Source: an uncultured Flavobacteriaceae bacterium
GTDB lineage: Bacteria > Bacteroidota > Bacteroidia > Flavobacteriales > Flavobacteriaceae
Assembly: GCA_947502975.1 (NCBI GenBank)
Contig: CANNBV010000002.1
Coordinates: forward strand, 62,001 to 126,000
DNA: 64,000 nucleotides
Reading direction: 5' to 3'
Shown one piece after another: positions 1 through 64,000 of the stretch. The stretch's first letter is position 1; the number at the start of each line of letters is the position of its first letter. A program made the translations under genes and the position numbers. Under the pieces are notes generated by a model that worked only from the letters and a program-made list of their open reading frames with translations, had not been told where the DNA came from and ran no database searches.

Positions 1-847
1 CAATTACTCCGTATTCTGTTATTGCGAGTTTTTTTGGTGTACCAAATTTTTGATTTGTATAAGATTCTATTAAATCTAAAATTGCCTCAGAGTTACTTCC
101 AGATCTACCATTAGGTTGCCCTACTTGGTTAACTCCATCATATGGATGTACTGAAATAGCATCCATATCAGCTCCGGCGATATCAATAAACTTTTTCATG
201 TGGTTTTTCCAAGTTTCATTAAAATCTCTTCTGGCATAAGAAGGGAAAGCACTTCCAAATCCTATAACTTTCATTCTTGCTAACTCAGGCGTGTTGTGCA
301 CTGCTCTGGCCATTTCTCTAAACCATTCACACATTTTTGTTACAACTTCCTCATTGGTTAAACCACTTTCATCTGTAAAATTATTAGCTTTAATGAAAGG
401 TTCATTAAAGGGTTCCCAATACTCGGCTCTTCCTGAAGCATCTGTTTCATCAACCCAATACCTTATAGCGGTATTTGTAGCGTCTGCAGGATCATAGGTT
501 GCTGACCATATATTTGTTGGATTAAAAGTAGCAACAATTCTACTAACTGGTCTTACGATACCGTCAGAGGTAGGTAAAGTAGTAGTAAAATTACCTTTTC
601 CAAAGAAAGCAAAAGGGCCCCAAAATTGTCTTCCAAAACCAACATTGTTGTCTTTATAAAAAGTTGGGAAATCAGGATCTTCTTTTGCATCATGATTGTT
701 AAAATATTTTGTTCTATCTAGATTAGACACATTATCTAGAAAGCGTTGCTTTTGAAGATCGACAGAAACATTTACATTTTGCGATGCTACGACCAAAGGT
801 GCCGTCAATAAAATAAATAGGATTACGTTTGATAAAATTCTTTTCAT
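1..847 (-). CDS. GH86-like beta-agarase/porphyranase, 3' end cut off by window
   Basis: Secreted glycoside hydrolase, probably acting on agar- or porphyran-type red algal galactans outside the cytoplasm. The first 282 codons are visible. A signal peptide (MKRILSNVILFILLTAPLVVA) is followed by VDLQKQRFLDNVSNLDRTKYF, which resembles the N-terminus of GH86 enzymes. YWEPFNEPF carries the Asn-Glu-Pro typical of the acid/base glutamate in clan GH-A, and LAITEYGV carries the likely nucleophile glutamate just before the window edge. The start was chosen because the signal peptide follows directly. The gene probably belongs to a polysaccharide utilisation locus to the left. Assignment to GH86 rather than another clan-A family is from memory of the N-terminal motif; the clan-A catalytic pair is clearer. 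Confidence 0.75.
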   Translation of the reverse strand, partial: MKRILSNVILFILLTAPLVVASQNVNVSVDLQKQRFLDNVSNLDRTKYFNNHDAKEDPDFPTFYKDNNVGFGRQFWGPFAFFGKGNFTTTLPTSDGIVRPVSRIVATFNPTNIWSATYDPADATNTAIRYWVDETDASGRAEYWEPFNEPFIKANNFTDESGLTNEEVVTKMCEWFREMARAVHNTPELARMKVIGFGSAFPSYARRDFNETWKNHMKKFIDIAGADMDAISVHPYDGVNQVGQPNGRSGSNSEAILDLIESYTNQKFGTPKKLAITEYGVI

Positions 848-860
848 ATCCAATAGTTTT

Positions 861-890
861 AAAAGCTCATGTTTTCAAACATGAGCTTTT
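861..890 (-). terminator. Perfect 14-bp hairpin, terminator or 5'UTR structure
   Basis: Positions 861-874 and 877-890 are perfect inverted copies (AAAAGCTCATGTTT), giving a strong stem with an A/T-rich outer part that reads as a T-run in both directions. It would end transcription of the lipoprotein gene at 988-2790. It also lies only 13 bases upstream of the start of the glycoside hydrolase. A TAATTTTG sequence (minus strand, 918-911) matches the TAnnTTTG promoter box of Bacteroidetes and lies upstream of the hairpin, so the hairpin could equally sit in the hydrolase leader. Confidence 0.65.
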
Positions 891-987
891 TAATGTTTTA
901 ATTTTATAAACAAAATTAGGGGAATAAGCGATTTATCATCATAACAAATGACTAAATAAAAGTATCAAATGATTCAAAATGCTTAAA

Positions 988-2790
988 TTAATCTCTAAGT
1001 ACATGAATAACACCAACTATGGTGTGCGGATTGCCATTAAAATCTTCATAGCTTCCACTAAAGTTAATGTCGATATATTCATCAACGGCACCCAATGCGG
1101 TCACGTTATAAGTGATATTGTTGTTGTTTTGTGAGATACCTATACATTCTCCAATGTTAATTCCTGTATCATTGCTATCTTCAAAATTAATATCATCGTA
1201 AGTACCAGTGTGTGGAGCATTATCTAGCACTCCAAATAAATAGAAACAACCGTTATTTGTACCGCTATCTCGTTGACCAGAAATGTTTAAGTTATTATCA
1301 CTATTACCTCCTGTAAGCATAAAACTCGCTTGAATATTTGTGGTAATCAATACCTCATCAGTATCATCAACCGTGTATTGTATAAACTCAGTTACTGTAT
1401 TACAAGACAGTAGGTTTCCTAAATTGGTTTCGGTTGTAACATCAAACGTGTAATTTATAGCACCGGTAGTTTGTAGGTTATTTGTATCTATCGCTTCAAT
1501 TGAAAAACTATCAGATGATGAACAACGTAACATATTAATTTCAAAAGCACCATCTGTCACTGTATCATAAAATGTTTGTTCACCATAGGTTAAAACTACA
1601 TAACCATTGGTAATTAGATTTTCATTACAATCAGCAAAGGTGCCAATTACTGTTTCATGAATAATATCAGAGGTTTCTTCAACCATAACTGTAATATTGT
1701 CATCAGCATTATAAGGCCCGATAGTAGAAGTGTAAATAACATTTGAACCGCAAATGGCAAAATCGTAAACGTTAATTTCTAAAGTTTCTCCACTAGGAAC
1801 CAATCCACATACTTCACCAAGTTCGTTAGTGTAACCACTTCGAGTTCCAAATGTATTACTGGTAATAGTAACACTTGTATTAGCAAAAGCAGTTTCACTC
1901 TCATTAATTACAGAAACACAAAGATTAATGGCTTCTGCAGGAATATCGCAATTCCAAAACGAAAAATGTTTTACGGTACCAATATAATTATTGCCCACTA
2001 ATGTAGCTTCGCCTTCTTCAATCCAATAGCCTTTGTCTTCGTCAAAACACCAAAGCGGAATAGTGCTTGGGGCTATTCCCATTAAACTCGCATCTACAGG
2101 GATTTTAATTTCTGCAGAACTATTTTCGGCTAAATTTAAATCTTCACCTGCGGTTCCTCTTAATTCCACCGCCAACATGCCCAAAGTTTGAAGCATACGT
2201 TCTTGGTTGGCTTCGTTTTCTGCATATAGCATCCCAGGCATTAGTAAGGCAACATTAGTATCTGTTGGGTCTAAATGATGCACAATAACATCTAAGTCTC
2301 CAGAATATGATGAGCCATCTGCTTTAATGTAATCGCCTTTGAGGCTTACTGAAGCGCCATTAGCAATTGCAATTGTTTTTTCAGTGCCACTGGTCGTGGA
2401 GCCAGCAACAGTTTCTTCTAAAAGCATTATGGATACTTTGTTTACACCATTAGTTGGCACCAAAGCTCGCGAGCCATGAATATAACCGGTTTTTTGAGCT
2501 TTCACATAGGCGAAGCGCTGATTAACTTGGGCGTCTTCCATACTAAATACTCCATTGGCATCGGTTTGTACTTGGTCTGTTCCAATGGAAATAGTAACAC
2601 CTTCTATGGGATTGCCATTGCTGTCCATTACATTTCCGAGGAAAGATCGCGTAATTTCACTTCCAAAGTATTCGCTAAAATTTGAAGGTGTGTCGTTCTG
2701 TTGATCGTCGTTTGAAATAGTGTCTTTATCACAAGACATAAGCATTCCAAAAAGACAAAGGGTGAAAATTAGTTTAAGTTTCATAATCAT
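988..2790 (-). CDS. Lipoprotein with carboxypeptidase-regulatory-like domain
   Basis: Unrecognised 600-residue surface or periplasmic lipoprotein. The N-terminus has a hydrophobic stretch and lipobox ending LMSC (Cys at residue 20), then an acidic, Asn-rich linker. Residues about 48-110 (SFLGNVMDSNGNPIEGVTIS ... GVFSMEDAQ) form a CarboxypepD_reg-like beta-sandwich of the kind found in SusC-type and other outer-membrane proteins. The remaining residues have repeated beta-rich stretches with paired cysteines, ending in a module with GCFYLFGVLDNAP. An alternative start two codons downstream (position 2784) would leave the signal intact. No enzyme motif is visible; adhesion or glycan binding is possible but unproven. 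It is followed by the hairpin at 861-890. Confidence 0.7.
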   Translation of the reverse strand: MIMKLKLIFTLCLFGMLMSCDKDTISNDDQQNDTPSNFSEYFGSEITRSFLGNVMDSNGNPIEGVTISIGTDQVQTDANGVFSMEDAQVNQRFAYVKAQKTGYIHGSRALVPTNGVNKVSIMLLEETVAGSTTSGTEKTIAIANGASVSLKGDYIKADGSSYSGDLDVIVHHLDPTDTNVALLMPGMLYAENEANQERMLQTLGMLAVELRGTAGEDLNLAENSSAEIKIPVDASLMGIAPSTIPLWCFDEDKGYWIEEGEATLVGNNYIGTVKHFSFWNCDIPAEAINLCVSVINESETAFANTSVTITSNTFGTRSGYTNELGEVCGLVPSGETLEINVYDFAICGSNVIYTSTIGPYNADDNITVMVEETSDIIHETVIGTFADCNENLITNGYVVLTYGEQTFYDTVTDGAFEINMLRCSSSDSFSIEAIDTNNLQTTGAINYTFDVTTETNLGNLLSCNTVTEFIQYTVDDTDEVLITTNIQASFMLTGGNSDNNLNISGQRDSGTNNGCFYLFGVLDNAPHTGTYDDINFEDSNDTGINIGECIGISQNNNNITYNVTALGAVDEYIDINFSGSYEDFNGNPHTIVGVIHVLRD

Positions 2791-2957
2791 GATTATTTGT
2801 AGGTTAAACGATTTAGGTTGATGACTGCCAAAGCAGCCATCTGCTTATAGAACAGTTAAGATTATGAAATTCCTACCCTTAGTGTAAAAAAAACAAAAAG
2901 CCTTAATGATTAATCCCTAAGATATTAGGTTGAATGCGTAACTTTAATTTTTAAAAG

Positions 2958-3527
2958 TTATTTCTCTTCAGTTGTTGTTAGTAGATAATTTATGGCATCC
3001 TGAGTAGCTTTTGTGAAGTTTTTAGAGGTGTCAAAATACGTTAAGTTATGCGCTTTACAACTAATTCCAATTTTAATGCTATGCGATATCATATTGTTAA
3101 CATGATCGGTAATGTATTCGTCAGATTTATCACTTAACCAATCTTTTTGCTCCTTGCTGTAATTTTTTATTTCGTTTACTTTTTTATCTATATCAACATC
3201 TGTAAAACCTAAAAAGCATACTTTAAATTTATTAGGATATTTTTCCGTCAATTCTATTATCAATTCTGGTAATATAGCTTCTCCTTCAATGATATAATCT
3301 ACTTTACTTTGTAGCATACTTATTAACATGGCTTTTAAGAAAGACCACGATTTTTTGGCAATTTCATCTGGCATCAACATATCATGTACTCCATATTCTG
3401 GAATACCATTAGTAAAACCCATAATTAGCCAGTCTATAGAAAAATATGATATTCCTCTCTGCTTTGAAATCCGTTTAGCAATGATAGTTTTTCCAGCTCT
3501 TGATGCGCCACTAACAATATACAGCAT
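2958..3527 (-). CDS. P-loop nucleotide kinase-like protein
   Basis: A 189-residue protein with a clear Walker A motif GASRAGKT at residues 7-14 right after the first beta strand (MLYIVS), which is the layout of small P-loop kinases (adenylate-kinase-like, chloramphenicol phosphotransferase-like or zeta-like). Later segments VDYIIEGEAI and FKVCFLGF fit further core strands, with IIEGE in the place of a Walker B-like strand. The substrate cannot be told from the sequence. No antitoxin-like partner lies next to it. It is separated from metK by a terminator, so it is probably transcribed on its own. Confidence 0.6.
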   Translation of the reverse strand: MLYIVSGASRAGKTIIAKRISKQRGISYFSIDWLIMGFTNGIPEYGVHDMLMPDEIAKKSWSFLKAMLISMLQSKVDYIIEGEAILPELIIELTEKYPNKFKVCFLGFTDVDIDKKVNEIKNYSKEQKDWLSDKSDEYITDHVNNMISHSIKIGISCKAHNLTYFDTSKNFTKATQDAINYLLTTTEEK

Positions 3528-3602
3528 AGTATTTTTTGTTAAATTTATGATTACAAGATATTTAAAAAAATAAGTCTATGTATTAGATATGTACTTAAAA
3601 CA

Positions 3603-3632
3603 AAAAACCACTTCTTTTCAGAAGTGGTTTTT
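3603..3632 (-). terminator. metK terminator (bidirectional hairpin)
   Basis: AAAAACCACTTC (3603-3614), loop TTTTCA and GAAGTGGTTTTT (3621-3632) form a perfect 12-bp stem with T-runs on either strand. It lies 26 bases beyond the metK stop codon. Confidence 0.85.
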
Positions 3633-3658
3633 AAAGTATTTGTTTAAAATCAGTTTCT

Positions 3659-4912
3659 TTATAATTCAAAAGCAGCTTTTACTTTGTCTATGTAATCCAA
3701 TTTTTCCCAAGTAAATAACTCTACATCTAAAGTTGTACTCTCGCCATTAGGTTGAGAAAAGGTTTTAGTTACCGTTCTATTAGTACGTCCCATGTGTCCG
3801 TAAGCAGCAGTTTCACTATACATTGGCGAGCGTAATTTTAGACGTTCTTCAATGGCATAAGGACGCATATCAAAAATTTCAGATACTTTTTCTGCAATTT
3901 CACCATCAGTCATATTAAAAGGACAAGTACCGTAAGTGTCAATGAAAATACCCATAGGTTCTACAACACCAATGGCATAACTTACCTGAACCAAAACTTC
4001 ACTTGCCACTCCAGCCGCCACTAGATTTTTGGCAATATGGCGTGTAGCATAAGCTGCACTTCTATCTACCTTACTTGGGTCTTTACCTGAAAATGCACCA
4101 CCGCCGTGAGCCCCTTTTCCACCGTAAGTGTCCACTATAATTTTACGACCTGTTAAGCCTGTATCGCCGTGAGGTCCACCAATTACGAATTTACCTGTAG
4201 GATTGATGTGGTATTTTATATCACTATTAAATAACTTCTGAATATTCTCTGGAAGTTTAGCAACCACTCGGGGGATTAAAATGTCGACGATATCTTTTCT
4301 GATTTTCGCCAACATGGTATCGTCATCAGCAAAATCATCATGTTGTGTTGAAACCACAATAGCATCTATACGTTGTGGTACGTTATCGTCACTGTATTCA
4401 ATGGTTACCTGACTTTTAGAATCTGGTCTTAGGTAGGTGATGTCTTTATTCTCTCTTCTCAAAGTAGCAAGTTCAATCAAGATGCGATGCGATAAATCTA
4501 ATGCCAAAGGCATATAGTTCTCGGTTTCATTAGTAGCATAACCAAACATCATCCCTTGGTCTCCAGCACCTTGTTCTTCTTTAGTAGCACGATCTACACC
4601 TTGGTTGATATCTTCTGATTGCTCATGTATTGCCGAAAATACACCACAGGAATTGCCATCGAACATATACTCGCCTTTGGTATACCCAATTTTGTTAATG
4701 GTATCTCGCGCAATTTTTTGAACGTCAAGATAGGTGTGTGATTTTACCTCTCCAGCAAGCACTACTTGCCCCGTAGTAACAAGAGTTTCACAAGCCACTT
4801 TTGAGTCTGCATCAAAGGCTAAAAAATTATCAATTAGGGCGTCGCTAATCTGGTCTGCAACTTTATCTGGATGTCCTTCAGAAACACTTTCTGAAGTGAA
4901 TAAATATGGCAT
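3659..4912 (-). CDS. metK: S-adenosylmethionine synthetase
   Basis: Makes S-adenosylmethionine from methionine and ATP in the cytoplasm. The 417-residue length is normal for the family. Diagnostic motifs are present: [13 protein letters not shown] near residue 14 (ATP and methionine binding), [12 protein letters not shown] around residue 117 (family signature) and [19 protein letters not shown] around residue 270 (P-loop-like signature). The ATG start gives the expected [18 protein letters not shown]-terminus. The gene stands alone, is closed by the hairpin at 3603-3632, and is preceded by a SAM-II-type riboswitch (4965-5036), so feedback by its own product is likely. Confidence 0.98.
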
Positions 4913-4931
4913 ATTTTTTTATTTACGAAAT

Positions 4932-5036
4932 AAGATTTGACGGAAAACGTCTCAGGAGTTTACACTGCCTTTAGCATTTTTGTTTACACGTTCATTTTTC
5001 GTGTAAAGAGGTTGCAATCAGTCAAATCTTTCCTCT
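4932..5036 (-). ncRNA. SAM-II-type riboswitch (long-loop form) with anti-aptamer stem, metK leader
   Basis: On the minus strand the core reads AGAGG (5036-5032), GATTTGACTGATTGCA, CCTCT (5011-5007), an extra hairpin TTACACG/CGTGTAA (5006-5000 with 4990-4984), then TGCTAAAGGCAG (4976-4965). This matches the SAM-II pseudoknot order: P1, GAUUU loop, UUGCA, P1', long loop, GCUAAA. CTG...TTGC in the loop can pair with GC...CAG at the 3' end as P2. Downstream, GTCAAATCTT (4941-4932) is a perfect 10-base complement of AAGATTTGAC (5030-5021), which overlaps the conserved loop, so it can form a competing anti-aptamer stem about 20 bases before the metK start. A second copy of GTGTAAAC (4965-4958) offers another alternative pairing. 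Class assignment is from motif recognition, not a covariance search. Confidence 0.75.
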
Positions 5037-5146
5037 ATGATTTGTGAAGTGCAAAAGTAAAAAAAATAAGAGAAATATATGAGAATTGATTAAAAATTGA
5101 CAAAAAATATTAAGATGAGTATTTGCCTATGGTTGATGCCATATTT

Positions 5147-5323
5147 TTGGCGGATAAACCCGCGTTAGGGATTGCAGCGGCATCCTTTTGTTTTCATTGT
5201 TAAGGTAGAAAGGCTTTACCTTAATAGCTTATGATTGTGTAGTGGATTCCTGCCTGTGCAGGAATGACAAAACAAAAGATATAGCGTAAAGCCCGACCAC
5301 GCTAGAGCGTGGGAACGCCAAAA
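5147..5323 (+). repeat. Intergenic repeat family R1, copy 1
   Basis: Starts TTGGCGGATAAACCCGCGTT AGGGATTGCAGCGGCATCC and ends AAAGCCCGACC...GGGAACGCCAAAA, so the outer ends are inverted (TTGGCG/CGCCAA). Inside, CTTTTGTTTT pairs with AAAACAAAAG, and TTAAGGTA pairs with TACCTTAA. It also holds a short palindrome, ATTCCTGCCTGTGCAGGAAT, near 5255. Apart from this repeat and the metK leader, the 4913-5402 gap shows nothing coding. Confidence 0.75.
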
Positions 5324-5402
5324 GTAAAATTATTTCTAACTTTTTTTTTATTTGAACATCATAAAATATTAAAGTTAAGTTAATGATAATCAATAAGATA
5401 AT

Positions 5403-5456
5403 ATGATTTTTAATGCAGTGAATTTAACCCCTTTATTGGTATGGAAAAAGGGATAA
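5403..5456 (+). CDS. Candidate ilv operon leader peptide 1 (17 aa)
   Basis: ATG-TAA reading frame encoding MIFNAVNLTPLLVWKKG. Seven of the 17 residues are Ile, Val or Leu, including the run LLV, and it lies just upstream of the branched-chain amino acid operon. CCCTTT (5429-5434) and AAAGGG (5447-5452) inside the frame can form a hairpin. It is followed eight bases later by a second, more strongly biased leader frame. A role in ribosome-mediated sensing of branched-chain aminoacyl-tRNA is inferred from position and composition only. Confidence 0.5.
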   Translation: MIFNAVNLTPLLVWKKG

Positions 5457-5463
5457 AACGATA

Positions 5464-5553
5464 ATGGATTATTTTCGTTCTCTAAAATTAAGAATTCTTG
5501 TTAATATTCTTAAAGTAATTGAAATATTTATAGCTAAACCAACTGAAATTTAA
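5464..5553 (+). CDS. Candidate ilv operon leader peptide 2 (29 aa)
   Basis: ATG-TAA frame beginning [20 protein letters not shown] and ending KPTEI. About 12 of 29 residues are Ile, Leu or Val, in dense strings ([14 protein letters not shown]). It ends 17 bases before ilvD, so it could couple to or interfere with ilvD translation. AAGAAT/ATTCTT around 5490-5511 can form a hairpin within the regulatory codons. No clear intrinsic terminator follows, so the mechanism could be translational rather than transcriptional attenuation. The composition fits the operon's products well; expression is not shown. Confidence 0.6.
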
Positions 5554-5570
5554 AATTATTTTCAATAAAA

Positions 5571-7253
5571 ATGAAGGAACTCAATAAATATAGTAAAAGA
5601 CTAACTCAGGATGAATCACAACCGGCTTCTCAAGCTATGTTGTATGCTGCTGGTTTAACTGATGAGGACATGCAAAAGGCTCAAGTAGGTATTGCTAGTA
5701 CGGGTTATGATGGCAATCCTTGTAATATGCATTTGAATGGGTTAAAGGATGAAGTGAAAATTGAGTGTAATATAGCTGGTTTAGTAGGTTTAGGGTTTAA
5801 TACTATTGGTGTAAGTGATGGTATTTCTATGGGGACTTCAGGTATGAATTATTCATTGGCTTCTAGAGATCTTATTGCAGATTCTATAGAAACAGTCATG
5901 CAAGCGCAAAGTTATGATGGATTGATTTCTGTGGTTGGATGCGATAAAAATATGCCAGGAGCAGTAATAGCGATGTTGCGTTTAAATCGCCCTTCAATTA
6001 TGATGTATGGCGGTACGATAAAATCGGGGAATTATAAAGGTAGAAAATTAAATATTGTTTCTGCTTTTGAAGCTTTAGGACAAAAAGTGGCTGGAGAGAT
6101 TGATGAGGCAGAATATAAGGAAATTATAAAAAGATCTATTCCTGGAGCTGGGGCATGTGGAGGTATGTATACAGCAAATACAATGGCATCATCTATTGAA
6201 GCTATGGGGTTTGCATTGCCATATAATTCGTCCATTCCTGCTGAAAATCCTAATAAATTATCTGAAGCTGAAAGACATGCAAGAGCGATTAAAAACTTGT
6301 TGGAATTAGACTTAAAACCTTTAGATATTATTTCTAAAAAATCGATTGAGAATGCTATTACTGTAGTAAATGCACTTGGAGGTTCTACAAATGCGGTATT
6401 GCATTATTTGGCAATTGCCTTTGCTGCAGATATAGATTTTACACTTGAAGATTTTCAGCGTGTAAGTGATAGAACACCTTTGATAGGTGATTTAAAACCA
6501 TCTGGAAAATATCTAATGGAAGATGTTCATAGTATTGGTGGTACGCCAGCAATCATGAAATACTTGTTAGAACAAGGTTATTTACATGGGGATTGTATGA
6601 CAGTTACTGGTAAAACATTGGCTGAAAACTTAGCTGATGTAGAAGCCATGGAGTTTGATGATCAGGATGTAGTTTTTCCAACAGATAAAGCTTTAAAAAC
6701 ATCAGGTAATTTACAGATTCTTTATGGAAACTTGGCTACAGAAGGCGCTGTTGCAAAAATATCTGGAAACGAAGGTTTATTGTTTGAAGGTAAGGCAGTT
6801 GTGTATAATAGCGAGCAAGAAGCCAATACAGGTATAAGTAATGGTGAAGTTGAAAAAGGCGATGTGGTCGTCATTCGTTATGTTGGTCCTAAGGGAGGTC
6901 CAGGAATGCCAGAAATGCTTAAACCAACCTCTATGATTATGGGGGCTGGTTTAGGGAAATCGGTAGCGTTAATTACAGATGGGCGTTTTTCTGGAGGAAC
7001 ACATGGTTTCGTTGTAGGTCACATAACACCTGAAGCACAATCTGGCGGAACCATAGCCTTAATAGAAACTGGCGACCGTATTAGAATTAGTGCAGAAGAC
7101 AATTCTATTGATGTATTATTATCAGATGAAGAATTAGCTAAAAGAAAAGAAGCGTGGGTAGAACCACCTTTAAAACATAAAAAAGGAATACTATACAAAT
7201 TTGCAAAATCGGTTGCATCGGCTTCAAAGGGTTGTGTAACGGATGCATTTTAA
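5571..7253 (+). CDS. ilvD: Dihydroxy-acid dehydratase
   Basis: Dehydrates 2,3-dihydroxy-3-methylbutanoate (and the methylpentanoate homologue) to the 2-oxo acid, the third common step of valine and isoleucine synthesis. At 560 residues it is full length. The iron-sulfur cluster region shows GCDKNMPGA (about residue 124) and [17 protein letters not shown] (about residue 190); [14 protein letters not shown] near residue 485 is the second family signature. First gene of ilvD-ilvB-ilvN-ilvC, preceded by two Ile/Leu/Val-rich leader frames that suggest amino-acid-dependent control. A palindromic repeat lies between it and ilvB. Confidence 0.97.
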
Positions 7254-7260
7254 AAAAATA

Positions 7261-7315
7261 TAATATTATGTCACCCTGAGCACAGTCGAAGGGTCTCATT
7301 AAATGACATATTATG
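7261..7315 (+). repeat. Inverted repeat with CCTGAGCACAGTCGAAGG motif between ilvD and ilvB
   Basis: The outer arms ATTATGTCA (7265-7273) and TGACATATTAT (7305-7315) are complementary and enclose CCCTGAGCACAGTCGAAGGG. A reverse-complement relative (CCTTCGACTGCGCTCAGG) lies inside repeat R1 copy 5 near 58414. The right arm ends at the ilvB start codon, so the fold could affect ilvB translation. Confidence 0.6.
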
Positions 7316-9046
7316 AATACAGAAACAATAAAAAAAGAAGAAAACAAATCAGCTAAAACAGAACGTATCTCTGGTTCTGAAGCCATCATAAGATGCTTAA
7401 TTGCTGAAGGCGTAGATATACTTTATGGATATCCAGGAGGTGCAATTATGCCAGTTTACGATGAATTATTCAAATACCAAGATAGAATTCATCATGTGTT
7501 AACACGACACGAACAAGGTGCAGCACATGCAGCCCAAGGGTATGCAAGAATTTCAGGAAAGGTTGGTGTAGCAATGGCTACTTCTGGTCCAGGCGCGACC
7601 AACCTGATTACTGGAATTGCTGATGCACAAATAGATTCAACGCCTATAGTCTGTATTACTGGCCAAGTACCTTCTCATTTATTGGGTACAGATGCATTTC
7701 AGGAAACTGATATTGTTGGTATCTCTACACCAGTTACAAAATGGAATGCACAAGTAACTAAAGCTTCTGAAATTCCAGAAGTGATGGCAAAAGCATTTTA
7801 CATTGCGAAGAGTGGAAGGCCAGGACCAGTATTGGTTGATATTACTAAAGATGCACAGTTCGAAGAATTCGATTTTAAGTATGAAAAGTGTACTGCAGTA
7901 AGAAGTTATAATCCTATACCGAAAACAGATATCAATCAAGTTAAAGCTGCTGCAGAATTAATAAATAACGCTAAAAAACCTATGATTGTTTGGGGGCAAG
8001 GTGTCATTTTAGGCAAAGCAGAAGAAGAGTTGATAGCTGTGGTTGAAAAATCTGGTGTGCCAGCAGCTTGGACTATTTTAGGTGCTTCGGCTATACCAAC
8101 ATCACATCCATTAAATATAGGTATGGTAGGTATGCATGGTAATTATGCGCCTAATAAATTAACCAACGAATGTGATGTGTTAATAGCTATTGGGATGCGT
8201 TTTGATGATCGTGTTACTGGAAGTTTAGATACTTATGCGAAACAAGCAAAAGTGATTCATTTTGATATAGATCCTGCCGAAATCAACAAAAATGTAAAAG
8301 CAGATGTTGCAGTACTAGGAAATTCAAAAGAAAGTTTAGCACTATTACTATCTGAACTTAATGCGAATACGCACGACTCTTGGCTTCAAGAGTTTAAAGA
8401 TTTATATGCTATAGAATATGACGCAGTTATAAAAGGCGATTTATTACCTGAAAAAGAAGGTTTAACTATGGGTGAGGTTTTAAAAGAAATCAATACACAT
8501 AGTAAAGGAAATGCTGCTATTGTTTCTGATGTTGGTCAACATCAAATGATTGCTTGTCGTTATGCAGAATTTAATCTGTCAAAAAGCAATATTACTTCTG
8601 GCGGATTAGGAACTATGGGATTTGCTTTACCTGCAGCTATAGGTGCTAAAATGGCAGAGCCAGATAGAGAAGTTGTGGCTATTATTGGAGATGGAGGCTA
8701 TCAAATGAATATTCAAGAGCTAGGTACTATTTTTCAGCAAAAAGTACCAGTAAAAATCGTTGTTTTAAACAATGAGTTTTTAGGAATGGTACGTCAGTGG
8801 CAACAATTATTTTTTGATAAAAGATATGCGTCTACCGAAATGACGAACCCAGATTTTGTAACAATAGCTAAAGGGTACTATATTGATGCGAAACGTGTTA
8901 CAAAAAGAGAAGAACTAGCAGATGCTGTAAAAGAAATGATCGCATCAGATGCATCTTATTTCCTAGAAGTTTGTGTAGAGAAAGAAGACAACGTATTCCC
9001 AATGATTCCATCAGGAGCATCGGTTTCTGATGTAAGATTAAGCTAG
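7313..9046 (+). CDS. ilvB: Acetolactate synthase, large (catalytic) subunit
   Basis: Thiamine-diphosphate enzyme that condenses two pyruvates, or pyruvate and 2-oxobutanoate, to acetohydroxy acids. The 577-residue protein shows GYPGGAIMPVYDEL at the N-terminus, TRHEQGAAHAAQGYAR with the catalytic glutamate (about residue 62), SGPGATNLITGIADA, and the ThDP-binding GDGGYQMN...NNEFLGMVRQWQ segment near residues 460-495. The start gives a short Lys/Glu-rich extension before the conserved domain. The regulatory subunit gene follows 17 bases later. Biosynthetic rather than catabolic function is supported by the operon. Confidence 0.97.
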   Translation: MNTETIKKEENKSAKTERISGSEAIIRCLIAEGVDILYGYPGGAIMPVYDELFKYQDRIHHVLTRHEQGAAHAAQGYARISGKVGVAMATSGPGATNLITGIADAQIDSTPIVCITGQVPSHLLGTDAFQETDIVGISTPVTKWNAQVTKASEIPEVMAKAFYIAKSGRPGPVLVDITKDAQFEEFDFKYEKCTAVRSYNPIPKTDINQVKAAAELINNAKKPMIVWGQGVILGKAEEELIAVVEKSGVPAAWTILGASAIPTSHPLNIGMVGMHGNYAPNKLTNECDVLIAIGMRFDDRVTGSLDTYAKQAKVIHFDIDPAEINKNVKADVAVLGNSKESLALLLSELNANTHDSWLQEFKDLYAIEYDAVIKGDLLPEKEGLTMGEVLKEINTHSKGNAAIVSDVGQHQMIACRYAEFNLSKSNITSGGLGTMGFALPAAIGAKMAEPDREVVAIIGDGGYQMNIQELGTIFQQKVPVKIVVLNNEFLGMVRQWQQLFFDKRYASTEMTNPDFVTIAKGYYIDAKRVTKREELADAVKEMIASDASYFLEVCVEKEDNVFPMIPSGASVSDVRLS

Positions 9047-9063
9047 TATTTAATAAAATTATC

Positions 9064-9597
9064 ATGAGTCAAGAGATAAAGACATTCACCATATCAGTTT
9101 ACACTGAAAATAATATCGGATTACTTAACCGTATTTCTGCTATTTTTCAACGTAGACACATCAATATTGAAAGTTTAACCACATCACAATCTGAAATTAA
9201 AGATGTAAATCGTTTTGTAATTGTGGTAAAAATTACTGAAGAACAAGCGATTAAAGTAGTCGGGCAAATAGAAAAGCAAGTCGAAGCTATTCGCGCGTAT
9301 TATCACACTAACGAAGAGACTATTTTTACTGAATCTTGTATGTTCAAAATTAAATCAGATTTATTGTTTGAAGAACCGCAGATTCAGAATATCATTAAGG
9401 ATAGCGATTCTAGAATAGTTACAGTAAACAAAGAGTTCTTTGTGTTAGAGAAATCTGGAAGACGTTTTGAAATAGAAGAACTAAGAGAAAAATTTGAAGC
9501 GTACGGTATTATGCAATTTGTACGATCTGGTCGTATTGCTGTGACAAAAGATGAAATGAAAGTATCAGAGTTATTAGAAGATTTTAAAAAATTATAA
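9064..9597 (+). CDS. ilvN: Acetolactate synthase, small (regulatory) subunit
   Basis: Regulatory partner of the enzyme encoded just upstream; in this family it binds valine and confers feedback inhibition. The 177 residues begin with an ACT domain (SVYTENNIGLLNRISAIFQR, residues about 10-30, with NIESLTTSQSE following) and end with the second ACT-like half typical of longer IlvH/IlvN proteins. The distance to ilvB (17 bases) and to ilvC (72 bases) supports one transcript. Confidence 0.95.
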   Translation: MSQEIKTFTISVYTENNIGLLNRISAIFQRRHINIESLTTSQSEIKDVNRFVIVVKITEEQAIKVVGQIEKQVEAIRAYYHTNEETIFTESCMFKIKSDLLFEEPQIQNIIKDSDSRIVTVNKEFFVLEKSGRRFEIEELREKFEAYGIMQFVRSGRIAVTKDEMKVSELLEDFKKL

Positions 9598-9669
9598 CAA
9601 ATCAAAATTAAATAAAGTGTCCGCAATATATAAAGGATGCTAACAGACTATTAAATCAATAAAGTAAAA

Positions 9670-11145
9670 ATGGAAAATTATTTTAACACACTTACATTAG
9701 CTGGTAAATTAAACCAATTGTCTAAATGTAGATTTATGGATGCATCAGAGTTTGCTGATGGTGTAAATGCATTGAAAGGCAAAAAAATAGTAATTGTAGG
9801 TTGCGGTGCTCAAGGATTAAACCAAGGGTTAAACATGAGAGATTCTGGATTAGATATTTCTTATACATTACGTGAAGCGGCTATCAAAGAAAAGCGCGCA
9901 TCATATGTAAATGCAACCGAAAATGGGTTTACTGTTGGAACTTACGAAGAGTTAATTCCAACTGCTGATTTAGTGTTAAACCTTACTCCAGATAAACAAC
10001 ATACTAATGTTGTTAATGCTGTAATGCCGTTAATGAAAAAAGGAGCTACATTATCATATTCTCACGGTTTCAATATCGTTGAAGAAGGTATGCAAGTACG
10101 TAAAGATTTAACAGTAATTATGTGTGCACCTAAATCTCCAGGATCTGAAGTGCGTGAGGAATATAAGCGTGGTTTTGGTGTACCAACGTTAATTGCAGTG
10201 CATCCAGAGAATGATCCAGAAGGAAAGGGTTGGGCGCAAGCAAAAGCATATGCAGCTGCAACTGGTGGTGATAGAGCAGGTGTTTTAGAGTCGTCTTTCG
10301 TCGCTGAAGTAAAGTCAGATTTAATGGGAGAGCAAACCATTCTTTGTGGATTGTTACAAACAGGTTCTATCCTTTGTTTTGATAAAATGGTTGAAAAAGG
10401 CATCGATCCGGGATATGCATCAAAATTAATTCAATATGGTTGGGAAACTGTAACTGAAGGTTTGAAATATGGTGGTATTACCAACATGATGGATAGATTA
10501 TCTAATCCTGCAAAAATTAAAGCTTTTGAATTATCAGAAGAATTAAAAGATATCATGCGTCCGTTATTCCAAAAGCATATGGATGATATTATTGAAGGTA
10601 ATTTTTCTAGCGGAATGATGGCAGATTGGGCAAATGGTGATGCTAACCTTTTAGGATGGAGAGCAGCAACTGCCGAAACAGCTTTTGAAAAAACACCTGC
10701 TGGTGATGTTGAAATTTCAGAGCAAGAGTATTACGATAATGGTGTGCTAATGGTAGCTATGGTAAGAGCTGGTGTGGAATTAGCTTTTGAAGCTATGACA
10801 GAATCTGGAATTATTGATGCATCTGCATATTACGAATCTTTACACGAAACACCACTGATAGCTAATACGATTGCAAGACGTAAATTATATGAAATGAATA
10901 GTGTAATTTCTGATACTGCTGAGTATGGTTGTTACCTATTTGATCATGCATGTAAACCATTATTGGCAGATTTTATGAAGGACATCGATACTGATGTCAT
11001 CGGTAAGGCTTACGCTAAAGATAATGGTGAAGGTGTAGATAACGCAAAACTTATTGAAATCAATGCTATTTTAAGAGCACATCCAGTTGAAAAAGTTGGT
11101 ACGTTCTTAAGAACAGCAATGACTTCAATGAAACCTATTGTCTAA
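9670..11145 (+). CDS. ilvC: Ketol-acid reductoisomerase, class II
   Basis: Isomerises and reduces acetohydroxy acids with NADPH. The 491-residue length marks the long class II form with a duplicated helical domain, as in E. coli, rather than the roughly 330-residue class [21 protein letters not shown] (about residues 40-59) is the nucleotide-binding motif; [18 protein letters not shown] and the C-terminal [10 protein letters not shown] are conserved catalytic-domain parts. Last gene of the operon, closed by the hairpin at 11193-11224. Confidence 0.97.
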
Positions 11146-11192
11146 TAATTCAACTAAACTAAACTAGACAATTGCACTTTAAGTGCTACTAG

Positions 11193-11224
11193 CCTCACAT
11201 GCTTTTGGTATGTGAGGTTTTTTT
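11193..11224 (+). terminator. ilv operon terminator
   Basis: CCTCACAT (11193-11200) and ATGTGAGG (11210-11217) form a stem with a 9-base loop followed by seven T residues. The remaining gap to 11409 is AT-rich with no other clear feature. Confidence 0.85.
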
Positions 11225-11409
11225 ATGCTATAAAGTCAATATTTTTAACTCGGTACTTTTTTTACTTAAATAATAACGCAATCGATTTAGTAGGTTTTCA
11301 GTGGAAAATTGTAGATAAAAATTTAGTTTGTAAAGGTTTTATCGACTTTTGTAATGCTAATTAATTTTTAATTATGAATATATTAGCAGTACTAAAAACT
11401 AAATAAATT

Positions 11410-13002
11410 ATGAGTAATACAAAAACGGGAATCCCCGAAGCATATCAGATAGATGGGTTATTACATCAAACTACATATTTGGTAGATGGCGAGTTGAAAC
11501 AATGGAGTGGTGATACAGCTGAAATTTATTCTACGATTTCTTCCACAGATACATATAAGCCAACATTATTGGGAACTATTCCGCAATTAGGAGAAACGGA
11601 AGCATTAGAAGCTTTAGATTCTGCAACAAAGGCTTATGACAATGGTCAAGGACTTTGGCCTACAATGAAGGTTGAAGATAGAATTGCTTGCATGGAAAAA
11701 TTTGTTGAGCAAATGAAAACCAAACGCAATGAGGTTGTAAAATTATTGATGTGGGAAATTGGTAAAAACTTACCAGATTCTCAAAAAGAGTTTGATAGAA
11801 CTATCGAGTACATATATGATACTATTGAAGCTTATAAAGATATAGATCGAGATGCGGCAAGATTTGAAAAGCATTCTGGAGTTTATGCGCATATCCGAAG
11901 AGGTCCTTTGGGTGTTGTGTTGTGTCTCGGGCCTTATAACTATCCTTTAAATGAAACATTTTGTTTGTTAATTCCAGCATTAATCATGGGGAATACCACC
12001 ATTTTTAAACCTGCGAAAATAGGGGTGTTATTGATCTCTCCGTTATTAGAAGCGTTTCAAAATAGTTTTCCTAAAGGTGTAGTTAATATTGTTTATGGAC
12101 GAGGTCGTGTATTGGCAACACCAATTATGAATTCTGGGAAAGTAGATGTGTTAGCTTTAATAGGAAATAGTAAATCTGCAAATGCATTACAAAGTCAGCA
12201 TCCTAAAGGAAACAGACTACGTATGGTTTTAGGTTTAGAAGCTAAAAATCCTGCTATTGTATTGCCAGATGCCGATTTAGATTTAGCGGTTGAAGAATGT
12301 ATTGCTGGGACTTTATCCTTTAATGGGCAGCGTTGTACAGCGTTAAAAGTATTGTATGTTCATGAATCTATTGTTGAAGAATTTAACAGACGTTTTGCTT
12401 ATAAGGTAGATCAATTAAAGTTTGGAAATCCATGGGACGATGGAGCAAAGTTAACACCGCTTCCTGAAGCTGATAAGCCAGAATATATTAAAGAATTAAT
12501 TGATGATGCTACTGAAAAAGGCGCTAAGATTTTAAATAAAAAAGGGGGAGAGACTACAGATAATTTTATTTTTCCAGCAGTGTTGTTTCCTGTGAATAAA
12601 GACATGCGTGTGTTTAAGGAAGAACAATTCGGACCAGTAGTTCCAGTAGTACCATTTTCTGATATCGATGAACCTTTAGACGATATGGCAGAATCTGATT
12701 ACGGGCAACAAGTAAGTCTATTTGGAAAAAATGTAACCACATTATCACCTTTAATTGATACGTTGGTGAACTTAGTATGTCGTGTTAATTTAAATAGTTC
12801 ATGTCAACGCGGACCAGATATTTATCCGTTTACAGGACGAAAAGATTCTGCTGTGGGAACATTGAGTGTAACCGATGCGTTACGTTCATTTTCTATCAGA
12901 ACATTCGTGGCTTCAAAAGATAATGAATACAACAATGCTATTTTGAATGAGTTATTAGATAAGAAAGCGTCTAATTTTATTAGCACGGATTATATTTTGT
13001 AG
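11410..13002 (+). CDS. gapN: GapN-like NADP-dependent glyceraldehyde-3-phosphate dehydrogenase (ALDH family)
   Basis: Aldehyde dehydrogenase superfamily, 530 residues. [10 protein letters not shown] and [12 protein letters not shown] are the cofactor and active-site segments; [17 protein letters not shown] carries the general-base glutamate and [17 protein letters not shown] the nucleophilic cysteine (about residue 304). The C-terminal [25 protein letters not shown] resembles the region that distinguishes non-phosphorylating glyceraldehyde-3-phosphate dehydrogenase from other ALDHs. The likely reaction is oxidation of glyceraldehyde-3-phosphate to 3-phosphoglycerate with NADPH formation. Other phosphorylated aldehydes cannot be excluded. 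It stands between the ilv terminator and an ACP-like fragment. Confidence 0.85.
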
Positions 13003-13032
13003 AATAGCCAAGGATAATTTTTTAATTGTAAT

Positions 13033-13629
13033 ATGGGACTAGATTCAGTTGCATTAATAATGTCAATAGAAGATAAATTTGGAATTGTAATTCCAGATGC
13101 CGAATGTGAAAGAATTGCTACAGTCCAACAAATGGTTAATTCAATCTTTGAAAAGATTAAAATTACCCCAAATAATAAATGCTCATCTCAAGTTATATTT
13201 TATAAAATAAGACAGGTATTATTTGAACAGTTTAGTTGTAACAAGAAAGATATCACGATAAACACAAGAATGATAGACTTATTGAGTGAAACTAATTTAA
13301 AATCTGATTGGATTAGGCTTAAAATTAGTTTAGGACTTGAAATACCAAATTTAGTTGATTTAGATTTGGATAAGACCTTAAATAAAGAAGTTAGATTTTT
13401 AGGATTCAAAATATTTGACCGAACAGAACCAGTTGCCGAAAATACTTTGAGGAAGTTTACAGATTGGATTATTTCTTTAAACTATCATAAATTGAAGTTA
13501 ATCGAAAATATCTCAAATAAATATGAGATAGAAAGAATTCTTTGCGGTATAATTGAAGAGAATACGGGGGTGCCTATCAGCGAAATTGAATTACAGCATT
13601 CTTTTACAAATGATTTAGGTATTGATTAG
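13033..13629 (+). CDS. Fragment of acyl-carrier-protein-like modules, probably degenerate
   Basis: The 198-residue frame begins at MGLDSVALIMSIEDKFGIVI, which is the phosphopantetheine attachment motif (GLDS) and following helix of an ACP, without the ACP's first helix. It ends with VPISEIELQHSFTNDLGID, which is the first half of an ACP, stopping exactly where the attachment serine is expected. The DNA at the two edges is comparable: TTTAATTGTAATATGGGACT at the start against TTTACAAATGATTTAGGTAT at the end. The middle (residues about 55-150) is ACP-like or unrecognised. An in-frame TAA at 13015 rules out an upstream extension. It looks like a piece of a tandem-ACP protein, either a recombination remnant or a permuted small protein. 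Confidence 0.55.
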   Translation: MGLDSVALIMSIEDKFGIVIPDAECERIATVQQMVNSIFEKIKITPNNKCSSQVIFYKIRQVLFEQFSCNKKDITINTRMIDLLSETNLKSDWIRLKISLGLEIPNLVDLDLDKTLNKEVRFLGFKIFDRTEPVAENTLRKFTDWIISLNYHKLKLIENISNKYEIERILCGIIEENTGVPISEIELQHSFTNDLGID

Positions 13630-13690
13630 CACTATCAAGTTCATTTTCTTTCAATGAATAAAACTATACAACAATTAGAACAGTAATATT

Positions 13691-13698
13691 TATCTTTG
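13691..13698 (+). promoter_or_regulatory. Candidate -7 promoter box for azurin gene
   Basis: TATCTTTG matches the Bacteroidetes TAnnTTTG box and lies 32 bases before the azurin start codon, leaving a short leader. A convincing -33 element is not seen. Confidence 0.45.
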
Positions 13699-13730
13699 TA
13701 AAGCAAGAAGCAATTAAAAAAATATTATAC

Positions 13731-14246
13731 ATGAAAACCATTAAATATCTATTTACAGGCGTATTAGCAACAACACTTTTATTCAGTTGTGGAGGTGACA
13801 AAAAGAAAGAAGAAACAAAAGAAAAAATTAAATTAGGGACTCAAAAAGAAGAGAAAAAAGTTGATGCTAATGTGGCTAATTTAGTAGTTTCTGGTAACGA
13901 TATGATGCAATTTGATAAAAAAGAGCTTAAGGTTAAAGCTGGTCAAAAAGTAAAATTAACATTAAGGCATACAGGCAAAATGGATGTGAATGTTATGGGG
14001 CATAATATTGTTATTTTAAAGCAAGGTGTTAATCTTACAGCTTTTGGAAATAAAGCAGCGGCATCAAAAGCTAATGGTTATATTCCAGAAGGTTCAGAAG
14101 GTGATGTTATTGCCAACACAAAAATAATTGGTGGAGGACAAACAACATCTATTGAATTTGATGCACCAGCAGCAGGCACTTACGATTTTCTTTGTAGCTT
14201 CCCTGGGCATTATGCGTTAATGAAAGGTAAGTTTATTGTAGAATAA
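13731..14246 (+). CDS. Azurin-like cupredoxin lipoprotein
   Basis: Periplasmic, membrane-anchored type 1 copper protein that carries single electrons. The signal ends in lipobox LLFSC (Cys at residue 20), followed by a Lys/Glu-rich tether to about residue 45. The cupredoxin domain shows the four usual ligands: His in MGHNIV, and Cys, His and Met in LCSFPGHYALMKG, as in azurin. The 171-residue length fits azurin plus tether. It faces the minus-strand operon whose last gene also ends in a cupredoxin domain, suggesting a shared electron route for the sugar dehydrogenases nearby. Confidence 0.93.
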   Translation: MKTIKYLFTGVLATTLLFSCGGDKKKEETKEKIKLGTQKEEKKVDANVANLVVSGNDMMQFDKKELKVKAGQKVKLTLRHTGKMDVNVMGHNIVILKQGVNLTAFGNKAAASKANGYIPEGSEGDVIANTKIIGGGQTTSIEFDAPAAGTYDFLCSFPGHYALMKGKFIVE

Positions 14247-14266
14247 ATAAGTTTATACGAATTATA

Positions 14267-14304
14267 AAAAAAGGCGATAACTTTTAAATGTTATCGCCTT
14301 TTTT
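14267..14304. terminator. Bidirectional terminator between convergent genes
   Basis: AAAAAAGGCGATAAC, loop TTTTAAAT and GTTATCGCCTTTTTT form a perfect stem of about 15 bp with T-runs on both strands, between the azurin gene and the minus-strand propeller gene. Confidence 0.9.
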
Positions 14305-14325
14305 AGTTTTAAAATAATATAAAGT

Positions 14326-16281
14326 TTATTTCACAATTAATTTAGTTCGCATCGTGAAAGCATGCCCAGGAAAAGTACATACAATCCAATATTCACCAGG
14401 TTCGCTTGGCGATGTGAAATAAATAGTTTCTGAATCTTCTGGGCCAACAGTTCCAGAATGCGCCAGTACCATATCACTAAATGGGACATAGTTTAAATCT
14501 GGACCTTCTAAACCTAAACCAAGTGCCATTTCACCAACTTTAAGTGGGGTTTCTTTGCCTTGATTAGTAACCACTACATTATGAATCATGTCATCATTAT
14601 TATTCAAAGTCAATTGAATTTTACTATTTCTAGTTATTGTAATTTCTTCTGTATCATATTTTAAACCTGGTACGGTACCTAAGACAATTTTTTCATCTGC
14701 TCCATCTTCACCCCAGGCAGATGGCATTGTAGTTACACGTTTAGGTTGCTCTATTTTTTTATCAGATTTTTTTATTTCCATTTGCATGGATTTCAACTCA
14801 CCTCCAGGAACTTCATTTAGTGTATAATACCCTTTGTTATGTAGAAGTAAATCTCCAGAAACCGATGTTAACTTAGGAATTTCAATTTGATGTATATACC
14901 CCAAACGCATGCCATGAACTGTCAGCTTAACGGTTAAACCATCTTCTGAAACTTCAGCATTATGAATCATTGCATTTTGTTGATCAATTATTGGACTACC
15001 ATAGGTTCTGTGGTACTTATAGTTGAAAGTCGCCATTTTATAAGTCGAAATATCTGAACCTATTTTTTTATCAATAGGTTTGGTGAATTCTAACTCAAAG
15101 CCATCGTCAAGCGCTTTCATAGTTTTAATTTCAAAAGGTGTTTTTCCTGTCCAAATCAAACGCTGCAATCCAAATACTTTTTTGCCAGTAGAAGCCCAAC
15201 CGCGACTTGTCATTCCAACAAACATACTATTGTCGCTTCCCCAAATCATTCTTAGAATACCAGAAGAAAAGCCCTCCACAAATGGGAAAGCAGCACCTTG
15301 ATATACACCATTAACTTTTTCCATAAAAACGCGCATAATCTTACTGTGCCCTTGATCTCCAATAAATTGTTGCCCTTCAAAAGGTCCAAATTTACCTTGT
15401 GTTGTATCGTATAAAATATCAGAGGTAGAAATACCCAAGATAGTATGTGGGAACCAAATAGCTGGGGCTTTTAATTCTGGAACTTTTTTTGCATATTCAT
15501 ACAAGGTCATACCAGATTTATCTTCAATATCTTCTAATTTTAATGAAAGTGGAGATTTAGAGTCATTGCTCCATTTTAGGCCTTCAGGGTGTCCAGCAAA
15601 ATCACCAACAGCTAAATGTGTCATTCTACCAGAACCAACCCAGTCGCCTTGGTTTTCAGTATAAAAATAATCTCCATCTGGATTTATTCCAAAGCCAGCA
15701 GGCGAGCGTAAGCCCGTAGCAATAGGTGTCATTTCGCCTTCTGGAGTTATTTTTAACATCCAACCTCTCCAGCGTACAGTGCTTCTTCCACCGTCTAGCC
15801 ATGATAAATTTAATGTTACAATCATATCTCCGTTGTCCAAGAATTTTGGTCCATAAGAGTAGTCATGGTAATTTCCAGATAGAGGCCATGAGAAAATAGT
15901 TTTGTAAACATCGGCTTCATCATCTCCATTTTTATCTTCTAAACGTGTTAATTCACCACGCTGAGATAGATAAAAACCACCATTTCTATAGCCTAAGCCT
16001 AAAGCTTCGTGGAGGCCGTTTGCAAACCTTTTGTATGAAGGATTTTTGCTATATGGTTTGTCAATAAGCCATACTTCACCACGTCTTGTAGAAACACCTA
16101 ATTTATCATCATCGGTAAGCGCTAAACCACCAACCTCTAATTTAACATCTTCAGGAATTGGTACATCTACTATCTTGTAATATACTGCTTCTTTTTCTTT
16201 TGTAGATTTTGATTGACCAAATGTAATTGGACCAACACAAAAAACTAAGATTACTAATAAAACTATTTTAAATTTTTGCAT
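14326..16281 (-). CDS. Secreted beta-propeller protein with C-terminal cupredoxin (auracyanin-like) domain
   Basis: A 651-residue exported protein. The signal peptide ends near residue 22 (GPITFGQ). Residues about 30-430 contain glucose/sorbosone-dehydrogenase-like propeller repeats (LRSPAGFGINPDGDYFYTEN, LGISTSDILYDTT, GMTSRGWASTGKKVFGLQRL). The C-terminal 110 residues form a cupredoxin: MIHNVVVTNQ supplies a His, and IVCTFPGHAFTMRTKL the Cys, His and Met of a type 1 copper site. A propeller of this type fused to a blue copper domain suggests direct electron transfer from a substrate-oxidising site, though a PQQ or haem site is not evident. Last gene of the TonB receptor - DUF1080 - propeller unit. 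Confidence 0.75.
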   Translation of the reverse strand: MQKFKIVLLVILVFCVGPITFGQSKSTKEKEAVYYKIVDVPIPEDVKLEVGGLALTDDDKLGVSTRRGEVWLIDKPYSKNPSYKRFANGLHEALGLGYRNGGFYLSQRGELTRLEDKNGDDEADVYKTIFSWPLSGNYHDYSYGPKFLDNGDMIVTLNLSWLDGGRSTVRWRGWMLKITPEGEMTPIATGLRSPAGFGINPDGDYFYTENQGDWVGSGRMTHLAVGDFAGHPEGLKWSNDSKSPLSLKLEDIEDKSGMTLYEYAKKVPELKAPAIWFPHTILGISTSDILYDTTQGKFGPFEGQQFIGDQGHSKIMRVFMEKVNGVYQGAAFPFVEGFSSGILRMIWGSDNSMFVGMTSRGWASTGKKVFGLQRLIWTGKTPFEIKTMKALDDGFELEFTKPIDKKIGSDISTYKMATFNYKYHRTYGSPIIDQQNAMIHNAEVSEDGLTVKLTVHGMRLGYIHQIEIPKLTSVSGDLLLHNKGYYTLNEVPGGELKSMQMEIKKSDKKIEQPKRVTTMPSAWGEDGADEKIVLGTVPGLKYDTEEITITRNSKIQLTLNNNDDMIHNVVVTNQGKETPLKVGEMALGLGLEGPDLNYVPFSDMVLAHSGTVGPEDSETIYFTSPSEPGEYWIVCTFPGHAFTMRTKLIVK

Positions 16282-16297
16282 GATACGATATGTTTGG

Positions 16298-18184
16298 TTA
16301 CCAAATAATATTATAGTTTATGGTGTTACTTCCTTTAGGTACTTGTATTAATAATTCTTCTTTTCCGTTATTAGTTCTTATAACTGGTTTTAGATCAGGA
16401 GTATTAGAAAGGTCTATGTAATAACTTTCGTTGTTTACGATGTAAAGATGATTAGGAAGTGCTTTTATGTTTTCCCCATCTGCTAATTTATGCCATAATT
16501 GTTTATCACTTGAAACCGTAATGGATCTATTCAATTGACGTTGTCCATCAGATACCGTAAAGCTATTTGTTATTGTAGAATTTTCGATTTCATAAGAAAA
16601 CGAAGGCATTCTTGAGGCATCAAATTCATATCCCAATTGCTTAACATCCTTATTTTCCGGTAAAGGCATAGGCCACGGTGAATTATCGTTTTCTAAAATA
16701 GCAAATTCCAAATCCCCATGAAGCGAGATAGCAAAGCCTATCGGTTCTCCTAGTTGATGTTTGCCACGGGATAACCACATGTGTGTTGTGTTTAAAAATG
16801 AACCATTCCATGCTTTTAATAAAGACCCAGTAGCCAAATTATACGAGTAATGTATACCTTTAGGAGTTCCTACTGAAATACAATGTGTGTATTTTTTTCC
16901 TTCATGATTTATAAAACTCCTCTGAGTTATTGGTTTATCAGTAGGTTCAACAATGATACCTTTTAAAGGATCAAAATCATTATCTGATAAGTTTACACCT
17001 TCCTGAAGAGAATATTTTTGCATGTTAGGACCTTCTACAAATAAATTAAATCCTCGCATCCAAGGTCTATTTTGATTGTATATTATTTTAAACGGATAAG
17101 TGCCTTCTTCCAGATTAATTGTGGTTAAGTTTTTTCTATCCATATCGCCTCTCATTTTTAAAATGGTTTCGTTATTAATAGATAATTCTGAAATTCCATT
17201 AGTACGACCATCAAAAAGATATTCTCCTGTTTTTGGAATTGTAATTGTGCCTAAATACACAATCATTTTTTTTGCTTTCTCTTTTGTGTCTTTTGCTAAT
17301 GAAAAGGAATTTGTAGGTGTTTCACTAACTAAAGGTATAGTGTCTAAATTGCCAATAGACATCGAGTTACTTTCATATTCTTTTTTAACAAGCTCACCTA
17401 ATGTAATATGATAACCTTCATACAGTTTATATTTCATATTTTTAAATGCTACAGGACCATGATCTCCCTGTATCATAATAGGACCTCTTGGTTTTTCATC
17501 TCCAAAAGCTGCAGCACGTGTTGGTCCAGTTACTTCAATGTTTTTATGCAACAAAACACCATTTAACCATACTTCTTCAAACCAAGCATTTTTTGTTTTG
17601 TTTCCATTGTTATCAAATTGAGGGGCATGAAAAATCACTTTCATATGTTGCCATAATCCAGGAGCTTTTGCTGCATTAATTCTTGGAGAGTTTCCTTCAT
17701 AACCTTCGTTTCCTTTTTTAGCGTCTTTATTCCAACGTTGGTAAATACCGCCTATATCTCCATATTTTGGCTTTTTTACACCCCAGCTATCCAATAATTG
17801 AATTTCATATCTCCCTTGAAAATAAACTCCAGAGTTAGACTTTAGTGGCATCATCACATCAAATTCAATTTCGATATCGCCATGCTCAAATTTTGTAAAC
17901 AGATTTTTGTTTTTAGCTTGGTCATTTTTATTTAGAAGAATGCCATTACCTTCTGAATTAGTGATTGTTTTTTCTTTGGTTTTGTCTGCTATAACATCAC
18001 CCGCTATTTGCCAGTTTTCGCCAGTAGCCTTGAACTCAGATAAATCATTTAATTCAATATTTGTAAAAGGTAAAAATGCTGGTTTTTCCTTCTCCTTTGG
18101 AACAGTTTTTTCAATGGGTTTTGCTTCGTCTTTAGCACAAGAAACGATAAGCAAAAGCATTAATAATAAGATGTTTTTTTTCAT
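16298..18184 (-). CDS. DUF1080 (3-keto-disaccharide hydrolase family) lipoprotein, multidomain
   Basis: A 628-residue lipoprotein with lipobox LIVSC (Cys at residue 16). Residues about 40-255 are a DUF1080 domain (GDIEIEFDVMMPLKSNSGVY, FQGRYEIQLLDSWG, GLWQHMKVIFHAPQFD, GPIMIQGDHGPVAFKNM). Residues about 305-385 look like a PA14-type beta-sandwich (GEYLFDGRTNGISELSINNE). The last 230 residues are an unassigned beta-rich module (HYSYNLATGSLLKAWNG). DUF1080 proteins are linked in the literature to cleavage of 3-keto-glycosides by elimination or hydration. It lies 16 bases before the propeller gene and behind the TonB receptor. Confidence 0.8.
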   Translation of the reverse strand: MKKNILLLMLLLIVSCAKDEAKPIEKTVPKEKEKPAFLPFTNIELNDLSEFKATGENWQIAGDVIADKTKEKTITNSEGNGILLNKNDQAKNKNLFTKFEHGDIEIEFDVMMPLKSNSGVYFQGRYEIQLLDSWGVKKPKYGDIGGIYQRWNKDAKKGNEGYEGNSPRINAAKAPGLWQHMKVIFHAPQFDNNGNKTKNAWFEEVWLNGVLLHKNIEVTGPTRAAAFGDEKPRGPIMIQGDHGPVAFKNMKYKLYEGYHITLGELVKKEYESNSMSIGNLDTIPLVSETPTNSFSLAKDTKEKAKKMIVYLGTITIPKTGEYLFDGRTNGISELSINNETILKMRGDMDRKNLTTINLEEGTYPFKIIYNQNRPWMRGFNLFVEGPNMQKYSLQEGVNLSDNDFDPLKGIIVEPTDKPITQRSFINHEGKKYTHCISVGTPKGIHYSYNLATGSLLKAWNGSFLNTTHMWLSRGKHQLGEPIGFAISLHGDLEFAILENDNSPWPMPLPENKDVKQLGYEFDASRMPSFSYEIENSTITNSFTVSDGQRQLNRSITVSSDKQLWHKLADGENIKALPNHLYIVNNESYYIDLSNTPDLKPVIRTNNGKEELLIQVPKGSNTINYNIIW

Positions 18185-18250
18185 GTATGTTTAGTTATTG
18201 ATTGATTTTACTACTGTTATTAATTTCTATTTTCACTAAAATTACGACAA

Positions 18251-21064
18251 CTAAAAGGAATAATTTAGTGTTAACAAACCTCTTCTTTGCAATACAGGGA
18301 AAACAACAAAACTAGCATCAGGATTATTGGCAATAAATTCTGGAGTAGCACCATTGGCATTTGCTCCAAAACTATTTGCTCCAAAAAAGTTAGCTAAACC
18401 TTCTGAGTTGAAAAGATTTGTAATTACAATATTAGCTGATAGGTTTTCGGTCATTTTATACCCAGTTCCTAAATTAAAAATACTATAAGCTGCAAGTTCG
18501 AAACCGTTTGCCACATTACCATAACGTTTGCCCATATATTGCCATTTTAGAAAAGCAGAAAAACTATTTTTTTCATATTCAGTTCCTAAATTCAGCATTA
18601 ATTTAGGATTAAAGGGTAAGGTGTTATCAGAGTAATCCGTCACAGAATCGTCTGATGTATCAACTGTACCAGCGGCATCATAAATCTTCCAATCAGATGC
18701 TCTAGGGTTTTGAAGTACACCGTTAAACGTGAATACGAAATATTCAATTGGTGTAAAAACACTCTCCCATTCAAATCCAAAAGTATCTGACGAATTGAAT
18801 AAAATAGGTGTGTAAAAAATACTATTATCACTATCGTCAAATTCAAAATTGGCAATGCCGATATCGTTAAGTTGACTCCAAAATGCAGTTCCAGTGAATG
18901 ATATTTGTTTTGCGTTTAGTTTTATGCCTAATTCCGTTTGAATAATTTTTTGAACTTCACCTGCTTGATTAATTGGAACATTAGAGAAGTTATTGAAATA
19001 GTAATTCAATTCAGGAGCTTTATTTCCTTTAGAAAATCTTGAAAATATGGCGATGTTATCATCAATTTTATAATTAATACCTGCAGAGTATGATAGATAA
19101 TTGTAATTGTAGTCAAAATTATCACGTTCGCCTGTTGGTGCTAGAATACCATTGTCATAAGCGGTAGTAGCATTACCATCAAGGCCTCCATCTTGCGAGA
19201 AAGGTGCAAATCTATCTTTACTTCCTTTATGATTTATAGTTTCATATCTTAAGCCTAAATCTAAATGGATATTATCTGCAATCTGCCAACGATCATTTAT
19301 AAAACCAGCAATTTGACTTACTTTAGCTCTGGCATTTACAAAAAATAAACCACCATAATTACTCACACCGTTTTCGTCAGATAAAGCAATAACTGGTTGA
19401 CCAGGGTTTTCTAAAGTAACTTCTAGCATTCTTGGGTTTGGTTCGTAGGTTACAAATGCAAAACTACCTTGTGTGAAATGAGATGTATCTGAAAACCCTA
19501 ATGATAATCCAGTGCTAATGTTATGTCTGTCTGTATTTTTTTGAAAAATTAATTCGTCCATCCATTCATTCGCAGAATTATCTTTATACCAAGCAGAAGT
19601 TCCCATGATCGCATCATTAGGTAATGTCCCACTTAAATATTGAAACGGTTCGCCAGCTAGAATTCCTGCATTATTTACTCTAGCAATTTCAGAACCAGAT
19701 TGCGCATCATTAAATACCACCTGGCCAATAGGAAATTGTGCTCCACTGATAAAATACGCCAGAGGATTACTTAATGATACAAAGGCGTTACTAATAGAAG
19801 TTTGCCAATTAGCATCTTTTGAAGAGTATTTCAGATTGTTTTTTAGCGACCAATTATTTCCTAGATTTTGAAAGATGTTTAGCCCGAATGCTATGTCTTT
19901 AGCATGTACACCATTTGATGGGTTGAAAGTATTAGTACTATTGTTACTTAGATTACGTCCATCGGGAATGGAAGCACTATAACTAGGCATCAAGAGAGAT
20001 GTAGATTTGAAATCTTGTCCGAATGCAGCTGTTGGGTTATCCCAATTCGTTGCGGCTACACCAGTATAACGATTGGTATAATCATCTAGAAATTTTCCAT
20101 AAAACTTAAAAAGCCCATTTTTTGTTTTCTTAATGAGGTTAAATTTAAGTTGCCCACCTTTACTAAATTCAAAATCTATATCCCGTGCACCGTCATCTCG
20201 TCTATAATGTCCTCCAACATTGAAATACCAATTATTTCCAAGAGGACCGTTAAAAACACCATCAAGTCTTTCCATAGAATTGTTATTCCCTTGAAACCCT
20301 TTAGATACTTGAATTTCACCTCCAAATCGTTGATTTATACCTTGAGAAATGAAATTATAAATACCTCCAGGAGCATTTAATGAAGTAATGGCTGAACTTC
20401 CGCCTCGAATGGCTTCAACTTTTTTAGTCATTAAATCTACACGGTGAAATAAATCTGGGCTATAATAAGAGTGTTGCACTAAGCTTACTGGTAATCCATC
20501 CTCCTGAAGTGATACATAATACCAGCCCATATCATCTTCTGCTGAAGCGGAAATGCCGCGGGTGTAGACTTTAGTATAGACTTCTCCAGCTGAAACATCA
20601 GTGAATGTACCAGGGATATTTTGTAACAAACCTGCAGTTCCTTGAGGATAGGTTTGTTTTATAGCTTTTTGATTTAATGTGCTAATTGAAGTGCTGGATT
20701 CTATGCCTAACCTTGGGTCAAAAGTTCCTGTTACTATTACGGTTTGAAGACTCAATAAGTCCGATTCAAGAATGAAATTTAAGTTAAGATTTTTATCAGC
20801 CACTTTAATGACATTACTTATAGTTTTATAACCAAGTAATGATATAGATATTTCATAATTACCTGCAAGTACATTGTTTAATATAAATTCACCATTCAAA
20901 TCAGATATTGTATTTTGATTTAACGGTTTTAATGTAATAGAAGCGTTTTCAACAGGGTTGTTGTTTGTGTCTGTTACAGTTCCAGAAATACGTACTTGTG
21001 CATTTAAAATTGAACTAATTGTAAATAATAATAAAAAGACAGATATGCTTTTTAAGAAGGTCAT
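18251..21064 (-). CDS. TonB-dependent receptor with carboxypeptidase-regulatory-like domain
   Basis: Outer-membrane active importer, 937 residues. The signal peptide (ending LNAQ) is followed by a CarboxypepD_reg-like domain (VRISGTVTDTNNNPVENASI, residues about 23-108), a TonB-box/plug region (LQTVIVTGTFDPRLG, then NIPGTFTDVSAG, VEAIRGGSSAITSLNAPGGI) and a long beta barrel ending in NYSF with the usual terminal aromatic residue. It resembles FecA/CirA-type receptors more than SusC, and no SusD gene is adjacent. First gene of the unit with the DUF1080 and propeller genes, so the ligand is probably a sugar or glycoside, by inference from neighbours only. Confidence 0.92.
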   Translation of the reverse strand: MTFLKSISVFLLLFTISSILNAQVRISGTVTDTNNNPVENASITLKPLNQNTISDLNGEFILNNVLAGNYEISISLLGYKTISNVIKVADKNLNLNFILESDLLSLQTVIVTGTFDPRLGIESSTSISTLNQKAIKQTYPQGTAGLLQNIPGTFTDVSAGEVYTKVYTRGISASAEDDMGWYYVSLQEDGLPVSLVQHSYYSPDLFHRVDLMTKKVEAIRGGSSAITSLNAPGGIYNFISQGINQRFGGEIQVSKGFQGNNNSMERLDGVFNGPLGNNWYFNVGGHYRRDDGARDIDFEFSKGGQLKFNLIKKTKNGLFKFYGKFLDDYTNRYTGVAATNWDNPTAAFGQDFKSTSLLMPSYSASIPDGRNLSNNSTNTFNPSNGVHAKDIAFGLNIFQNLGNNWSLKNNLKYSSKDANWQTSISNAFVSLSNPLAYFISGAQFPIGQVVFNDAQSGSEIARVNNAGILAGEPFQYLSGTLPNDAIMGTSAWYKDNSANEWMDELIFQKNTDRHNISTGLSLGFSDTSHFTQGSFAFVTYEPNPRMLEVTLENPGQPVIALSDENGVSNYGGLFFVNARAKVSQIAGFINDRWQIADNIHLDLGLRYETINHKGSKDRFAPFSQDGGLDGNATTAYDNGILAPTGERDNFDYNYNYLSYSAGINYKIDDNIAIFSRFSKGNKAPELNYYFNNFSNVPINQAGEVQKIIQTELGIKLNAKQISFTGTAFWSQLNDIGIANFEFDDSDNSIFYTPILFNSSDTFGFEWESVFTPIEYFVFTFNGVLQNPRASDWKIYDAAGTVDTSDDSVTDYSDNTLPFNPKLMLNLGTEYEKNSFSAFLKWQYMGKRYGNVANGFELAAYSIFNLGTGYKMTENLSANIVITNLFNSEGLANFFGANSFGANANGATPEFIANNPDASFVVFPVLQRRGLLTLNYSF

Positions 21065-21220
21065 AGATAACTAGGAAAAAATTATTGCTAAACATACAAA
21101 TATGAAAATTAAAAAGGGTAATCCTGTTTATAATAATTCACTGAAATATATTGAACAAGAATTGTAACAATCTAGGTTAAATTTATAGTTGTAATTTTAT
21201 AGAAACTCATTTTTAAGTTT

Positions 21221-21595
21221 ATGCTGAGCGTAAGAGTATCCCGAAAAATACAAGTTATTAATATCGTATTATGTGTTTTGTTTTTACTTTTTGTAATAGT
21301 TCAATTAAATGATCCCGATCCTATACTTTGGGTTTTAATCTACGGAATAACGGCATTCATTCCATTAATTTCTAATTATATAAAAATTCCAAAGATTATA
21401 CTATGGTTGATTTTAATTGCGCTTTTGATATACGGATTTCAATATTTTCCACACTTAATAGATTGGTTGCAAACCGATAATAAAAATGAACTCTTTGGGG
21501 AAATGGTATATGAAAAACCCTATCTGGAAGGTACACGAGAATTTTTAGGGTTATTTATGTCTGCGTTGGTAGTTGTTTATGTTTTACGACAATAA
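21221..21595 (+). CDS. TMEM220-like membrane protein
   Basis: A 124-residue integral membrane protein with about four hydrophobic helices (residues about 11-28, 35-50, 56-73 and 104-122). VIVQLNDPDPILWVLIYG carries the Gln-Asn-Asp-Pro-Asp-Pro pattern typical of the TMEM220 family, whose function is unknown. It is divergent from the TonB receptor and ends eight bases from the convergent oxidoreductase gene. Confidence 0.65.
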   Translation: MLSVRVSRKIQVINIVLCVLFLLFVIVQLNDPDPILWVLIYGITAFIPLISNYIKIPKIILWLILIALLIYGFQYFPHLIDWLQTDNKNELFGEMVYEKPYLEGTREFLGLFMSALVVVYVLRQ

Positions 21596-21603
21596 TTATT
21601 TAG

Positions 21604-23025
21604 CTACAAAGACCAACCCTCGCGATATTGTCGTTTTACAAACTGATTTGCAGGTTCGAAATTCGTAATTTTCATGTTAGTGCCATCCCAAAGTAGTTTT
21701 TTTCTTCCTGGATATATGAATTTATTATTTAACCCTTTCTCTCTCAAACCATAACTCCTAATAGCAAGATTACCCATTAAAATACTTTCTGTTAGTGGAC
21801 CTGCAAAATCAAAAGATGAGGTTAGTTTTCTATGTTTTCTACTATCAAACCCTGCTTTGCAGGCTTCAACCCAAGAAGCTTGATGGCCATGCTCTGGAAG
21901 TTTATTTTCTTCAGTGTCATTGAATTCCAAAAAATCACCATTATTAAAGTATATTTTAGGGTTTCTCCCATAAGTTCCACAAGTCATAATCCCTTTTTCT
22001 CCATACATGATAACCCCATTAGCAGAGTTATTGCTACCTATAGGATGATCTGCAGGAATTAAGTCTGGATGAAACGGTCTTAAGCCACCATCAGTCCAAG
22101 TCATTTTTAAATCCACAGGATTTTTATCTGTAGCTTTAAATTTTAATTGTGTTCTAGATGAAGGAGGGCAAGATTCAGGTAAATATTCGGGAGACCAATC
22201 TCGAGTAAAAACAGCTCCAACACTACTTTCAACTTCAGTAGGATAGCCAAGACCTAATACTCGATAAGGAGGATCAATCAAGTGACATCCCATGTCACCT
22301 AAGGCACCTGTTCCAAAATTCCACCAACCACGCCATTTAAAAGGATGATATTGAGGATGGTAATCTACCATTTTAGCGGGTCCAATCCAAGACTCCCAAT
22401 CCAAGCCATCAAGAAGTGGTAGCTTATTAGTTTTTGCTTTAATACCTTGAGGCCAAATAGGTCTGTTCGTCCAAACATCAACGTTATGCACATTTCCTAT
22501 TTTCCCTTTATTAAACCACTTCACCATTTTTGCAACACCTTTTCCAGAAGCACCTTGGTTTCCCATTTGAGATACTATTTTGTGTTTTCGAGCAGCCTGC
22601 GCAAGCATTCGGGCTTCATAAATATTATGTGTTAAGGGTTTTTGAACGTAAACATGCTTTTCTCTTTTTATGGCAGCCATTGTTATTACCGCATGAGTAT
22701 GGTCTGGTGTAGAGATTGTAACAGCATCAAAATCGTTAAGCTCATCAAAGAGTTTTCTGTAATCTTTATATTTTTTTGCTAATGGGAATTTTTTAAATGC
22801 TTCTGAAGCTCTATTCCAATCAACATCACAAATAGCAGTGATATTGGAGGCGCCTTCATTCCATGTGTTTACTGCGTCACTAAAACCTTTTCCACCACCA
22901 CCAATTACGGCAATGTTTAATTTATCACTTGGAGGGATATAACCTTGCCCTAAAACGTGACGGGGAACTATAGATATGCCAGCAGTAGCATAAGAAGCTT
23001 TTTTTAAAAAAGAGCGCCGTTTCAT
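21604..23025 (-). CDS. Gfo/Idh/MocA family oxidoreductase, Tat-exported
   Basis: NAD(P)-dependent sugar oxidoreductase family, 473 residues. The N-terminus MKRRSFLKKASYATAGISIV is a twin-arginine export signal. The Rossmann motif NIAVIGGGGKG (about residues 38-48) and HVYVQKPLTHNIYEA (the family's EKP-like catalytic lysine segment) are clear, and GDMGCHLIDPPYRVLGLG is a conserved C-terminal-domain part. Exported members usually keep a tightly bound cofactor. It is the distal gene of the six-gene unit starting at 28500, next to a DUF1080 protein, consistent with interconversion of keto sugars. Confidence 0.9.
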   Translation of the reverse strand: MKRRSFLKKASYATAGISIVPRHVLGQGYIPPSDKLNIAVIGGGGKGFSDAVNTWNEGASNITAICDVDWNRASEAFKKFPLAKKYKDYRKLFDELNDFDAVTISTPDHTHAVITMAAIKREKHVYVQKPLTHNIYEARMLAQAARKHKIVSQMGNQGASGKGVAKMVKWFNKGKIGNVHNVDVWTNRPIWPQGIKAKTNKLPLLDGLDWESWIGPAKMVDYHPQYHPFKWRGWWNFGTGALGDMGCHLIDPPYRVLGLGYPTEVESSVGAVFTRDWSPEYLPESCPPSSRTQLKFKATDKNPVDLKMTWTDGGLRPFHPDLIPADHPIGSNNSANGVIMYGEKGIMTCGTYGRNPKIYFNNGDFLEFNDTEENKLPEHGHQASWVEACKAGFDSRKHRKLTSSFDFAGPLTESILMGNLAIRSYGLREKGLNNKFIYPGRKKLLWDGTNMKITNFEPANQFVKRQYREGWSL

Positions 23026-23832
23026 TTATAACTCTAAAATTTCAATATTCTTGAATTCAACAGTATGACTTTCACTTTGAAGTGAAATGTATCCACTTTT
23101 AACTGGTTGCCCTTCTTTTGTTTTCCAGAAATCCTCATTGTAATCAACTTTTCCACCATAAATAGGCTTATGATAACGCATTACTTCCTCACCGTTTATA
23201 AAGTGTTTAATGATAGAGTCGTTGCGCACTTCAACTTCTACATGTACCCATTGTTCTCCATGATAAGTTTTTGAGTTAGAGGTAATGCAGTGATCTGTTA
23301 TTAATTGTCCATCTATCTCAACATGAGTACCAGGAGTACACAAATTTGCAGTAGAACGCTCATCTGTACCATTGCCACCTAGTAGTTGTAGTTCTATAGA
23401 GACAGGAAAATTTTGGTCTACCCCCATTTTCATAGGATCTTCGCAATGTAACATAATACCACTATTTCTTGTGGCCCAAGATGCTCCATCGGCAATTTGT
23501 TCTCCTATAAAACGATAGTCCATTCTAAATTTATAATTTGAGAAAGGTTTTTTATAGTAGATATGTCCGAAGGTATTTTTAAACGCGCCATTATATTCAT
23601 CGTAGTTTACTTTTAATACATTATCTTCCAAAACGAAGGTATTATTATAATTTTCTCCTGCGGGATAACCTTTAATTTTTACAATCCAATCACTTAAATC
23701 TTTACCGTTTAGAAGGCTTACCCATTTTTCTTTTGGACTTTCGATAATGACTTCTTTTTTTTCTTTGTTTTTGCAATTAAAGGCAATTGCTATCACTAAT
23801 ACAAGAGCAAGTAATTTTGATGTTTTTTTCAT
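23026..23832 (-). CDS. DUF1080 (3-keto-disaccharide hydrolase family) lipoprotein
   Basis: Single-domain DUF1080 protein of 268 residues. The frame is open to 23886, but the Met at 23832 was chosen because it begins a proper lipoprotein signal (MKKTSKLLALVLVIAIAFNC) and avoids overlap with the upstream gene. Family features include VSLLNGKDLSDWIVKIKGYP, ASWATRNSGIMLHCEDP, PVSIELQLLGGNGT and SGYISLQSESHTVEFKNIEI. The likely role is lyase, hydratase or hydrolase action on 3-keto-glycosides in the periplasm. It abuts the Gfo/Idh/MocA gene (zero to one base apart), supporting a joint pathway. Confidence 0.85.
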   Translation of the reverse strand: MKKTSKLLALVLVIAIAFNCKNKEKKEVIIESPKEKWVSLLNGKDLSDWIVKIKGYPAGENYNNTFVLEDNVLKVNYDEYNGAFKNTFGHIYYKKPFSNYKFRMDYRFIGEQIADGASWATRNSGIMLHCEDPMKMGVDQNFPVSIELQLLGGNGTDERSTANLCTPGTHVEIDGQLITDHCITSNSKTYHGEQWVHVEVEVRNDSIIKHFINGEEVMRYHKPIYGGKVDYNEDFWKTKEGQPVKSGYISLQSESHTVEFKNIEILEL

Positions 23833-23848
23833 TATTATAGTATAAGGT

Positions 23849-24442
23849 TTACAGAGACCAAGCTTTTCCTCCAGTGGCTTCTTCAATTGAAATACATCCT
23901 TTAGCTGGACCAGGAATAGGGTCGTACGCTAGAACGTTTTTACCAATAAATTCGGTATTTTTATATGCCCAGATAGATTGATATCGGATATAGTTCAAAT
24001 TGTTAAAAACTAACTTGTCTATTTTATTTTGCTTAAATTTTTCTATCTGAGCTTTGTCTACTTTAAAATATTTAGCCAAAAGCGCATCGTAAACTTCAGG
24101 TTTTAATTTAGAAGGGCCTTCTTCAGGAATATGTAATGTTTTCATTACTTCAGAAAAGCCTTTTTTGAATTTGTTTTGCTGTTCTTCCAATGTAGCTTTA
24201 GCTAAACATAAATCAATGAACTCTGGCACATTTACATCTAATGCTCCAGGAGTGTCGTCTGTTTTTGGTAAAATTAAATCGACCAAGTTTTTAAGAACTA
24301 TGCCTTCATTTAAAGATAAAAACTGTGGTGCCCAGACTTCAACTTCGCTTTTACAACTGTGTAATAAACTAAGAATACTAGGTGCGGCAACAGTATAACC
24401 TAGAGATAATCCTATATTTTTAAGTGCTTCTCTACGTTTCAT
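23849..24442 (-). CDS. Gluconate 2-dehydrogenase subunit 3-like small subunit, Tat signal
   Basis: A 197-residue partner of the GMC dehydrogenase encoded just upstream (2 bases apart). MKRREALKNIGLSLGYTVAA is a twin-arginine signal with a Cys at the end of the hydrophobic stretch (LLHSC), so it may also be lipid-anchored. LVDLILPKTDDTPGALDVNV is the family hallmark. In known three-subunit FAD sugar dehydrogenases this small subunit carries the cofactor-bound large subunit through the Tat system. It is a paralogue of the gene at 26146-26769. Confidence 0.88.
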   Translation of the reverse strand: MKRREALKNIGLSLGYTVAAPSILSLLHSCKSEVEVWAPQFLSLNEGIVLKNLVDLILPKTDDTPGALDVNVPEFIDLCLAKATLEEQQNKFKKGFSEVMKTLHIPEEGPSKLKPEVYDALLAKYFKVDKAQIEKFKQNKIDKLVFNNLNYIRYQSIWAYKNTEFIGKNVLAYDPIPGPAKGCISIEEATGGKAWSL

Positions 24443-24444
24443 AA

Positions 24445-26127
24445 CTAACTGTTTTTAATTTGTTTTGCTGCATGATCTGCAGCTCTAGCTGTTAATGCCA
24501 TATAAGTTAACGAAGGGTTTTGGCATCCTGAGGATGTCATACAAGCACCATCAGTAACGTATACATTCGGAACTGTATGAATTTGATTGTGTTTGTTTAG
24601 TACAGACGTTTTTGGGTCTTTCCCCATTCTAGCCGTACCCATTTCATGAATGCCAATGCCTGGTGCATGCACATCATTACGTTCTTTTATATCTGTGAAA
24701 CCAGCTTTCTCAAGCATTTCTATGGCTTGCGCTATCATATCCTTCCGCATGGCATATTCGTTTTCTTTCCATTCGGCATCAAAAGTTATTGTAGGTAATC
24801 CCCAGGCATCTAATTTATTATAATCCAAAGTCATTTTGTTATTATGATTTGGTAAACATTCTCCAAAACCACCTATATGCATGCGCCATTCTCCAGGTTC
24901 CAAAATACGTTCTTTTAATTCTTTTCCATAAGCCAATTCTGCTATAGGCTCTTCGTAGTCATTTCTTGAAGCGCGTCCTTGATAGCCATAACCTCTCAGA
25001 AACTCCTTCTTTTCAGTTTTTTTATCGCCTAAATTTCTGAATCTAGGTAAATAAATTCCACCAGGAATACGTCCCTTAAAATACTTTTCTTCAAAACCAG
25101 AAATTTTACCTGAAGCACCAGCGCCTAGATGGTGATCCATAATGTTGTGGCCTAATTCACCTGAATCGTTACCTAAACCATTAGGGAACCGTTTAGATTT
25201 CGACTGCATTAGTATTGATGTAGTTGCCATAGTTGATGCGCAGCAAAAAATAACTTTTGCTTTAAAAACCAACTTTTCCTTTGTTTCGGTATCAATAACG
25301 CTTACTCCTGTTGCTTTCTTTAAATTATCATCGTAAATGATTTCGTGTACTATAGAGAAAGGACGGAGCGTCATGTTTCCAGTACGTTCTGCAGCTGGAA
25401 TAGTAGATGCATTACTGCTAAAATATGCACCATAAGGACAGCCACGTATACATCTATTTCTGTGGAGACAAACACTTCTGCCTTCATGTTCTTTATCTCC
25501 TGTAATATGCGCCACACGGCCATGTGTTAATACGCGATCATCATATTGTTTTGCAATACTATCTTTAAAATATGTTTCAACACAATTTAATGGCATTGGA
25601 GGTGTAAATATGCCATCAGGTAAATGCGGAAGCCCTAGATTTTCTCCACAAACACCTATGTAAGATTCTACCTTATCGTACCATGGTGCAATATCTTTGT
25701 AACGAATAGGCCAGTCTACACCGTGTCCGTCTTTTTTATTTGCTTCAAAATCTAAATCGCTCAAACGGTAACTATGCTTTCCCCACATGATAGAACGACC
25801 GCCAACGTGATATCCTCTCATCCAATCAAAGCGTTTGGTTTCGTTATATGGATGTTCAATATCATCTACAAACCAGTGACTGCTTGCAGGGTGTGTTGTA
25901 TAACCAGTGCGATTCTGTTTGAATTGACGTTTTAAAGTTTCTGCAGGCTTTTTTCCCAAGAGCTCAAAGTCCCATGGGTCCATATGTGCGGTTGGATAAT
26001 CACCGTGCTTTACATCTCTACCCCGCTCTAAAACGAGAGTTTTTAAGCCTTTTTCACATAATTCTTTTGCTGCCCAGCCCCCTGAGATTCCTGTTCCGAT
26101 GACAATTGCATCATATGTTTCTTGCAT
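24445..26127 (-). CDS. GMC family FAD-dependent sugar dehydrogenase, copy 2
   Basis: A 560-residue flavoprotein. YDAIVIGTGISGGWAAKELC near the N-terminus is the dinucleotide-binding motif. RGCPYGAYFSSNASTIPAAE, with nearby Cys-rich SVCLHRNRCIRGC, and the C-terminal GTARMGKDPKTSVLNKHNQI and TDGACMTSSGCQNPSLTYMA are typical of gluconate 2-dehydrogenase/glucose dehydrogenase large subunits. No signal peptide is present, which fits export together with the Tat-bearing small subunit. Oxidation of a sugar C3 hydroxyl is inferred from the DUF1080 neighbours; no cytochrome subunit is encoded in the unit. Closely related to the gene at 26773. Confidence 0.9.
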   Translation of the reverse strand: MQETYDAIVIGTGISGGWAAKELCEKGLKTLVLERGRDVKHGDYPTAHMDPWDFELLGKKPAETLKRQFKQNRTGYTTHPASSHWFVDDIEHPYNETKRFDWMRGYHVGGRSIMWGKHSYRLSDLDFEANKKDGHGVDWPIRYKDIAPWYDKVESYIGVCGENLGLPHLPDGIFTPPMPLNCVETYFKDSIAKQYDDRVLTHGRVAHITGDKEHEGRSVCLHRNRCIRGCPYGAYFSSNASTIPAAERTGNMTLRPFSIVHEIIYDDNLKKATGVSVIDTETKEKLVFKAKVIFCCASTMATTSILMQSKSKRFPNGLGNDSGELGHNIMDHHLGAGASGKISGFEEKYFKGRIPGGIYLPRFRNLGDKKTEKKEFLRGYGYQGRASRNDYEEPIAELAYGKELKERILEPGEWRMHIGGFGECLPNHNNKMTLDYNKLDAWGLPTITFDAEWKENEYAMRKDMIAQAIEMLEKAGFTDIKERNDVHAPGIGIHEMGTARMGKDPKTSVLNKHNQIHTVPNVYVTDGACMTSSGCQNPSLTYMALTARAADHAAKQIKNS

Positions 26128-26145
26128 AATTTTAATTCTTATGGG

Positions 26146-26769
26146 TTATAAGGACCAAGCCCTTCCATTCGTTGCTGTTTCAACAGAAATACAGCCATTG
26201 TAAACACCAGGTACAGGGTCATAGGCCAATATATTTTCTCCGACTTTTTCTGAAGTACAATACCCGAAAATAATATAATATCTAACGGATAACAAAAATT
26301 TATAAATGCTGTAAGATTCAATATCTTTCTTCGCAACGTTTTTTATATTTTGATCTTTCATGATATGTTTTGAAACATCGTCCGAAATATCGAAATAATT
26401 AGACACTAAAACCTCAAAGTCTTCTTTTGTGCCTTTTAAAATATCTTTTTGAAATGTCTTTTTGAAGGAGTCAGCAAAATAATTACTTCCTGAAGTAAAG
26501 AGCTCTTTTTTTGAATCTACCTCAATATCATGATACATTTTATCAATAAATTGCGGGATATTAACATCAAGTGCTCCTGGTAAATCATCTGTTGGTAGAA
26601 TAATATCTACAATATGTGTTACCATGTGTTTTTGTACTTCAGAGAAAAATTGTGGAGTCCACGTTTCTGAAGCGTCTGAACAAGAAGAGAGCACGCTCAT
26701 TATGGTTGGGGTAGCAACGGCATAACCAATGCTTAATGTTAAGTTTTTTAAGGCAGTCCTTCTGTCCAT
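26146..26769 (-). CDS. Gluconate 2-dehydrogenase subunit 3-like small subunit, Tat signal, copy 1
   Basis: A 207-residue partner of the upstream GMC dehydrogenase. MDRRTALKNLTLSIGYAVAT is a twin-arginine signal ending near VLSSC. VDIILPTDDLPGALDVNIPQ matches the family hallmark seen in the paralogue at 23849. The C-terminal GENILAYDPVPGVYNGCISV also matches that paralogue (GKNVLAYDPIPGPAKGCISI). Spacing is 3 bases after the GMC gene and 18 bases before the next one. Confidence 0.88.
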   Translation of the reverse strand: MDRRTALKNLTLSIGYAVATPTIMSVLSSCSDASETWTPQFFSEVQKHMVTHIVDIILPTDDLPGALDVNIPQFIDKMYHDIEVDSKKELFTSGSNYFADSFKKTFQKDILKGTKEDFEVLVSNYFDISDDVSKHIMKDQNIKNVAKKDIESYSIYKFLLSVRYYIIFGYCTSEKVGENILAYDPVPGVYNGCISVETATNGRAWSL

Positions 26770-26772
26770 GTT

Positions 26773-28500
26773 TTAAGTAGTTTTATTTTTTTTAAATTGA
26801 TTAGCAGCATGATTAGCAGCTCTTGCGGTTAATGCCATATAGGTTAACGATGGGTTTTGACATGCAGATGATGTCATACAAGCTCCATCAGTTACATAAA
26901 CATTGGGTACCGCATGAATTTGATTGAATTCATTTAATACCGAAGTTTTTGGATCTCTTCCCATACGAGCAGTTCCCATTTCATGTATACAAGCCCCAGG
27001 AATCGCCTTACCAAGATAGCCTTTTACATTTTTATATCCAGCAGCTTTTAGCATAGCTACAGCTTGATTCATCATGTCTTCACGCATTTTCATTTCATTC
27101 TCTTTAAATTCTGCATCAATATCCAAAGTCGGTAAACCCCATTCATCTAGTTTGTCATAATTTAAAGTTACTTTGTTGTCATGATAAGGAAGGCACTCTC
27201 CAAAACCAGTCATGCCAATTGTCCAAGGGCCAGGTTTTAAAATATCTTCTTTCAAATTTTTACCATAGCTCAATTCAGAGACAGCATGTTGCCATCCTGT
27301 TCTACTCGCGCCTCCTTGATAACCGTATCCTCGAATAAACGTTTTGCTGTCTGTTTTACTATCACCTAAGTTTCTGAATCTAGGAATGTAAAATCCGTTA
27401 GGCCTGCGGCCTTTATAATATTTGTCTTTAAAATCTTCAACTTGTGCCGATGCGCCAACAGCATAATGATGGTCCATTAAATTGTGACCTAATTCTCCAC
27501 TGTCATTTCCTAACCCATTTGGGAAGCGTTTTGATTTAGATTGAAGAAGAATACTTGTGCTACCGATAGTTGATGCACAATTAAAAATTATAGATGCTTT
27601 AAAGAAGAACTTTTCTTTAGTTTCTGAATCAATCACATTAACACCAGAAGCTAGTTTGGTTTTTTCATCGTATACGATTTCGTAGGCTATTGAGTTTGGT
27701 CTTAGATGCATATTTCCAGTGCGCTCTGCAGCAGGTAGTGTTGACGAGTTGCTACTGAAATAGCCGCCAAAAGGACAACCGCGGATGCATCTATTTCTAT
27801 ATTGGCAATTAGAGCGCCCTTCGTGCATGGCATTACCAGTTAAATGTGCCACGCGCCCAATGGTTAGTAACCTATTGTCGTCAAATGATTTATCTATGCT
27901 TTTTTGTAAATCAAGTTCCACACAATTTAATTCCATTGGAGGAGAAAGTTTACCGTCAGGTAATTGTGAAAGTCCTAAATTTTGACCAGAAACACCAATG
28001 TACTCCTCAACTTTATCATACCATGGTGCAATATCCTTATAGCGAATAGGCCAATCAACGCCATGGCCATCTTTCTTATTCGCTTCAAAGTCCATTTCAC
28101 TCCAACGATACGTTTGCTTACCCCACATAATAGAGCGTCCTCCAACATGGTAGCCTCTCAACCATAGAAAATCTTTTACCTCATTGTAAGGATGTTTTAA
28201 ATCATCAACAAACCAGTGCTTTGTTGCTGGGCCAGTTAAGGCACCATTCCACAATCGGCTTTGTTTTTGTTGGTTCTTTAAAGTATCAGGATGCTGTTTT
28301 TCACGATGTTCAAAATCCCAAGGATCCATATTCATGGTAGGATAATCTTCTATGTGTTTCACATTTCTTCCTCTGTCTAGAACAAGAGTTTTTAATCCGT
28401 TTTCACAAAGTTCTTTTGCTGCCCATCCGCCACTTATACCTGTGCCAATAACAATTGCATCATAGGTTTCAGGGTGTTCTGTTATATTTTTGTTTTCCAT
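26773..28500 (-). CDS. GMC family FAD-dependent sugar dehydrogenase, copy 1
   Basis: A 575-residue flavoprotein, first gene of a six-gene minus-strand unit. The same landmarks as copy 2 occur: YDAIVIGTGISGGWAAKELC, YRNRCIRGCPFGGYFSSNSS, GTARMGRDPKTSVLNEFNQI and TDGACMTSSACQNPSLTYMA. Several long segments are almost the same as in copy 2, so a tandem duplication of the dehydrogenase/small-subunit pair is likely. No signal peptide is visible; export with the small subunit is inferred. It is transcribed divergently from an AraC-type regulator 138 bases away, which probably controls it. Confidence 0.9.
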   Translation of the reverse strand: MENKNITEHPETYDAIVIGTGISGGWAAKELCENGLKTLVLDRGRNVKHIEDYPTMNMDPWDFEHREKQHPDTLKNQQKQSRLWNGALTGPATKHWFVDDLKHPYNEVKDFLWLRGYHVGGRSIMWGKQTYRWSEMDFEANKKDGHGVDWPIRYKDIAPWYDKVEEYIGVSGQNLGLSQLPDGKLSPPMELNCVELDLQKSIDKSFDDNRLLTIGRVAHLTGNAMHEGRSNCQYRNRCIRGCPFGGYFSSNSSTLPAAERTGNMHLRPNSIAYEIVYDEKTKLASGVNVIDSETKEKFFFKASIIFNCASTIGSTSILLQSKSKRFPNGLGNDSGELGHNLMDHHYAVGASAQVEDFKDKYYKGRRPNGFYIPRFRNLGDSKTDSKTFIRGYGYQGGASRTGWQHAVSELSYGKNLKEDILKPGPWTIGMTGFGECLPYHDNKVTLNYDKLDEWGLPTLDIDAEFKENEMKMREDMMNQAVAMLKAAGYKNVKGYLGKAIPGACIHEMGTARMGRDPKTSVLNEFNQIHAVPNVYVTDGACMTSSACQNPSLTYMALTARAANHAANQFKKNKTT

Positions 28501-28638
28501 TAAAATTTAAAAAAAGTATAGCAAGAAATTAATAATATTTTTTGTTGATTTTTGCTAAAAGTTTAGAAATTACTAAATATTTTTCTAATAAATGGAAAAT
28601 TAGCTATTTTGCAGATGAAAAGTGTTTAAAATATTTCA

Positions 28639-29682
28639 GTGAAAATAAATAGACAAGAAATTGAGCCATATAAAGCTGATGGAGTAGTGTATCATGCTGA
28701 TACTTGCTTGCCTCTAATTGATGCTTATCAGCGAAAAAAATTAAAATTCAAAGCTTTAGCGAGACACACCTATCCGGGAGATAGACTAGACGATAATACT
28801 TTGGGTCTAAATAGTATTGGATATTGGGATGCTAACGAGCCTCAAGATTGGGGTTTGGATTGGCATAGAAATGAGGGTATTGAATTTCATTTTTTAGAGT
28901 CAGGAACAATGCCGTATGCCCAAGAAGACAAGGAGGTTTTGTTAACACCTAACCATTTAACCATTACACGTCCTTGGGAAGCACACAAAGTAGGGAATCC
29001 TCATATAGGTATGGGGAAGTTTTATTGGGTTATTATTGATCTTGGTGTTAGGAGGCCTCATCAAGATTGGGTTTGGCCAGATTGGGTGACATTAACAAAA
29101 GATGATCTAGCACAATTGACCACAATTTTAAGGCATAATGAAAAGTCGATTTTAAAGACTGATCAAAGAGTTCGAGACTGTTTCAAGCGCATAAATATAG
29201 CTGTAAATAAAGATGAAAGTGGGAGCAATGCCTCAAGAATTCGATTACTGATAAACTACTTGTTGATATTGATTTTAGATGTATTAAAAACCGAAAATAT
29301 TGTATTAAATGAGTCATTAACCGATAGTTCAAGAAGTGTACAATATTTTTTGAAAGAGATGGAGAAAAATTTATCTGAAAATTGGACTATTGAAGATATG
29401 GCAAAATCTGCTGGAGTTGGTTTAACACGGTTTACACATCATTGTAAACAGTTGACAAATTTAACACCAATGCGGTATTTGACAATAAGACGTTTAGAGA
29501 TGGCTAAAAACATTCTTCGTAAGCATTCAAAATTAACAGTGAGTGAAGTGGCTTATATGTGTGGGTTTACTACGAGTCAATATTTTTCTACGGTTTTTAA
29601 GAAGCATGAGAAATGCTCTCCTAATGAATACCGAATGAGATTTCAGTTAAGTGAAAATATTAGTGCTTACCCAGAAGTGTAG
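28639..29682 (+). CDS. AraC family transcriptional regulator
   Basis: A 347-residue regulator. The N-terminal part (HRNEGIEFHFLESGTMPYAQ, VLLTPNHLTITRPWEAHKVG) is a cupin-like ligand-binding domain of the AraC type. Residues about 235-340 form the double helix-turn-helix, ending VSEVAYMCGFTTSQYFSTVF and SPNEYRMRF. The start used is a GTG at 28639; it is preceded by AT-rich sequence and no better ATG is in frame nearby. Placed between two divergent sugar-oxidation units, it likely responds to a sugar or keto-sugar and controls one or both. Confidence 0.9.
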   Translation: MKINRQEIEPYKADGVVYHADTCLPLIDAYQRKKLKFKALARHTYPGDRLDDNTLGLNSIGYWDANEPQDWGLDWHRNEGIEFHFLESGTMPYAQEDKEVLLTPNHLTITRPWEAHKVGNPHIGMGKFYWVIIDLGVRRPHQDWVWPDWVTLTKDDLAQLTTILRHNEKSILKTDQRVRDCFKRINIAVNKDESGSNASRIRLLINYLLILILDVLKTENIVLNESLTDSSRSVQYFLKEMEKNLSENWTIEDMAKSAGVGLTRFTHHCKQLTNLTPMRYLTIRRLEMAKNILRKHSKLTVSEVAYMCGFTTSQYFSTVFKKHEKCSPNEYRMRFQLSENISAYPEV

Positions 29683-29782
29683 TGTTTAAATTCTTTCACT
29701 GAATAAAAATAAACATTGAAAAGTTTTTAATTATATATTTTCACATGACTCCTTGAGTTTATAAACAAATCAACTAACCATT

Positions 29783-30751
29783 ATGAAACGAAGAGATTTT
29801 ATTGTAAAAACGTCTCAGACTAGTTTAGCGTTATCCGCACTTGGGCTTTACGCTTGTAAAAATTCAAAAGAAAAAAACATATCAGAACAAAACGTAGTTG
29901 AGACTGCTGAAACATCAAACGAATTGTTCTTTAAATTATCTTTAGCACAATGGTCTTTTCATAAAGCCTTATTAGGAGGAACCATGGATAATTTAGACTT
30001 TGTTGCTAAAGCAAGGAACTTAGGTTTTGAAGGAGTTGAATATGTAAATAAATTTTTTAAAGATAAAGCGAAGGATGTTACATATTTAAAAGAAATGAAG
30101 TCTCGAGCAAATTCTGAAGGTCAGCAGAATGTTTTAATTATGGTTGATGGAGAAGGTGGTTTAGCTGATGCTAATACCGAGAAGCGTTTAAAAGCAATTG
30201 AAAATCATTACAAGTGGGTTGAAGCTGCTAATTTTTTAGGTTGTCATGCTATTAGAGTTAATCTTGCTGGCGGTGTTGATAAAGATGATGCTATCAAAGC
30301 TGGAGTTGATTCTCTTAATAAGCTATCAGATTTTGCAAAAGGATCAAATATAAATGTGTTGGTTGAAAATCATGGTGGATTTTCATCAAATGGGGAATGG
30401 ATGACTCAGGTGTTTTCACAAATAGCAAATGAAAATTGCGGAACACTTCCAGATTTTGGAAACTTTTGTATCACAAAAGATAAAGATCGCAATTGTTTAG
30501 AAGCATATGATATCTATAAAGGTATGAAGGAGTTGTTACCATTTGCAAAGGCGGTAAGTGCCAAGTCGTATGCTTTTGATGCCAATGGAGATGAGACAAC
30601 TATAGATTATCTAAGAGTTATGGAAATGGTTAAAGCTGTTGGTTATAAAGGCTTTGTTGGAATTGAGTTTGAAGGTCATGACGTTTCAGAAGAAGAAGGT
30701 GTAAAAGCTACTCGAGATTTACTTATTAAGGTTGGAAAACAACTGTCATAA
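29783..30751 (+). CDS. Exported TIM-barrel sugar isomerase/epimerase-like protein
   Basis: A 322-residue protein of the xylose-isomerase-like TIM-barrel superfamily. MKRRDFIVKTSQTSLALSAL has a twin-arginine pattern and then LGLYAC, which could act as a lipobox. Barrel landmarks include LSLAQWSFHKALLGGTMDNL, GFEGVEYVNKFF, INVLVENHGGFSSNGEW (a metal-ligand Glu and His) and GYKGFVGIEFEGHD. Such proteins act as isomerases or epimerases on sugars or keto-sugars with a divalent metal. It starts 100 bases after the AraC gene and heads a plus-strand unit. Confidence 0.85.
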   Translation: MKRRDFIVKTSQTSLALSALGLYACKNSKEKNISEQNVVETAETSNELFFKLSLAQWSFHKALLGGTMDNLDFVAKARNLGFEGVEYVNKFFKDKAKDVTYLKEMKSRANSEGQQNVLIMVDGEGGLADANTEKRLKAIENHYKWVEAANFLGCHAIRVNLAGGVDKDDAIKAGVDSLNKLSDFAKGSNINVLVENHGGFSSNGEWMTQVFSQIANENCGTLPDFGNFCITKDKDRNCLEAYDIYKGMKELLPFAKAVSAKSYAFDANGDETTIDYLRVMEMVKAVGYKGFVGIEFEGHDVSEEEGVKATRDLLIKVGKQLS

Positions 30752-30780
30752 AATTACAACTAACTAAATTATATATAAAG

Positions 30781-31956
30781 ATGGAACAGATTAACAAAAA
30801 CAGACTCTTTCTTGGAAGTTGCTTAGCTTTAATTACAACAGCAATGACCTTTGCTATTCGTGCACGATTAGAAACCGTTTTTGGACCAGAAGGTGTAGGT
30901 CTTACTCTCGAACAAATTGGGTATGCATTTGCCCCAGCTTTTTTTGGATTTACCATAGCTATGATTATTGGAGGACCTTTAGTTGATTTGCTTGGTATAA
31001 AGAAGATAACTTGGATGGCATTTATAACACATGCCATTGGTATTGTTTTAACGCTTCTGGCAGATTCTATGACGTCTTTATTTATAGCAACATTGTTTGT
31101 TGGTATTGGAAATGGTTTTGTTGAGGCGGCATTGAATCCGTTAGTTACTTCAATGTATCCGAATGAAAAAACGAAGATGCTTAATAGGTTTCATGTTTGG
31201 TTTCCGGGAGGCATTGTTATTGGTTCGATTTTAGGATGGCTAACTATGGATGTTTTGGGATTATCTTGGCAAGTAATGGTTGGTACATTATTTATTCCAT
31301 TGGTGCTTTATGGGTTTTTGTTTTTGGGACAAAAGATTCCAGTTACAGAACGTGTTCAATTAGGAATTAGTAATAAAGAAATGTTTTCAAGTGCTTTAAA
31401 ACCTCTATTCTTGTTTATGGTATGTTGTATGTTTCTTACTGCTGCTTCAGAACTTGGGACAACGCAACGTATAGAATCTTTATTAAAAGAATCTGTTTCT
31501 GCACCATTGTTAGTGCTGGCATTTATAAATGGTATTATGGCATTAGGACGTTTGTTTGCAGGTCAAGTTGTTCATAAACTTAAACCTTCAGGAATGTTAT
31601 TATACTCTGCTATTTTTACTTTTATAGGTCTTTGGATGTTAACATATACTAGTGGAGGAATGACCTTTGTAGCTGCGGCAATTTTTGCTATCGGTGTTAC
31701 TTTCTTTTGGCCAACTATGTTAGGGTTTGTAGCTGAGTATTTACCAGAAACAGGCGCACTTGGTCTTTCTATTATGGGAGGTGCAGGTATGTTTTCGGTT
31801 TCGATAGTATTACCAGTAATGGGAAGGCTTATGGATGGCGAAGGAGGTATTTCTGAAGCTTTAAGAACAATGTCTATTTTACCTGCTATTTTGATAGTTG
31901 CGTTTTTAGGACTAAGTATTTACATGAAAAAAAGAAGTAAAACAGCAGAAGCATAA
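30781..31956 (+). CDS. MFS transporter
   Basis: A 391-residue inner-membrane transporter with about 12 hydrophobic helices. GPLVDLLGIKKI after the second helix is the loop 2-3 motif of the major facilitator superfamily, and GNGFVEAALNPLVTSMYPNE and HVWFPGGIVIGSILGWLT resemble sugar-type members. Substrate is not readable from sequence. Its place among exported keto-sugar enzymes suggests uptake of a monosaccharide or keto-sugar product into the cytoplasm. It ends seven bases before the next gene. Confidence 0.85.
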   Translation: MEQINKNRLFLGSCLALITTAMTFAIRARLETVFGPEGVGLTLEQIGYAFAPAFFGFTIAMIIGGPLVDLLGIKKITWMAFITHAIGIVLTLLADSMTSLFIATLFVGIGNGFVEAALNPLVTSMYPNEKTKMLNRFHVWFPGGIVIGSILGWLTMDVLGLSWQVMVGTLFIPLVLYGFLFLGQKIPVTERVQLGISNKEMFSSALKPLFLFMVCCMFLTAASELGTTQRIESLLKESVSAPLLVLAFINGIMALGRLFAGQVVHKLKPSGMLLYSAIFTFIGLWMLTYTSGGMTFVAAAIFAIGVTFFWPTMLGFVAEYLPETGALGLSIMGGAGMFSVSIVLPVMGRLMDGEGGISEALRTMSILPAILIVAFLGLSIYMKKRSKTAEA

Positions 31957-31963
31957 TTAAAAT

Positions 31964-33112
31964 ATGAGTAGAAAATTAAGAATGGGAATGGTCGGTGGAG
32001 GCACCGGTTCATTCATTGGAGACGTACATAGAAAAGCGTCTTCAATTGATGGTATGATTGAATTGGTTTGTGGGGCATTTAGCAGTACTGCAGAAAAATC
32101 TATTGCATCGGGTAAGGATTTAAATTTAGAAGAAAGTAGGTGCTATGGTACTTTTGAAGAAATGATTCAGAAGGAAAAAGCATTGCCTGAAGATGTACGG
32201 ATGGATTTTGTGGCTATCGTAACACCTAACCATATGCACTTTCCGCCAGCAAAAATGGCATTAGAACATGGTTTTCATGTAGTTTCTGATAAACCTGTGA
32301 CATTGACATTAGAAGAGGCTGAAGCGCTTCAAGAGATTGTTGCTAAAAGCGGGAAAATATTTGCTTTAACTCACAATTATACGGGTAATTCTATGGTGAA
32401 ACAAGCCAAAGCTATGGTGGCTAAAGGTGAGTTGGGAAGCATTAGAAAAATACAGGCGCAATACTTACAGGGGTGGTTGTCTACTTCTTTAGAAAAAACA
32501 GAACAAAAGCAAGCTGCATGGCGAGTTGATCCAAAACGTTCTGGAATTGGCGGTGCTTTAGGTGATATTGGAACACATGCTGAAAACCTGATTGAATATA
32601 TTACTGGATTGAAGATAGAAGAAATTGCAGCAGATTTAGGGCGATTTGGTGAAGGACGTGTATTGGATGATGATGGTAACATGCTGATTAGAATGGAAAA
32701 TGGTGCTAAGGGTACAATTTCTATTTCGCAAATTGCTTTAGGTGAAGAAAATAACTTAGGGATTAAAGTATATGGTACCAAAGGGAGTTTGGAATGGTAT
32801 CAAGAGAATCCAAATGAATTAATTACAAGATGGTTGGAAGACCCTAAGAAAGTGTATACACCAAACGGCAACGGCCTACACGATGAAGCCTTGGAAGTTT
32901 GCAGAATTCCTGCAGGACATCCAGAAGGGTATTTAGAGGCTTTTGCTACGATTTATAAAAATTTCGCAGCACATTTAAATGCTATTAACAAAGGGAAATC
33001 GGTTGAGAATCCAGATTATCCAACAGTTGAAGATGGTGTACGAGGTATGAAATTTATTTATGCTGCTGTTGAGAGTGATAAAAACAATGCGGCTTGGACT
33101 AAAATAAACTAA
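31964..33112 (+). CDS. Gfo/Idh/MocA family oxidoreductase (cytoplasmic)
   Basis: A 382-residue NAD(P)-dependent oxidoreductase without a signal peptide. MGMVGGGTGSFIGDVHRKAS is the Rossmann segment; HGFHVVSDKPVTLTLEEAEA contains the catalytic-lysine motif (DKP), and GGALGDIGTHAENLIEYITG carries the usual Asp/His pair. Likely reduces or oxidises a sugar or inositol-type substrate brought in by the MFS transporter. It differs from the Tat-exported relative at 21604, giving one family member on each side of the inner membrane. Confidence 0.9.
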   Translation: MSRKLRMGMVGGGTGSFIGDVHRKASSIDGMIELVCGAFSSTAEKSIASGKDLNLEESRCYGTFEEMIQKEKALPEDVRMDFVAIVTPNHMHFPPAKMALEHGFHVVSDKPVTLTLEEAEALQEIVAKSGKIFALTHNYTGNSMVKQAKAMVAKGELGSIRKIQAQYLQGWLSTSLEKTEQKQAAWRVDPKRSGIGGALGDIGTHAENLIEYITGLKIEEIAADLGRFGEGRVLDDDGNMLIRMENGAKGTISISQIALGEENNLGIKVYGTKGSLEWYQENPNELITRWLEDPKKVYTPNGNGLHDEALEVCRIPAGHPEGYLEAFATIYKNFAAHLNAINKGKSVENPDYPTVEDGVRGMKFIYAAVESDKNNAAWTKIN

Positions 33113-33128
33113 TCTTAATAAACTAGTG

Positions 33129-33222
33129 TTGGCGGATGATGCGTTAGGGATTGAACGGCATGTTGGAGCTCCTCGAAGAGAGCGACTAGTGAAAGCCCGA
33201 CCCTTGCGGTAACGCCAAAAAA
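33129..33222 (+). repeat. Intergenic repeat family R1, copy 2 (short)
   Basis: Begins TTGGCGGATGATGCGTTAGG and ends AAAGCCCGACCCTTGCGGTAACGCCAAAA. The inner part is reduced to a short GGAGCTCC palindrome. It sits between two genes of the same unit, 11 bases before the next start codon. Confidence 0.75.
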
Positions 33223-33233
33223 CAAAACAAAAT

Positions 33234-34286
33234 ATGAAAACATTAAAAGGACCTGCTGTTTTTTTAGCGCAGTTTGCAGGAAGTGAAGCACCGTTTAATT
33301 CGCTTGATGGGATGTGTAAATGGGCAGCAGATTTGGGGTATAAAGGCATACAAATCCCAACGTGGGAATCGAGTTTAATCGATGTGGAGAAAGCTGCCGA
33401 AAGTCAGACGTATTGTGATGAATTGAAAGGCAAAGTAAATTCATACGGATTAGAAATCACAGAATTATCTACCCATCTACAAGGGCAATTAGTAGCTGTT
33501 AATCCTGCTTATGATAGCATGTTTGATGGTTTTGCACCGGGGCATGTGCATAACAATCCTAAGGCTAGAACTGAATGGGCAATAGATTTTGTTAAAAAAT
33601 CTGGAACTGCCAGTGGACGATTAGGTTTAAAAGCACACGCTACTTTTTCGGGGGCATTGATGTGGCATACCATGTATCCATGGCCACAGCGCCCTAGCGG
33701 ATTGGTAGAAATGGGATTTAAGGAATTGGCAAATCGTTGGTTACCAATTTTAAATCATTTTGATGAACAAGGGGTTGATGTATGTTATGAGATCCATCCA
33801 GGTGAAGACTTACATGATGGTATTTCTTATGAGCGCTTTTTAGAAGCTACAGGAAACCATAGCCGTTCTAATATTCTATATGATCCAAGTCATTATGTGT
33901 TACAACAATTAGACTATTTGTCATTTATAGATATTTATCATGAGCGTATCAGAGCATTTCATGTAAAAGATGCGGAGTTCAATCCGACGGGAAGACAAGG
34001 TGTTTATGGTGGTTATGCCGATTGGAAAGATCGTGCAGGTAGATTTAGAAGTTTAGGTGATGGACAGGTTGATTTTAGTGGGATATTTTCTAAACTCACC
34101 AAATATGGATTAGATTTATGGGCAGTTATGGAGTGGGAATGCTGTATTAAATCATCAGAACAAGGAGCAAGAGAAGGAGCGCCTTTCATCCAAAAGCATA
34201 TTATTGAAGCTGCGGAGCGTAGTTTTGATGATTTTGCAGGTGGTGATATTGACGAAGATCATTTGAAGCGTATTTTGGGAATTTAA
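33234..34286 (+). CDS. TIM-barrel sugar isomerase/epimerase-like protein (cytoplasmic)
   Basis: A 350-residue protein of the xylose-isomerase-like TIM-barrel superfamily without a signal peptide. VCYEIHPGEDLHDGISYERF, NILYDPSHYVLQQLDYLSFI and IRAFHVKDAEFNPTGRQGVY supply the Glu, Asp and His residues expected of the metal site, and AVMEWECCIKS a late strand with a Glu. The family acts on sugars, keto-sugars or inositols. Position between a Gfo/Idh/MocA and a DUF1080 gene supports work in the same pathway. Confidence 0.87.
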   Translation: MKTLKGPAVFLAQFAGSEAPFNSLDGMCKWAADLGYKGIQIPTWESSLIDVEKAAESQTYCDELKGKVNSYGLEITELSTHLQGQLVAVNPAYDSMFDGFAPGHVHNNPKARTEWAIDFVKKSGTASGRLGLKAHATFSGALMWHTMYPWPQRPSGLVEMGFKELANRWLPILNHFDEQGVDVCYEIHPGEDLHDGISYERFLEATGNHSRSNILYDPSHYVLQQLDYLSFIDIYHERIRAFHVKDAEFNPTGRQGVYGGYADWKDRAGRFRSLGDGQVDFSGIFSKLTKYGLDLWAVMEWECCIKSSEQGAREGAPFIQKHIIEAAERSFDDFAGGDIDEDHLKRILGI

Positions 34287-34297
34287 ACTAAATAGTT

Positions 34298-35104
34298 ATG
34301 AAACGTATTTTAGTCTTATTAGTTGGTGTTGTATTATTTTCTTGTAATCAAAAAACTGAAAAAGATTCTAAAGATGACACGATAGAAAATTCTGCTGAAG
34401 TATTAGTTGAACCTACAAAACCAGAAGAAACAGAATTTTATGAGCCAGTGCCACCAACTGTGAATCCTACTGGTCAAAATGGAGTGCCAAGTGATGCTAT
34501 TGTATTATTTGATGGCACAAGTTTAGATGGATGGGAAAGAGCTCAAGATAGAGGTAAAGCTACTTGGGTATTGAATGACGATGATAAAAGTATGACTGTT
34601 AATCGAGGAGATTCGGATGATAATGCGACCATTCAATCTAAAAAAGTATTTGGCTCTGTACAACTTCATATAGAATGGAAATCGCCAGAAAAAATAGAAG
34701 GCAAAGGGCAGAATCGTGGGAACAGTGGTGTGTTTTTACAGGGACTATACGAAATTCAGGTGTTAGATAATAACGATAATGATACCTATGTAAATGGACA
34801 AGTTGGTTCTATTTACAAGCAATCTATACCATTGGCTAAGGCGTCTGTTCCTACAGGAGATTGGAATAGTTATGATGTTGTTTATCATGCTCCTGAGTTT
34901 AACGATGCAGGAGAAAAAACAAAATCTGCAACTATCACTGTGTTGCATAATGGAGTTTTAATTCAAGACCATTATGAGATAAAAGGCACAACACCTTATA
35001 TAGGTTGGCCTAAAAACCCACCGCATGGAAAAGGACCTATTAAATTGCAAGACCATGGTAGTCCTGTGAGTTATCGTAATATTTGGGTTAGGGAGTTGGA
35101 TTAG
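34298..35104 (+). CDS. DUF1080 (3-keto-disaccharide hydrolase family) lipoprotein
   Basis: A 268-residue lipoprotein with lipobox VLFSC (Cys at residue 16) and an acidic, Pro/Glu-rich tether to about residue 65. The DUF1080 domain shows VLFDGTSLDGWERAQDRGKA, SVQLHIEWKSPEKIEG, RGNSGVFLQGLYEIQVLDNN, GDWNSYDVVYHAPEFND and GPIKLQDHGSPVSYRNIWVR. It is the third DUF1080 protein in the region and the last gene of the plus-strand unit, followed by a strong terminator. Confidence 0.88.
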   Translation: MKRILVLLVGVVLFSCNQKTEKDSKDDTIENSAEVLVEPTKPEETEFYEPVPPTVNPTGQNGVPSDAIVLFDGTSLDGWERAQDRGKATWVLNDDDKSMTVNRGDSDDNATIQSKKVFGSVQLHIEWKSPEKIEGKGQNRGNSGVFLQGLYEIQVLDNNDNDTYVNGQVGSIYKQSIPLAKASVPTGDWNSYDVVYHAPEFNDAGEKTKSATITVLHNGVLIQDHYEIKGTTPYIGWPKNPPHGKGPIKLQDHGSPVSYRNIWVRELD

Positions 35105-35133
35105 TGATAAGCCAAGTACAAATTATTTAATAT

Positions 35134-35162
35134 ATGCACGGTTTTATCCGTGCATTTTTTTT
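35134..35162 (+). terminator. Terminator of the plus-strand sugar unit
   Basis: ATGCACGG (35134-35141), loop TTTTAT, CCGTGCAT (35148-35155) and a following T-run. It separates the sugar region from the arginine operon. From here to 35285 the sequence is very AT-rich and I see no other feature. Confidence 0.88.
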
Positions 35163-35285
35163 ATCAAAACATTAAAAAATTAAATTTTTCAAAACAAAAC
35201 CTTAAAAAAAACGAGATTTATTTAATTCTTTTTAAAAAAGTAATGGTTTTTAGGCGTTTATAAAATAAAGTCTTAGTTTTACAAC

Positions 35286-35357
35286 ATGAAAAATTTAAAA
35301 AATAAAATACGTTGTACTACCCCCGGGTTGCCCGTGCGCTTTCGCCGCCGCTTCTAA
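35286..35357 (+). CDS. Candidate arginine operon leader peptide 1 (23 aa)
   Basis: ATG-TAA frame beginning MKNLKNKIR and ending GLPVRFRRRF. Five arginines occur, four of them in the last six residues, encoded by CGC codons that are unusual in this AT-rich genome. A and T surround it, while the frame holds a GC-rich block with a CGGG-TTG-CCCG hairpin (near 35324). It lies about 300 bases upstream of the first arginine gene. Sensing of charged tRNA-Arg is inferred from composition and place. Confidence 0.55.
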   Translation: MKNLKNKIRCTTPGLPVRFRRRF

Positions 35358-35469
35358 TATCTTGATTAGTAAACCCAAAACGTAATTTTAATTTTTCAAA
35401 AAAGTGTCCAATTTTTATACCATAGCAATTCAAAATAAAGTTAATTCAATAATTAACCATAGTTGTATT

Positions 35470-35499
35470 ATGCGCCGTCGTTTTCCTCGTCGCCCGTAA
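35470..35499 (+). CDS. Candidate arginine operon leader peptide 2 (9 aa)
   Basis: ATG-TAA frame encoding MRRRFPRRP: five of nine residues are arginine, from the codons CGC CGT CGT ... CGT CGC. CCC-GTAA-GGG spans its stop codon as a small hairpin, and a larger hairpin follows at 35519-35540. It starts 120 bases before the first gene of the arginine operon. The density of arginine codons directly upstream of an arginine biosynthetic operon is hard to explain by chance and points to a leader peptide. Confidence 0.65.
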   Translation: MRRRFPRRP

Positions 35500-35518
35500 G
35501 GGTATGTATCAATTTTAT

Positions 35519-35540
35519 TGAACTAGGTGAGTCCAGTTCA
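35519..35540 (+). promoter_or_regulatory. Leader hairpin between Arg leader peptides and operon
   Basis: TGAACT (35519-35524) pairs with AGTTCA (35535-35540), with an inner GG/CC pairing around TGAGT. No T-run follows, so it is not an obvious intrinsic terminator; it may be part of an attenuation or translational-control fold. Confidence 0.45.
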
Positions 35541-35588
35541 GCATTTAAGACAAAATTAAAATCAAAGACATTATATCAAATTAGGAAA

Positions 35589-36212
35589 ATGAAGGTTGTT
35601 ATAGCCGATACATCACATATTAAATACGCACAGGATATTTGCGATACCATTGCCGAATCAGCACAGGTAAGAGGTACAGGTATTGCGAGGCGTACTCCAG
35701 AATATATTTCATCTAAAATTGAAAACGGCAACGCCGTTATTGCTTTGGATGGTGAAAAGTTTGCAGGGTTCTGTTACATTGAAAAATGGGGACATGGTAA
35801 GTTTGTAGCTAACTCAGGTTTAATTGTACATCCTGATTACAGAGGTAAAGGACTTGCAAAAAAAATTAAGCATAAGATATTTGAGCATTCTAGAACTAAA
35901 TTTCCAGATGCAAAAGTATTTAGTATTACTACTGGCTTACCAGTGATGAAAATGAATAGTGATTTGGGCTATAAGCCTGTAACGTTTTCAGAGTTAACAG
36001 ACGATCAAACGTTTTGGGATGGATGCCAAACCTGTAAGAATTATGATGTATTAACGAGAACAAACAGGAAAATGTGTTTGTGTACAGGGATGCTTTATGA
36101 TCCTAAAAAAGTTGGTAATGAAGATGCAGAACCTAAGCAGGTTAAGGAAAAAGCATTTAAAAGGTTAAAACGAATTAAACAAGCATTGTTTTTAAGAAAA
36201 GATAAAAAGTAA
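35589..36212 (+). CDS. GNAT acetyltransferase, probable first enzyme of arginine synthesis
   Basis: A 207-residue GNAT-family acyltransferase. Longer in-frame starts exist back to 35463, but they would translate through the leader region; the ATG at 35589 (MKVVIADTSHIKYAQDICDT) begins the real domain. GLIVHPDYRGKGLAKKIKHK is the acyl-CoA pyrophosphate-binding motif. A Cys-rich stretch (DGCQTCKNYDVLTRTNRKMC) follows. As the first gene of the operon, with no other obvious argA or argJ, it is a good candidate for the N-acyl-glutamate synthase, by inference from context. Confidence 0.8.
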   Translation: MKVVIADTSHIKYAQDICDTIAESAQVRGTGIARRTPEYISSKIENGNAVIALDGEKFAGFCYIEKWGHGKFVANSGLIVHPDYRGKGLAKKIKHKIFEHSRTKFPDAKVFSITTGLPVMKMNSDLGYKPVTFSELTDDQTFWDGCQTCKNYDVLTRTNRKMCLCTGMLYDPKKVGNEDAEPKQVKEKAFKRLKRIKQALFLRKDKK

Positions 36213-36219
36213 AATAGAG

Positions 36220-36239
36220 ATTTCCTCCTTCGAGGAAAT
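36220..36239 (+). repeat. Short intergenic hairpin before argG
   Basis: ATTTCCTC, loop CTTC, GAGGAAAT: a perfect 8-bp stem in the 44-base gap before argG. It resembles the CCTCC...GGAGG hairpins of the element at 38416-38530. Confidence 0.6.
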
Positions 36240-36256
36240 GAAAAAAATAGTTTTCA

Positions 36257-37432
36257 ATGAAAAAATTAGTAATAGCATACAGTGGAGGATTAGATACATC
36301 GTATTGTGCGGTAAGTTTATCAAAAGAATATGACGTACATGCTGTAAGTGTAAATACAGGCGGATTTACTAAAGAAGAAATTAGTCATATTGAGAGTAAT
36401 GCCTATAAAATGGGAGTTTCTACCTATAAAAATATTGATGCAGTAGCTACATTTTATCAAAAAGTAGTGAAGTATTTAATTTTTGGAAACGTACTAAAAA
36501 ATAATACATATCCCTTGTCTGTTAGTGCTGAGCGTATTATTCAAGCTATTGAAATTATTGAATATGCCAAAAGTATTGATGCGGAATATATAGCTCATGG
36601 AAGTACAGGAGCAGGAAATGACCAAGTTAGGTTTGATATGATTTTTCAAACGTTGGCACCAGGAATTAAGATTATTACACCTATTAGAGATGAAAAATTA
36701 ACGAGGCAACAAGAGATTGATTACTTAAAAGAAAATGGTATTGAAGCGTCTTGGGAAAAAGCGAAATATTCAATTAACAAAGGGCTTTGGGGAACAAGTG
36801 TTGGAGGAGAAGAAACCTTAACTTCTGAAAAAGCTTTGCCTAGTGAAGCATACCCTTCGCAATTAGAAAAAGAAGGCAGTGAAAAAGTAACATTGACTTT
36901 TAAAAATGGTGAGTTTGTGGCACTAAATGGTGAAGAAAACGCTCCAGAAGTTAATATTGAAAAACTGAATAATATAGCTTCGGCCTACGCTATTGGTAGA
37001 GATATTCATGTGGGAGATACCATTGTAGGTATTAAAGGAAGAGTTGGTTTTGAAGCTGCTGCAGCTCTAATAACTGTGAAAGCGCATCACTTACTAGAGA
37101 AGCATACTTTGACCAAATGGCAATTACAGCATAAAGAATATTTGTCTAGTTTTTATGGGATGCATTTACATGAAGGGCAATATCTAGATCCAGTGATGCG
37201 AAATATAGAAGCGTTTTTACAAAGTAGCCAAGATATGGTTTCTGGTGATGTAACTGTAACATTACAACCTTATCATTTCTCTTTAGATGGTATATCATCT
37301 GATCATGATTTAATGAGCGCGAAATTTGGAAGCTATGGTGAAGAAAACAGAGCTTGGACTGCCGATGACGCTAAAGGATTTATTAAAATCCTTGGTAACC
37401 AGAATAAAATATACCAACAAGTAAACTCGTAA
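36257..37432 (+). CDS. argG: Argininosuccinate synthase
   Basis: Joins citrulline and aspartate using ATP. VIAYSGGLDTSYCAV at the N-terminus is the ATP pyrophosphatase loop; AHGSTGAGNDQVRFD (about residues 114-128) and KYSINKGLWGTSVGGEETL are family segments contacting citrulline and aspartate. The 391-residue length is normal. It is unusual that argG comes near the front of the operon and argH at the end, with nine genes between. argC follows after three bases. Confidence 0.97.
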   Translation: MKKLVIAYSGGLDTSYCAVSLSKEYDVHAVSVNTGGFTKEEISHIESNAYKMGVSTYKNIDAVATFYQKVVKYLIFGNVLKNNTYPLSVSAERIIQAIEIIEYAKSIDAEYIAHGSTGAGNDQVRFDMIFQTLAPGIKIITPIRDEKLTRQQEIDYLKENGIEASWEKAKYSINKGLWGTSVGGEETLTSEKALPSEAYPSQLEKEGSEKVTLTFKNGEFVALNGEENAPEVNIEKLNNIASAYAIGRDIHVGDTIVGIKGRVGFEAAAALITVKAHHLLEKHTLTKWQLQHKEYLSSFYGMHLHEGQYLDPVMRNIEAFLQSSQDMVSGDVTVTLQPYHFSLDGISSDHDLMSAKFGSYGEENRAWTADDAKGFIKILGNQNKIYQQVNS

Positions 37433-37435
37433 ACT

Positions 37436-38413
37436 ATGGTAAAAGTAGGAATTATAGGAGGTGCAGGCTATACAGCTGGTGAGCTCATTAGATTATTGAT
37501 TCATCATCCTGAAACTGAAATAGATTTTGTGTATAGTACATCGAATGCTGGAAATAACATTAGCAAAGTACACCAAGATTTAATTGGTAGTTTAGATTTG
37601 AAGTTTACAGATACCATTAATCCAAATATTGACGTATTGTTTCTATGTTTAGGACATGGAAATTCTGTAAAGTTTTTGTCGGCTAATACATTTTCTGAAA
37701 CAACTAAAATTATTGATTTAGGCAATGATTTTAGGTTGGAAGCTGATAAGATTTTTGAAGGCAAAACGTTTGTATATGGTTTGCCAGAATTGAATAAAGA
37801 GGCCATTGTAAACGCAAATTATATTGCAAATCCAGGATGTTTTGCAACAGCTATTCAATTAGGATTATTGCCGTTAGCAGATGCTGGTTTGATTAGCAAA
37901 GATGTTCATGTGAATGCGGTTACTGGAGCTACAGGAGCAGGTACATCATTATCTGCAACAACGCATTATACATGGCGAGACAACAATTTTTCGTATTACA
38001 AACCATTTACGCATCAGCATTTAGGAGAGATCAACCAGTCGGTTAATCAGCTACAAAACGATTTTTCTTCGGAAATTATTTTTATGCCAAATAGAGGTAA
38101 TTTTTCTAGAGGCATTTTTGCAACAATTTATACTGATTTTGAAGGATCTGTTGAAGAAGCAAAAACTATTTATAAGTCATTTTATAAGGATGCTAAATTT
38201 ACGTTTATATCTGACGATTTTTTACATATGAAGCAGGTAGTAAATACTAGTAAATGTTTGGTGCATTTGCATAAACATAATGGTAAGTTATTAATTACGA
38301 GTACCATTGATAATTTATTGAAAGGCGCTTCTGGACAGGCGATTCAGAATATGAATTTGATGTTTGGTATTGAAGAAACAACAGGATTAGGATTAAAAGG
38401 GACGTATTTTTAA
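37436..38413 (+). CDS. argC: N-acetyl-gamma-glutamyl-phosphate reductase
   Basis: Reduces the N-acyl-glutamyl phosphate to the semialdehyde with NADPH. VGIIGGAGYTAGELIRLLIH is the dinucleotide-binding motif and IANPGCFATAIQLGLLPL holds the catalytic cysteine (about residue 136). KPFTHQHLGEINQ provides the conserved histidine region. 325 residues, normal length. Given the succinylornithine-type carbamoyltransferase in the same operon, the true acyl group may be succinyl rather than acetyl. Confidence 0.96.
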   Translation: MVKVGIIGGAGYTAGELIRLLIHHPETEIDFVYSTSNAGNNISKVHQDLIGSLDLKFTDTINPNIDVLFLCLGHGNSVKFLSANTFSETTKIIDLGNDFRLEADKIFEGKTFVYGLPELNKEAIVNANYIANPGCFATAIQLGLLPLADAGLISKDVHVNAVTGATGAGTSLSATTHYTWRDNNFSYYKPFTHQHLGEINQSVNQLQNDFSSEIIFMPNRGNFSRGIFATIYTDFEGSVEEAKTIYKSFYKDAKFTFISDDFLHMKQVVNTSKCLVHLHKHNGKLLITSTIDNLLKGASGQAIQNMNLMFGIEETTGLGLKGTYF

Positions 38414-38415
38414 GA

Positions 38416-38530
38416 AGCCCCACCTAACCTCCCCGAAAGGGAGGAATATAGTACGTAGTAGTACTTTGATAGTATTAAAATAAAAAGTAATAGTAAGCGT
38501 TCCCCTCCTTTGGAGGGGTTAGGGGAGGCT
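38416..38530. repeat. Long palindromic intergenic element between argC and proC
   Basis: AGCCCCACCTAACCTCCCC near the left end is the inverted counterpart of GGAGGGGTTAGGGGAGGCT at the right end. Each arm also folds on itself (CCTCCC-CGAAA-GGGAGG at 38428-38444; CCCCTCC-TTT-GGAGGGG at 38502-38518). It is inside an operon, so it may act as an RNA processing or stability element, or simply be a small mobile palindrome. Confidence 0.65.
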
Positions 38531-38538
38531 GATTATGA

Positions 38539-38630
38539 GTGGCGCGTTAGGGATTGCAGTGGAAAGCCCACAGCGACGTAGGAGCGAGGACTTGGAACGT
38601 AAAGCCCGACCCCTTGAGGGTAACGCCATA
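38539..38630 (+). repeat. Intergenic repeat family R1, copy 3
   Basis: GTGGCGCGTTAGGGATTGCA at the left and AAAGCCCGACCCCTTGAGGG then TAACGCCAT at the right. The inner part differs from other copies. It lies 20 bases before proC, directly after the palindromic element. Confidence 0.75.
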
Positions 38631-38650
38631 AAAATTAAAACAAAGAAATT

Positions 38651-39445
38651 ATGAAAATAGCGATTATTGGAACGGGAAATTTAGGGAGTTCGATTGCGAA
38701 AGGACTTATTAAAAATAAATCGTTTACGTCGTTGTACTTGAGTGATAAAAACACGAGTGCGGTGAATGAATTTGTCGACGAAGATTATGTAACGATTACA
38801 AATAATAATGCTGCTGCGGTTGAACATAGTGATGTTGTGATTTTTGCGTTGCAGCCGAGGCATATTGAAAATGTGCTAAAGGAAGTAGAGTCTTTGGTAA
38901 CAGATGATCATGTGGTGATGTCGGTGGCAGCAGGGTACTCAATTGCAAAGATTGAAAGTATTCTGGGTGCCGAGAAGCATATTATTCGCGTGATGCCAAA
39001 TACGGCAATTTCTATTGGAAAATCTATGACGTGTTTGTCTGCAAATGATGTTGGACAGCTAAAGATTGAATTGGCGAAAACCATATTTAATCAGTTAGGG
39101 ACTACCATGGTAATTCCTGAGGAACAGATACAGGCGGCAACCGTTATTTGTGCCAGTGGTATCGCTTTTTGGATGCGTTTGGTGCGTGCTACAACTCAAG
39201 GTGCTATTCAGCTTGGTTTTGAAGCTGAAGAAGCACATGAATTGGCTTTGCAAACCTGCTATGGTGCAGCTAGTTTATTAAAAGAATCTGGCAGACATCC
39301 AGAGGCTGAAATTGATAGAGTAACCACACCAAGTGGTTGTACTATTGAAGGTTTAAATGAAATGGAGCATCAAGGACTGAGTTCGTCATTGATAAAAGGA
39401 ATTAATGCTTCGTTTGAGAAAATTAATCAAATTAAAAAGAGTTAG
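38651..39445 (+). CDS. proC: Pyrroline-5-carboxylate reductase
   Basis: Last step of proline synthesis: NAD(P)H-dependent reduction of pyrroline-5-carboxylate. MKIAIIGTGNLGSSIAKGLI is the Rossmann motif; IRVMPNTAISIGKSMT and the C-terminal VTTPSGCTIEGLNEMEHQGL are family signatures. 264 residues. Its presence inside the arginine operon, with proA and proB further down, makes one transcript serve both glutamate-derived pathways. argD starts two bases after its stop. Confidence 0.95.
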   Translation: MKIAIIGTGNLGSSIAKGLIKNKSFTSLYLSDKNTSAVNEFVDEDYVTITNNNAAAVEHSDVVIFALQPRHIENVLKEVESLVTDDHVVMSVAAGYSIAKIESILGAEKHIIRVMPNTAISIGKSMTCLSANDVGQLKIELAKTIFNQLGTTMVIPEEQIQAATVICASGIAFWMRLVRATTQGAIQLGFEAEEAHELALQTCYGAASLLKESGRHPEAEIDRVTTPSGCTIEGLNEMEHQGLSSSLIKGINASFEKINQIKKS

Positions 39446-39447
39446 AG

Positions 39448-40593
39448 ATGCCATTATTTGACGTTTATCCATTATACAATGTAACACCAGTTTCGGGAAA
39501 AGGCATTCATGTTTACGATGACACTGGTGTAGAATATTTAGACCTTTACGGAGGGCATGCTGTAATTTCCATTGGGCATGCACATTCTAATTATGTTAAA
39601 GCAGTAACGCAGCAAGTTTCGCAGCTTGGGTTTTATTCGAATGCGGTACAAAATCCGTTACAAAGCCAATTAGCAGATAAATTAGAAACACTTTCTGGTT
39701 GTAAAGGCTATGAGTTGTTTTTAATAAACTCTGGCGCTGAAGCCAATGAGAATGCTTTAAAGTTAGCTTCTTTTAAAACGGGCAAAAAACGTGTTGTAGC
39801 TTTTAGCAACGGGTTTCATGGACGAACATCGGCTGCTGTTGTGGCGACTGATAATAAAAATATCATAGCGCCTATTAACGCGCAGCAAGAGGTGACAATT
39901 TTGCCATTAAATGATGTTGAAGGTGTAAGAGTCGAACTCGAAAAAGGAGATGTTTGTGCTGTGATTGTTGAGTTTATTCAAGGTGTTGGCGGTTTAGATC
40001 AAGGTGCTACAGAGTTTTTTGAAGCTGTAGATAAATTGTGCAAAGCAAATAACACGATGTTTATTGCTGATGAAGTGCAATCGGGTTATGGACGTTCGGG
40101 ACAATTTTTTGCATTTCAACATTATGATGTAACGCCCGATATTATTTCGATAGCGAAGGGTATGGGGAATGGATTTCCTATTGGAGGCATATTGATTCAT
40201 CCTGATATTCAATCTAAATATGGAATGTTAGGAACAACTTTTGGCGGAAATCATCTAGCGTGTGCTGCTGGTTTAGCAGTTTTAAATACGATTGAAGAAG
40301 AGGATTTAATAGCGAATGTGAATGCCATGGGTGCCTATTTTATTGAAAAAGCAAAAGCGATACCAGAAGTAAAAGCTATTAAAGGTAGAGGCTTAATGAT
40401 AGGTTTAGAATTTGATTTTGAAGTTGGTGACCTACGCAAAGATTTGATTTACAATTATAAAGTATTTACGGGAGGCGCAGCTAATAAAAAACTATTGAGA
40501 ATATTGCCACCTTTAAATATTGAGAAACAGCATATTGATCAGTTTTTTGAGGCTTTGGAAAAGGCTTTGACATATGCATTAGTTGAAAAATAA
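39448..40593 (+). CDS. argD: Acetylornithine (succinylornithine) aminotransferase
   Basis: PLP enzyme of the class III aminotransferases that converts the N-acyl-glutamate semialdehyde to N-acyl-ornithine. LINSGAEANENALKLA, FSNGFHGRTSAAVVAT and IADEVQSGYGRSG are class III landmarks; ISIAKGMGNGFPIGG contains the Schiff-base lysine (about residue 237). 381 residues. The operon lacks any other ornithine aminotransferase. Specificity between acetyl and succinyl intermediates cannot be read here. Confidence 0.94.
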   Translation: MPLFDVYPLYNVTPVSGKGIHVYDDTGVEYLDLYGGHAVISIGHAHSNYVKAVTQQVSQLGFYSNAVQNPLQSQLADKLETLSGCKGYELFLINSGAEANENALKLASFKTGKKRVVAFSNGFHGRTSAAVVATDNKNIIAPINAQQEVTILPLNDVEGVRVELEKGDVCAVIVEFIQGVGGLDQGATEFFEAVDKLCKANNTMFIADEVQSGYGRSGQFFAFQHYDVTPDIISIAKGMGNGFPIGGILIHPDIQSKYGMLGTTFGGNHLACAAGLAVLNTIEEEDLIANVNAMGAYFIEKAKAIPEVKAIKGRGLMIGLEFDFEVGDLRKDLIYNYKVFTGGAANKKLLRILPPLNIEKQHIDQFFEALEKALTYALVEK

Positions 40594-40603
40594 GCGTATT
40601 AAA

Positions 40604-41050
40604 ATGACGTATAGAAAAGCTAAACTAGAAGATCTTGAAGCAATAGCTGAATTATTTAATGCTTACAGAGTCTTTTATAGAAAAGATGCTGATATTGAAG
40701 GTGCAAAAGCATTTGTATTAGAAAGAATAACACATCAAGATTCTGAAATATTTGTAGCAGAAACTACAGAAAAAAATCTTGCTGGATTTGTACAGCTTTA
40801 TCCGTTATTTTCTTCTACAAGAATGAAAAAACTATGGCTTTTAAATGATTTGTTTGTGAATTCAGATTATAGAGGCAAAGGCATTTCAGTCGGTTTAATT
40901 GAAGAGGCTAAAACATTGGTTAAAACAACAAATGCTTGCGGTATGTTTTTAGAAACTGAAAAGTCTAATACAATTGGCAATAATTTGTATCCAAAAACGG
41001 GTTTTGTTTTGAATGAAGGATCAAATTATTATGAGTGGAATATTAATTAA
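40604..41050 (+). CDS. GNAT family N-acetyltransferase
   Basis: A 148-residue GNAT protein; the ATG at 40604 (MTYRKAKLEDLEAIAELFNA) was chosen over a TTG seven codons upstream that overlaps argD. LFVNSDYRGKGISVGLIEEA is the acyl-CoA-binding motif A. It has no recognised substrate. It lies inside the arginine/proline operon nine bases before proA, so a role near arginine metabolism is possible, but it could also be an unrelated passenger. Confidence 0.82.
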   Translation: MTYRKAKLEDLEAIAELFNAYRVFYRKDADIEGAKAFVLERITHQDSEIFVAETTEKNLAGFVQLYPLFSSTRMKKLWLLNDLFVNSDYRGKGISVGLIEEAKTLVKTTNACGMFLETEKSNTIGNNLYPKTGFVLNEGSNYYEWNIN

Positions 41051-41058
41051 AAATTAAA

Positions 41059-42252
41059 ATGAACACATTACTATCCATAGAAAAAAGAAATGCTGTTTTA
41101 TTAAAAATGGCAGTGCTTTTAGAGCAAGAACGTCAAGCGATAATTGCCGTTAATAAAGTGGACTTAGATAGTTATTCTGGCGATGATATTTCTATGTTCG
41201 ACCGTTTAAAAGTAGACGATACAAAAGTTGATGAGATGATTAAAGCGGTGACACATTTAGCATCTCAAGACGATCCTGTTGGTGTAGAACGCTTTAGTTT
41301 TAAACACGACAATGGTATGCAGGTATATAATAAAACAGCGTCGTTTGGCACGGTGCTGATTATTTACGAATCGCGCCCAGATGTTACTGTTGAGGCTGCA
41401 GGTATTGCGTTTAAATCTGGCAACAAGATATTACTAAAAGGCGGCAAAGAATCCTTGCGTTCTAATCTTAAGATTGTGGAGTTATGGCACCAAGCTTTAA
41501 GGGAAAAGGATGCATCAACCGATTGGGTGGAGTATTTACAATTTAATAGAACAGAAACTCAGGCGTTTCTCGAGAAACCAACCCAGAAGGTAGATTTAAT
41601 TGTACCTCGAGGTGGAGAACGTTTAATTGCTTTTGTAAAACAACATGCTACCTGTCCAGTAATCATCAGTGGACGCGGGAACAATTTTGTGTATGTTCAT
41701 AAAGAAGCTGATTTAGATATTGCTGTAGATGTTATCATGAATGGGAAGTCTAAAATATCGGCTTGTAATGCGGTGGATAAAGTGTTGATTGATGAAAACC
41801 TTCCAAATAAAGACGAGTTTATAAAAACTTTAATTTCAAAATTAAAGGAATTTAAGATTGAAGTGTTAGGAGATGCAACCATTTCAAAATCTTGTGATTT
41901 AGAGATGATTACATCTGATGATATTTGGTATGAAGAGTTTTTAGATTATAAAATTCTTATTGGTGAAATTGGATCTAACCAAGAAACCATTGCAATGATC
42001 AATACCTATTCTGGGGGGCATTCCTCTTCCATTATTACAACGAATCAAGCTGAAGCGCAATTATTTATGGAAAATGTAGATACTGCTGCGGTTTACCATA
42101 ATGCATCAACTCGATTTACAGATGGTGGACAATTAGGTTTAGGAGGAGAATTAGCCATAAGTACAGATAAATTACACCAACGCGGACCTATAGGATTACA
42201 ACATTTGGTGACAAATAAATGGTATGTTCATGGCAATGGACAAATACGTTAA
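41059..42252 (+). CDS. proA: Glutamate-5-semialdehyde dehydrogenase (gamma-glutamyl phosphate reductase)
   Basis: Reduces gamma-glutamyl phosphate in proline synthesis. ASFGTVLIIYESRPDVTVEA and GNKILLKGGKESLRSN are family signatures of the ALDH-fold enzyme, and KSKISACNAVDKVLID carries the catalytic cysteine. 397 residues, standard length. proB starts two bases after its stop codon, the reverse of the common proB-proA order. Confidence 0.95.
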   Translation: MNTLLSIEKRNAVLLKMAVLLEQERQAIIAVNKVDLDSYSGDDISMFDRLKVDDTKVDEMIKAVTHLASQDDPVGVERFSFKHDNGMQVYNKTASFGTVLIIYESRPDVTVEAAGIAFKSGNKILLKGGKESLRSNLKIVELWHQALREKDASTDWVEYLQFNRTETQAFLEKPTQKVDLIVPRGGERLIAFVKQHATCPVIISGRGNNFVYVHKEADLDIAVDVIMNGKSKISACNAVDKVLIDENLPNKDEFIKTLISKLKEFKIEVLGDATISKSCDLEMITSDDIWYEEFLDYKILIGEIGSNQETIAMINTYSGGHSSSIITTNQAEAQLFMENVDTAAVYHNASTRFTDGGQLGLGGELAISTDKLHQRGPIGLQHLVTNKWYVHGNGQIR

Positions 42253-42254
42253 GC

Positions 42255-43019
42255 ATGCAAAAGAAAAAGCGCATATTATTAAAAGTTGGGTCGAACACCT
42301 TAACAAAGGAAACAGATAATATTTCTAGAGGTAAAATTGAAGATATAGCAAGTCAGATTGCACAACTTCAAGATACTTGCGAATTTATTATTGTGAGTTC
42401 TGGTGCTATTGCTGTGGCAAAACAGTTTGTGAAATTAGAAAGTCAGCGTAAAGAACTTTTTGTAAAACAAGCCTTGGCATCTATCGGTCAGCCACATTTG
42501 ATAAGAATTTATCAAGAGATTTTTAGGGAATATGGTTTATTGAGTTCACAATGTTTACTGTCCTATTCAGATTTTGAAAAAGAAGATAGCAGAACCAATA
42601 TCATGAATACGATTAATGTACTGGTAAACAACAGTTATATTCCAATCATTAATGAAAATGATACAGTTGCTACAGATGAAATTAAGTTTGGTGACAACGA
42701 TAAATTAGGTGCGTTAACAGCATCATTGCTTGATGTAGATTTATTTATTATTGCTACGAATACTAATGGCATTTATACCAAAAGTTCTATTGAAAGAGGA
42801 AAGCCTGAAACCATTGAAACAGTAACAGATTTTGAACAATTAAATGCAGAGGTAATGAGTTCCAAATCATCACATGGAAGCGGTGGCATGCAAAGTAAGA
42901 TTGAAGCAGCTGAGGTGACACAAAAAGCTAACATAGAAACATGGATTCTAAACGGTTTAGAAGATAATTTCATTTTGAATGCAATAGAAAATAAAGTGCC
43001 GTTTACTAAAATAACATAA
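42255..43019 (+). CDS. proB: Glutamate 5-kinase (short form without PUA domain)
   Basis: Phosphorylates glutamate for proline synthesis. The ATG at 42255 (MQKKKRILLKVGSNTLTKET) was preferred to an in-frame GTG-region start overlapping proA. LLKVGSNTLT, IIVSSGAIAVAK, INENDTVATDEIKFGDNDKL and HGSGGMQSKIEAAE are amino-acid-kinase motifs. At 254 residues it has the kinase domain only and lacks the C-terminal PUA domain of the E. coli enzyme, which is seen in other short forms. Confidence 0.94.
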   Translation: MQKKKRILLKVGSNTLTKETDNISRGKIEDIASQIAQLQDTCEFIIVSSGAIAVAKQFVKLESQRKELFVKQALASIGQPHLIRIYQEIFREYGLLSSQCLLSYSDFEKEDSRTNIMNTINVLVNNSYIPIINENDTVATDEIKFGDNDKLGALTASLLDVDLFIIATNTNGIYTKSSIERGKPETIETVTDFEQLNAEVMSSKSSHGSGGMQSKIEAAEVTQKANIETWILNGLEDNFILNAIENKVPFTKIT

Positions 43020-43036
43020 TAATGAAGTATGATTTT

Positions 43037-43064
43037 GTCATTCATAGCGAAGCGAAGAATCTCA
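43037..43064. repeat. Short dispersed palindromic motif (GTCATTC..AGCGAAGCGAAGAATCTCA)
   Basis: GTCATTCATAGCGAAGCGAAGAATCTCA in the 65-base gap between proB and the carbamoyltransferase gene. It resembles the short CCTGAG..GTCGAAGG and GGAATGAC-type sequences at 7270, 5250 and 58414, which look like pieces of one family of intergenic sequences. Confidence 0.4.
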
Positions 43065-43084
43065 ATCATAGTAATATTTAAACA

Positions 43085-44023
43085 ATGAAACATTACACAT
43101 CTATACACGATATAGACGATATCAATTCTTGGATTGAAGAGGCCAAGACTTTAAAGGCTAATGCACTAAAACATATTGAGCTAGGAAAAAACAAAACCAT
43201 CGGTTTGTTATTTTTTAATTCCAGCTTACGCACGCGTTTAAGCACTCAAAAGGCAGCTTTAAATTTAGGAATGAATCCTATTGTGATGAACGTTTCTGGT
43301 GATGCTTGGGGTATTGAGTTTGGAGATGGTACCGTTATGGATGGTAACACTGCTGAACATATAAAAGAGGCAGCTGCTGTAGTATCCCAATATTGCGATG
43401 TTATTGCGGTTAGAGCATTTCCAACGTTAACAGATAAAGCCAAAGATGAAAGTGAGCAAGTGATGCATGCGTTTAAAACATACGCTTCAGTTCCTATTGT
43501 AAATATGGAAAGCGCTACAGGACATCCGCTTCAAGGATTAACCGATGCTTTGACTATTTCAGAACATGCAAAAGTAGCAAAACCAAAAGTGGTGTTGAGT
43601 TGGGCGCCTCATGTAAAAGCCTTGCCGCATGCGGTAGCAAATAGTTTTGTACAGGTGATGCAAAAAATGGATGTGGAATTTGTAATTGCTAACCCAGAAG
43701 GTTATAATTTAAATCCTGAAATTACTAAGGATACACCTATATATCACAATCAAGAAGAAGCTTTTAAGGATGCCGATTTTGTTTATACAAAGAATTGGAG
43801 CTCTTATGAAGACTATGGAAAAGTAAATAATACCGACCCTAATTGGATGATTACTAAAGCTAAACTTGGTGATGCCAAATTCATGCATTGTTTACCTGTT
43901 AGACGAAATGTAGTTGTTGAAGATGCTGTTTTAGATACAGACAGTTCTATAGTGATTGAACAAGCAAATAATAGAACCTATGCAGCACAATTAGTGCTCA
44001 AAAAGATTTTAGAAAATGTCTAA
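43085..44023 (+). CDS. argF': N-succinylornithine/N-acetylornithine carbamoyltransferase
   Basis: Carbamoyl-phosphate-dependent enzyme that acts on N-acylated ornithine, as known in Bacteroides and Xanthomonas. FNSSLRTRLSTQKAALNLGM is the carbamoyl-phosphate loop in the variant found in this subgroup rather than STRT, and FMHCLPVRRNVVVEDAV is the ornithine-side motif. In the loop GTVMDGNTAEHIKEA the residue before Glu-His is Ala. In published work a Glu here marks acetylornithine enzymes and small residues or Pro favour succinylornithine, so succinylornithine is the likelier substrate. This alignment was made by eye. It overlaps argB by 8 bases. Confidence 0.9.
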   Translation: MKHYTSIHDIDDINSWIEEAKTLKANALKHIELGKNKTIGLLFFNSSLRTRLSTQKAALNLGMNPIVMNVSGDAWGIEFGDGTVMDGNTAEHIKEAAAVVSQYCDVIAVRAFPTLTDKAKDESEQVMHAFKTYASVPIVNMESATGHPLQGLTDALTISEHAKVAKPKVVLSWAPHVKALPHAVANSFVQVMQKMDVEFVIANPEGYNLNPEITKDTPIYHNQEEAFKDADFVYTKNWSSYEDYGKVNNTDPNWMITKAKLGDAKFMHCLPVRRNVVVEDAVLDTDSSIVIEQANNRTYAAQLVLKKILENV

Positions 44024-44798
44024 AGAAAATTTATCAATCGTTAAAATAGGTGGCAATGTTATCGAAGATACAGAAGCTTTAGCCAAATTTTTAGAAGGCT
44101 TTTCAAAATTAAAAGGCAAAAAGATTTTAGTACATGGTGGCGGGAAACGTGCAACTCACATTGCATCTAAACTCGGTATTGAGTCTAACATGATTAATGG
44201 AAGGCGTATTACTGATGCGGATACTTTAGAAGTGATTACGATGGTTTATGGTGGACTGGTTAATAAAAATATTGTAGCTAAATTACAAGGTTTAAATACT
44301 GATGCGATAGGCCTAACGGGGGCTGATATTAATAGTATTTATTCAGAAAAGCGCCCTGTAAAAGAAATTGATTATGGTTTTGTAGGAGATGTGAAAAAAG
44401 TAAATCATCAATCTATAAATAAATTGATTGAAGCTGATTTTACACCAGTGTTTTGTGCGATTACCCATGATAAAAACGGACAATTATTCAATACGAATGC
44501 AGATACAATTGCTTCTGAATTGGCAATAGGACTCTCAAAATTGTATCATGTAGAATTGTATTATTGCTTTGAAAAAAACGGTGTATTGCTATCAGTTGAG
44601 AATGATGATTCTGTGATTGAATATATGGACTCTCCAACCTACCAAGGCTTAAAACAAAAAGGGACATTTCATGATGGGATGTTGCCTAAATTAGAAAATT
44701 GTTTTTATGCGATAGAGCATGGAGTTTCAAGAGTTTTTATTGGGAATCCATCCGTAATAAGTAATAAAAATCAAAAGTTTACTACCTTGTATTTATGA
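44016..44798 (+). CDS. argB: N-acetylglutamate kinase
   Basis: Phosphorylates the N-acyl-glutamate in the second step of arginine synthesis. LSIVKIGGNVIEDTEALAKF and LVHGGGKRATHIASKLGI are amino-acid-kinase nucleotide and substrate loops; FNTNADTIASELAIGLSKLY and GMLPKLENCFYAIEHGVSRV are C-terminal family features. 260 residues. It overlaps the gene before it and argE after it (4 bases), indicating tight translational coupling. Confidence 0.94.
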   Translation: MSKENLSIVKIGGNVIEDTEALAKFLEGFSKLKGKKILVHGGGKRATHIASKLGIESNMINGRRITDADTLEVITMVYGGLVNKNIVAKLQGLNTDAIGLTGADINSIYSEKRPVKEIDYGFVGDVKKVNHQSINKLIEADFTPVFCAITHDKNGQLFNTNADTIASELAIGLSKLYHVELYYCFEKNGVLLSVENDDSVIEYMDSPTYQGLKQKGTFHDGMLPKLENCFYAIEHGVSRVFIGNPSVISNKNQKFTTLYL

Positions 44799-45859
44799 TA
44801 GAGCAACTAACAGAAGACGCAATTTTACTTTTAAAGCAATTGATTGAGACACAATCATTTTCTTCAGAAGAAGATGAAACTGCAGCGCATATAGAAGATT
44901 GGTTTAAGCGCTATCATATCGATTACAAACGTACCAAAAATAACGTGTGGGCAGTCAATAAACATTTTGAAGAAGGTAAGCCGACCTTGTTGTTGAATTC
45001 CCACCATGATACGGTGAAACCTAATTCTGCGTATACCAAAGATCCGTTTAAAGCTATTGAAGAAGAAGGCAAATTATTTGGCTTAGGCAGTAATGATGCA
45101 GGCGGTTGTTTAGTATCGCTAATCGCTACCTTTACGCATTATTACAATCACGAGAATTTAAAATATAATTTAGTTATTGTTGCTTCCGCAGAAGAAGAGA
45201 GCAGCGGGCCAAATGGATTAAATAGCATGCTATCTGTAATACCTAAAGTAGATGTGGCTATCGTTGGAGAACCAACTCTAATGAATTTAGCAGTTGCAGA
45301 AAAAGGCTTAGTCGTTTTTGATGCTGTTTTAAGAGGCACACCAAGTCATGCGGCACACCCTAACGATGATAATGTGATTTACAAATCAATAGAAGCTTTA
45401 CAATGGTTTAAAGATTATAACTTTGAAAAAAGTTCTAAAGCTTTAGGTGATGTAAAGCTAACTGTAAGTCAAATAAGCGCGGGGAAACAACATAATGCAG
45501 TTCCTGCGGATTTAAGTTTGGTAATAGATGTTCGTGTAAATGACGCTTATACTAATAAAGAAGTTGCAGATATTTTACAAAAAGAAGCACCAGTTACAAG
45601 TATTACTCCGCGTAGCTTACGACTAAACTCATCATCAATTCCAATAGACCATGAATTGGTAAAAGCGGGAATTGCTATGGGAAGAACAACTTACGGTTCA
45701 CCTACATTATCAGATCAAGCAGTGCTGTCTTGTCCGAGTTTAAAATTAGGCCCTGGAGATAGTACGCGATCGCATTCGGCAGATGAATTTATTTATTTAA
45801 ATGAAATAGAAGAAGGTATTAAAATATATGTTGAATTGTTGAAGCGGGTAATTTCTTAA
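44795..45859 (+). CDS. argE: M20 family N-acyl-ornithine/N-acyl-citrulline deacylase
   Basis: Zinc peptidase-fold amidohydrolase, 354 residues. LLNSHHDTVKPNSAYTKDP and LGSNDAGGCLVSLIATF give metal ligands, IVASAEEESSGPNG the catalytic glutamate pair, and IVGEPTLMNLAVAEKGLVVF the next ligand region. LKLGPGDSTRSHSADEFIYL is the C-terminal histidine segment. With an N-acylornithine carbamoyltransferase in the operon, the true substrate is probably N-acyl-citrulline rather than N-acyl-ornithine. This is pathway inference, not a sequence-level reading. Confidence 0.9.
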   Translation: MIEQLTEDAILLLKQLIETQSFSSEEDETAAHIEDWFKRYHIDYKRTKNNVWAVNKHFEEGKPTLLLNSHHDTVKPNSAYTKDPFKAIEEEGKLFGLGSNDAGGCLVSLIATFTHYYNHENLKYNLVIVASAEEESSGPNGLNSMLSVIPKVDVAIVGEPTLMNLAVAEKGLVVFDAVLRGTPSHAAHPNDDNVIYKSIEALQWFKDYNFEKSSKALGDVKLTVSQISAGKQHNAVPADLSLVIDVRVNDAYTNKEVADILQKEAPVTSITPRSLRLNSSSIPIDHELVKAGIAMGRTTYGSPTLSDQAVLSCPSLKLGPGDSTRSHSADEFIYLNEIEEGIKIYVELLKRVIS

Positions 45860-45962
45860 AAAGTGGAATTGCTTATTTGTGTATTCGTTTAATCGAACCA
45901 GAAATAAACAAAACTTTTCAACTAAACAAATCAACGCATAAACACATAAACATTTTCAAGAA

Positions 45963-47243
45963 ATGAAACTCTGGGACAAAGGCATATCAATAGATAAAAA
46001 AATAGAAAATTTCACCGTTGGTAATGATCGTGAAATAGATATCCATATAGCAAAATATGATGTAATTGCATCTAAAGCACATGCAAAGATGTTAGAAAGT
46101 ATCGGAATTTTAACTTCTGATGAGTTACATCAACTGTTGGGAGGTCTGGATGTTTTGGCTAGCCAAATAGAAGACCAAACTTTTGAAATTGATGCCCAAT
46201 TCGAAGATGTACATTCCAAAATTGAATTTGAATTAACGAAATCTTTAGGCGATGTTGGAAAAAAAATCCACACAGCACGCTCTAGAAACGATCAGGTTTT
46301 AGTGGCGTGTCACTTATATTATAAAGAGAATTTAAAAGGGATTCAAACTAAAACAAAAACCTTATTTGATACGCTTTTAGATTTAGCAGAAACCTACAAG
46401 GACAAAGTTTTACCAGGATATACACACTTGCAAGTTGCTATGCCGTCATCATTCGGATTATGGTTTTCAGCCTATGCGGAATTAATGATTGATGATGTTT
46501 ACATGTTAAACGCTGCATTAAAAACGGTGGATCAAAATCCATTAGGTTCAGCAGCAGGTTATGGAAGCTCATTCCCCATTGATAGGGAGTTGACAACCAA
46601 AGAAATGCAATTTGCTACTTTAAAATATAATGTAGTAGCTGCTCAAATGGGACGAGGTAAAAATGAGCGAACTATAGCTGCAGCTTTGGGTGGTTTAAGT
46701 AATACTCTAGCACGTTTTGCTATGGATACCTGTTTGTATATGAGTCAGAATTTTGGGTTTATCTCTTTTCCAGATGAGTTAACTACAGGCAGTAGTATTA
46801 TGCCTCATAAAAAGAATCCTGATGTATTTGAATTGATTCGTGGTAAATGCAATAAAATCCAAGCACTACAATCAGAAATGGTATTAATTACCAATAATTT
46901 GCCAAGTGGATATCATAGGGATTTTCAATTATTAAAAGAAAATATGATTGCTGCTTTTGAAGAGTTAAAGGATATTCTTGATATTTTCAATTATTCTATT
47001 CAACAAATTATTGTGAAAGACATTGACATTCATGATGATAAATATAAGTATCTCTTTACAGTTGATAATATTAATACTTTGGTTGTAGAAGGACAAAGTT
47101 TTAGAGAAGCTTATCAAAAAATTGGAGGTCAAGTACAAGATGGTACCTATGTACCAGATACATCAAAAGAGCATACACATGTTGGGAGTATTCATAATTT
47201 GTGTTTGGATAAGATTCGCGATAAGTTTCCTAAATCATCTTAA
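45963..47243 (+). CDS. argH: Argininosuccinate lyase
   Basis: Splits argininosuccinate to arginine and fumarate. TGSSIMPHKKNPDVFELIRG is the fumarase/lyase superfamily signature with the catalytic serine loop; IHTARSRNDQVLVACHLYYK and GYTHLQVAMPSSFGLWFSAY are other conserved regions. 426 residues, slightly short of the typical 450-470. Last gene of the operon, after a 103-base gap with no clear feature. It ends 21 bases from a convergent gene. Confidence 0.96.
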   Translation: MKLWDKGISIDKKIENFTVGNDREIDIHIAKYDVIASKAHAKMLESIGILTSDELHQLLGGLDVLASQIEDQTFEIDAQFEDVHSKIEFELTKSLGDVGKKIHTARSRNDQVLVACHLYYKENLKGIQTKTKTLFDTLLDLAETYKDKVLPGYTHLQVAMPSSFGLWFSAYAELMIDDVYMLNAALKTVDQNPLGSAAGYGSSFPIDRELTTKEMQFATLKYNVVAAQMGRGKNERTIAAALGGLSNTLARFAMDTCLYMSQNFGFISFPDELTTGSSIMPHKKNPDVFELIRGKCNKIQALQSEMVLITNNLPSGYHRDFQLLKENMIAAFEELKDILDIFNYSIQQIIVKDIDIHDDKYKYLFTVDNINTLVVEGQSFREAYQKIGGQVQDGTYVPDTSKEHTHVGSIHNLCLDKIRDKFPKSS

Positions 47244-47264
47244 TAAGTACAATGGGCTTTGTAA

Positions 47265-48011
47265 TTATTTTATAGTATTGACAGATACTGCTGCAGCAGC
47301 ACCAATAATTCCTGCATGATTGCCTAAAGAAGCAGGTTTTACGGGTGTTTCAATTTTTATGTGTTTTTCATACTTTTTAAAATCCTTGGAGACACCTCCA
47401 CCAAGTATAATTAAGTCTGGACAAACAATAACGTCTACTAATTCTAAGAAGATATTTAATCGTTTTCCCCATTCAGCAAAGCTGAGGTTTTCTTTTTTTC
47501 TTATAGAATCGGCGGTCCAATGCTCTATTTTTTTATGTTTTTTGTAGGGTATTTGTCCGAGTTCAGAATTAGGAATCAATGTACCATTAAAAAAAGCACC
47601 ACTTCCTATACCTGTGCCAACGGTTATCATAAGTACTAATCCTTGTTCGTTCTTACCAATACCATAATTCATAACAGCATATCCAGCAGCATCAGCATCG
47701 TTTATAACAGTTACTGGTAATCCGCAAGCCTCTGAGAATAGTTTCTGAGTATCTAAATTTAGCCATGCTTTATTAAGATTACTCACAGATTTACATACGC
47801 CATGTTTTATGATAGTAGGAAAACCGCATCCAATGGGGCCGTCATACTCAAAGTGGCTTACGATATCTTTAAATACCTTAGCCATGTCTTCAGGTTTACG
47901 AGACGGTGGCGTTGGAATTCTAAAGCGTTCAGTTATTAGTTTACCAGTTTCTATATTTACAAGAGCACCTTTCATACCTGAGCCTCCAATATCTATTCCT
48001 AAAATTTCCAT
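47265..48011 (-). CDS. ppgK: ROK-family polyphosphate glucokinase-like protein
   Basis: A 248-residue sugar kinase. ILGIDIGGSGMKGALVNIET is the phosphate-1 motif, VINDADAAGYAVMNYG the catalytic Asp region, and VLMITVGTGIGSGAFFNG the phosphate-2 motif. The short length, GPIGCGFPTII and the overall pattern resemble polyphosphate:glucose phosphotransferases rather than ATP glucokinases. It is likely to phosphorylate glucose with polyphosphate or ATP. It is transcribed alone, behind the leuB terminator. Confidence 0.8.
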   Translation of the reverse strand: MEILGIDIGGSGMKGALVNIETGKLITERFRIPTPPSRKPEDMAKVFKDIVSHFEYDGPIGCGFPTIIKHGVCKSVSNLNKAWLNLDTQKLFSEACGLPVTVINDADAAGYAVMNYGIGKNEQGLVLMITVGTGIGSGAFFNGTLIPNSELGQIPYKKHKKIEHWTADSIRKKENLSFAEWGKRLNIFLELVDVIVCPDLIILGGGVSKDFKKYEKHIKIETPVKPASLGNHAGIIGAAAAVSVNTIK

Positions 48012-48090
48012 GTGTTTTCTCTAAAGCTTATTTTCAAATGTACTAAAAGTTAATTTGTGTATCCTTACTAATTTTAAATATGAAAAAGAA

Positions 48091-48115
48091 CAAGAGCCCT
48101 AGAATTGGGCTCTTG
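48091..48115 (-). terminator. leuAB terminator
   Basis: CAAGAGCCC (48091-48099), loop TAGAATT, GGGCTCTTG (48107-48115). On the minus strand a T-rich tract (TTCTTTTTC) follows. It lies 63 bases beyond the leuB stop. Confidence 0.8.
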
Positions 48116-48178
48116 TTTTCGGACGTCTCCTTAAAGTTTAGTTTGGTATTTAATTGTATTGTTGACTAATTCAAATAA

Positions 48179-49297
48179 TTAAATAATGGTGGATTGTCCT
48201 AGGTGAATATTAGTAAAGTTTAGATTGGTTTCTTCTGGATTATTTATAAAATCTTCTATAAAATCGCCCACTTTGCTGGTAGAAATATTATCGTATTTGG
48301 TGTTTAAATCGGGTGTGGTGATGTGTAATTTCAACGACTTATCTACAGCTTCGCGTACCAGTGCAGCTTCATCAGCCAAATTGAAATGGTCTAATAACAT
48401 GGCCGCTGACAAAATGGAAGCTATAGGGTTAGCAATACCTTTATTTTTGGCTATGGGATAGGCACCATGAATGGGCTCAAACATAGCATATGTATCTCCA
48501 AGAGAGGCTGAGGCCAATAGTCCAATAGAACCTACAATAACGCTGGCTTCTTCTGATAAGATGTCTCCAAACATGTTTTCAGTAAGAATAACATCAAACT
48601 GTCTAGGATTTTTAATGAGTTCTACCGCAGCATTATCAACATACATATAATCTAGTCTTACATCTGGATATTGGGTTGCCAATTCCTGTACCACACGACG
48701 CCATAAACGAGAACTTTCTAAAACATTAGCTTTGTCTACTAAAGTGATTTTTTGTTTTCGCGATTGTGCTGCTTTAAAAGCCGCATGTGCAATACGCTCT
48801 ATTTCATAGCGGTGATATTCACATAGATCAGATGCGGTATTACCATCTTCACTCAATGTACGTTCCCCAAAATAAATACCACCAGTTAGTTCTCTGTAAA
48901 TAAGAATATTGGTGTCTTTGATCTGTTTTACTTTTAATGAAGATTTGTTTAATAAATCCTCATAAGCAATCACAGGGCGGATGTTAGTGTGTAAGCCCAG
49001 TGCTTTGCGGATACCTAGAAGTCCTTGTTCTGGACGTACTTTAGCATTAGGGTCAATATCGTAAGCTGTATCTCCAATCGCTCCAAATAAAACAGCATCG
49101 GTATTTTCGCAAAGTGTGATGGTTTCTTCTGGAAGCGGGTTATTGGTTTTATCAATTGCAGCTGCACCTACCAAACCATATTGAAAATTAAAAGTATGCT
49201 CGAATGCCAAACCAATAGCTTTTAGCACCTTGACTGCCTCGGCAGTTACTTCTGGTCCTATGCCATCACCTGGTAAAACAGCAATGTTTAATTTCAT
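48179..49297 (-). CDS. leuB: 3-isopropylmalate dehydrogenase
   Basis: Oxidatively decarboxylates 3-isopropylmalate with NAD in leucine synthesis. IAVLPGDGIGPEVTAEAVKV begins the protein; YRELTGGIYFGERTLSEDGN and NAAVELIKNPRQFDVILTEN, then MFGDILSEEASVIVGSIGLL, are the active-site and cofactor signatures. 372 residues, normal. It lies 10 bases after leuA. leuC and leuD are not in this window. Confidence 0.96.
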   Translation of the reverse strand: MKLNIAVLPGDGIGPEVTAEAVKVLKAIGLAFEHTFNFQYGLVGAAAIDKTNNPLPEETITLCENTDAVLFGAIGDTAYDIDPNAKVRPEQGLLGIRKALGLHTNIRPVIAYEDLLNKSSLKVKQIKDTNILIYRELTGGIYFGERTLSEDGNTASDLCEYHRYEIERIAHAAFKAAQSRKQKITLVDKANVLESSRLWRRVVQELATQYPDVRLDYMYVDNAAVELIKNPRQFDVILTENMFGDILSEEASVIVGSIGLLASASLGDTYAMFEPIHGAYPIAKNKGIANPIASILSAAMLLDHFNLADEAALVREAVDKSLKLHITTPDLNTKYDNISTSKVGDFIEDFINNPEETNLNFTNIHLGQSTII

Positions 49298-49307
49298 GGT
49301 TTAAATG

Positions 49308-50483
49308 TTAAGATGAAGCTATTTCTTTATACACCGTCGTAGATTCTACAATTTGGTGAATATCGTTATCATCAATTTCTTTTTTCTGATCTGCAAATTC
49401 TAAAAACTTAGTATATACCTCGTCTAATTGTAGTTTGGTTAATTCGTAACCCACAATTTTAGCACGATACGCTAGAGCAGCTCTACCGCTTCTTGCAGTT
49501 AATACAATTGCAGATTCGGTAACGCCAACATCTTTAGGATCCATAATTTCGTATGTTTCACGATTTTTTATCACGCCATCTTGGTGAATCCCAGAACTAT
49601 GTGCAAATGCATTTGCACCCACAATAGCTTTATTTGGTTGCGTATAAATACCCATACTATCAGAAACTAATTGACTAATGCCGTATAACATTTCTGTTTG
49701 AATTTGAGTATCTAAGTTTAGGTAAGGATGTTGTTTTAAAACCATTACAACTTCTTCTAGCGCTGTATTTCCTGCACGCTCTCCAATACCGTTAATGGTA
49801 CATTCTATTTGGCGTGCACCATTAATCACACCCTCAATGGAATTGGCAGTAGCCAAACCTAAATCATTATGGCAATGGCATGATAAAATAGCTTTATCAA
49901 TACCTTTTACGTTTTCTTTTAAATATTTAATTTTTGCACCGTATTCACTAGGCAAACAATAGCCCGTAGTGTCAGGAATATTCAATACCGTAGCACCAGC
50001 TTTTATAACAGCTTCACACACACGTGCAAGATATTCATTATCGGTTCTACCAGCATCTTCTGCATAAAATTCAACATCTTCTACAAAAGATTTAGCATAA
50101 CTTACAGCTTTTACAGCGCGCTCGATGATATCTTCTTGTGTAGATTTAAATTTGAATTTTATGTGAGATTCTGAAGTACCAATACCAGTGTGAATTCTTG
50201 GTAGTTTAGCATATTTGAGAGCTTCAGCAGCAACTTTTATATCGTTTTCAACAGATCTGGTAAGTCCACAAACTGTTGCATTTTTTACTATTTTAGATAT
50301 TTCCTCGACTGATTTGAAATCGCCAGGGCTTGAGACGGGAAAGCCAGCCTCAATGATATCTACTCCCAATTTATCAAGCTGTTCCGCAATAATTAATTTC
50401 TGGTCTGTATTTAGTTTACAGCCAGGGACTTGCTCTCCATCTCTCAGGGTAGTATCAAAAATTTGAACGTGATTATCAGACAT
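49308..50483 (-). CDS. leuA: 2-isopropylmalate synthase (short form lacking regulatory domain)
   Basis: Condenses acetyl-CoA and 2-oxoisovalerate in the first step of leucine synthesis. [20 protein letters not shown] is the HMGL-like signature 1, [20 protein letters not shown] is signature 2 with metal-ligand histidines, and [20 protein letters not shown] closes the catalytic part. At 391 residues it lacks the roughly 130-residue C-terminal leucine-binding domain of E. coli LeuA (523 residues), so classic leucine feedback is not expected. A homologous acyl-transfer reaction such as citramalate synthesis is possible, but leuB beside it supports leucine. Confidence 0.9.
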
Positions 50484-50626
50484 TTATTAGAATATATTTT
50501 CTTATTGTTACACGAATTTATATTTTGGTTTCGTAAAAGCTACTATCCATCTCATTTTTTTTACGATGTTTAACTTATAGATGGTTGATTTAAATATCTA
50601 AAAATCAGTTTTTTACATCTGGTTTT

Positions 50627-52177
50627 ATGACTATGACAAAAGCGCAAAAAGATAATTTATTTGTTCTGGTAAAATCGCTCTCAAAATCTGAAAAGCGCCA
50701 GTTCAAATTATACGTTGGTCGATTGGGGGTAAATGAAGACTCTAAATTTCTGATGCTCTTCAATATTATGGATAAGTTGAAGCAGTATGATGAAGCTGCA
50801 ATTCTAAAAAAAGGTATTGTAAAGAAGCAACAATTGTCAAATCTAAAAGCACATTTGTACAAGCAAATTTTAATTAGTTTGCGCTTAAATCCATCACATC
50901 AAGATATTAGAATTCAAATTCGAGAGCAGTTAGATTTTGCTACAATTTTATACCATAAAGGCCTGTATAAACAGAGTTTAAAAATTCTAGATAAAGCAAA
51001 AGCATTAGCTATTTCTAACGAAGAGAAAAATGTAGCTTACGAAATTGTAGAGCTAGAAAAAATAATTGAATCACAGTACATTACACGAAGTATCAGTAAT
51101 CGTGCAGACGAGCTAACCATTCAAGCCAAAACCTTGAGTTTGCAAAATGTTTTAGCAAGTAAACTTTCTAATTTATCGCTACAACTATATGGCTTGTTTT
51201 TAAAAACGGGCTATGTAAAAAATGATGAAGAATTTCAAATTATCGATAAATATTATCATGACCGGCTTCCAAAATACGATATTAACAAACTAGGTTTTCG
51301 GGAAAAACTATGGCTTTACAAAGCTAAATTATGGTACAGTTTTTTAACAGTAGATTTCTTATCCTGTTATAAATATGCCTCAAGATGGGTGAATTTATTC
51401 TATAACAATAAAGATATGATTGTACTAAATCCCGTCTTTTTCTTAAGGGGCAATCACTATTTGTTAGAGGCTTTATTTTACCTACGTCGGCACGATAAAT
51501 TTAAAGATACCCTATCTAAACTCGAAGGTATTACTGAAGAAAAATGGTTTCCCCTAGATGATAATAATGAAGCCTTAGCATTCTTATACATCTATAACAA
51601 CAAATTCAATTTACACTTTATAGAAGGCAGTTTTGTTGAAGGTTTGCCCTTAATCGATGAAGTTTTAGAAGCATTAAAAAACTACAATAACCGTATTGAC
51701 GAACACCATATTATGGTATTTTATTACAAAATAGCTAGTATGTATTTTGGGGCAGGAGAGAGTAGAAAATGCATCTATTATTTAGACAAAATTATCAGTA
51801 ATAAATCCTTGCAAATGCGCGAAGATTTGCTGTGTTTTTCTAGAATTTTAAATCTGGTAGCTCATTACGAAGCTGGACTAGATTACAACTTAGATGTACT
51901 CATCAGAAGCACCTACAAGTTCCTAATTAAAATGGAAGATTTGTACGAGGTACAACGTGAATTTATCAAATTCTTAAGAGGGTTGGGCGATATTTATCCT
52001 CACGAAGTAAAAGGCGAGTTCATCAAACTACACAAGAAACTAAAAGAGTTTGAAAACGATCCCTATCAAAGCCGTGCCTTTTTGTATTTAGACATTATTT
52101 CCTGGTTAGAATCTAAAATTCAAAGTAAGCCCATTGGCGAAATTATTCGCAATAAGTTTTTACAAACACTGGCTTAG
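50627..52177 (+). CDS. Conserved helical protein of unknown function
   Basis: A 516-residue cytoplasmic protein with no signal peptide, rich in Lys, Leu and Tyr, with long amphipathic helices arranged like TPR repeats (for example HKGLYKQSLKILDKAKALAI and FGAGESRKCIYYLDKIIS). The N-terminal KAQKDNLFVLVKSLSKSEKR is basic. I do not recognise the family, although similar proteins are common near core genes in this group as far as I recall. It is divergent from leuA (143 bases apart), and ends where repeat R1 copy 4 begins. Confidence 0.6.
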   Translation: MTMTKAQKDNLFVLVKSLSKSEKRQFKLYVGRLGVNEDSKFLMLFNIMDKLKQYDEAAILKKGIVKKQQLSNLKAHLYKQILISLRLNPSHQDIRIQIREQLDFATILYHKGLYKQSLKILDKAKALAISNEEKNVAYEIVELEKIIESQYITRSISNRADELTIQAKTLSLQNVLASKLSNLSLQLYGLFLKTGYVKNDEEFQIIDKYYHDRLPKYDINKLGFREKLWLYKAKLWYSFLTVDFLSCYKYASRWVNLFYNNKDMIVLNPVFFLRGNHYLLEALFYLRRHDKFKDTLSKLEGITEEKWFPLDDNNEALAFLYIYNNKFNLHFIEGSFVEGLPLIDEVLEALKNYNNRIDEHHIMVFYYKIASMYFGAGESRKCIYYLDKIISNKSLQMREDLLCFSRILNLVAHYEAGLDYNLDVLIRSTYKFLIKMEDLYEVQREFIKFLRGLGDIYPHEVKGEFIKLHKKLKEFENDPYQSRAFLYLDIISWLESKIQSKPIGEIIRNKFLQTLA

Positions 52178-52300
52178 TTTTTTGGGCGCAACCCAAAGGG
52201 TCGGGCTTTCCACTATATCTTTTTGGTATTATGGCTTCGAGAACCTCAGCCAACAATACCAAAAAGGATGCCGTTGCAATCCCTTGTGCGGGTGTATTTG
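52178..52300 (-). repeat. Intergenic repeat family R1, copy 4 (inverted orientation)
   Basis: Read on the minus strand it has GCACAAGGGATTGCAACGGC near its left end and GAAAGCCCGACCCTTTGGGT at its right, ending GCGCCCAAAAAA. The inner arms CTTTTTGGTATT and AATACCAAAAAG are perfect complements. It shares inner sequence (GGCTGAGGTTCTCGAAGCC) with copy 5. Confidence 0.75.
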
Positions 52301-52344
52301 TTTTGGTTGGTGCTTTTACAATACTAAAGTGATTTTTTTGAAGT

Positions 52345-52480
52345 TTGTTTAACGGTTGGGTTATGGCTTCGTTGTGGAATTGTCCGTTAGGATCATTCAA
52401 CTAGAACCAAGCGATGATTTAAATATGGGAATTTTTAGTATAAAATTCCGCCGCAATGAATTATAGTCTTTGTTAGTTAC
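52345..52480. repeat. Cassette-array palindrome E (left edge of array)
   Basis: Imperfect palindrome of about 135 bases. The left arm TTAACGGTTGGGTTATGGCT continues TCGTTGTGGAATT; the right arm AATTCCGCCGCAATGAATTA continues TAGTCTTTGTTAGTTAC. The arms pair over most of their length (GTGGAATT with AATTCCGC). The right end GTTAGTTACAGTTTTTT matches the ends of elements A (GTTGTGTACAGTTATTT), B (GTTGGCAACAGTTTTTT) and C (GTTGTACCCAGTTTTTA), each lying at the 3' end of a minus-strand gene. This is the most diverged copy. Confidence 0.55.
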
Positions 52481-52952
52481 AGTTTTTTAAATCCGCTATT
52501 ATTTCTTCCTTATTTAATTTAGAGCATAAAGCAAACCTTGATTTAAAGTCAGCCTTATCCATTTCTTTCAAGGAGTTTAAACGTTCTGGTATTCCATTAT
52601 TAAATTTGATTATTGTAATAGTTTTATATCCCAAATCAATAAAATTTAGTGGAATAAATCCATTCCAAAGAGCATGGGTAATAATTGCGTTTACATTAAT
52701 TCCTCCATTTTCATCTAATAAGTCAATTAGAAAATCAAATTTTTTAGGAATGTGCGTTTCACAAACCGCTCTACAAAATGTAACCAGTTCATTTGGTGAT
52801 TTTTTCCAGTTCAAATATTGAATAATTTCATTTGTGTGTTCCTTATCGCTCGTGTAACTATTTATTGAGTCAATTGTAGGAAGCTTATTTAACTCAACAA
52901 AAGCTGATATGGGAACATATTCGTTCTCAACTATAGATTTTAGGCTATTCAT
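52473..52952 (-). CDS. Hypothetical protein in cassette array
   Basis: A 159-residue protein with no recognised domain, no signal peptide and no membrane helix. It is acidic to neutral with segments HALWNGFIPLNFIDLGYKTI and YLNWKKSPNELVTFCRAVCE. Its stop codon lies inside the terminal GTTAGTTAC of palindrome E, so the gene and the palindrome form one module. It is followed upstream (higher coordinates) by two other small genes in the same orientation with short gaps. Confidence 0.6.
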   Translation of the reverse strand: MNSLKSIVENEYVPISAFVELNKLPTIDSINSYTSDKEHTNEIIQYLNWKKSPNELVTFCRAVCETHIPKKFDFLIDLLDENGGINVNAIITHALWNGFIPLNFIDLGYKTITIIKFNNGIPERLNSLKEMDKADFKSRFALCSKLNKEEIIADLKNCN

Positions 52953-52984
52953 ATTTGTATTTAGATACCAATGTTTTTTTAATT

Positions 52985-53299
52985 TTAAAAGGAACTATAT
53001 CTAATTAGACCCAATAATATGAATAGTCCAATTAGTCCTATGCTTGCGTACCCGAAAAACACAGCAATTAAAAGGATCAGGCTTAAAGTCAGAACTAACG
53101 TTTTAAGGGTTTTATTAGTTTTACCCTTCGATTTGTATTTCTGATATTGAAAGGATTGATTAAGAAATATTTCATCTGATTTTTTTAAATAATACTGGAT
53201 TTCAGAATCATCAAAACCCTTTTCTTGCATTTTCTTTTTTATGCTTTGCGAATCAAGACCTTTTTCTCTTAAAGATATACTAAAATTGAGTTTATCCAT
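52985..53299 (-). CDS. Small membrane protein in cassette array
   Basis: A 104-residue protein. The N-terminal 60 residues are hydrophilic and helical (LREKGLDSQSIKKKMQEKGF), followed by two hydrophobic helices (LKTLVLTLSLILLIAVFFGY and ASIGLIGLFILLGLIRY) at the C-terminus. It looks like a small inner-membrane protein with a cytoplasmic head. Function is unknown. It lies 17 bases after the HD protein gene, so the two may be co-transcribed. Confidence 0.6.
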   Translation of the reverse strand: MDKLNFSISLREKGLDSQSIKKKMQEKGFDDSEIQYYLKKSDEIFLNQSFQYQKYKSKGKTNKTLKTLVLTLSLILLIAVFFGYASIGLIGLFILLGLIRYSSF

Positions 53300-53316
53300 T
53301 TCAGTTGCAATTGTGC

Positions 53317-53832
53317 TTAATACTTTTCTTTGAATAATTCCTTTAAATGTTCCGCAATTTCTTCACATTCAGGAACATATATTTTTGTAATAAAATCCTC
53401 GTTTTCATCCTTATATTTATCAAACATTCGAGAACGATTGTTTTTTGAATGTGTCACATTTGCAATTCTATCACAAAACTTAATAAATGACGCATTCTTA
53501 GTCTCTCTAATTCCTTTATAGTATTTGTCATTCGCTCTTTCGGCTCTGTTTCGACCTTTCTCATTTGTTAAAGCGTAAGCAAGTTCAGCTATAGTTTCAT
53601 TTGTTTCTTTTTTAACATCATTATAAGTCTCTCTTGCATCTTCAATTATATCGTGAACCCAACATCCAGACAATACATTTTCTTGTTCACTTGGCTCTAC
53701 TATATAGATGAATTTTTTTGCGATCTCAAACACCATATTTAAATGAAAATCGTAATCGTATGCGTCGTATTTGTGATTTACATTTTTATGTTTTCGAATA
53801 GAGTATTCTTTAGTTTTCTCTAATATTTTCAT
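53317..53832 (-). CDS. HD-domain, SpoT/MESH1-like (small alarmone hydrolase-like) protein
   Basis: A 171-residue HD-superfamily protein. LSGCWVHDIIEDARETYNDV has the HDxxED metal-binding motif around residue 60, and ASFIKFCDRIANVTHSKNNR matches the KxxDRxxN segment of SpoT/MESH1-type (p)ppGpp hydrolases. LNMVFEIAKKF may hold the first helix of the fold. The likely activity is hydrolysis of a guanosine polyphosphate or another phosphorylated nucleotide; related enzymes also act on other nucleotides. Its place in a cassette array suggests an accessory, transferable function. Confidence 0.7.
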   Translation of the reverse strand: MKILEKTKEYSIRKHKNVNHKYDAYDYDFHLNMVFEIAKKFIYIVEPSEQENVLSGCWVHDIIEDARETYNDVKKETNETIAELAYALTNEKGRNRAERANDKYYKGIRETKNASFIKFCDRIANVTHSKNNRSRMFDKYKDENEDFITKIYVPECEEIAEHLKELFKEKY

Positions 53833-53860
53833 TAAATCTTGCGTTCTGATTTATTATTAG

Positions 53861-53994
53861 GTACAACGTTTATGTATAAGAATAGTTGCGGCTTTGTGTG
53901 CGAGGATTTTCCGCAGGAAAATCAGACGTAACAAAAGTGCAACGACTTTTGGTTAAGCATAAAATAGCAATTATTTTTATACTGTGTTGTGTAC
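53861..53994. repeat. Cassette-array palindrome A
   Basis: Imperfect palindrome of 134 bases. The left arm is GTACAACGTTTATGTATAAG then AATAGTTGC, and the right arm is GCAATTATTTTTATACTGTG then TTGTGTAC. A nested hairpin (GATTTTCC-GCA-GGAAAATC) sits in the middle. The right end (GTTGTGTACAGTT) matches, inverted, the sequence at the other end of the neighbouring gene (AATTGTACACAAC at 54838), so the gene at 53997 is bracketed by its own pair of ends. Confidence 0.75.
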
Positions 53995-53996
53995 AG

Positions 53997-54836
53997 TTAT
54001 TTATATTCATAAACAAATTCGTCTTTCAATTTGTCATTTCTGCCGAATTCTTTTTTCCTTTTTAGTATCCCATTTTTGTCATAAATGAATACTTTATATT
54101 CCATTATTGCATTCTTTTTTTTATAAATCTTCTCTATTTTACTTAATCCAAATTCATTGTATTGGTACCGATGGAAATCATAATCGTTGTCATCCCTTTT
54201 TATAATCCGTCCTTTTTTATCATATTCATAAGTAAACTTTCTTCTGTATTTTATTCTTGTCGGATAAACTTGGCTGACTAATAATCCTTTTTTATAATTA
54301 CTTATTTCATAGAGGATAGAATCTTTATAAAGTTCAATCTTTTTTAGATTACCAAAAAAATTATAATAATACAATTCTTTATTATTCTCTTTGTTTATCA
54401 GGTATTTAAGTTTTCCTTTTCGGCGATATTCTTTTTTAATACTATATTTCCATTCTCTTAGTGTGTCTTTATTGTAATTTGAGTAAATACTATCAAGGTT
54501 TCCAAATTCATCATAATAATTTTTTTGAAGACCATTTCCAACTGACCAAAAATGGATTTTTAAACTTGATTTATATTCTCTATTTAGTTTGCCATATTTT
54601 GATTCGAAAATATTAATGAAAGGATATTCGTGATGTTCTTTTTTGAAGTCAGTAAACTCTTCTTTATAAATTCCGCTTTTGTATTCAGTCAGTATTTGAT
54701 TCAGGGTTGAGTCGTTTTTTTTCTTATCCAACTTCCATTCATATCTTATTGACTTAATCACAGATGTATCAATTTTGACTTGCGAAAAACTCGAAGTTGA
54801 AACTGAAATGAAAATGATAAGCAGGATGTTTCTCAT
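53997..54836 (-). CDS. Secreted YD-repeat-like protein in cassette array
   Basis: A 279-residue exported protein. The ATG at 54836 (MRNILLIIFISVSTSSFSQ) begins a signal peptide; an upstream TTG in frame lies in the palindrome end and was rejected. Tyr- and Lys-rich repeats (YYDEFGNLDSIYSNYN, YYYNFFGNLKKIELYKDS, YEYDKKGRIIKRDDNDYD, IYDKNGILKRKKEFGRND) resemble RHS/YD beta-strand repeats, in a form common in Bacteroidetes. No toxin domain is visible. Its very AT-rich, Lys-rich coding contrasts with the core genes. Confidence 0.65.
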   Translation of the reverse strand: MRNILLIIFISVSTSSFSQVKIDTSVIKSIRYEWKLDKKKNDSTLNQILTEYKSGIYKEEFTDFKKEHHEYPFINIFESKYGKLNREYKSSLKIHFWSVGNGLQKNYYDEFGNLDSIYSNYNKDTLREWKYSIKKEYRRKGKLKYLINKENNKELYYYNFFGNLKKIELYKDSILYEISNYKKGLLVSQVYPTRIKYRRKFTYEYDKKGRIIKRDDNDYDFHRYQYNEFGLSKIEKIYKKKNAIMEYKVFIYDKNGILKRKKEFGRNDKLKDEFVYEYK

Positions 54837-54838
54837 AA

Positions 54839-54862
54839 TTGTACACAACGTTTAGCTATGCG
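54839..54862. repeat. Short cassette-array element (single arm, AATTGTACACAACGTTTAGCTATGC)
   Basis: TTGTACACAACGTTTAGCTA TGCG matches the left arms of elements A-C but has no right arm of its own. It forms the inverted mate of the right end of element A across the gene at 53997, and overlaps the stop codon of the small peptide gene at 54856. Confidence 0.55.
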
Positions 54863-54957
54863 TAGTCTCCATCATTCACATATCGTCTTTTACTTCCCGA
54901 AGTTTTAAGTCGTGAAATCAACCACCTTTTGTTATGTCTTTTTCCTTTATTGCTCAT
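54856..54957 (-). CDS. Small basic peptide in cassette array (33 aa)
   Basis: ATG-TAG frame of 33 residues starting MSNKGKRHNKRWLISRLKTS and ending RRYVNDGDYA; it carries ten Lys or Arg. It fills the space between element A's mate (54839-54862) and element B (54968), the position held by a gene in every other module. Upstream of the start, ATTTTAGAA and then the palindrome end match the layout of the other modules (start codon 10-35 bases from the end). I know no family for it. It could be a peptide gene or a chance frame in a decayed module. Confidence 0.45.
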   Translation of the reverse strand: MSNKGKRHNKRWLISRLKTSGSKRRYVNDGDYA

Positions 54958-54967
54958 TTCTAAAATT

Positions 54968-55106
54968 GGCTACAACGTGTTTGTGTATGGTTAGTTGCGT
55001 GTTTAAGCAACTAATTTAGCAAACAAAAACGAATGAAAGAAAATTCCGAAGGAATTTTCCAAGTATGCAATTGCCCAAGCAATTAATTATACACGGTGTT
55101 GGCAAC
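54968..55106. repeat. Cassette-array palindrome B
   Basis: Imperfect palindrome of 139 bases. The left arm GGCTACAACGTGTTTGTGTA then TGGTTAGTTGC; the right arm GCAATTAATTATACACGGTG then TTGGCAAC. Nested hairpins include GAAAATTCC-GAA-GGAATTTTC. The right end (GTTGGCAACAGTT) is the inverted mate of AATTGTTGCCAAC at 55841-55852, across the genes at 55113-55816. Confidence 0.78.
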
Positions 55107-55112
55107 AGTTTT

Positions 55113-55568
55113 TTAATTTTTATCAGTCATTTCGTTCGGGTCAAAACCGTACATAAATTTATTCAGCTGTCCGTTAGAACTTTCCAGTCCGACAATGTCC
55201 ATTAATTCCTCAATGTATGTGCAAACTCTTTCTCTGTCTTCGGTGTCCAATTCCATATAAACGTTCGCAAATCTTGAAAGTCCAATTCCAATTTTCTCTT
55301 GATATTTTTTGTCAGTTGGATTTTTAGATTCCGCTACTCTTTTAAAGTCAGACGCAATACTATTAATTTTCTTTGTAAAAATCGGGCGCATTTTTTCATC
55401 CGCAATTCCAGGGTAGAAATTCGGATATGGTTGTTCAATAAACTTTTTCTTTGCTATGAATTCCACAATCATTTCATTGGCATTTTCTGGTGTTTTCATT
55501 TTATTTGCACTTTGTCCGCAAGAAGATAAAGTCAAAAAAAGAGCTAATATTTTGATGTGTTTTATCAT
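55113..55568 (-). CDS. Lipoprotein, possibly DUF4844 family, in cassette array
   Basis: A 151-residue lipoprotein with lipobox LTLSSC (Cys at residue 17). The mature part is helical with EDRERVCTYIEELMDIVGLE and NGQLNKFMYGFDPNEM, which recalls the DUF4844 family as far as I remember; this was not confirmed. It carries no catalytic motif that I can see. It is 17 bases downstream of a small membrane protein gene, and both lie in the same module between elements B and C. Confidence 0.6.
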   Translation of the reverse strand: MIKHIKILALFLTLSSCGQSANKMKTPENANEMIVEFIAKKKFIEQPYPNFYPGIADEKMRPIFTKKINSIASDFKRVAESKNPTDKKYQEKIGIGLSRFANVYMELDTEDRERVCTYIEELMDIVGLESSNGQLNKFMYGFDPNEMTDKN

Positions 55569-55585
55569 ATATTAATAGATTCAAT

Positions 55586-55816
55586 TTAAGAATTTAAAAA
55601 ATCTTCTTTATTATGGTATCTATAAATTTTAAAAATTAACCCAATGACTGATATCAAGATTAATAATCTGGGAATTCCAGTATATAAGCCTAATGTAATA
55701 GGTTCAATATTTAAATCAATAATAAATACTTCTACAATAAAGTCTTCGAAGATTGCTATTGCTATTTTAGTGATATAGCTTATTATTAGTAGGTAAAGGA
55801 AATATTTTACTTTCAT
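55586..55816 (-). CDS. Small membrane protein in cassette array
   Basis: A 76-residue protein with two hydrophobic segments (YFLYLLIISYITKIAIAIFE and GIPRLLILISVIGLIF) and a short Lys/Tyr/His tail. Probably an inner-membrane protein, paired with the lipoprotein gene that follows it. The function is unknown. The start codon is about 25 bases from the end of palindrome C. Confidence 0.55.
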   Translation of the reverse strand: MKVKYFLYLLIISYITKIAIAIFEDFIVEVFIIDLNIEPITLGLYTGIPRLLILISVIGLIFKIYRYHNKEDFLNS

Positions 55817-55843
55817 TAGAATTATTTATTGGGTTGTGAAATT

Positions 55844-56042
55844 GTTGCCAACGTCTCGGCTATGGTTAGTACGGGAATTAAAAGTAGTGAACTTTCGATT
55901 AAGCACTTAGCCAAAACTTTTTATTTTGTTTTATCTTTTCTTTTTTTAAAGCTAAATCAAAAGATTTGGCGGACTTCGCAAATATGCTTAAACTTTGGAT
56001 TAAGCGCCAAAACCCGAATTAACTATAGCCATTGTTGTACCC
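55844..56042. repeat. Cassette-array palindrome C
   Basis: Imperfect palindrome of about 199 bases, the longest copy. Left arm GTTGCCAACGTCTCGGCTAT then GGTTAGTACGGG; right arm CCCGAATTAACTATAGCCAT then TGTTGTACCC. The arms pair around GGCTATGGTTAGT/TTAACTATAGCC. The right end is the inverted mate of TTGGGTACAAC at 56521-56531, across the gene at 56048. Confidence 0.75.
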
Positions 56043-56047
56043 AGTTT

Positions 56048-56512
56048 TTATTTACGATTTAATTGTTGATTCATTAATAAAATGTTCCACATTGCAAAAA
56101 AGTCAGAACCTTTAAATGCAGGAATAACAAACTTTTCAGAATTCAGATTAGTGATGGTCAATTCGTCCCATTCAGCTTTTTTTATTTGTTCTCTTGTTGC
56201 TTTTCCAGTTTCACTAATTTCAACCAATGATTGTGGTCGCATTTCTTTTATTTCACTAATTGGTAGACTTTTAAATTTGTCATATTCGCCCCAAATTATT
56301 TTCCGAGTAGCAATTATAGTCCACTTGTCATTTTTAGGTTGTGTAAATATCAGAACAGGAATTTCAATAGAGTGATTTTTAAATAATCCCAAGTAATATT
56401 TTTGGTCTTCGGAAGACAAACTTTCGAACAAGAATGAGTATTCAGTCGGAATGCTGTGTTTTCCAGCTTTCCACTTTAATCTTTTCGCTATATATTCATC
56501 TGTTTTCTGCAT
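56048..56512 (-). CDS. Hypothetical protein in cassette array
   Basis: A 154-residue soluble protein with no signal peptide. Segments include EYSFLFESLSSEDQKYYLGL, RKIIWGEYDKFKSLPISEIK and SDFFAMWNILLMNQ. No domain is recognised. It is the right-most gene of the array, bracketed by the right end of element C and the single arm at 56523. Confidence 0.6.
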   Translation of the reverse strand: MQKTDEYIAKRLKWKAGKHSIPTEYSFLFESLSSEDQKYYLGLFKNHSIEIPVLIFTQPKNDKWTIIATRKIIWGEYDKFKSLPISEIKEMRPQSLVEISETGKATREQIKKAEWDELTITNLNSEKFVIPAFKGSDFFAMWNILLMNQQLNRK

Positions 56513-56522
56513 TTCTCAAATT

Positions 56523-56560
56523 GGGTACAACTAGTTTATAAGCGTATGTTTATTCCGCGT
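56523..56560. repeat. Cassette-array element D, left arm only (right edge of array)
   Basis: GGGTACAACTAGTTTATAAG then CGTATGTTTATTCCGCG has the start and layout of the left arms of A-C, but I find no matching right arm in the following 200 bases. The array therefore seems to end, or to have been broken, here. From 56561 to 56708 I see nothing else. Confidence 0.55.
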
Positions 56561-56708
56561 TATAATCCATTTTGGACGGCTATGCAGAAGTTTTGTTTGT
56601 TTTTATATTTTTTATCACTCGTTAAACGAAGGTAGAAGAAAGTTTCTACAAAATCAACTATTAGATGCATTCAAAAATGAGATCAAAACAAAAATAGTTT
56701 CCCAAAAA

Positions 56709-56741
56709 TTTGGATATTAACTTTTTCTGAACGAATATTTG
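56709..56741 (+). promoter_or_regulatory. Candidate promoter of the methionine unit
   Basis: TTTG at 56709-56712 and AATATTTG at 56734-56741 are 21 bases apart, close to the Bacteroidetes -33/-7 pattern, although the -7 box has AA where TA is usual. It lies about 30 bases before the riboswitch. Confidence 0.4.
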
Positions 56742-56771
56742 CATTCACAAAGTTAAAACACTTATTGAAAT

Positions 56772-56891
56772 GTTATCAAGAAAGGTGGAGGGATTAGACC
56801 CCGTGAAGCCTTAGCAACCCTTTAAACTTATTAAAGAAGGTGCTAAATTCTACTTAAACTCGATTCATTTATCGGTGTTTGGATAGATAAC
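56772..56891 (+). ncRNA. SAM-I (S-box) riboswitch
   Basis: Closing stem GTTATC (56772-56777) / GATAAC (56886-56891). Inside are AAAGGTGGAGGGATTAGACC, CGTGAAGCC, TTAGCAACC, then the P3 hairpin CCTTTAA/TTAAAG, AAGGTGCTAAATTC, and a P4 hairpin with CGAT-TCATTT-ATCG. These are the conserved S-box elements in the correct order. It precedes the sulfhydrylase gene by 120 bases. A small hairpin (GCTTC-GTTA-GAAGC, 56952-56965) followed by T-rich sequence may be its expression platform. It should reduce methionine gene expression when SAM is abundant. Confidence 0.95.
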
Positions 56892-57011
56892 CCCAAAAAA
56901 ATTGCTTCAGGTAATTTTAATACTTCTTCATAACATTTTTCTATTAAGTACGCTTCGTTAGAAGCTTATTTGGCTTTTGGTTTAATTTATTAATTCAAAA
57001 ATATTAGAAAA

Positions 57012-58286
57012 ATGAGCGATCAAAAATTAGCAACAAATGCATTACATGCAGGGCACGATGTAACAACAAATGGTGGCGCAAGAGCAGTACCAATTTATCA
57101 AACGACGTCTTACGTGTTCAATAATTCTGACCATGCGGCAAACCTATTTTCATTACAAGAATTAGGGTTTATCTATACACGTTTAAATAATCCAACCAAT
57201 CAAATTTTACAAGAGCGTTTGGCAGCGGTTGAAGGCGGCATTGGTGCTGTAGTATTTGCTTCTGGTACAGCGGCAATCTCAACAGGATTATTAACACTTT
57301 TAAAATCGGGTGACCATATTGTAGCTTCAAGTAGTTTGTATGGCGGCACCTATAATTTATTAAGTGTTACACTTCCAAGATTAGGCATTACAACTACGTT
57401 TGTAGATGCATCAAATCCTGATAATTTTGCAGAGGCTGTACAAGATAATACCAGAGCATTCTTTGTAGAATCTTTAGGAAACCCTAAATTGGATGTGTTA
57501 GATTTAGAGGCTATTGCTGAACATTCAAAAGCAGCTGGTGTGCCATTTATAGTAGATAATACTGTAGCAACACCTGCATTGTTGAATCCGATTAAGCATG
57601 GGGCGAATATTGTAATTCACTCGCTAACAAAATATATTGGCGGACAAGGAACGTCTTTAGGAGGTGCCATTATTGATGCAGGGACTTTTAATTGGGCAAA
57701 CGGTAAATTTCCAGAGTTTACAGAACCTTCAGCTGGTTATCACGGTTTAAAATATCATGAAGCCTTAGGTGCAGCATCTTATACTTTTAAATTAATTTTG
57801 GAAGGTTTAAGAGATTTTGGAGGTGCTATGAGTCCGACTAACGCTTTCAACATCATCCAAGGTTTAGAAACATTACCTGTTAGGATAAAGCAACACAGTG
57901 AAAATGCGTTGGAATTAGCAACATGGTTAGAAGCGCAAGATGAAGTGGCTTGGGTAAATTATCCTGGATTAGAAAGTAGTAAGTATAATGCGTTGGCTAA
58001 AAAGTATTTACCAAAAGGCCAAAGCGGTATTGTTACATTTGGACATAAAGGTGGTTTTGATGCAGCAAAAACTATAGCAGATGAAACTCAAATATTTTCT
58101 TTGTTGGCTAATATTGGTGATACAAAATCATTGATTATTCATCCTTCAAGTACAACACATCAGCAATTGGATGAAGCGGAACAAGCTTCGGCTGGAGTTT
58201 CTACAGACTTAATTAGATTGTCTGTTGGTATTGAAGATATAGAGGATTTAAAAGCAGATTTAAAACAAGCGTTTGCAAAGATATAA
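57012..58286 (+). CDS. metY: O-acetylhomoserine sulfhydrylase (O-acetylhomoserine aminocarboxypropyltransferase)
   Basis: PLP enzyme of the Cys/Met metabolism family, 424 residues, making homocysteine from O-acetylhomoserine and sulfide. VPIYQTTSYVFNNSDHAANL and YTRLNNPTNQILQERLAAVE are family landmarks; VIHSLTKYIGGQGTSLGGAI holds the Schiff-base lysine (about residue 206). The length and NWANGKFPEFTEPSAGYHGL insertion fit the MetY subgroup rather than cystathionine synthases. It is controlled by the SAM-I riboswitch and followed by the fused acetyltransferase/kinase/dehydrogenase gene. Confidence 0.93.
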   Translation: MSDQKLATNALHAGHDVTTNGGARAVPIYQTTSYVFNNSDHAANLFSLQELGFIYTRLNNPTNQILQERLAAVEGGIGAVVFASGTAAISTGLLTLLKSGDHIVASSSLYGGTYNLLSVTLPRLGITTTFVDASNPDNFAEAVQDNTRAFFVESLGNPKLDVLDLEAIAEHSKAAGVPFIVDNTVATPALLNPIKHGANIVIHSLTKYIGGQGTSLGGAIIDAGTFNWANGKFPEFTEPSAGYHGLKYHEALGAASYTFKLILEGLRDFGGAMSPTNAFNIIQGLETLPVRIKQHSENALELATWLEAQDEVAWVNYPGLESSKYNALAKKYLPKGQSGIVTFGHKGGFDAAKTIADETQIFSLLANIGDTKSLIIHPSSTTHQQLDEAEQASAGVSTDLIRLSVGIEDIEDLKADLKQAFAKI

Positions 58287-58317
58287 AGGCATTATGGCAT
58301 TATAGTTTGAAAATGAA

Positions 58318-58468
58318 TTTGGCGGATATGCGCGCGTTAGGGATAGAAGCGGCATCCTTTTTGGTATTGGTGGCTGAGGTTCTCGAAGCCATAATAGCAA
58401 AAAGATATAGTCCTTCGACTGCGCTCAGGATAAACTCCTAGCTCGACCCGATAGGGTAACGCCCAAAT
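58318..58468 (+). repeat. Intergenic repeat family R1, copy 5
   Basis: TTTGGCGGATATGCGCGCGT then TAGGGATAGAAGCGGCATCC at the left; GCTCGACCCGATAGGGTAAC then GCCCAAAT at the right. The inner arms CTTTTTGGTATT and AATAGCAAAAAG pair with one mismatch. A CCTTCGACTGCGCTCAGG sequence is inserted near 58414. It ends 11 bases before the next gene. Confidence 0.78.
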
Positions 58469-58479
58469 AAAAAAATAGA

Positions 58480-61400
58480 TTGAAACACAAATTGCAACAT
58501 ATTACCATTGAGAATTACACCACAGAAAGTGGTGTGCTTAATCCTGAAATACAATTGAGTTACCAAGTGTTTGGTAAAGTTTTGGGAAGTGCACCAATTG
58601 TTCTTGTGAATCATGCACTAACGGGAAATAGTGAAGTAGCTGGCGACAATGGCTGGTGGAAAGATTTGATTGGTGATGGAAAAGTGATTGATACAAAATT
58701 GTATACCATTTTGGCATTTAATATTCCTGGAAATGGTTTTGATGGTTTTGTGATTGATAATTATAAAGATTTTGTGGCACGCGATGTGGCAAAATTATTT
58801 TTAAAAGGCTTAAAAGCACTAAATACGAGTAAATTATTTGCTACCATTGGCGGGTCGTTAGGTGGTGGCATTGCCTGGGAAATGGCTGTATTGCAACCAG
58901 ATTTTACCGAAAATTTAATAGTTGTGGCGACGGATTGGAAATCGACAGATTGGTTGATTGCCAATTGCCAAATTCAAGAACAGTTTTTATTAAATTCTAA
59001 ACATCCTGTGCATGACGCGCGGATGCATGCGATGTTGTGTTACCGCACGCCTGAGTCGTTTAAAGAGCGTTTTCAGCGTTCTAAAAATGATGATTTAGAG
59101 ATTTTTAATGTAGAGAGTTGGTTGTTGCATCACGGTAAGAAGTTGCAGGAACGTTTTCAGTTGTCTGCCTATAAATTGATGAATCAATTGTTAAAAAGCA
59201 TTGATGTTACAAAGGGGAGGGCGAGTAACTTTAACGTGCTTGAAAATATTGAAGCTAAGATCCATATTGTAGGTGTAGATTCTGATTTGTTTTTTACTGC
59301 TGAAGAAAATCGAGAAACGCATAAACAGTTGGCATTAACGCATCCGAATGTGACGTATAATGAAATTCATTCTGTGCATGGGCATGATGCATTTTTAATG
59401 GAGTATGATCAACTGGAAAAAATTGTAGAAGGCATTTTTGTGCCACATTCTAAAAGAAAACGTATGAAAGTATTAAAATTTGGAGGGAAATCTTTAGCCA
59501 ATGGAAAAGGCTTGGATACTGTACTTTCAATTATTAAAAATAAGGTTGAAGCTGGCGATAGAATTTCTGTTGTGGTTTCGGCTAGGGGTTCAGCAACTGA
59601 TGATTTAGAAGCCATTTTAAATAAAGCTTTAAAAGGAGAAGCATATCAAGAGGATTTAGAAGCCTTTAAAGCGTATCAAATTGCGCCTTTGAAAACGATT
59701 GATTTTTCTGAAGAGTTTTCAGTGTTAGATCAACTGTTTGAGGGTGTGAGTCTATTGCGCGATTATAGTAAAAAGACCAAGGATAATATTTTGGCGCAAG
59801 GTGAATTGTTGTCCGTAAAGCTAATGACTAGTTTATTAAATGAGCATGGTATTAAAGCAAAAGCTACTGATGCGCGAGAGCTGATAAAAACTGATGAAGC
59901 CTTTGGTAATGCACAGCCATTGTCCAAACTGTCTAAAGAAAATACACAAGCTTATTTTGGCAAGCACAAAGATGTCGTAAATGTAGTGACTGGTTTTATC
60001 GGATCTAATTTGAAAAATGAAACCACCACTTTAGGGCGTAACGGCAGTAATTACACTGCAGCGTTATTAGCTAACTTTTTAGATGCCGAAGAATTGCAAA
60101 ATTATACGCATGTTAGCGGAATTTACACTGCTGATCCTGGTTTGGTCCCTGATGCAAAACAAATTAGAGAGCTGTCTTTTAGTGAAGCGAATGAACTGGC
60201 AAATTTTGGGACTTCGGTATTGCATGCAAAAACCATCATTCCATTAGTTGAAAAAAATATCAATTTAAGAATATTAAATACGTTTAATGCTGATGACGAA
60301 GGCACACTTATTACAGCAAAACCAAGTACTAAGGAAGTAACATCATTATCTATTTTAGATAATGTAGCGTTGTTGAATTTAGAAGGTCGTGGTTTACTCG
60401 GAAAAATTGGTGTGGATGCACGAATTTTTGGAGCGTTAAGCCAACATGGTATTAGTGTAAGTATTGTGTCTCAAGGGTCTTCGGAAAGAGGCATCGGATT
60501 GATTATTGATGCTGACCAAGCGACTCAAGCTGTTATTGCTTTGGAACGTGAGTTTGAAAGTGATTTCTATTCTCAAGATGTGAATAAAATTGATGTGGTT
60601 GATGATGTTGCGGTCATTTCAATTGTGGGAATTGAATTGAGTTCGTTCCACAAACCATTTAATGCCTTAATTAAAAATCAAATTACACCATTACTTTTCA
60701 ATAATACAGTCACAGGAAAAAACGTGAGTTTGGTGGTTAAAAAATCGCAATTGCATAAAGCTGTAAATGTGATTCATGGTGAAGTTTTCGGAATTTCGAA
60801 AAAGATAAATATTGCCATTTTTGGTCACGGTGGCGTTGGAGGTGCTTTAATAAATCAGATTTTAAAATCGAAAGATGATATTGAAAAGCGAAAAGGTATT
60901 AACCTGAATGTATTTGCTATTGCCAATTCTAGAAAGTTAGTGTTGGATAAAAATGGTGTTACTGCAGATTGGGAGAGTGCAATTAAGTCGAGTTCTTATA
61001 AAAGTTCTATTGAAGATATTATCACATATGCTAAAAACCATCATTTAGAAAATTTAATTGCAGTGGATAACACGGCGAGCTCTGAGTTTTACCAGAATTA
61101 TATTCCGTTGATTGAAGCTGGTTTCGATTTAGTGTCTTCAAATAAAGTTGCCAATACGGTATCTCATGATTTTTATAAGGAATTACGAGTTCAGCTTGAA
61201 AATAATAACAAACAATATTTATATGAAACCACGGTTGGTGCTGGGTTACCACTGATAGATACGATTAAGTTATTACATGAATCTGGAGAAAATATTACAC
61301 GAATTCGTGGGGTATTCTCAGGAACCTTAAGTTATTTATTCAATAATTTTTCTGTGGAAGACAAACCGTTTAGTGAAATTATTCAAGAAACGGTGGATAA

Positions 61401-61878
61401 GGGCTTTACAGAACCAGACCCTCGTGAAGATTTTTCAGGAAATGATGTGGCAAGAAAGCTGTTAATTCTAGCGAGAGAATTAGATTTGCAAAACGAGTTT
61501 GAAGATGTTGAAGTTTTGAATTTGATTCCGGAAGCGTATAGAGATATTTCTGTTGCAGACTTTTTGTCTCAATTAGATGTTTTAGACGCGGAATATCAAA
61601 AGCTAAAGGATGACCAAGATGAAGGGCATGTGTTACGATATGTTGGTGATTTATCTGGAGATTTATCTCAAGACAAAGGGAATTTAGAAGTAAAATTGGT
61701 ATCTATTCCAGAAGACAGCACTTTGGGACACGTAAAAGGGTCTGATGCTATTTTTGAAATATTTACAGAGAGTTATGGAGAACAACCGATTGTGATTCAA
61801 GGAGCAGGAGCTGGTGCTGAGGTGACGGCTCGTGGTGTTTTTGGAGATATTTTGCGGTTGAGCAAGCATATAAATTGA
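58480..61878 (+). CDS. thrA: Fused homoserine O-acetyltransferase - aspartate kinase - homoserine dehydrogenase
   Basis: A 1132-residue protein with three enzymes. Residues about 1-325 are an alpha/beta hydrolase of the MetX type: VNHALTGNSEVAG, ATIGGSLGGGIAWEMAVLQP with the nucleophile Ser near residue 126, VDSDLFFTAEENRETHK with the Asp, and HSVHGHDAFLMEY with the His, so the triad looks intact. Residues about 329-560 are aspartate kinase (VLKFGGKSLANGKG, TLGRNGSNYTAALLANFL), followed by ACT domains (about 620-770). Residues about 775-1132 are homoserine dehydrogenase (IAIFGHGGVGGALINQIL, TTVGAGLPLIDTIKLLHESG). The start is a TTG (MKHKLQHITIENYTTE); Met-329 could start a shorter form. One polypeptide thus links three steps towards O-acetylhomoserine. 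Confidence 0.9.
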   Translation: MKHKLQHITIENYTTESGVLNPEIQLSYQVFGKVLGSAPIVLVNHALTGNSEVAGDNGWWKDLIGDGKVIDTKLYTILAFNIPGNGFDGFVIDNYKDFVARDVAKLFLKGLKALNTSKLFATIGGSLGGGIAWEMAVLQPDFTENLIVVATDWKSTDWLIANCQIQEQFLLNSKHPVHDARMHAMLCYRTPESFKERFQRSKNDDLEIFNVESWLLHHGKKLQERFQLSAYKLMNQLLKSIDVTKGRASNFNVLENIEAKIHIVGVDSDLFFTAEENRETHKQLALTHPNVTYNEIHSVHGHDAFLMEYDQLEKIVEGIFVPHSKRKRMKVLKFGGKSLANGKGLDTVLSIIKNKVEAGDRISVVVSARGSATDDLEAILNKALKGEAYQEDLEAFKAYQIAPLKTIDFSEEFSVLDQLFEGVSLLRDYSKKTKDNILAQGELLSVKLMTSLLNEHGIKAKATDARELIKTDEAFGNAQPLSKLSKENTQAYFGKHKDVVNVVTGFIGSNLKNETTTLGRNGSNYTAALLANFLDAEELQNYTHVSGIYTADPGLVPDAKQIRELSFSEANELANFGTSVLHAKTIIPLVEKNINLRILNTFNADDEGTLITAKPSTKEVTSLSILDNVALLNLEGRGLLGKIGVDARIFGALSQHGISVSIVSQGSSERGIGLIIDADQATQAVIALEREFESDFYSQDVNKIDVVDDVAVISIVGIELSSFHKPFNALIKNQITPLLFNNTVTGKNVSLVVKKSQLHKAVNVIHGEVFGISKKINIAIFGHGGVGGALINQILKSKDDIEKRKGINLNVFAIANSRKLVLDKNGVTADWESAIKSSSYKSSIEDIITYAKNHHLENLIAVDNTASSEFYQNYIPLIEAGFDLVSSNKVANTVSHDFYKELRVQLENNNKQYLYETTVGAGLPLIDTIKLLHESGENITRIRGVFSGTLSYLFNNFSVEDKPFSEIIQETVDKGFTEPDPREDFSGNDVARKLLILARELDLQNEFEDVEVLNLIPEAYRDISVADFLSQLDVLDAEYQKLKDDQDEGHVLRYVGDLSGDLSQDKGNLEVKLVSIPEDSTLGHVKGSDAIFEIFTESYGEQPIVIQGAGAGAEVTARGVFGDILRLSKHIN

Positions 61879-62243
61879 TGACTTTTAGTCAAGTAATTAA
61901 ATGGTTTTCTTTAAAGTCGGATAAAGAAAAGATAAAGTTTTTAGAATTATTTCTTTCTGAAATCATAGTTATGAATAGGTGTTTTTGGAGCGACCCGGAT
62001 ACCTCCTCTGTTGAAAAGATAGAGTCTTTGAAATGGTCAAATGAATTGACTCATAGAATTTGGGGGTTGTTATTTGGCTTAAAAAGAGGTGATAATAATG
62101 AAATTGAAGATAGGTTAATTGGACACATAAATTTTTACACTAAGTTATCAAAAGAATTAAGAAGTAATTTACCTTCTATTATTGTTTTAAGTGTAGAAAG
62201 GTTTAAAAGAATTGAAGATAAAAAAAATAAAAGTGAGCGATAA
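61878..62243 (+). CDS. Small hypothetical protein in methionine unit
   Basis: A 121-residue protein whose ATG overlaps the preceding stop codon (ATGA) and whose end overlaps the next gene. It is helical and soluble, with WFSLKSDKEKIKFLELFLSE, LTHRIWGLLFGLKRGDNN and LSKELRSNLPSIIVLSVERF. I do not recognise a family. Its tight coupling on both sides argues for co-translation with the methionine genes, but the base composition is more AT-rich than theirs, so it may be an insertion. Confidence 0.6.
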   Translation: MTFSQVIKWFSLKSDKEKIKFLELFLSEIIVMNRCFWSDPDTSSVEKIESLKWSNELTHRIWGLLFGLKRGDNNEIEDRLIGHINFYTKLSKELRSNLPSIIVLSVERFKRIEDKKNKSER

Positions 62244-63399
62244 AAAATTTGAAACAGAAGCGATAAGGATACAGAGTGAAAGATCTCAGTTTTCAGAGCA
62301 CTCTACACCCTTATATTTAACGTCAGGATTTGTTTTTGATGATGCGGAAGATATGAGAGCATCGTTTGCTGAAGAAAAGCAACGTGATTTATATAGCCGT
62401 TATAGTAATCCTAACGTTAATGAATTTGTAGACAAGGTTTGCGCCATGGAAGGCGCAGAAGCAGGTTTTGCATTTGCTAGCGGTATGGCTGCCGTATTTT
62501 CAACGTTTGCAACATTGTTAGATGCAGGCGATCATGTGGTGTCCTGCAGTTCTGTATTTGGAGCAACACATGGCTTATTTACCAAATATTTTCCGAAGTG
62601 GAATATTGAGTGTTCGTATTTCAGTATTAACGATGTTGAAACTGTAGAAAGTTTAATCAAACCGAATACCAAATTTATTTATGCAGAAACACCAACGAAT
62701 CCTGGTGTTGATGTTTTGGATTTGGAGTATTTAAGTGGTATTTGTAAAAAGTATGATGTATTATTAGTGATTGATAATTGCTTTGCGACGCCTTATTTGC
62801 AAAATCCGATTAAATATGGTGCAGATTTAGTGATTCATTCTGCGACTAAATTAATGGACGGACAAGGGCGTGTACTTGGAGGTATTACGGTTGGTAAGGC
62901 GGCGTTGATTCGCGAAATCTATTTATTCTCGAGATTGACGGGACCTTCTATGAGTCCGTTTAATGCTTGGGTGTTATCAAAATCTCTAGAAACATTGGCT
63001 ATTCGTGTGGATAAGCATTGTGAAAATGCACTGAAACTAGCGGAGTATTTAGGGAATCACCCTAAAGTGAAATGGGTGAAATACCCATTTTTAAAATCGC
63101 ATCCTAAATATGAGATTGCAAAAAAACAGATGAGATTGGGCGGCAATATTGTGGCTTTTGAAGTGGAAGGTGGTTTAGATGGCGGTAGGGCATTTTTAGA
63201 TGCGATTAAAATGTGTTCGCTATCTGCAAATCTGGGAGATACACGAACTATTGTGACACATCCTGCAAGTACTACACATGCCAAAGTTGAGGCTGAGGTG
63301 AAAGCTGCTGCAGGTATTACTGATGGTATGGTACGTGTTTCAGTAGGATTGGAACATGTAGACGATATTATAGCTGATATTAAACAAGCATTAGGATAA
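62233..63399 (+). CDS. metZ: O-succinylhomoserine/O-acetylhomoserine sulfhydrylase, trans-sulfuration family
   Basis: PLP enzyme of 388 residues from the GTG at 62233 (MSDKKFETEAIRIQSERSQF); a TTG seven codons upstream is a weaker choice because it falls deeper in the previous gene. LYSRYSNPNVNEFVDKVCAM, ETPTNPGVDVLDLEYLS and VIHSATKLMDGQGRVLGGIT (lysine near residue 200) are family motifs, and the pattern fits MetZ. It uses an acylhomoserine and sulfide to make homocysteine, so it may duplicate metY or prefer another acyl group. Cystathionine gamma-synthase activity is an alternative. Confidence 0.87.
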   Translation: MSDKKFETEAIRIQSERSQFSEHSTPLYLTSGFVFDDAEDMRASFAEEKQRDLYSRYSNPNVNEFVDKVCAMEGAEAGFAFASGMAAVFSTFATLLDAGDHVVSCSSVFGATHGLFTKYFPKWNIECSYFSINDVETVESLIKPNTKFIYAETPTNPGVDVLDLEYLSGICKKYDVLLVIDNCFATPYLQNPIKYGADLVIHSATKLMDGQGRVLGGITVGKAALIREIYLFSRLTGPSMSPFNAWVLSKSLETLAIRVDKHCENALKLAEYLGNHPKVKWVKYPFLKSHPKYEIAKKQMRLGGNIVAFEVEGGLDGGRAFLDAIKMCSLSANLGDTRTIVTHPASTTHAKVEAEVKAAAGITDGMVRVSVGLEHVDDIIADIKQALG

Positions 63400-63403
63400 T
63401 ACA

Positions 63404-64000
63404 ATGATAAACAACAAAATAATATACCAAGTTGATGCTTTTACAGATAAGGCATTTAAAGGAAACCCGGCGGGTGTAATGATTCTTGATGATTTACCTT
63501 CAGAAGCATTTATGCAAAGTATGGCAGGAGAAATGAATTTATCTGAAACTGCTTTTGTGGCACCAAACTCTGATGGTTTCGATATCCGATTTTTTACGCC
63601 AACTGTTGAGATTCCATTATGTGGTCATGCAACGCTAGCTTCGGCACATATTATTTATCAGCTCGGTATAAAATCTACTGATGAATTGATTCAGTTTAAA
63701 GCGAAAGGTGGAAATTTAGAGATTTCTAAAGCAGGTAATGATATTGTCATGACATTCCCGCAATATAGTTTGTCAAAAATGGATGTTCCAAATGCATTTA
63801 AGAATATCGTTGGTTTTGAACCGATAGCATTTTATAAAAGTGATGATAATTGGGTGGTTGCCATAGCTGAACATCAAGACGACATAGAAAATTGTAATCC
63901 CGATTTTGCTGCTTTAACATCACATGGATTAGGACATTTAATAGTGACTTCCGAAGGAAAACATCAAGACGTCGATTTTGTAGTACGCTGTTTTGTACCA
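63404..64000 (+). CDS. PhzF family isomerase/epimerase, 3' end cut off by window
   Basis: The first 199 codons are visible, starting MINNKIIYQVDAFTDKAFKG four bases after metZ. NPAGVMILDDLPSEAFMQSM, EMNLSETAFVAPNSDGFDIR and FFTPTVEIPLCGHATLASAH are PhzF-family landmarks; the Glu in NLSETAF is the expected catalytic residue. The family resembles diaminopimelate epimerase and has varied or unknown substrates. Its closeness to metZ suggests the same transcript. Confidence 0.9.
   Translation, partial: MINNKIIYQVDAFTDKAFKGNPAGVMILDDLPSEAFMQSMAGEMNLSETAFVAPNSDGFDIRFFTPTVEIPLCGHATLASAHIIYQLGIKSTDELIQFKAKGGNLEISKAGNDIVMTFPQYSLSKMDVPNAFKNIVGFEPIAFYKSDDNWVVAIAEHQDDIENCNPDFAALTSHGLGHLIVTSEGKHQDVDFVVRCFVP

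Follow-up and report, generated by a model that had tools for sequence, protein, structure and literature searches.

Arginine-rich leader frames and a conserved RNA hairpin element ahead of a flavobacterial arginine operon: a candidate attenuator

The operon and its leader frames

The window discussed here, meaning the whole stretch of 64,000 nucleotides that was analysed, carries a putative operon on its forward strand. The first gene of the operon (35589..36212) encodes a GNAT-family acetyltransferase (PF00583, 4e-08). It is followed by argG, which encodes argininosuccinate synthase (36257..37432; PF00764, 2.6e-39). Open reading frames in the same direction fill 37436..47243 in the order argC, proC, argD, a second GNAT gene, proA, proB, a carbamoyltransferase gene, argB, an argE-like gene and an argH-like gene. 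In this part, only the second GNAT and the carbamoyltransferase were checked with Pfam; the other names are what we take these sequences to be. The gap of 237 nt between argC and proC (38414-38650) contains inverted CCTCC/GGAGG repeats, and no leader was found there by eye.

Two short arginine-rich frames had been noticed ahead of the operon in an earlier, sequence-only reading, and both are present on the forward strand. Leader 1 (MKNLKNKIRCTTPGLPVRFRRRF, 35286..35357) consists of 23 codons from the ATG at 35286 to the TAA at 35357, and its sequence includes the arginine-codon cluster CGC TTT CGC CGC CGC at 35337..35351. After an AT-rich spacer of 46 nt comes leader 2, whose arginine-rich end, MRRRFPRRP (35470..35499), closes with the TAA at 35499. 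This second frame was originally taken to begin at the ATG of MRRRFPRRP. Among 45 close two-leader relatives in an alignment, GTG or TTG occupies the column of window position 35404 in 39, and ATG occupies the column of 35470 in 30. For this reason leader 2 probably spans 35404..35499 from a GTG, with 31 codons (VSNFYTIAIQNKVNSIINHSCIMRRRFPRRP), and the ATG is probably internal. On this alignment, leader 2 is longer than first thought and has a weak start codon in the window.

The remark that clusters of CGC are out of character for this genome agrees with the codon counts. In 11 genes of the window, arginine is encoded by AGA 40 times, CGT 27, CGA 13, AGG 12, CGC 9 and CGG once. CGC and CGT together supply 550 of the 683 arginine codons of leader 1 (137 matches) and 686 of the 796 of leader 2 (176 matches). 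Searched against NCBIfam, the leader peptides had no match up to E 1.

A -7-like box, TAGTTTTA, lies at 35274..35281 on the forward strand and ends 4 nt before the leader-1 ATG. Boxes of the form TAnnTTT[GA] lie no more than 25 nt before the start of leader 1 in 110 of 137 loci, compared with a mean of 9.0 and a maximum of 17 for random 25-nt windows. The spacing from box to start codon is 4 nt in 89 of the 137 loci and 5 nt in 16; the strict form TAHHTTTG at 4-5 nt is present in only 19, and the window has TAGTTTTA. According to the accessible text of a study of F. johnsoniae, the -7 element of probable promoters lies 4-5 nt from the transcription start site, its third and fourth positions are almost never G, and transcripts are mostly leadered (PMC6847099). 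Because the box is 4 nt away and the F. johnsoniae spacing is 4-5 nt, transcription is predicted to start on the A of the leader-1 ATG or beside it, which would make leader 1 leaderless. The position of the leader region would fit an attenuator, between a putative promoter (a box match only) and the first gene.

Elsewhere in the window, a SAM-II riboswitch (4961-5041, reverse strand) precedes a metK-looking frame (3659-4912, reverse strand), and a SAM (S-box) riboswitch (56770-56893, forward strand) lies 5' of the frame at 57012-58286. Two Flavo-1 RNAs are located at 5154-5302 (forward strand) and 52195-52297 (reverse strand), the first of them upstream of an ilvD-like frame (5571). A scan of the window for other homopolymeric leader frames returned one unconvincing match.

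The GNAT gene that opens the operon was found in 197 of 299 genomes of the family. The 150 upstream regions that were collected reduced to 128 unique ones, and 80 further regions contributed 79 new ones, for a total of 207 loci; 47 of the 197 GNAT-positive genomes were left out of the upstream-region set. Leaders were recognized with a filter on start and end windows, length, and the presence of at least 3 arginines among the last 13 residues. The filter was chosen post hoc, after inspection of the data, and was applied identically to ten dinucleotide-shuffled sets.

Leader 1 passes this filter in 111 of the 128 unique regions, against a mean of 3.0 per 128 in the shuffled sets. Leader 2 passes in 100 of the 128, against a mean of 0.7. 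Of the further 79 loci, 76 have a leader 2 that passes and 26 a leader 1 that does. The other 53 of these 79 have no filter-passing leader 1 and represent a single-leader form, which also occurs in the Maribacter loci L097, L099, L104 and L109. The leader-1 total of 137 is slightly overcounted, as some passes in single-leader loci (for example L236 and L275) resemble the end of the upstream gene. The 28 of 128 regions in which leader 2 fails are of several kinds. Several have Polaribacter-type frames that continue beyond the hairpin, some finish with only two arginine codons (L017, L024), and L010, L028 and L029 look eroded, degenerate or replaced.

Both frames carry a coding signal. In independent close pairs, compared with a null that forbids nonsense, 141 of 379 changes in leader 1 are synonymous (null 111.2 ± 8.7; reached in 0 of 300 nulls; 46 pairs), as are 178 of 568 in leader 2 (null 152.3 ± 9.9; reached in 1 of 300; 41 pairs). 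Within the last 13 codons of leader 1 (n = 137), the reading frame holds 566 arginine codons and the two alternative frames hold 50 and 111; for leader 2 (n = 176) the figures are 737, 234 and 50. In both cases the filter itself demands in-frame arginine. At the leader-2 start, which in relatives lies about 185 nt upstream of the GNAT gene, ATG, TTG and GTG interchange, being used in 81, 49 and 46 of the 176 matches.

An alignment of the upstream regions of relatives had been proposed as a check on the leaders. It shows that arginine-codon runs and start codons are conserved while the peptide bodies vary, and the lack of conservation named in advance as a reason to abandon the leaders did not appear. 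The idea of arginine-rich leaders is thereby supported, and such leaders precede GNAT-argG family-wide. What has to be revised is the start of leader 2 and the number of leaders: many relatives have a single one, which makes the tandem arrangement one version among others.

A fusion of leader 2 to the GNAT gene by frameshifting was also considered. In the window, the frame of the GNAT gene does extend upstream without a stop (249 codons). The fusion was rejected since the spacing between the motif and the ATG does not stay constant modulo 3, and open-frame lengths range from 201 to 253 in the 150 loci listed.

Conserved hairpins and their distribution

Three hairpins are associated with leader 2. 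H0 (GTTAATT-CAAT-AATTAAC, 35440..35457, forward strand, as are the others) lies within the body of the leader. H1 (GCCC-GTAA-GGGT, 35492..35503) holds the leader-2 stop codon in its loop, and the final two arginine codons of the leader, CGT CGC (35488..35493), overlap it. H2 (GAACTAGGTGAGTCCAGTTC, 35520..35539) has conserved inner pairs and a UGNGU loop. The sequence-only reading had suggested hairpins at CCC-GTAA-GGG (35492-35503), at 35519-35540 and at CGGG-TTG-CCCG in leader 1. The first two correspond to H1 and H2 and are conserved, and the last is absent from an RNAalifold prediction on 45 relatives. H0, with strong covariation, is an addition to that set.

Two alignments were used, A1 with 78 of 122 loci and A2 with 70 sequences (72 selected from 104 two-leader loci, minus the off-type L150 and L102). 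In A2, 91.6% of the cells of the structure made up of H0, H1 and the inner part of H2 can pair. Changes on both sides of a pair number 64, compared with 22.2 ± 3.4 in shuffled and at most 15 in slid controls. All 64 belong to H0, in which six of the seven pairs change on both sides. H1 is nearly invariant, with 97.5% of its cells paired in the 70 sequences and zero both-side changes.

The core of H2, [AT]G[GA]TGNGT[TC]C, is present in 199 of the 207 unique loci. Of the eight that this expression misses, L082 and L267 each differ from it by a single base, and L007 has a degenerate form. A compensatory change from GG/CC to GA/UC within the core is seen in 3 loci. The outer arms of H2 form at least 4 of 5 pairs in 121 of 122 loci, compared with a mean of 107 and a maximum of 113 when 3' arms were swapped 200 times. 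The element is retained where the position of the leader stop shifts.

A possible alternative pairing, CGCC-GGUG, would join arginine codons to the H2 core and is a candidate for the mutually exclusive antiterminator fold of his and trp attenuators. RNAalifold predicts it on A1, and also for leader 1 on the 45 relatives, where H2 is not predicted. On A2 the same program predicts H1 and the inner H2, with no H0. The CGCC-GGUG pairing is nearly invariant and is broken in the 3 GA/UC loci; no covariation was found between the third base of the penultimate arginine codon and the N of the loop.

A model of H1 and H2, called R1, was built from 78 sequences; it has only 4 pairs and is mostly sequence-driven. 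R1 matches 178 of the 299 family genomes, once in each, a count that is partly circular because loci of the family trained the model. The GNAT gene is present in 176 of these 178 genomes, a linkage partly built in for the same reason. Two genomes, G084 and G152, contain the RNA element but gave no GNAT match at E 1e-30. No R1 match was obtained in 21 of the 197 GNAT-positive family genomes, and 100 genomes have neither. In the genome of the window itself R1 finds a single copy, also when matches as weak as E 10 are admitted.

Among 395 genomes drawn from across the class, strong R1 matches were obtained in 9 genomes of the family (E 4e-7 or better). Besides the window's own, all 8 adjoin GNAT-argG. 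A further 14 genomes, of other families in the class, gave weak matches (E 0.004 to 0.1) that were treated as chance, with no GNAT or argG match in loci of up to about 3 kb. In Rfam 15, no covariance model reached its gathering score in the leader, where one chance-level match (E 2.5) fell within 35250-35640.

R1 had no match in five genomes of one genus, g128, which is presumably Flavobacterium-like. Eight loci of this genus (L188-L195) have a different leader, M...SR...TSPEVR, with few arginine codons and with CGG codons, and with a consensus TACTTTTG box 4-5 nt before the ATG. The g128 leader seems closer to an arrest peptide than to a codon run. Its peptide is conserved, TSPEVR standing close to the end, and a hairpin ACTTC-TCCC-GAAGT was seen as well.

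Arginine-rich leaders followed by a small hairpin were recognized by eye in five loci outside the family, three of f79 (L197, L199, L201), one of f80 (L205) and one of f83 (L206). Their peptides end in RRRPVRV, RRPLGV, RRPLWVLN, RRRLRA and similar sequences. The hairpin loop is TTACGTA in L197, L199, L201 and L206, which belong to two other families of the order (f79 and f83). In these four loci, also by eye, the loop sequence complements a GCGU(A) stretch where the leader ends. No clear U-run was seen after the hairpins of the five loci, and L197 continues with TTATTTC. In L196, L198, L200 and L202-L204, from other families, a quick filter found no such leader or an unconvincing one.

The proposed mechanism and its rivals

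The observation from sequence that the leader has no evident U-run terminator was borne out. A scan of 35105-35650 found no terminator in the leader, its one terminator-like site (35134-35155) being upstream of leader 1, and a U-run follows H2 in only 5 of 199 loci. As a positive control, the hisG leader of the same genome (locus L176, about 1188-1302) encodes MNITQVHHHFYICSQAK and then has a classical intrinsic terminator of 12 pairs (1273-1302). With no such terminator found in the arg leader, the output probably depends on a factor, and there is room for Rho or translational control, the two options of the sequence-only reading.

A gene for Rho is present in the genome. The ArgR family (PF02863) was found in 0 of 100 family genomes, the window's own included, and in 8 of 14 control genomes. 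After H2 the frequency of C is 0.155 and that of G 0.073, compared with 0.134 and 0.140 in a control region. This excess of C over G may reflect a Rho site, and it is also compatible with low-G start regions. Occlusion of the GNAT start was rejected as an output, as masking makes no difference to its predicted accessibility: in the first 120 of the 207 loci having a CGNCGCCC match, predicted openness is 0.467 when the RNA is free and 0.476 when a ribosome footprint is masked.

The favoured explanation is that the leader is a non-classical attenuator which senses arginine codons through the ribosomes that read it, possibly with a Rho-linked output. Taken as a whole this is probable. The codon-sensing part is held with high confidence, and Rho as the output is a tentative proposal, short of an even chance. 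Sensing of codons with a factor-dependent output is preferred because no terminator was found, the predicted GNAT start does not depend on the mask, ArgR was not found and Rho is present. The attenuator is further supported by the conserved arginine-codon runs with variable bodies, the synonymous excess, the covarying H0 and conserved H1 and H2, the linkage to the operon, the single copy in the window's own genome and the classical hisG leader of that genome.

Stalling, a response to arginine and a role for Rho are what we infer from these features. Transcription would begin at or next to the leader-1 ATG. Ribosomes would translate leader 1 and then the 31 codons of leader 2, both of which finish in clusters of CGC and CGT. 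H0 would probably make RNA polymerase pause, such that the ribosome keeps pace. When charged arginine tRNA is scarce, the ribosome would stall on the arginine codons; positioned on the last of these, and with a footprint of the expected size, it would cover the whole of H1 and prevent its folding. When arginine is plentiful, the ribosome would reach the stop codon in the H1 loop and depart, and H1 and H2 would fold together. This choice would decide whether transcription proceeds into GNAT-argG. The stalled ribosome might shield the leader from Rho, or it might give a factor access to the conserved H2 loop. Several points count against this scheme. H2 is outside the footprint of the leader-2 ribosome, which would leave H1 as the one hairpin to be switched directly, a small one that has no both-side changes. 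The 28 loci that fail the leader-2 filter, the 21 GNAT-positive genomes with no R1 match and the different leader of g128 weigh against it too.

A different output is assumed if translation of the leader alters RNA folding that either prevents initiation at the GNAT gene or uncovers a site for an RNase, thus controlling translation or RNA stability. Such control has a precedent with two arginine codons in the accessible account of Salmonella orf34-speF (PMC6386406), and it accords with the scan that found no terminator. Predicted openness of the GNAT start, however, hardly shifts under the mask in the 120 loci, and this explanation is rather unlikely. It is also conceivable that H1 and H2 bind arginine or a protein directly, with the leader peptides incidental or merely setting the folding. 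Conservation of the H2 loop and core is in its favour, as is retention of the element where the leader stop moves. Such a direct sensor leaves the conserved arginine-codon runs of two separate frames unexplained, one of which finishes about 135 nt before H1; moreover, the element has no Rfam match and no expression platform was found. We regard it as decidedly improbable.

Arrest by the nascent peptide is rated slightly lower still. Here leader 2, ending in RRP-stop, would bind free arginine inside the ribosome and arrest as TnaC does with tryptophan, the codon run being secondary. RRP before the stop is indeed common, and TnaC also ends in proline. A TnaC-type leader would have a conserved peptide with a fixed stop, and what was found is variable leader-2 bodies and shifted stops: Polaribacter-type and several other frames continue past the proline (RPLG, RRPLG, RRPLGCFIF) and keep H1, which itself accounts for the proline codon CCC. 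Finally, the RNA structure alone may be conserved and the arginine-rich frames a by-product of GC-rich stems. H1 does overlap the final arginine codons and H0 does lie in the body of leader 2, but the arginine runs of leader 1 are outside all three hairpins. The in-frame excess of arginine given above, with its dependence on the filter, the synonymous excess in both leaders and the use of ATG, GTG or TTG as alternative start codons also argue for translated frames, which makes a structure-only origin very improbable indeed.

A wider and rather doubtful generalization can be sketched. A class of terminator-free attenuators might exist in which ribosomes stalled by starvation gate a module of GCCC-N4-GGGU and a UGNGU-loop hairpin, the module serving as a binding or antitermination site for a factor, Rho or NusG for example. 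The first sensor frame would be leaderless and begin at +1, the system would replace ArgR as the arginine sensor of Flavobacteriaceae, and the TTACGTA loops would be swapped versions of the module.

Flavobacteriaceae seemingly lack ArgR, and the family-wide element gives a clear prediction at the level of codons that can be tested. If true, attenuation would operate without an intrinsic terminator in a phylum whose rules of translation start differ from those of E. coli, and one sensor frame would seem to start at the first base of its mRNA. The H1-H2 module, having no Rfam match, could seed an Rfam entry.

Comparison with known systems

No arg leader of this kind was found in the literature searched (open main texts), nor was a description of how arginine synthesis is tuned in Flavobacteriaceae. 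As far as seen, what appears to be new is the arg case with its tandem form, the element made up of H0, H1 and H2, and a sensor frame predicted to be leaderless. What is already known, from the accessible parts of the sources cited below, is that arginine-sensing upstream frames exist elsewhere and that leader-peptide attenuation has been noted in a flavobacterium.

Flavobacterium psychrophilum, the species concerned, belongs to the same bacterial family as the source of the window. Clues to leader-peptide attenuation have been described upstream of its amino-acid operons, and the genes named there as having conserved structured 5' regions include pheA and hisG; arg is not mentioned in that passage (PMC9723704).

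The classical model for such a system is his and trp attenuation, in which a short leader frame rich in codons for the product amino acid precedes a biosynthetic operon and hairpins lie both in the leader and after it. The arg leader shares these features. It differs in having a hairpin with a conserved loop instead of a U-run terminator, in having two leaders in many species, and in that leader 1 is predicted to be leaderless. The hisG leader of the same genome (MNITQVHHHFYICSQAK) is of the same general type and does have a terminator, unlike the arg leader.

An example for control of an operon without an intrinsic terminator is E. coli tnaC, where a ribosome stalled beside a Rho site takes this role. 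TnaC is an arrest peptide that responds to free tryptophan, whereas the body and stop position of the arg leader vary.

Arginine codons are read by upstream frames in two further systems. In Salmonella orf34-speF, an upstream frame with two consecutive arginine codons senses arginine and Rho is involved; the system differs in controlling an ornithine decarboxylase gene, in belonging to enterobacteria and in using one frame, and the likeness is drawn from the description in the accessible text (PMC6386406). In Staphylococcus aureus rbfL, according to the accessible text, an upstream frame with arginine codons likewise slows ribosomes under arginine shortage, although it uses the rare codons AGA and AGG, blocks initiation of a transcription factor gene, and turns limitation into repression (PMC13009471).
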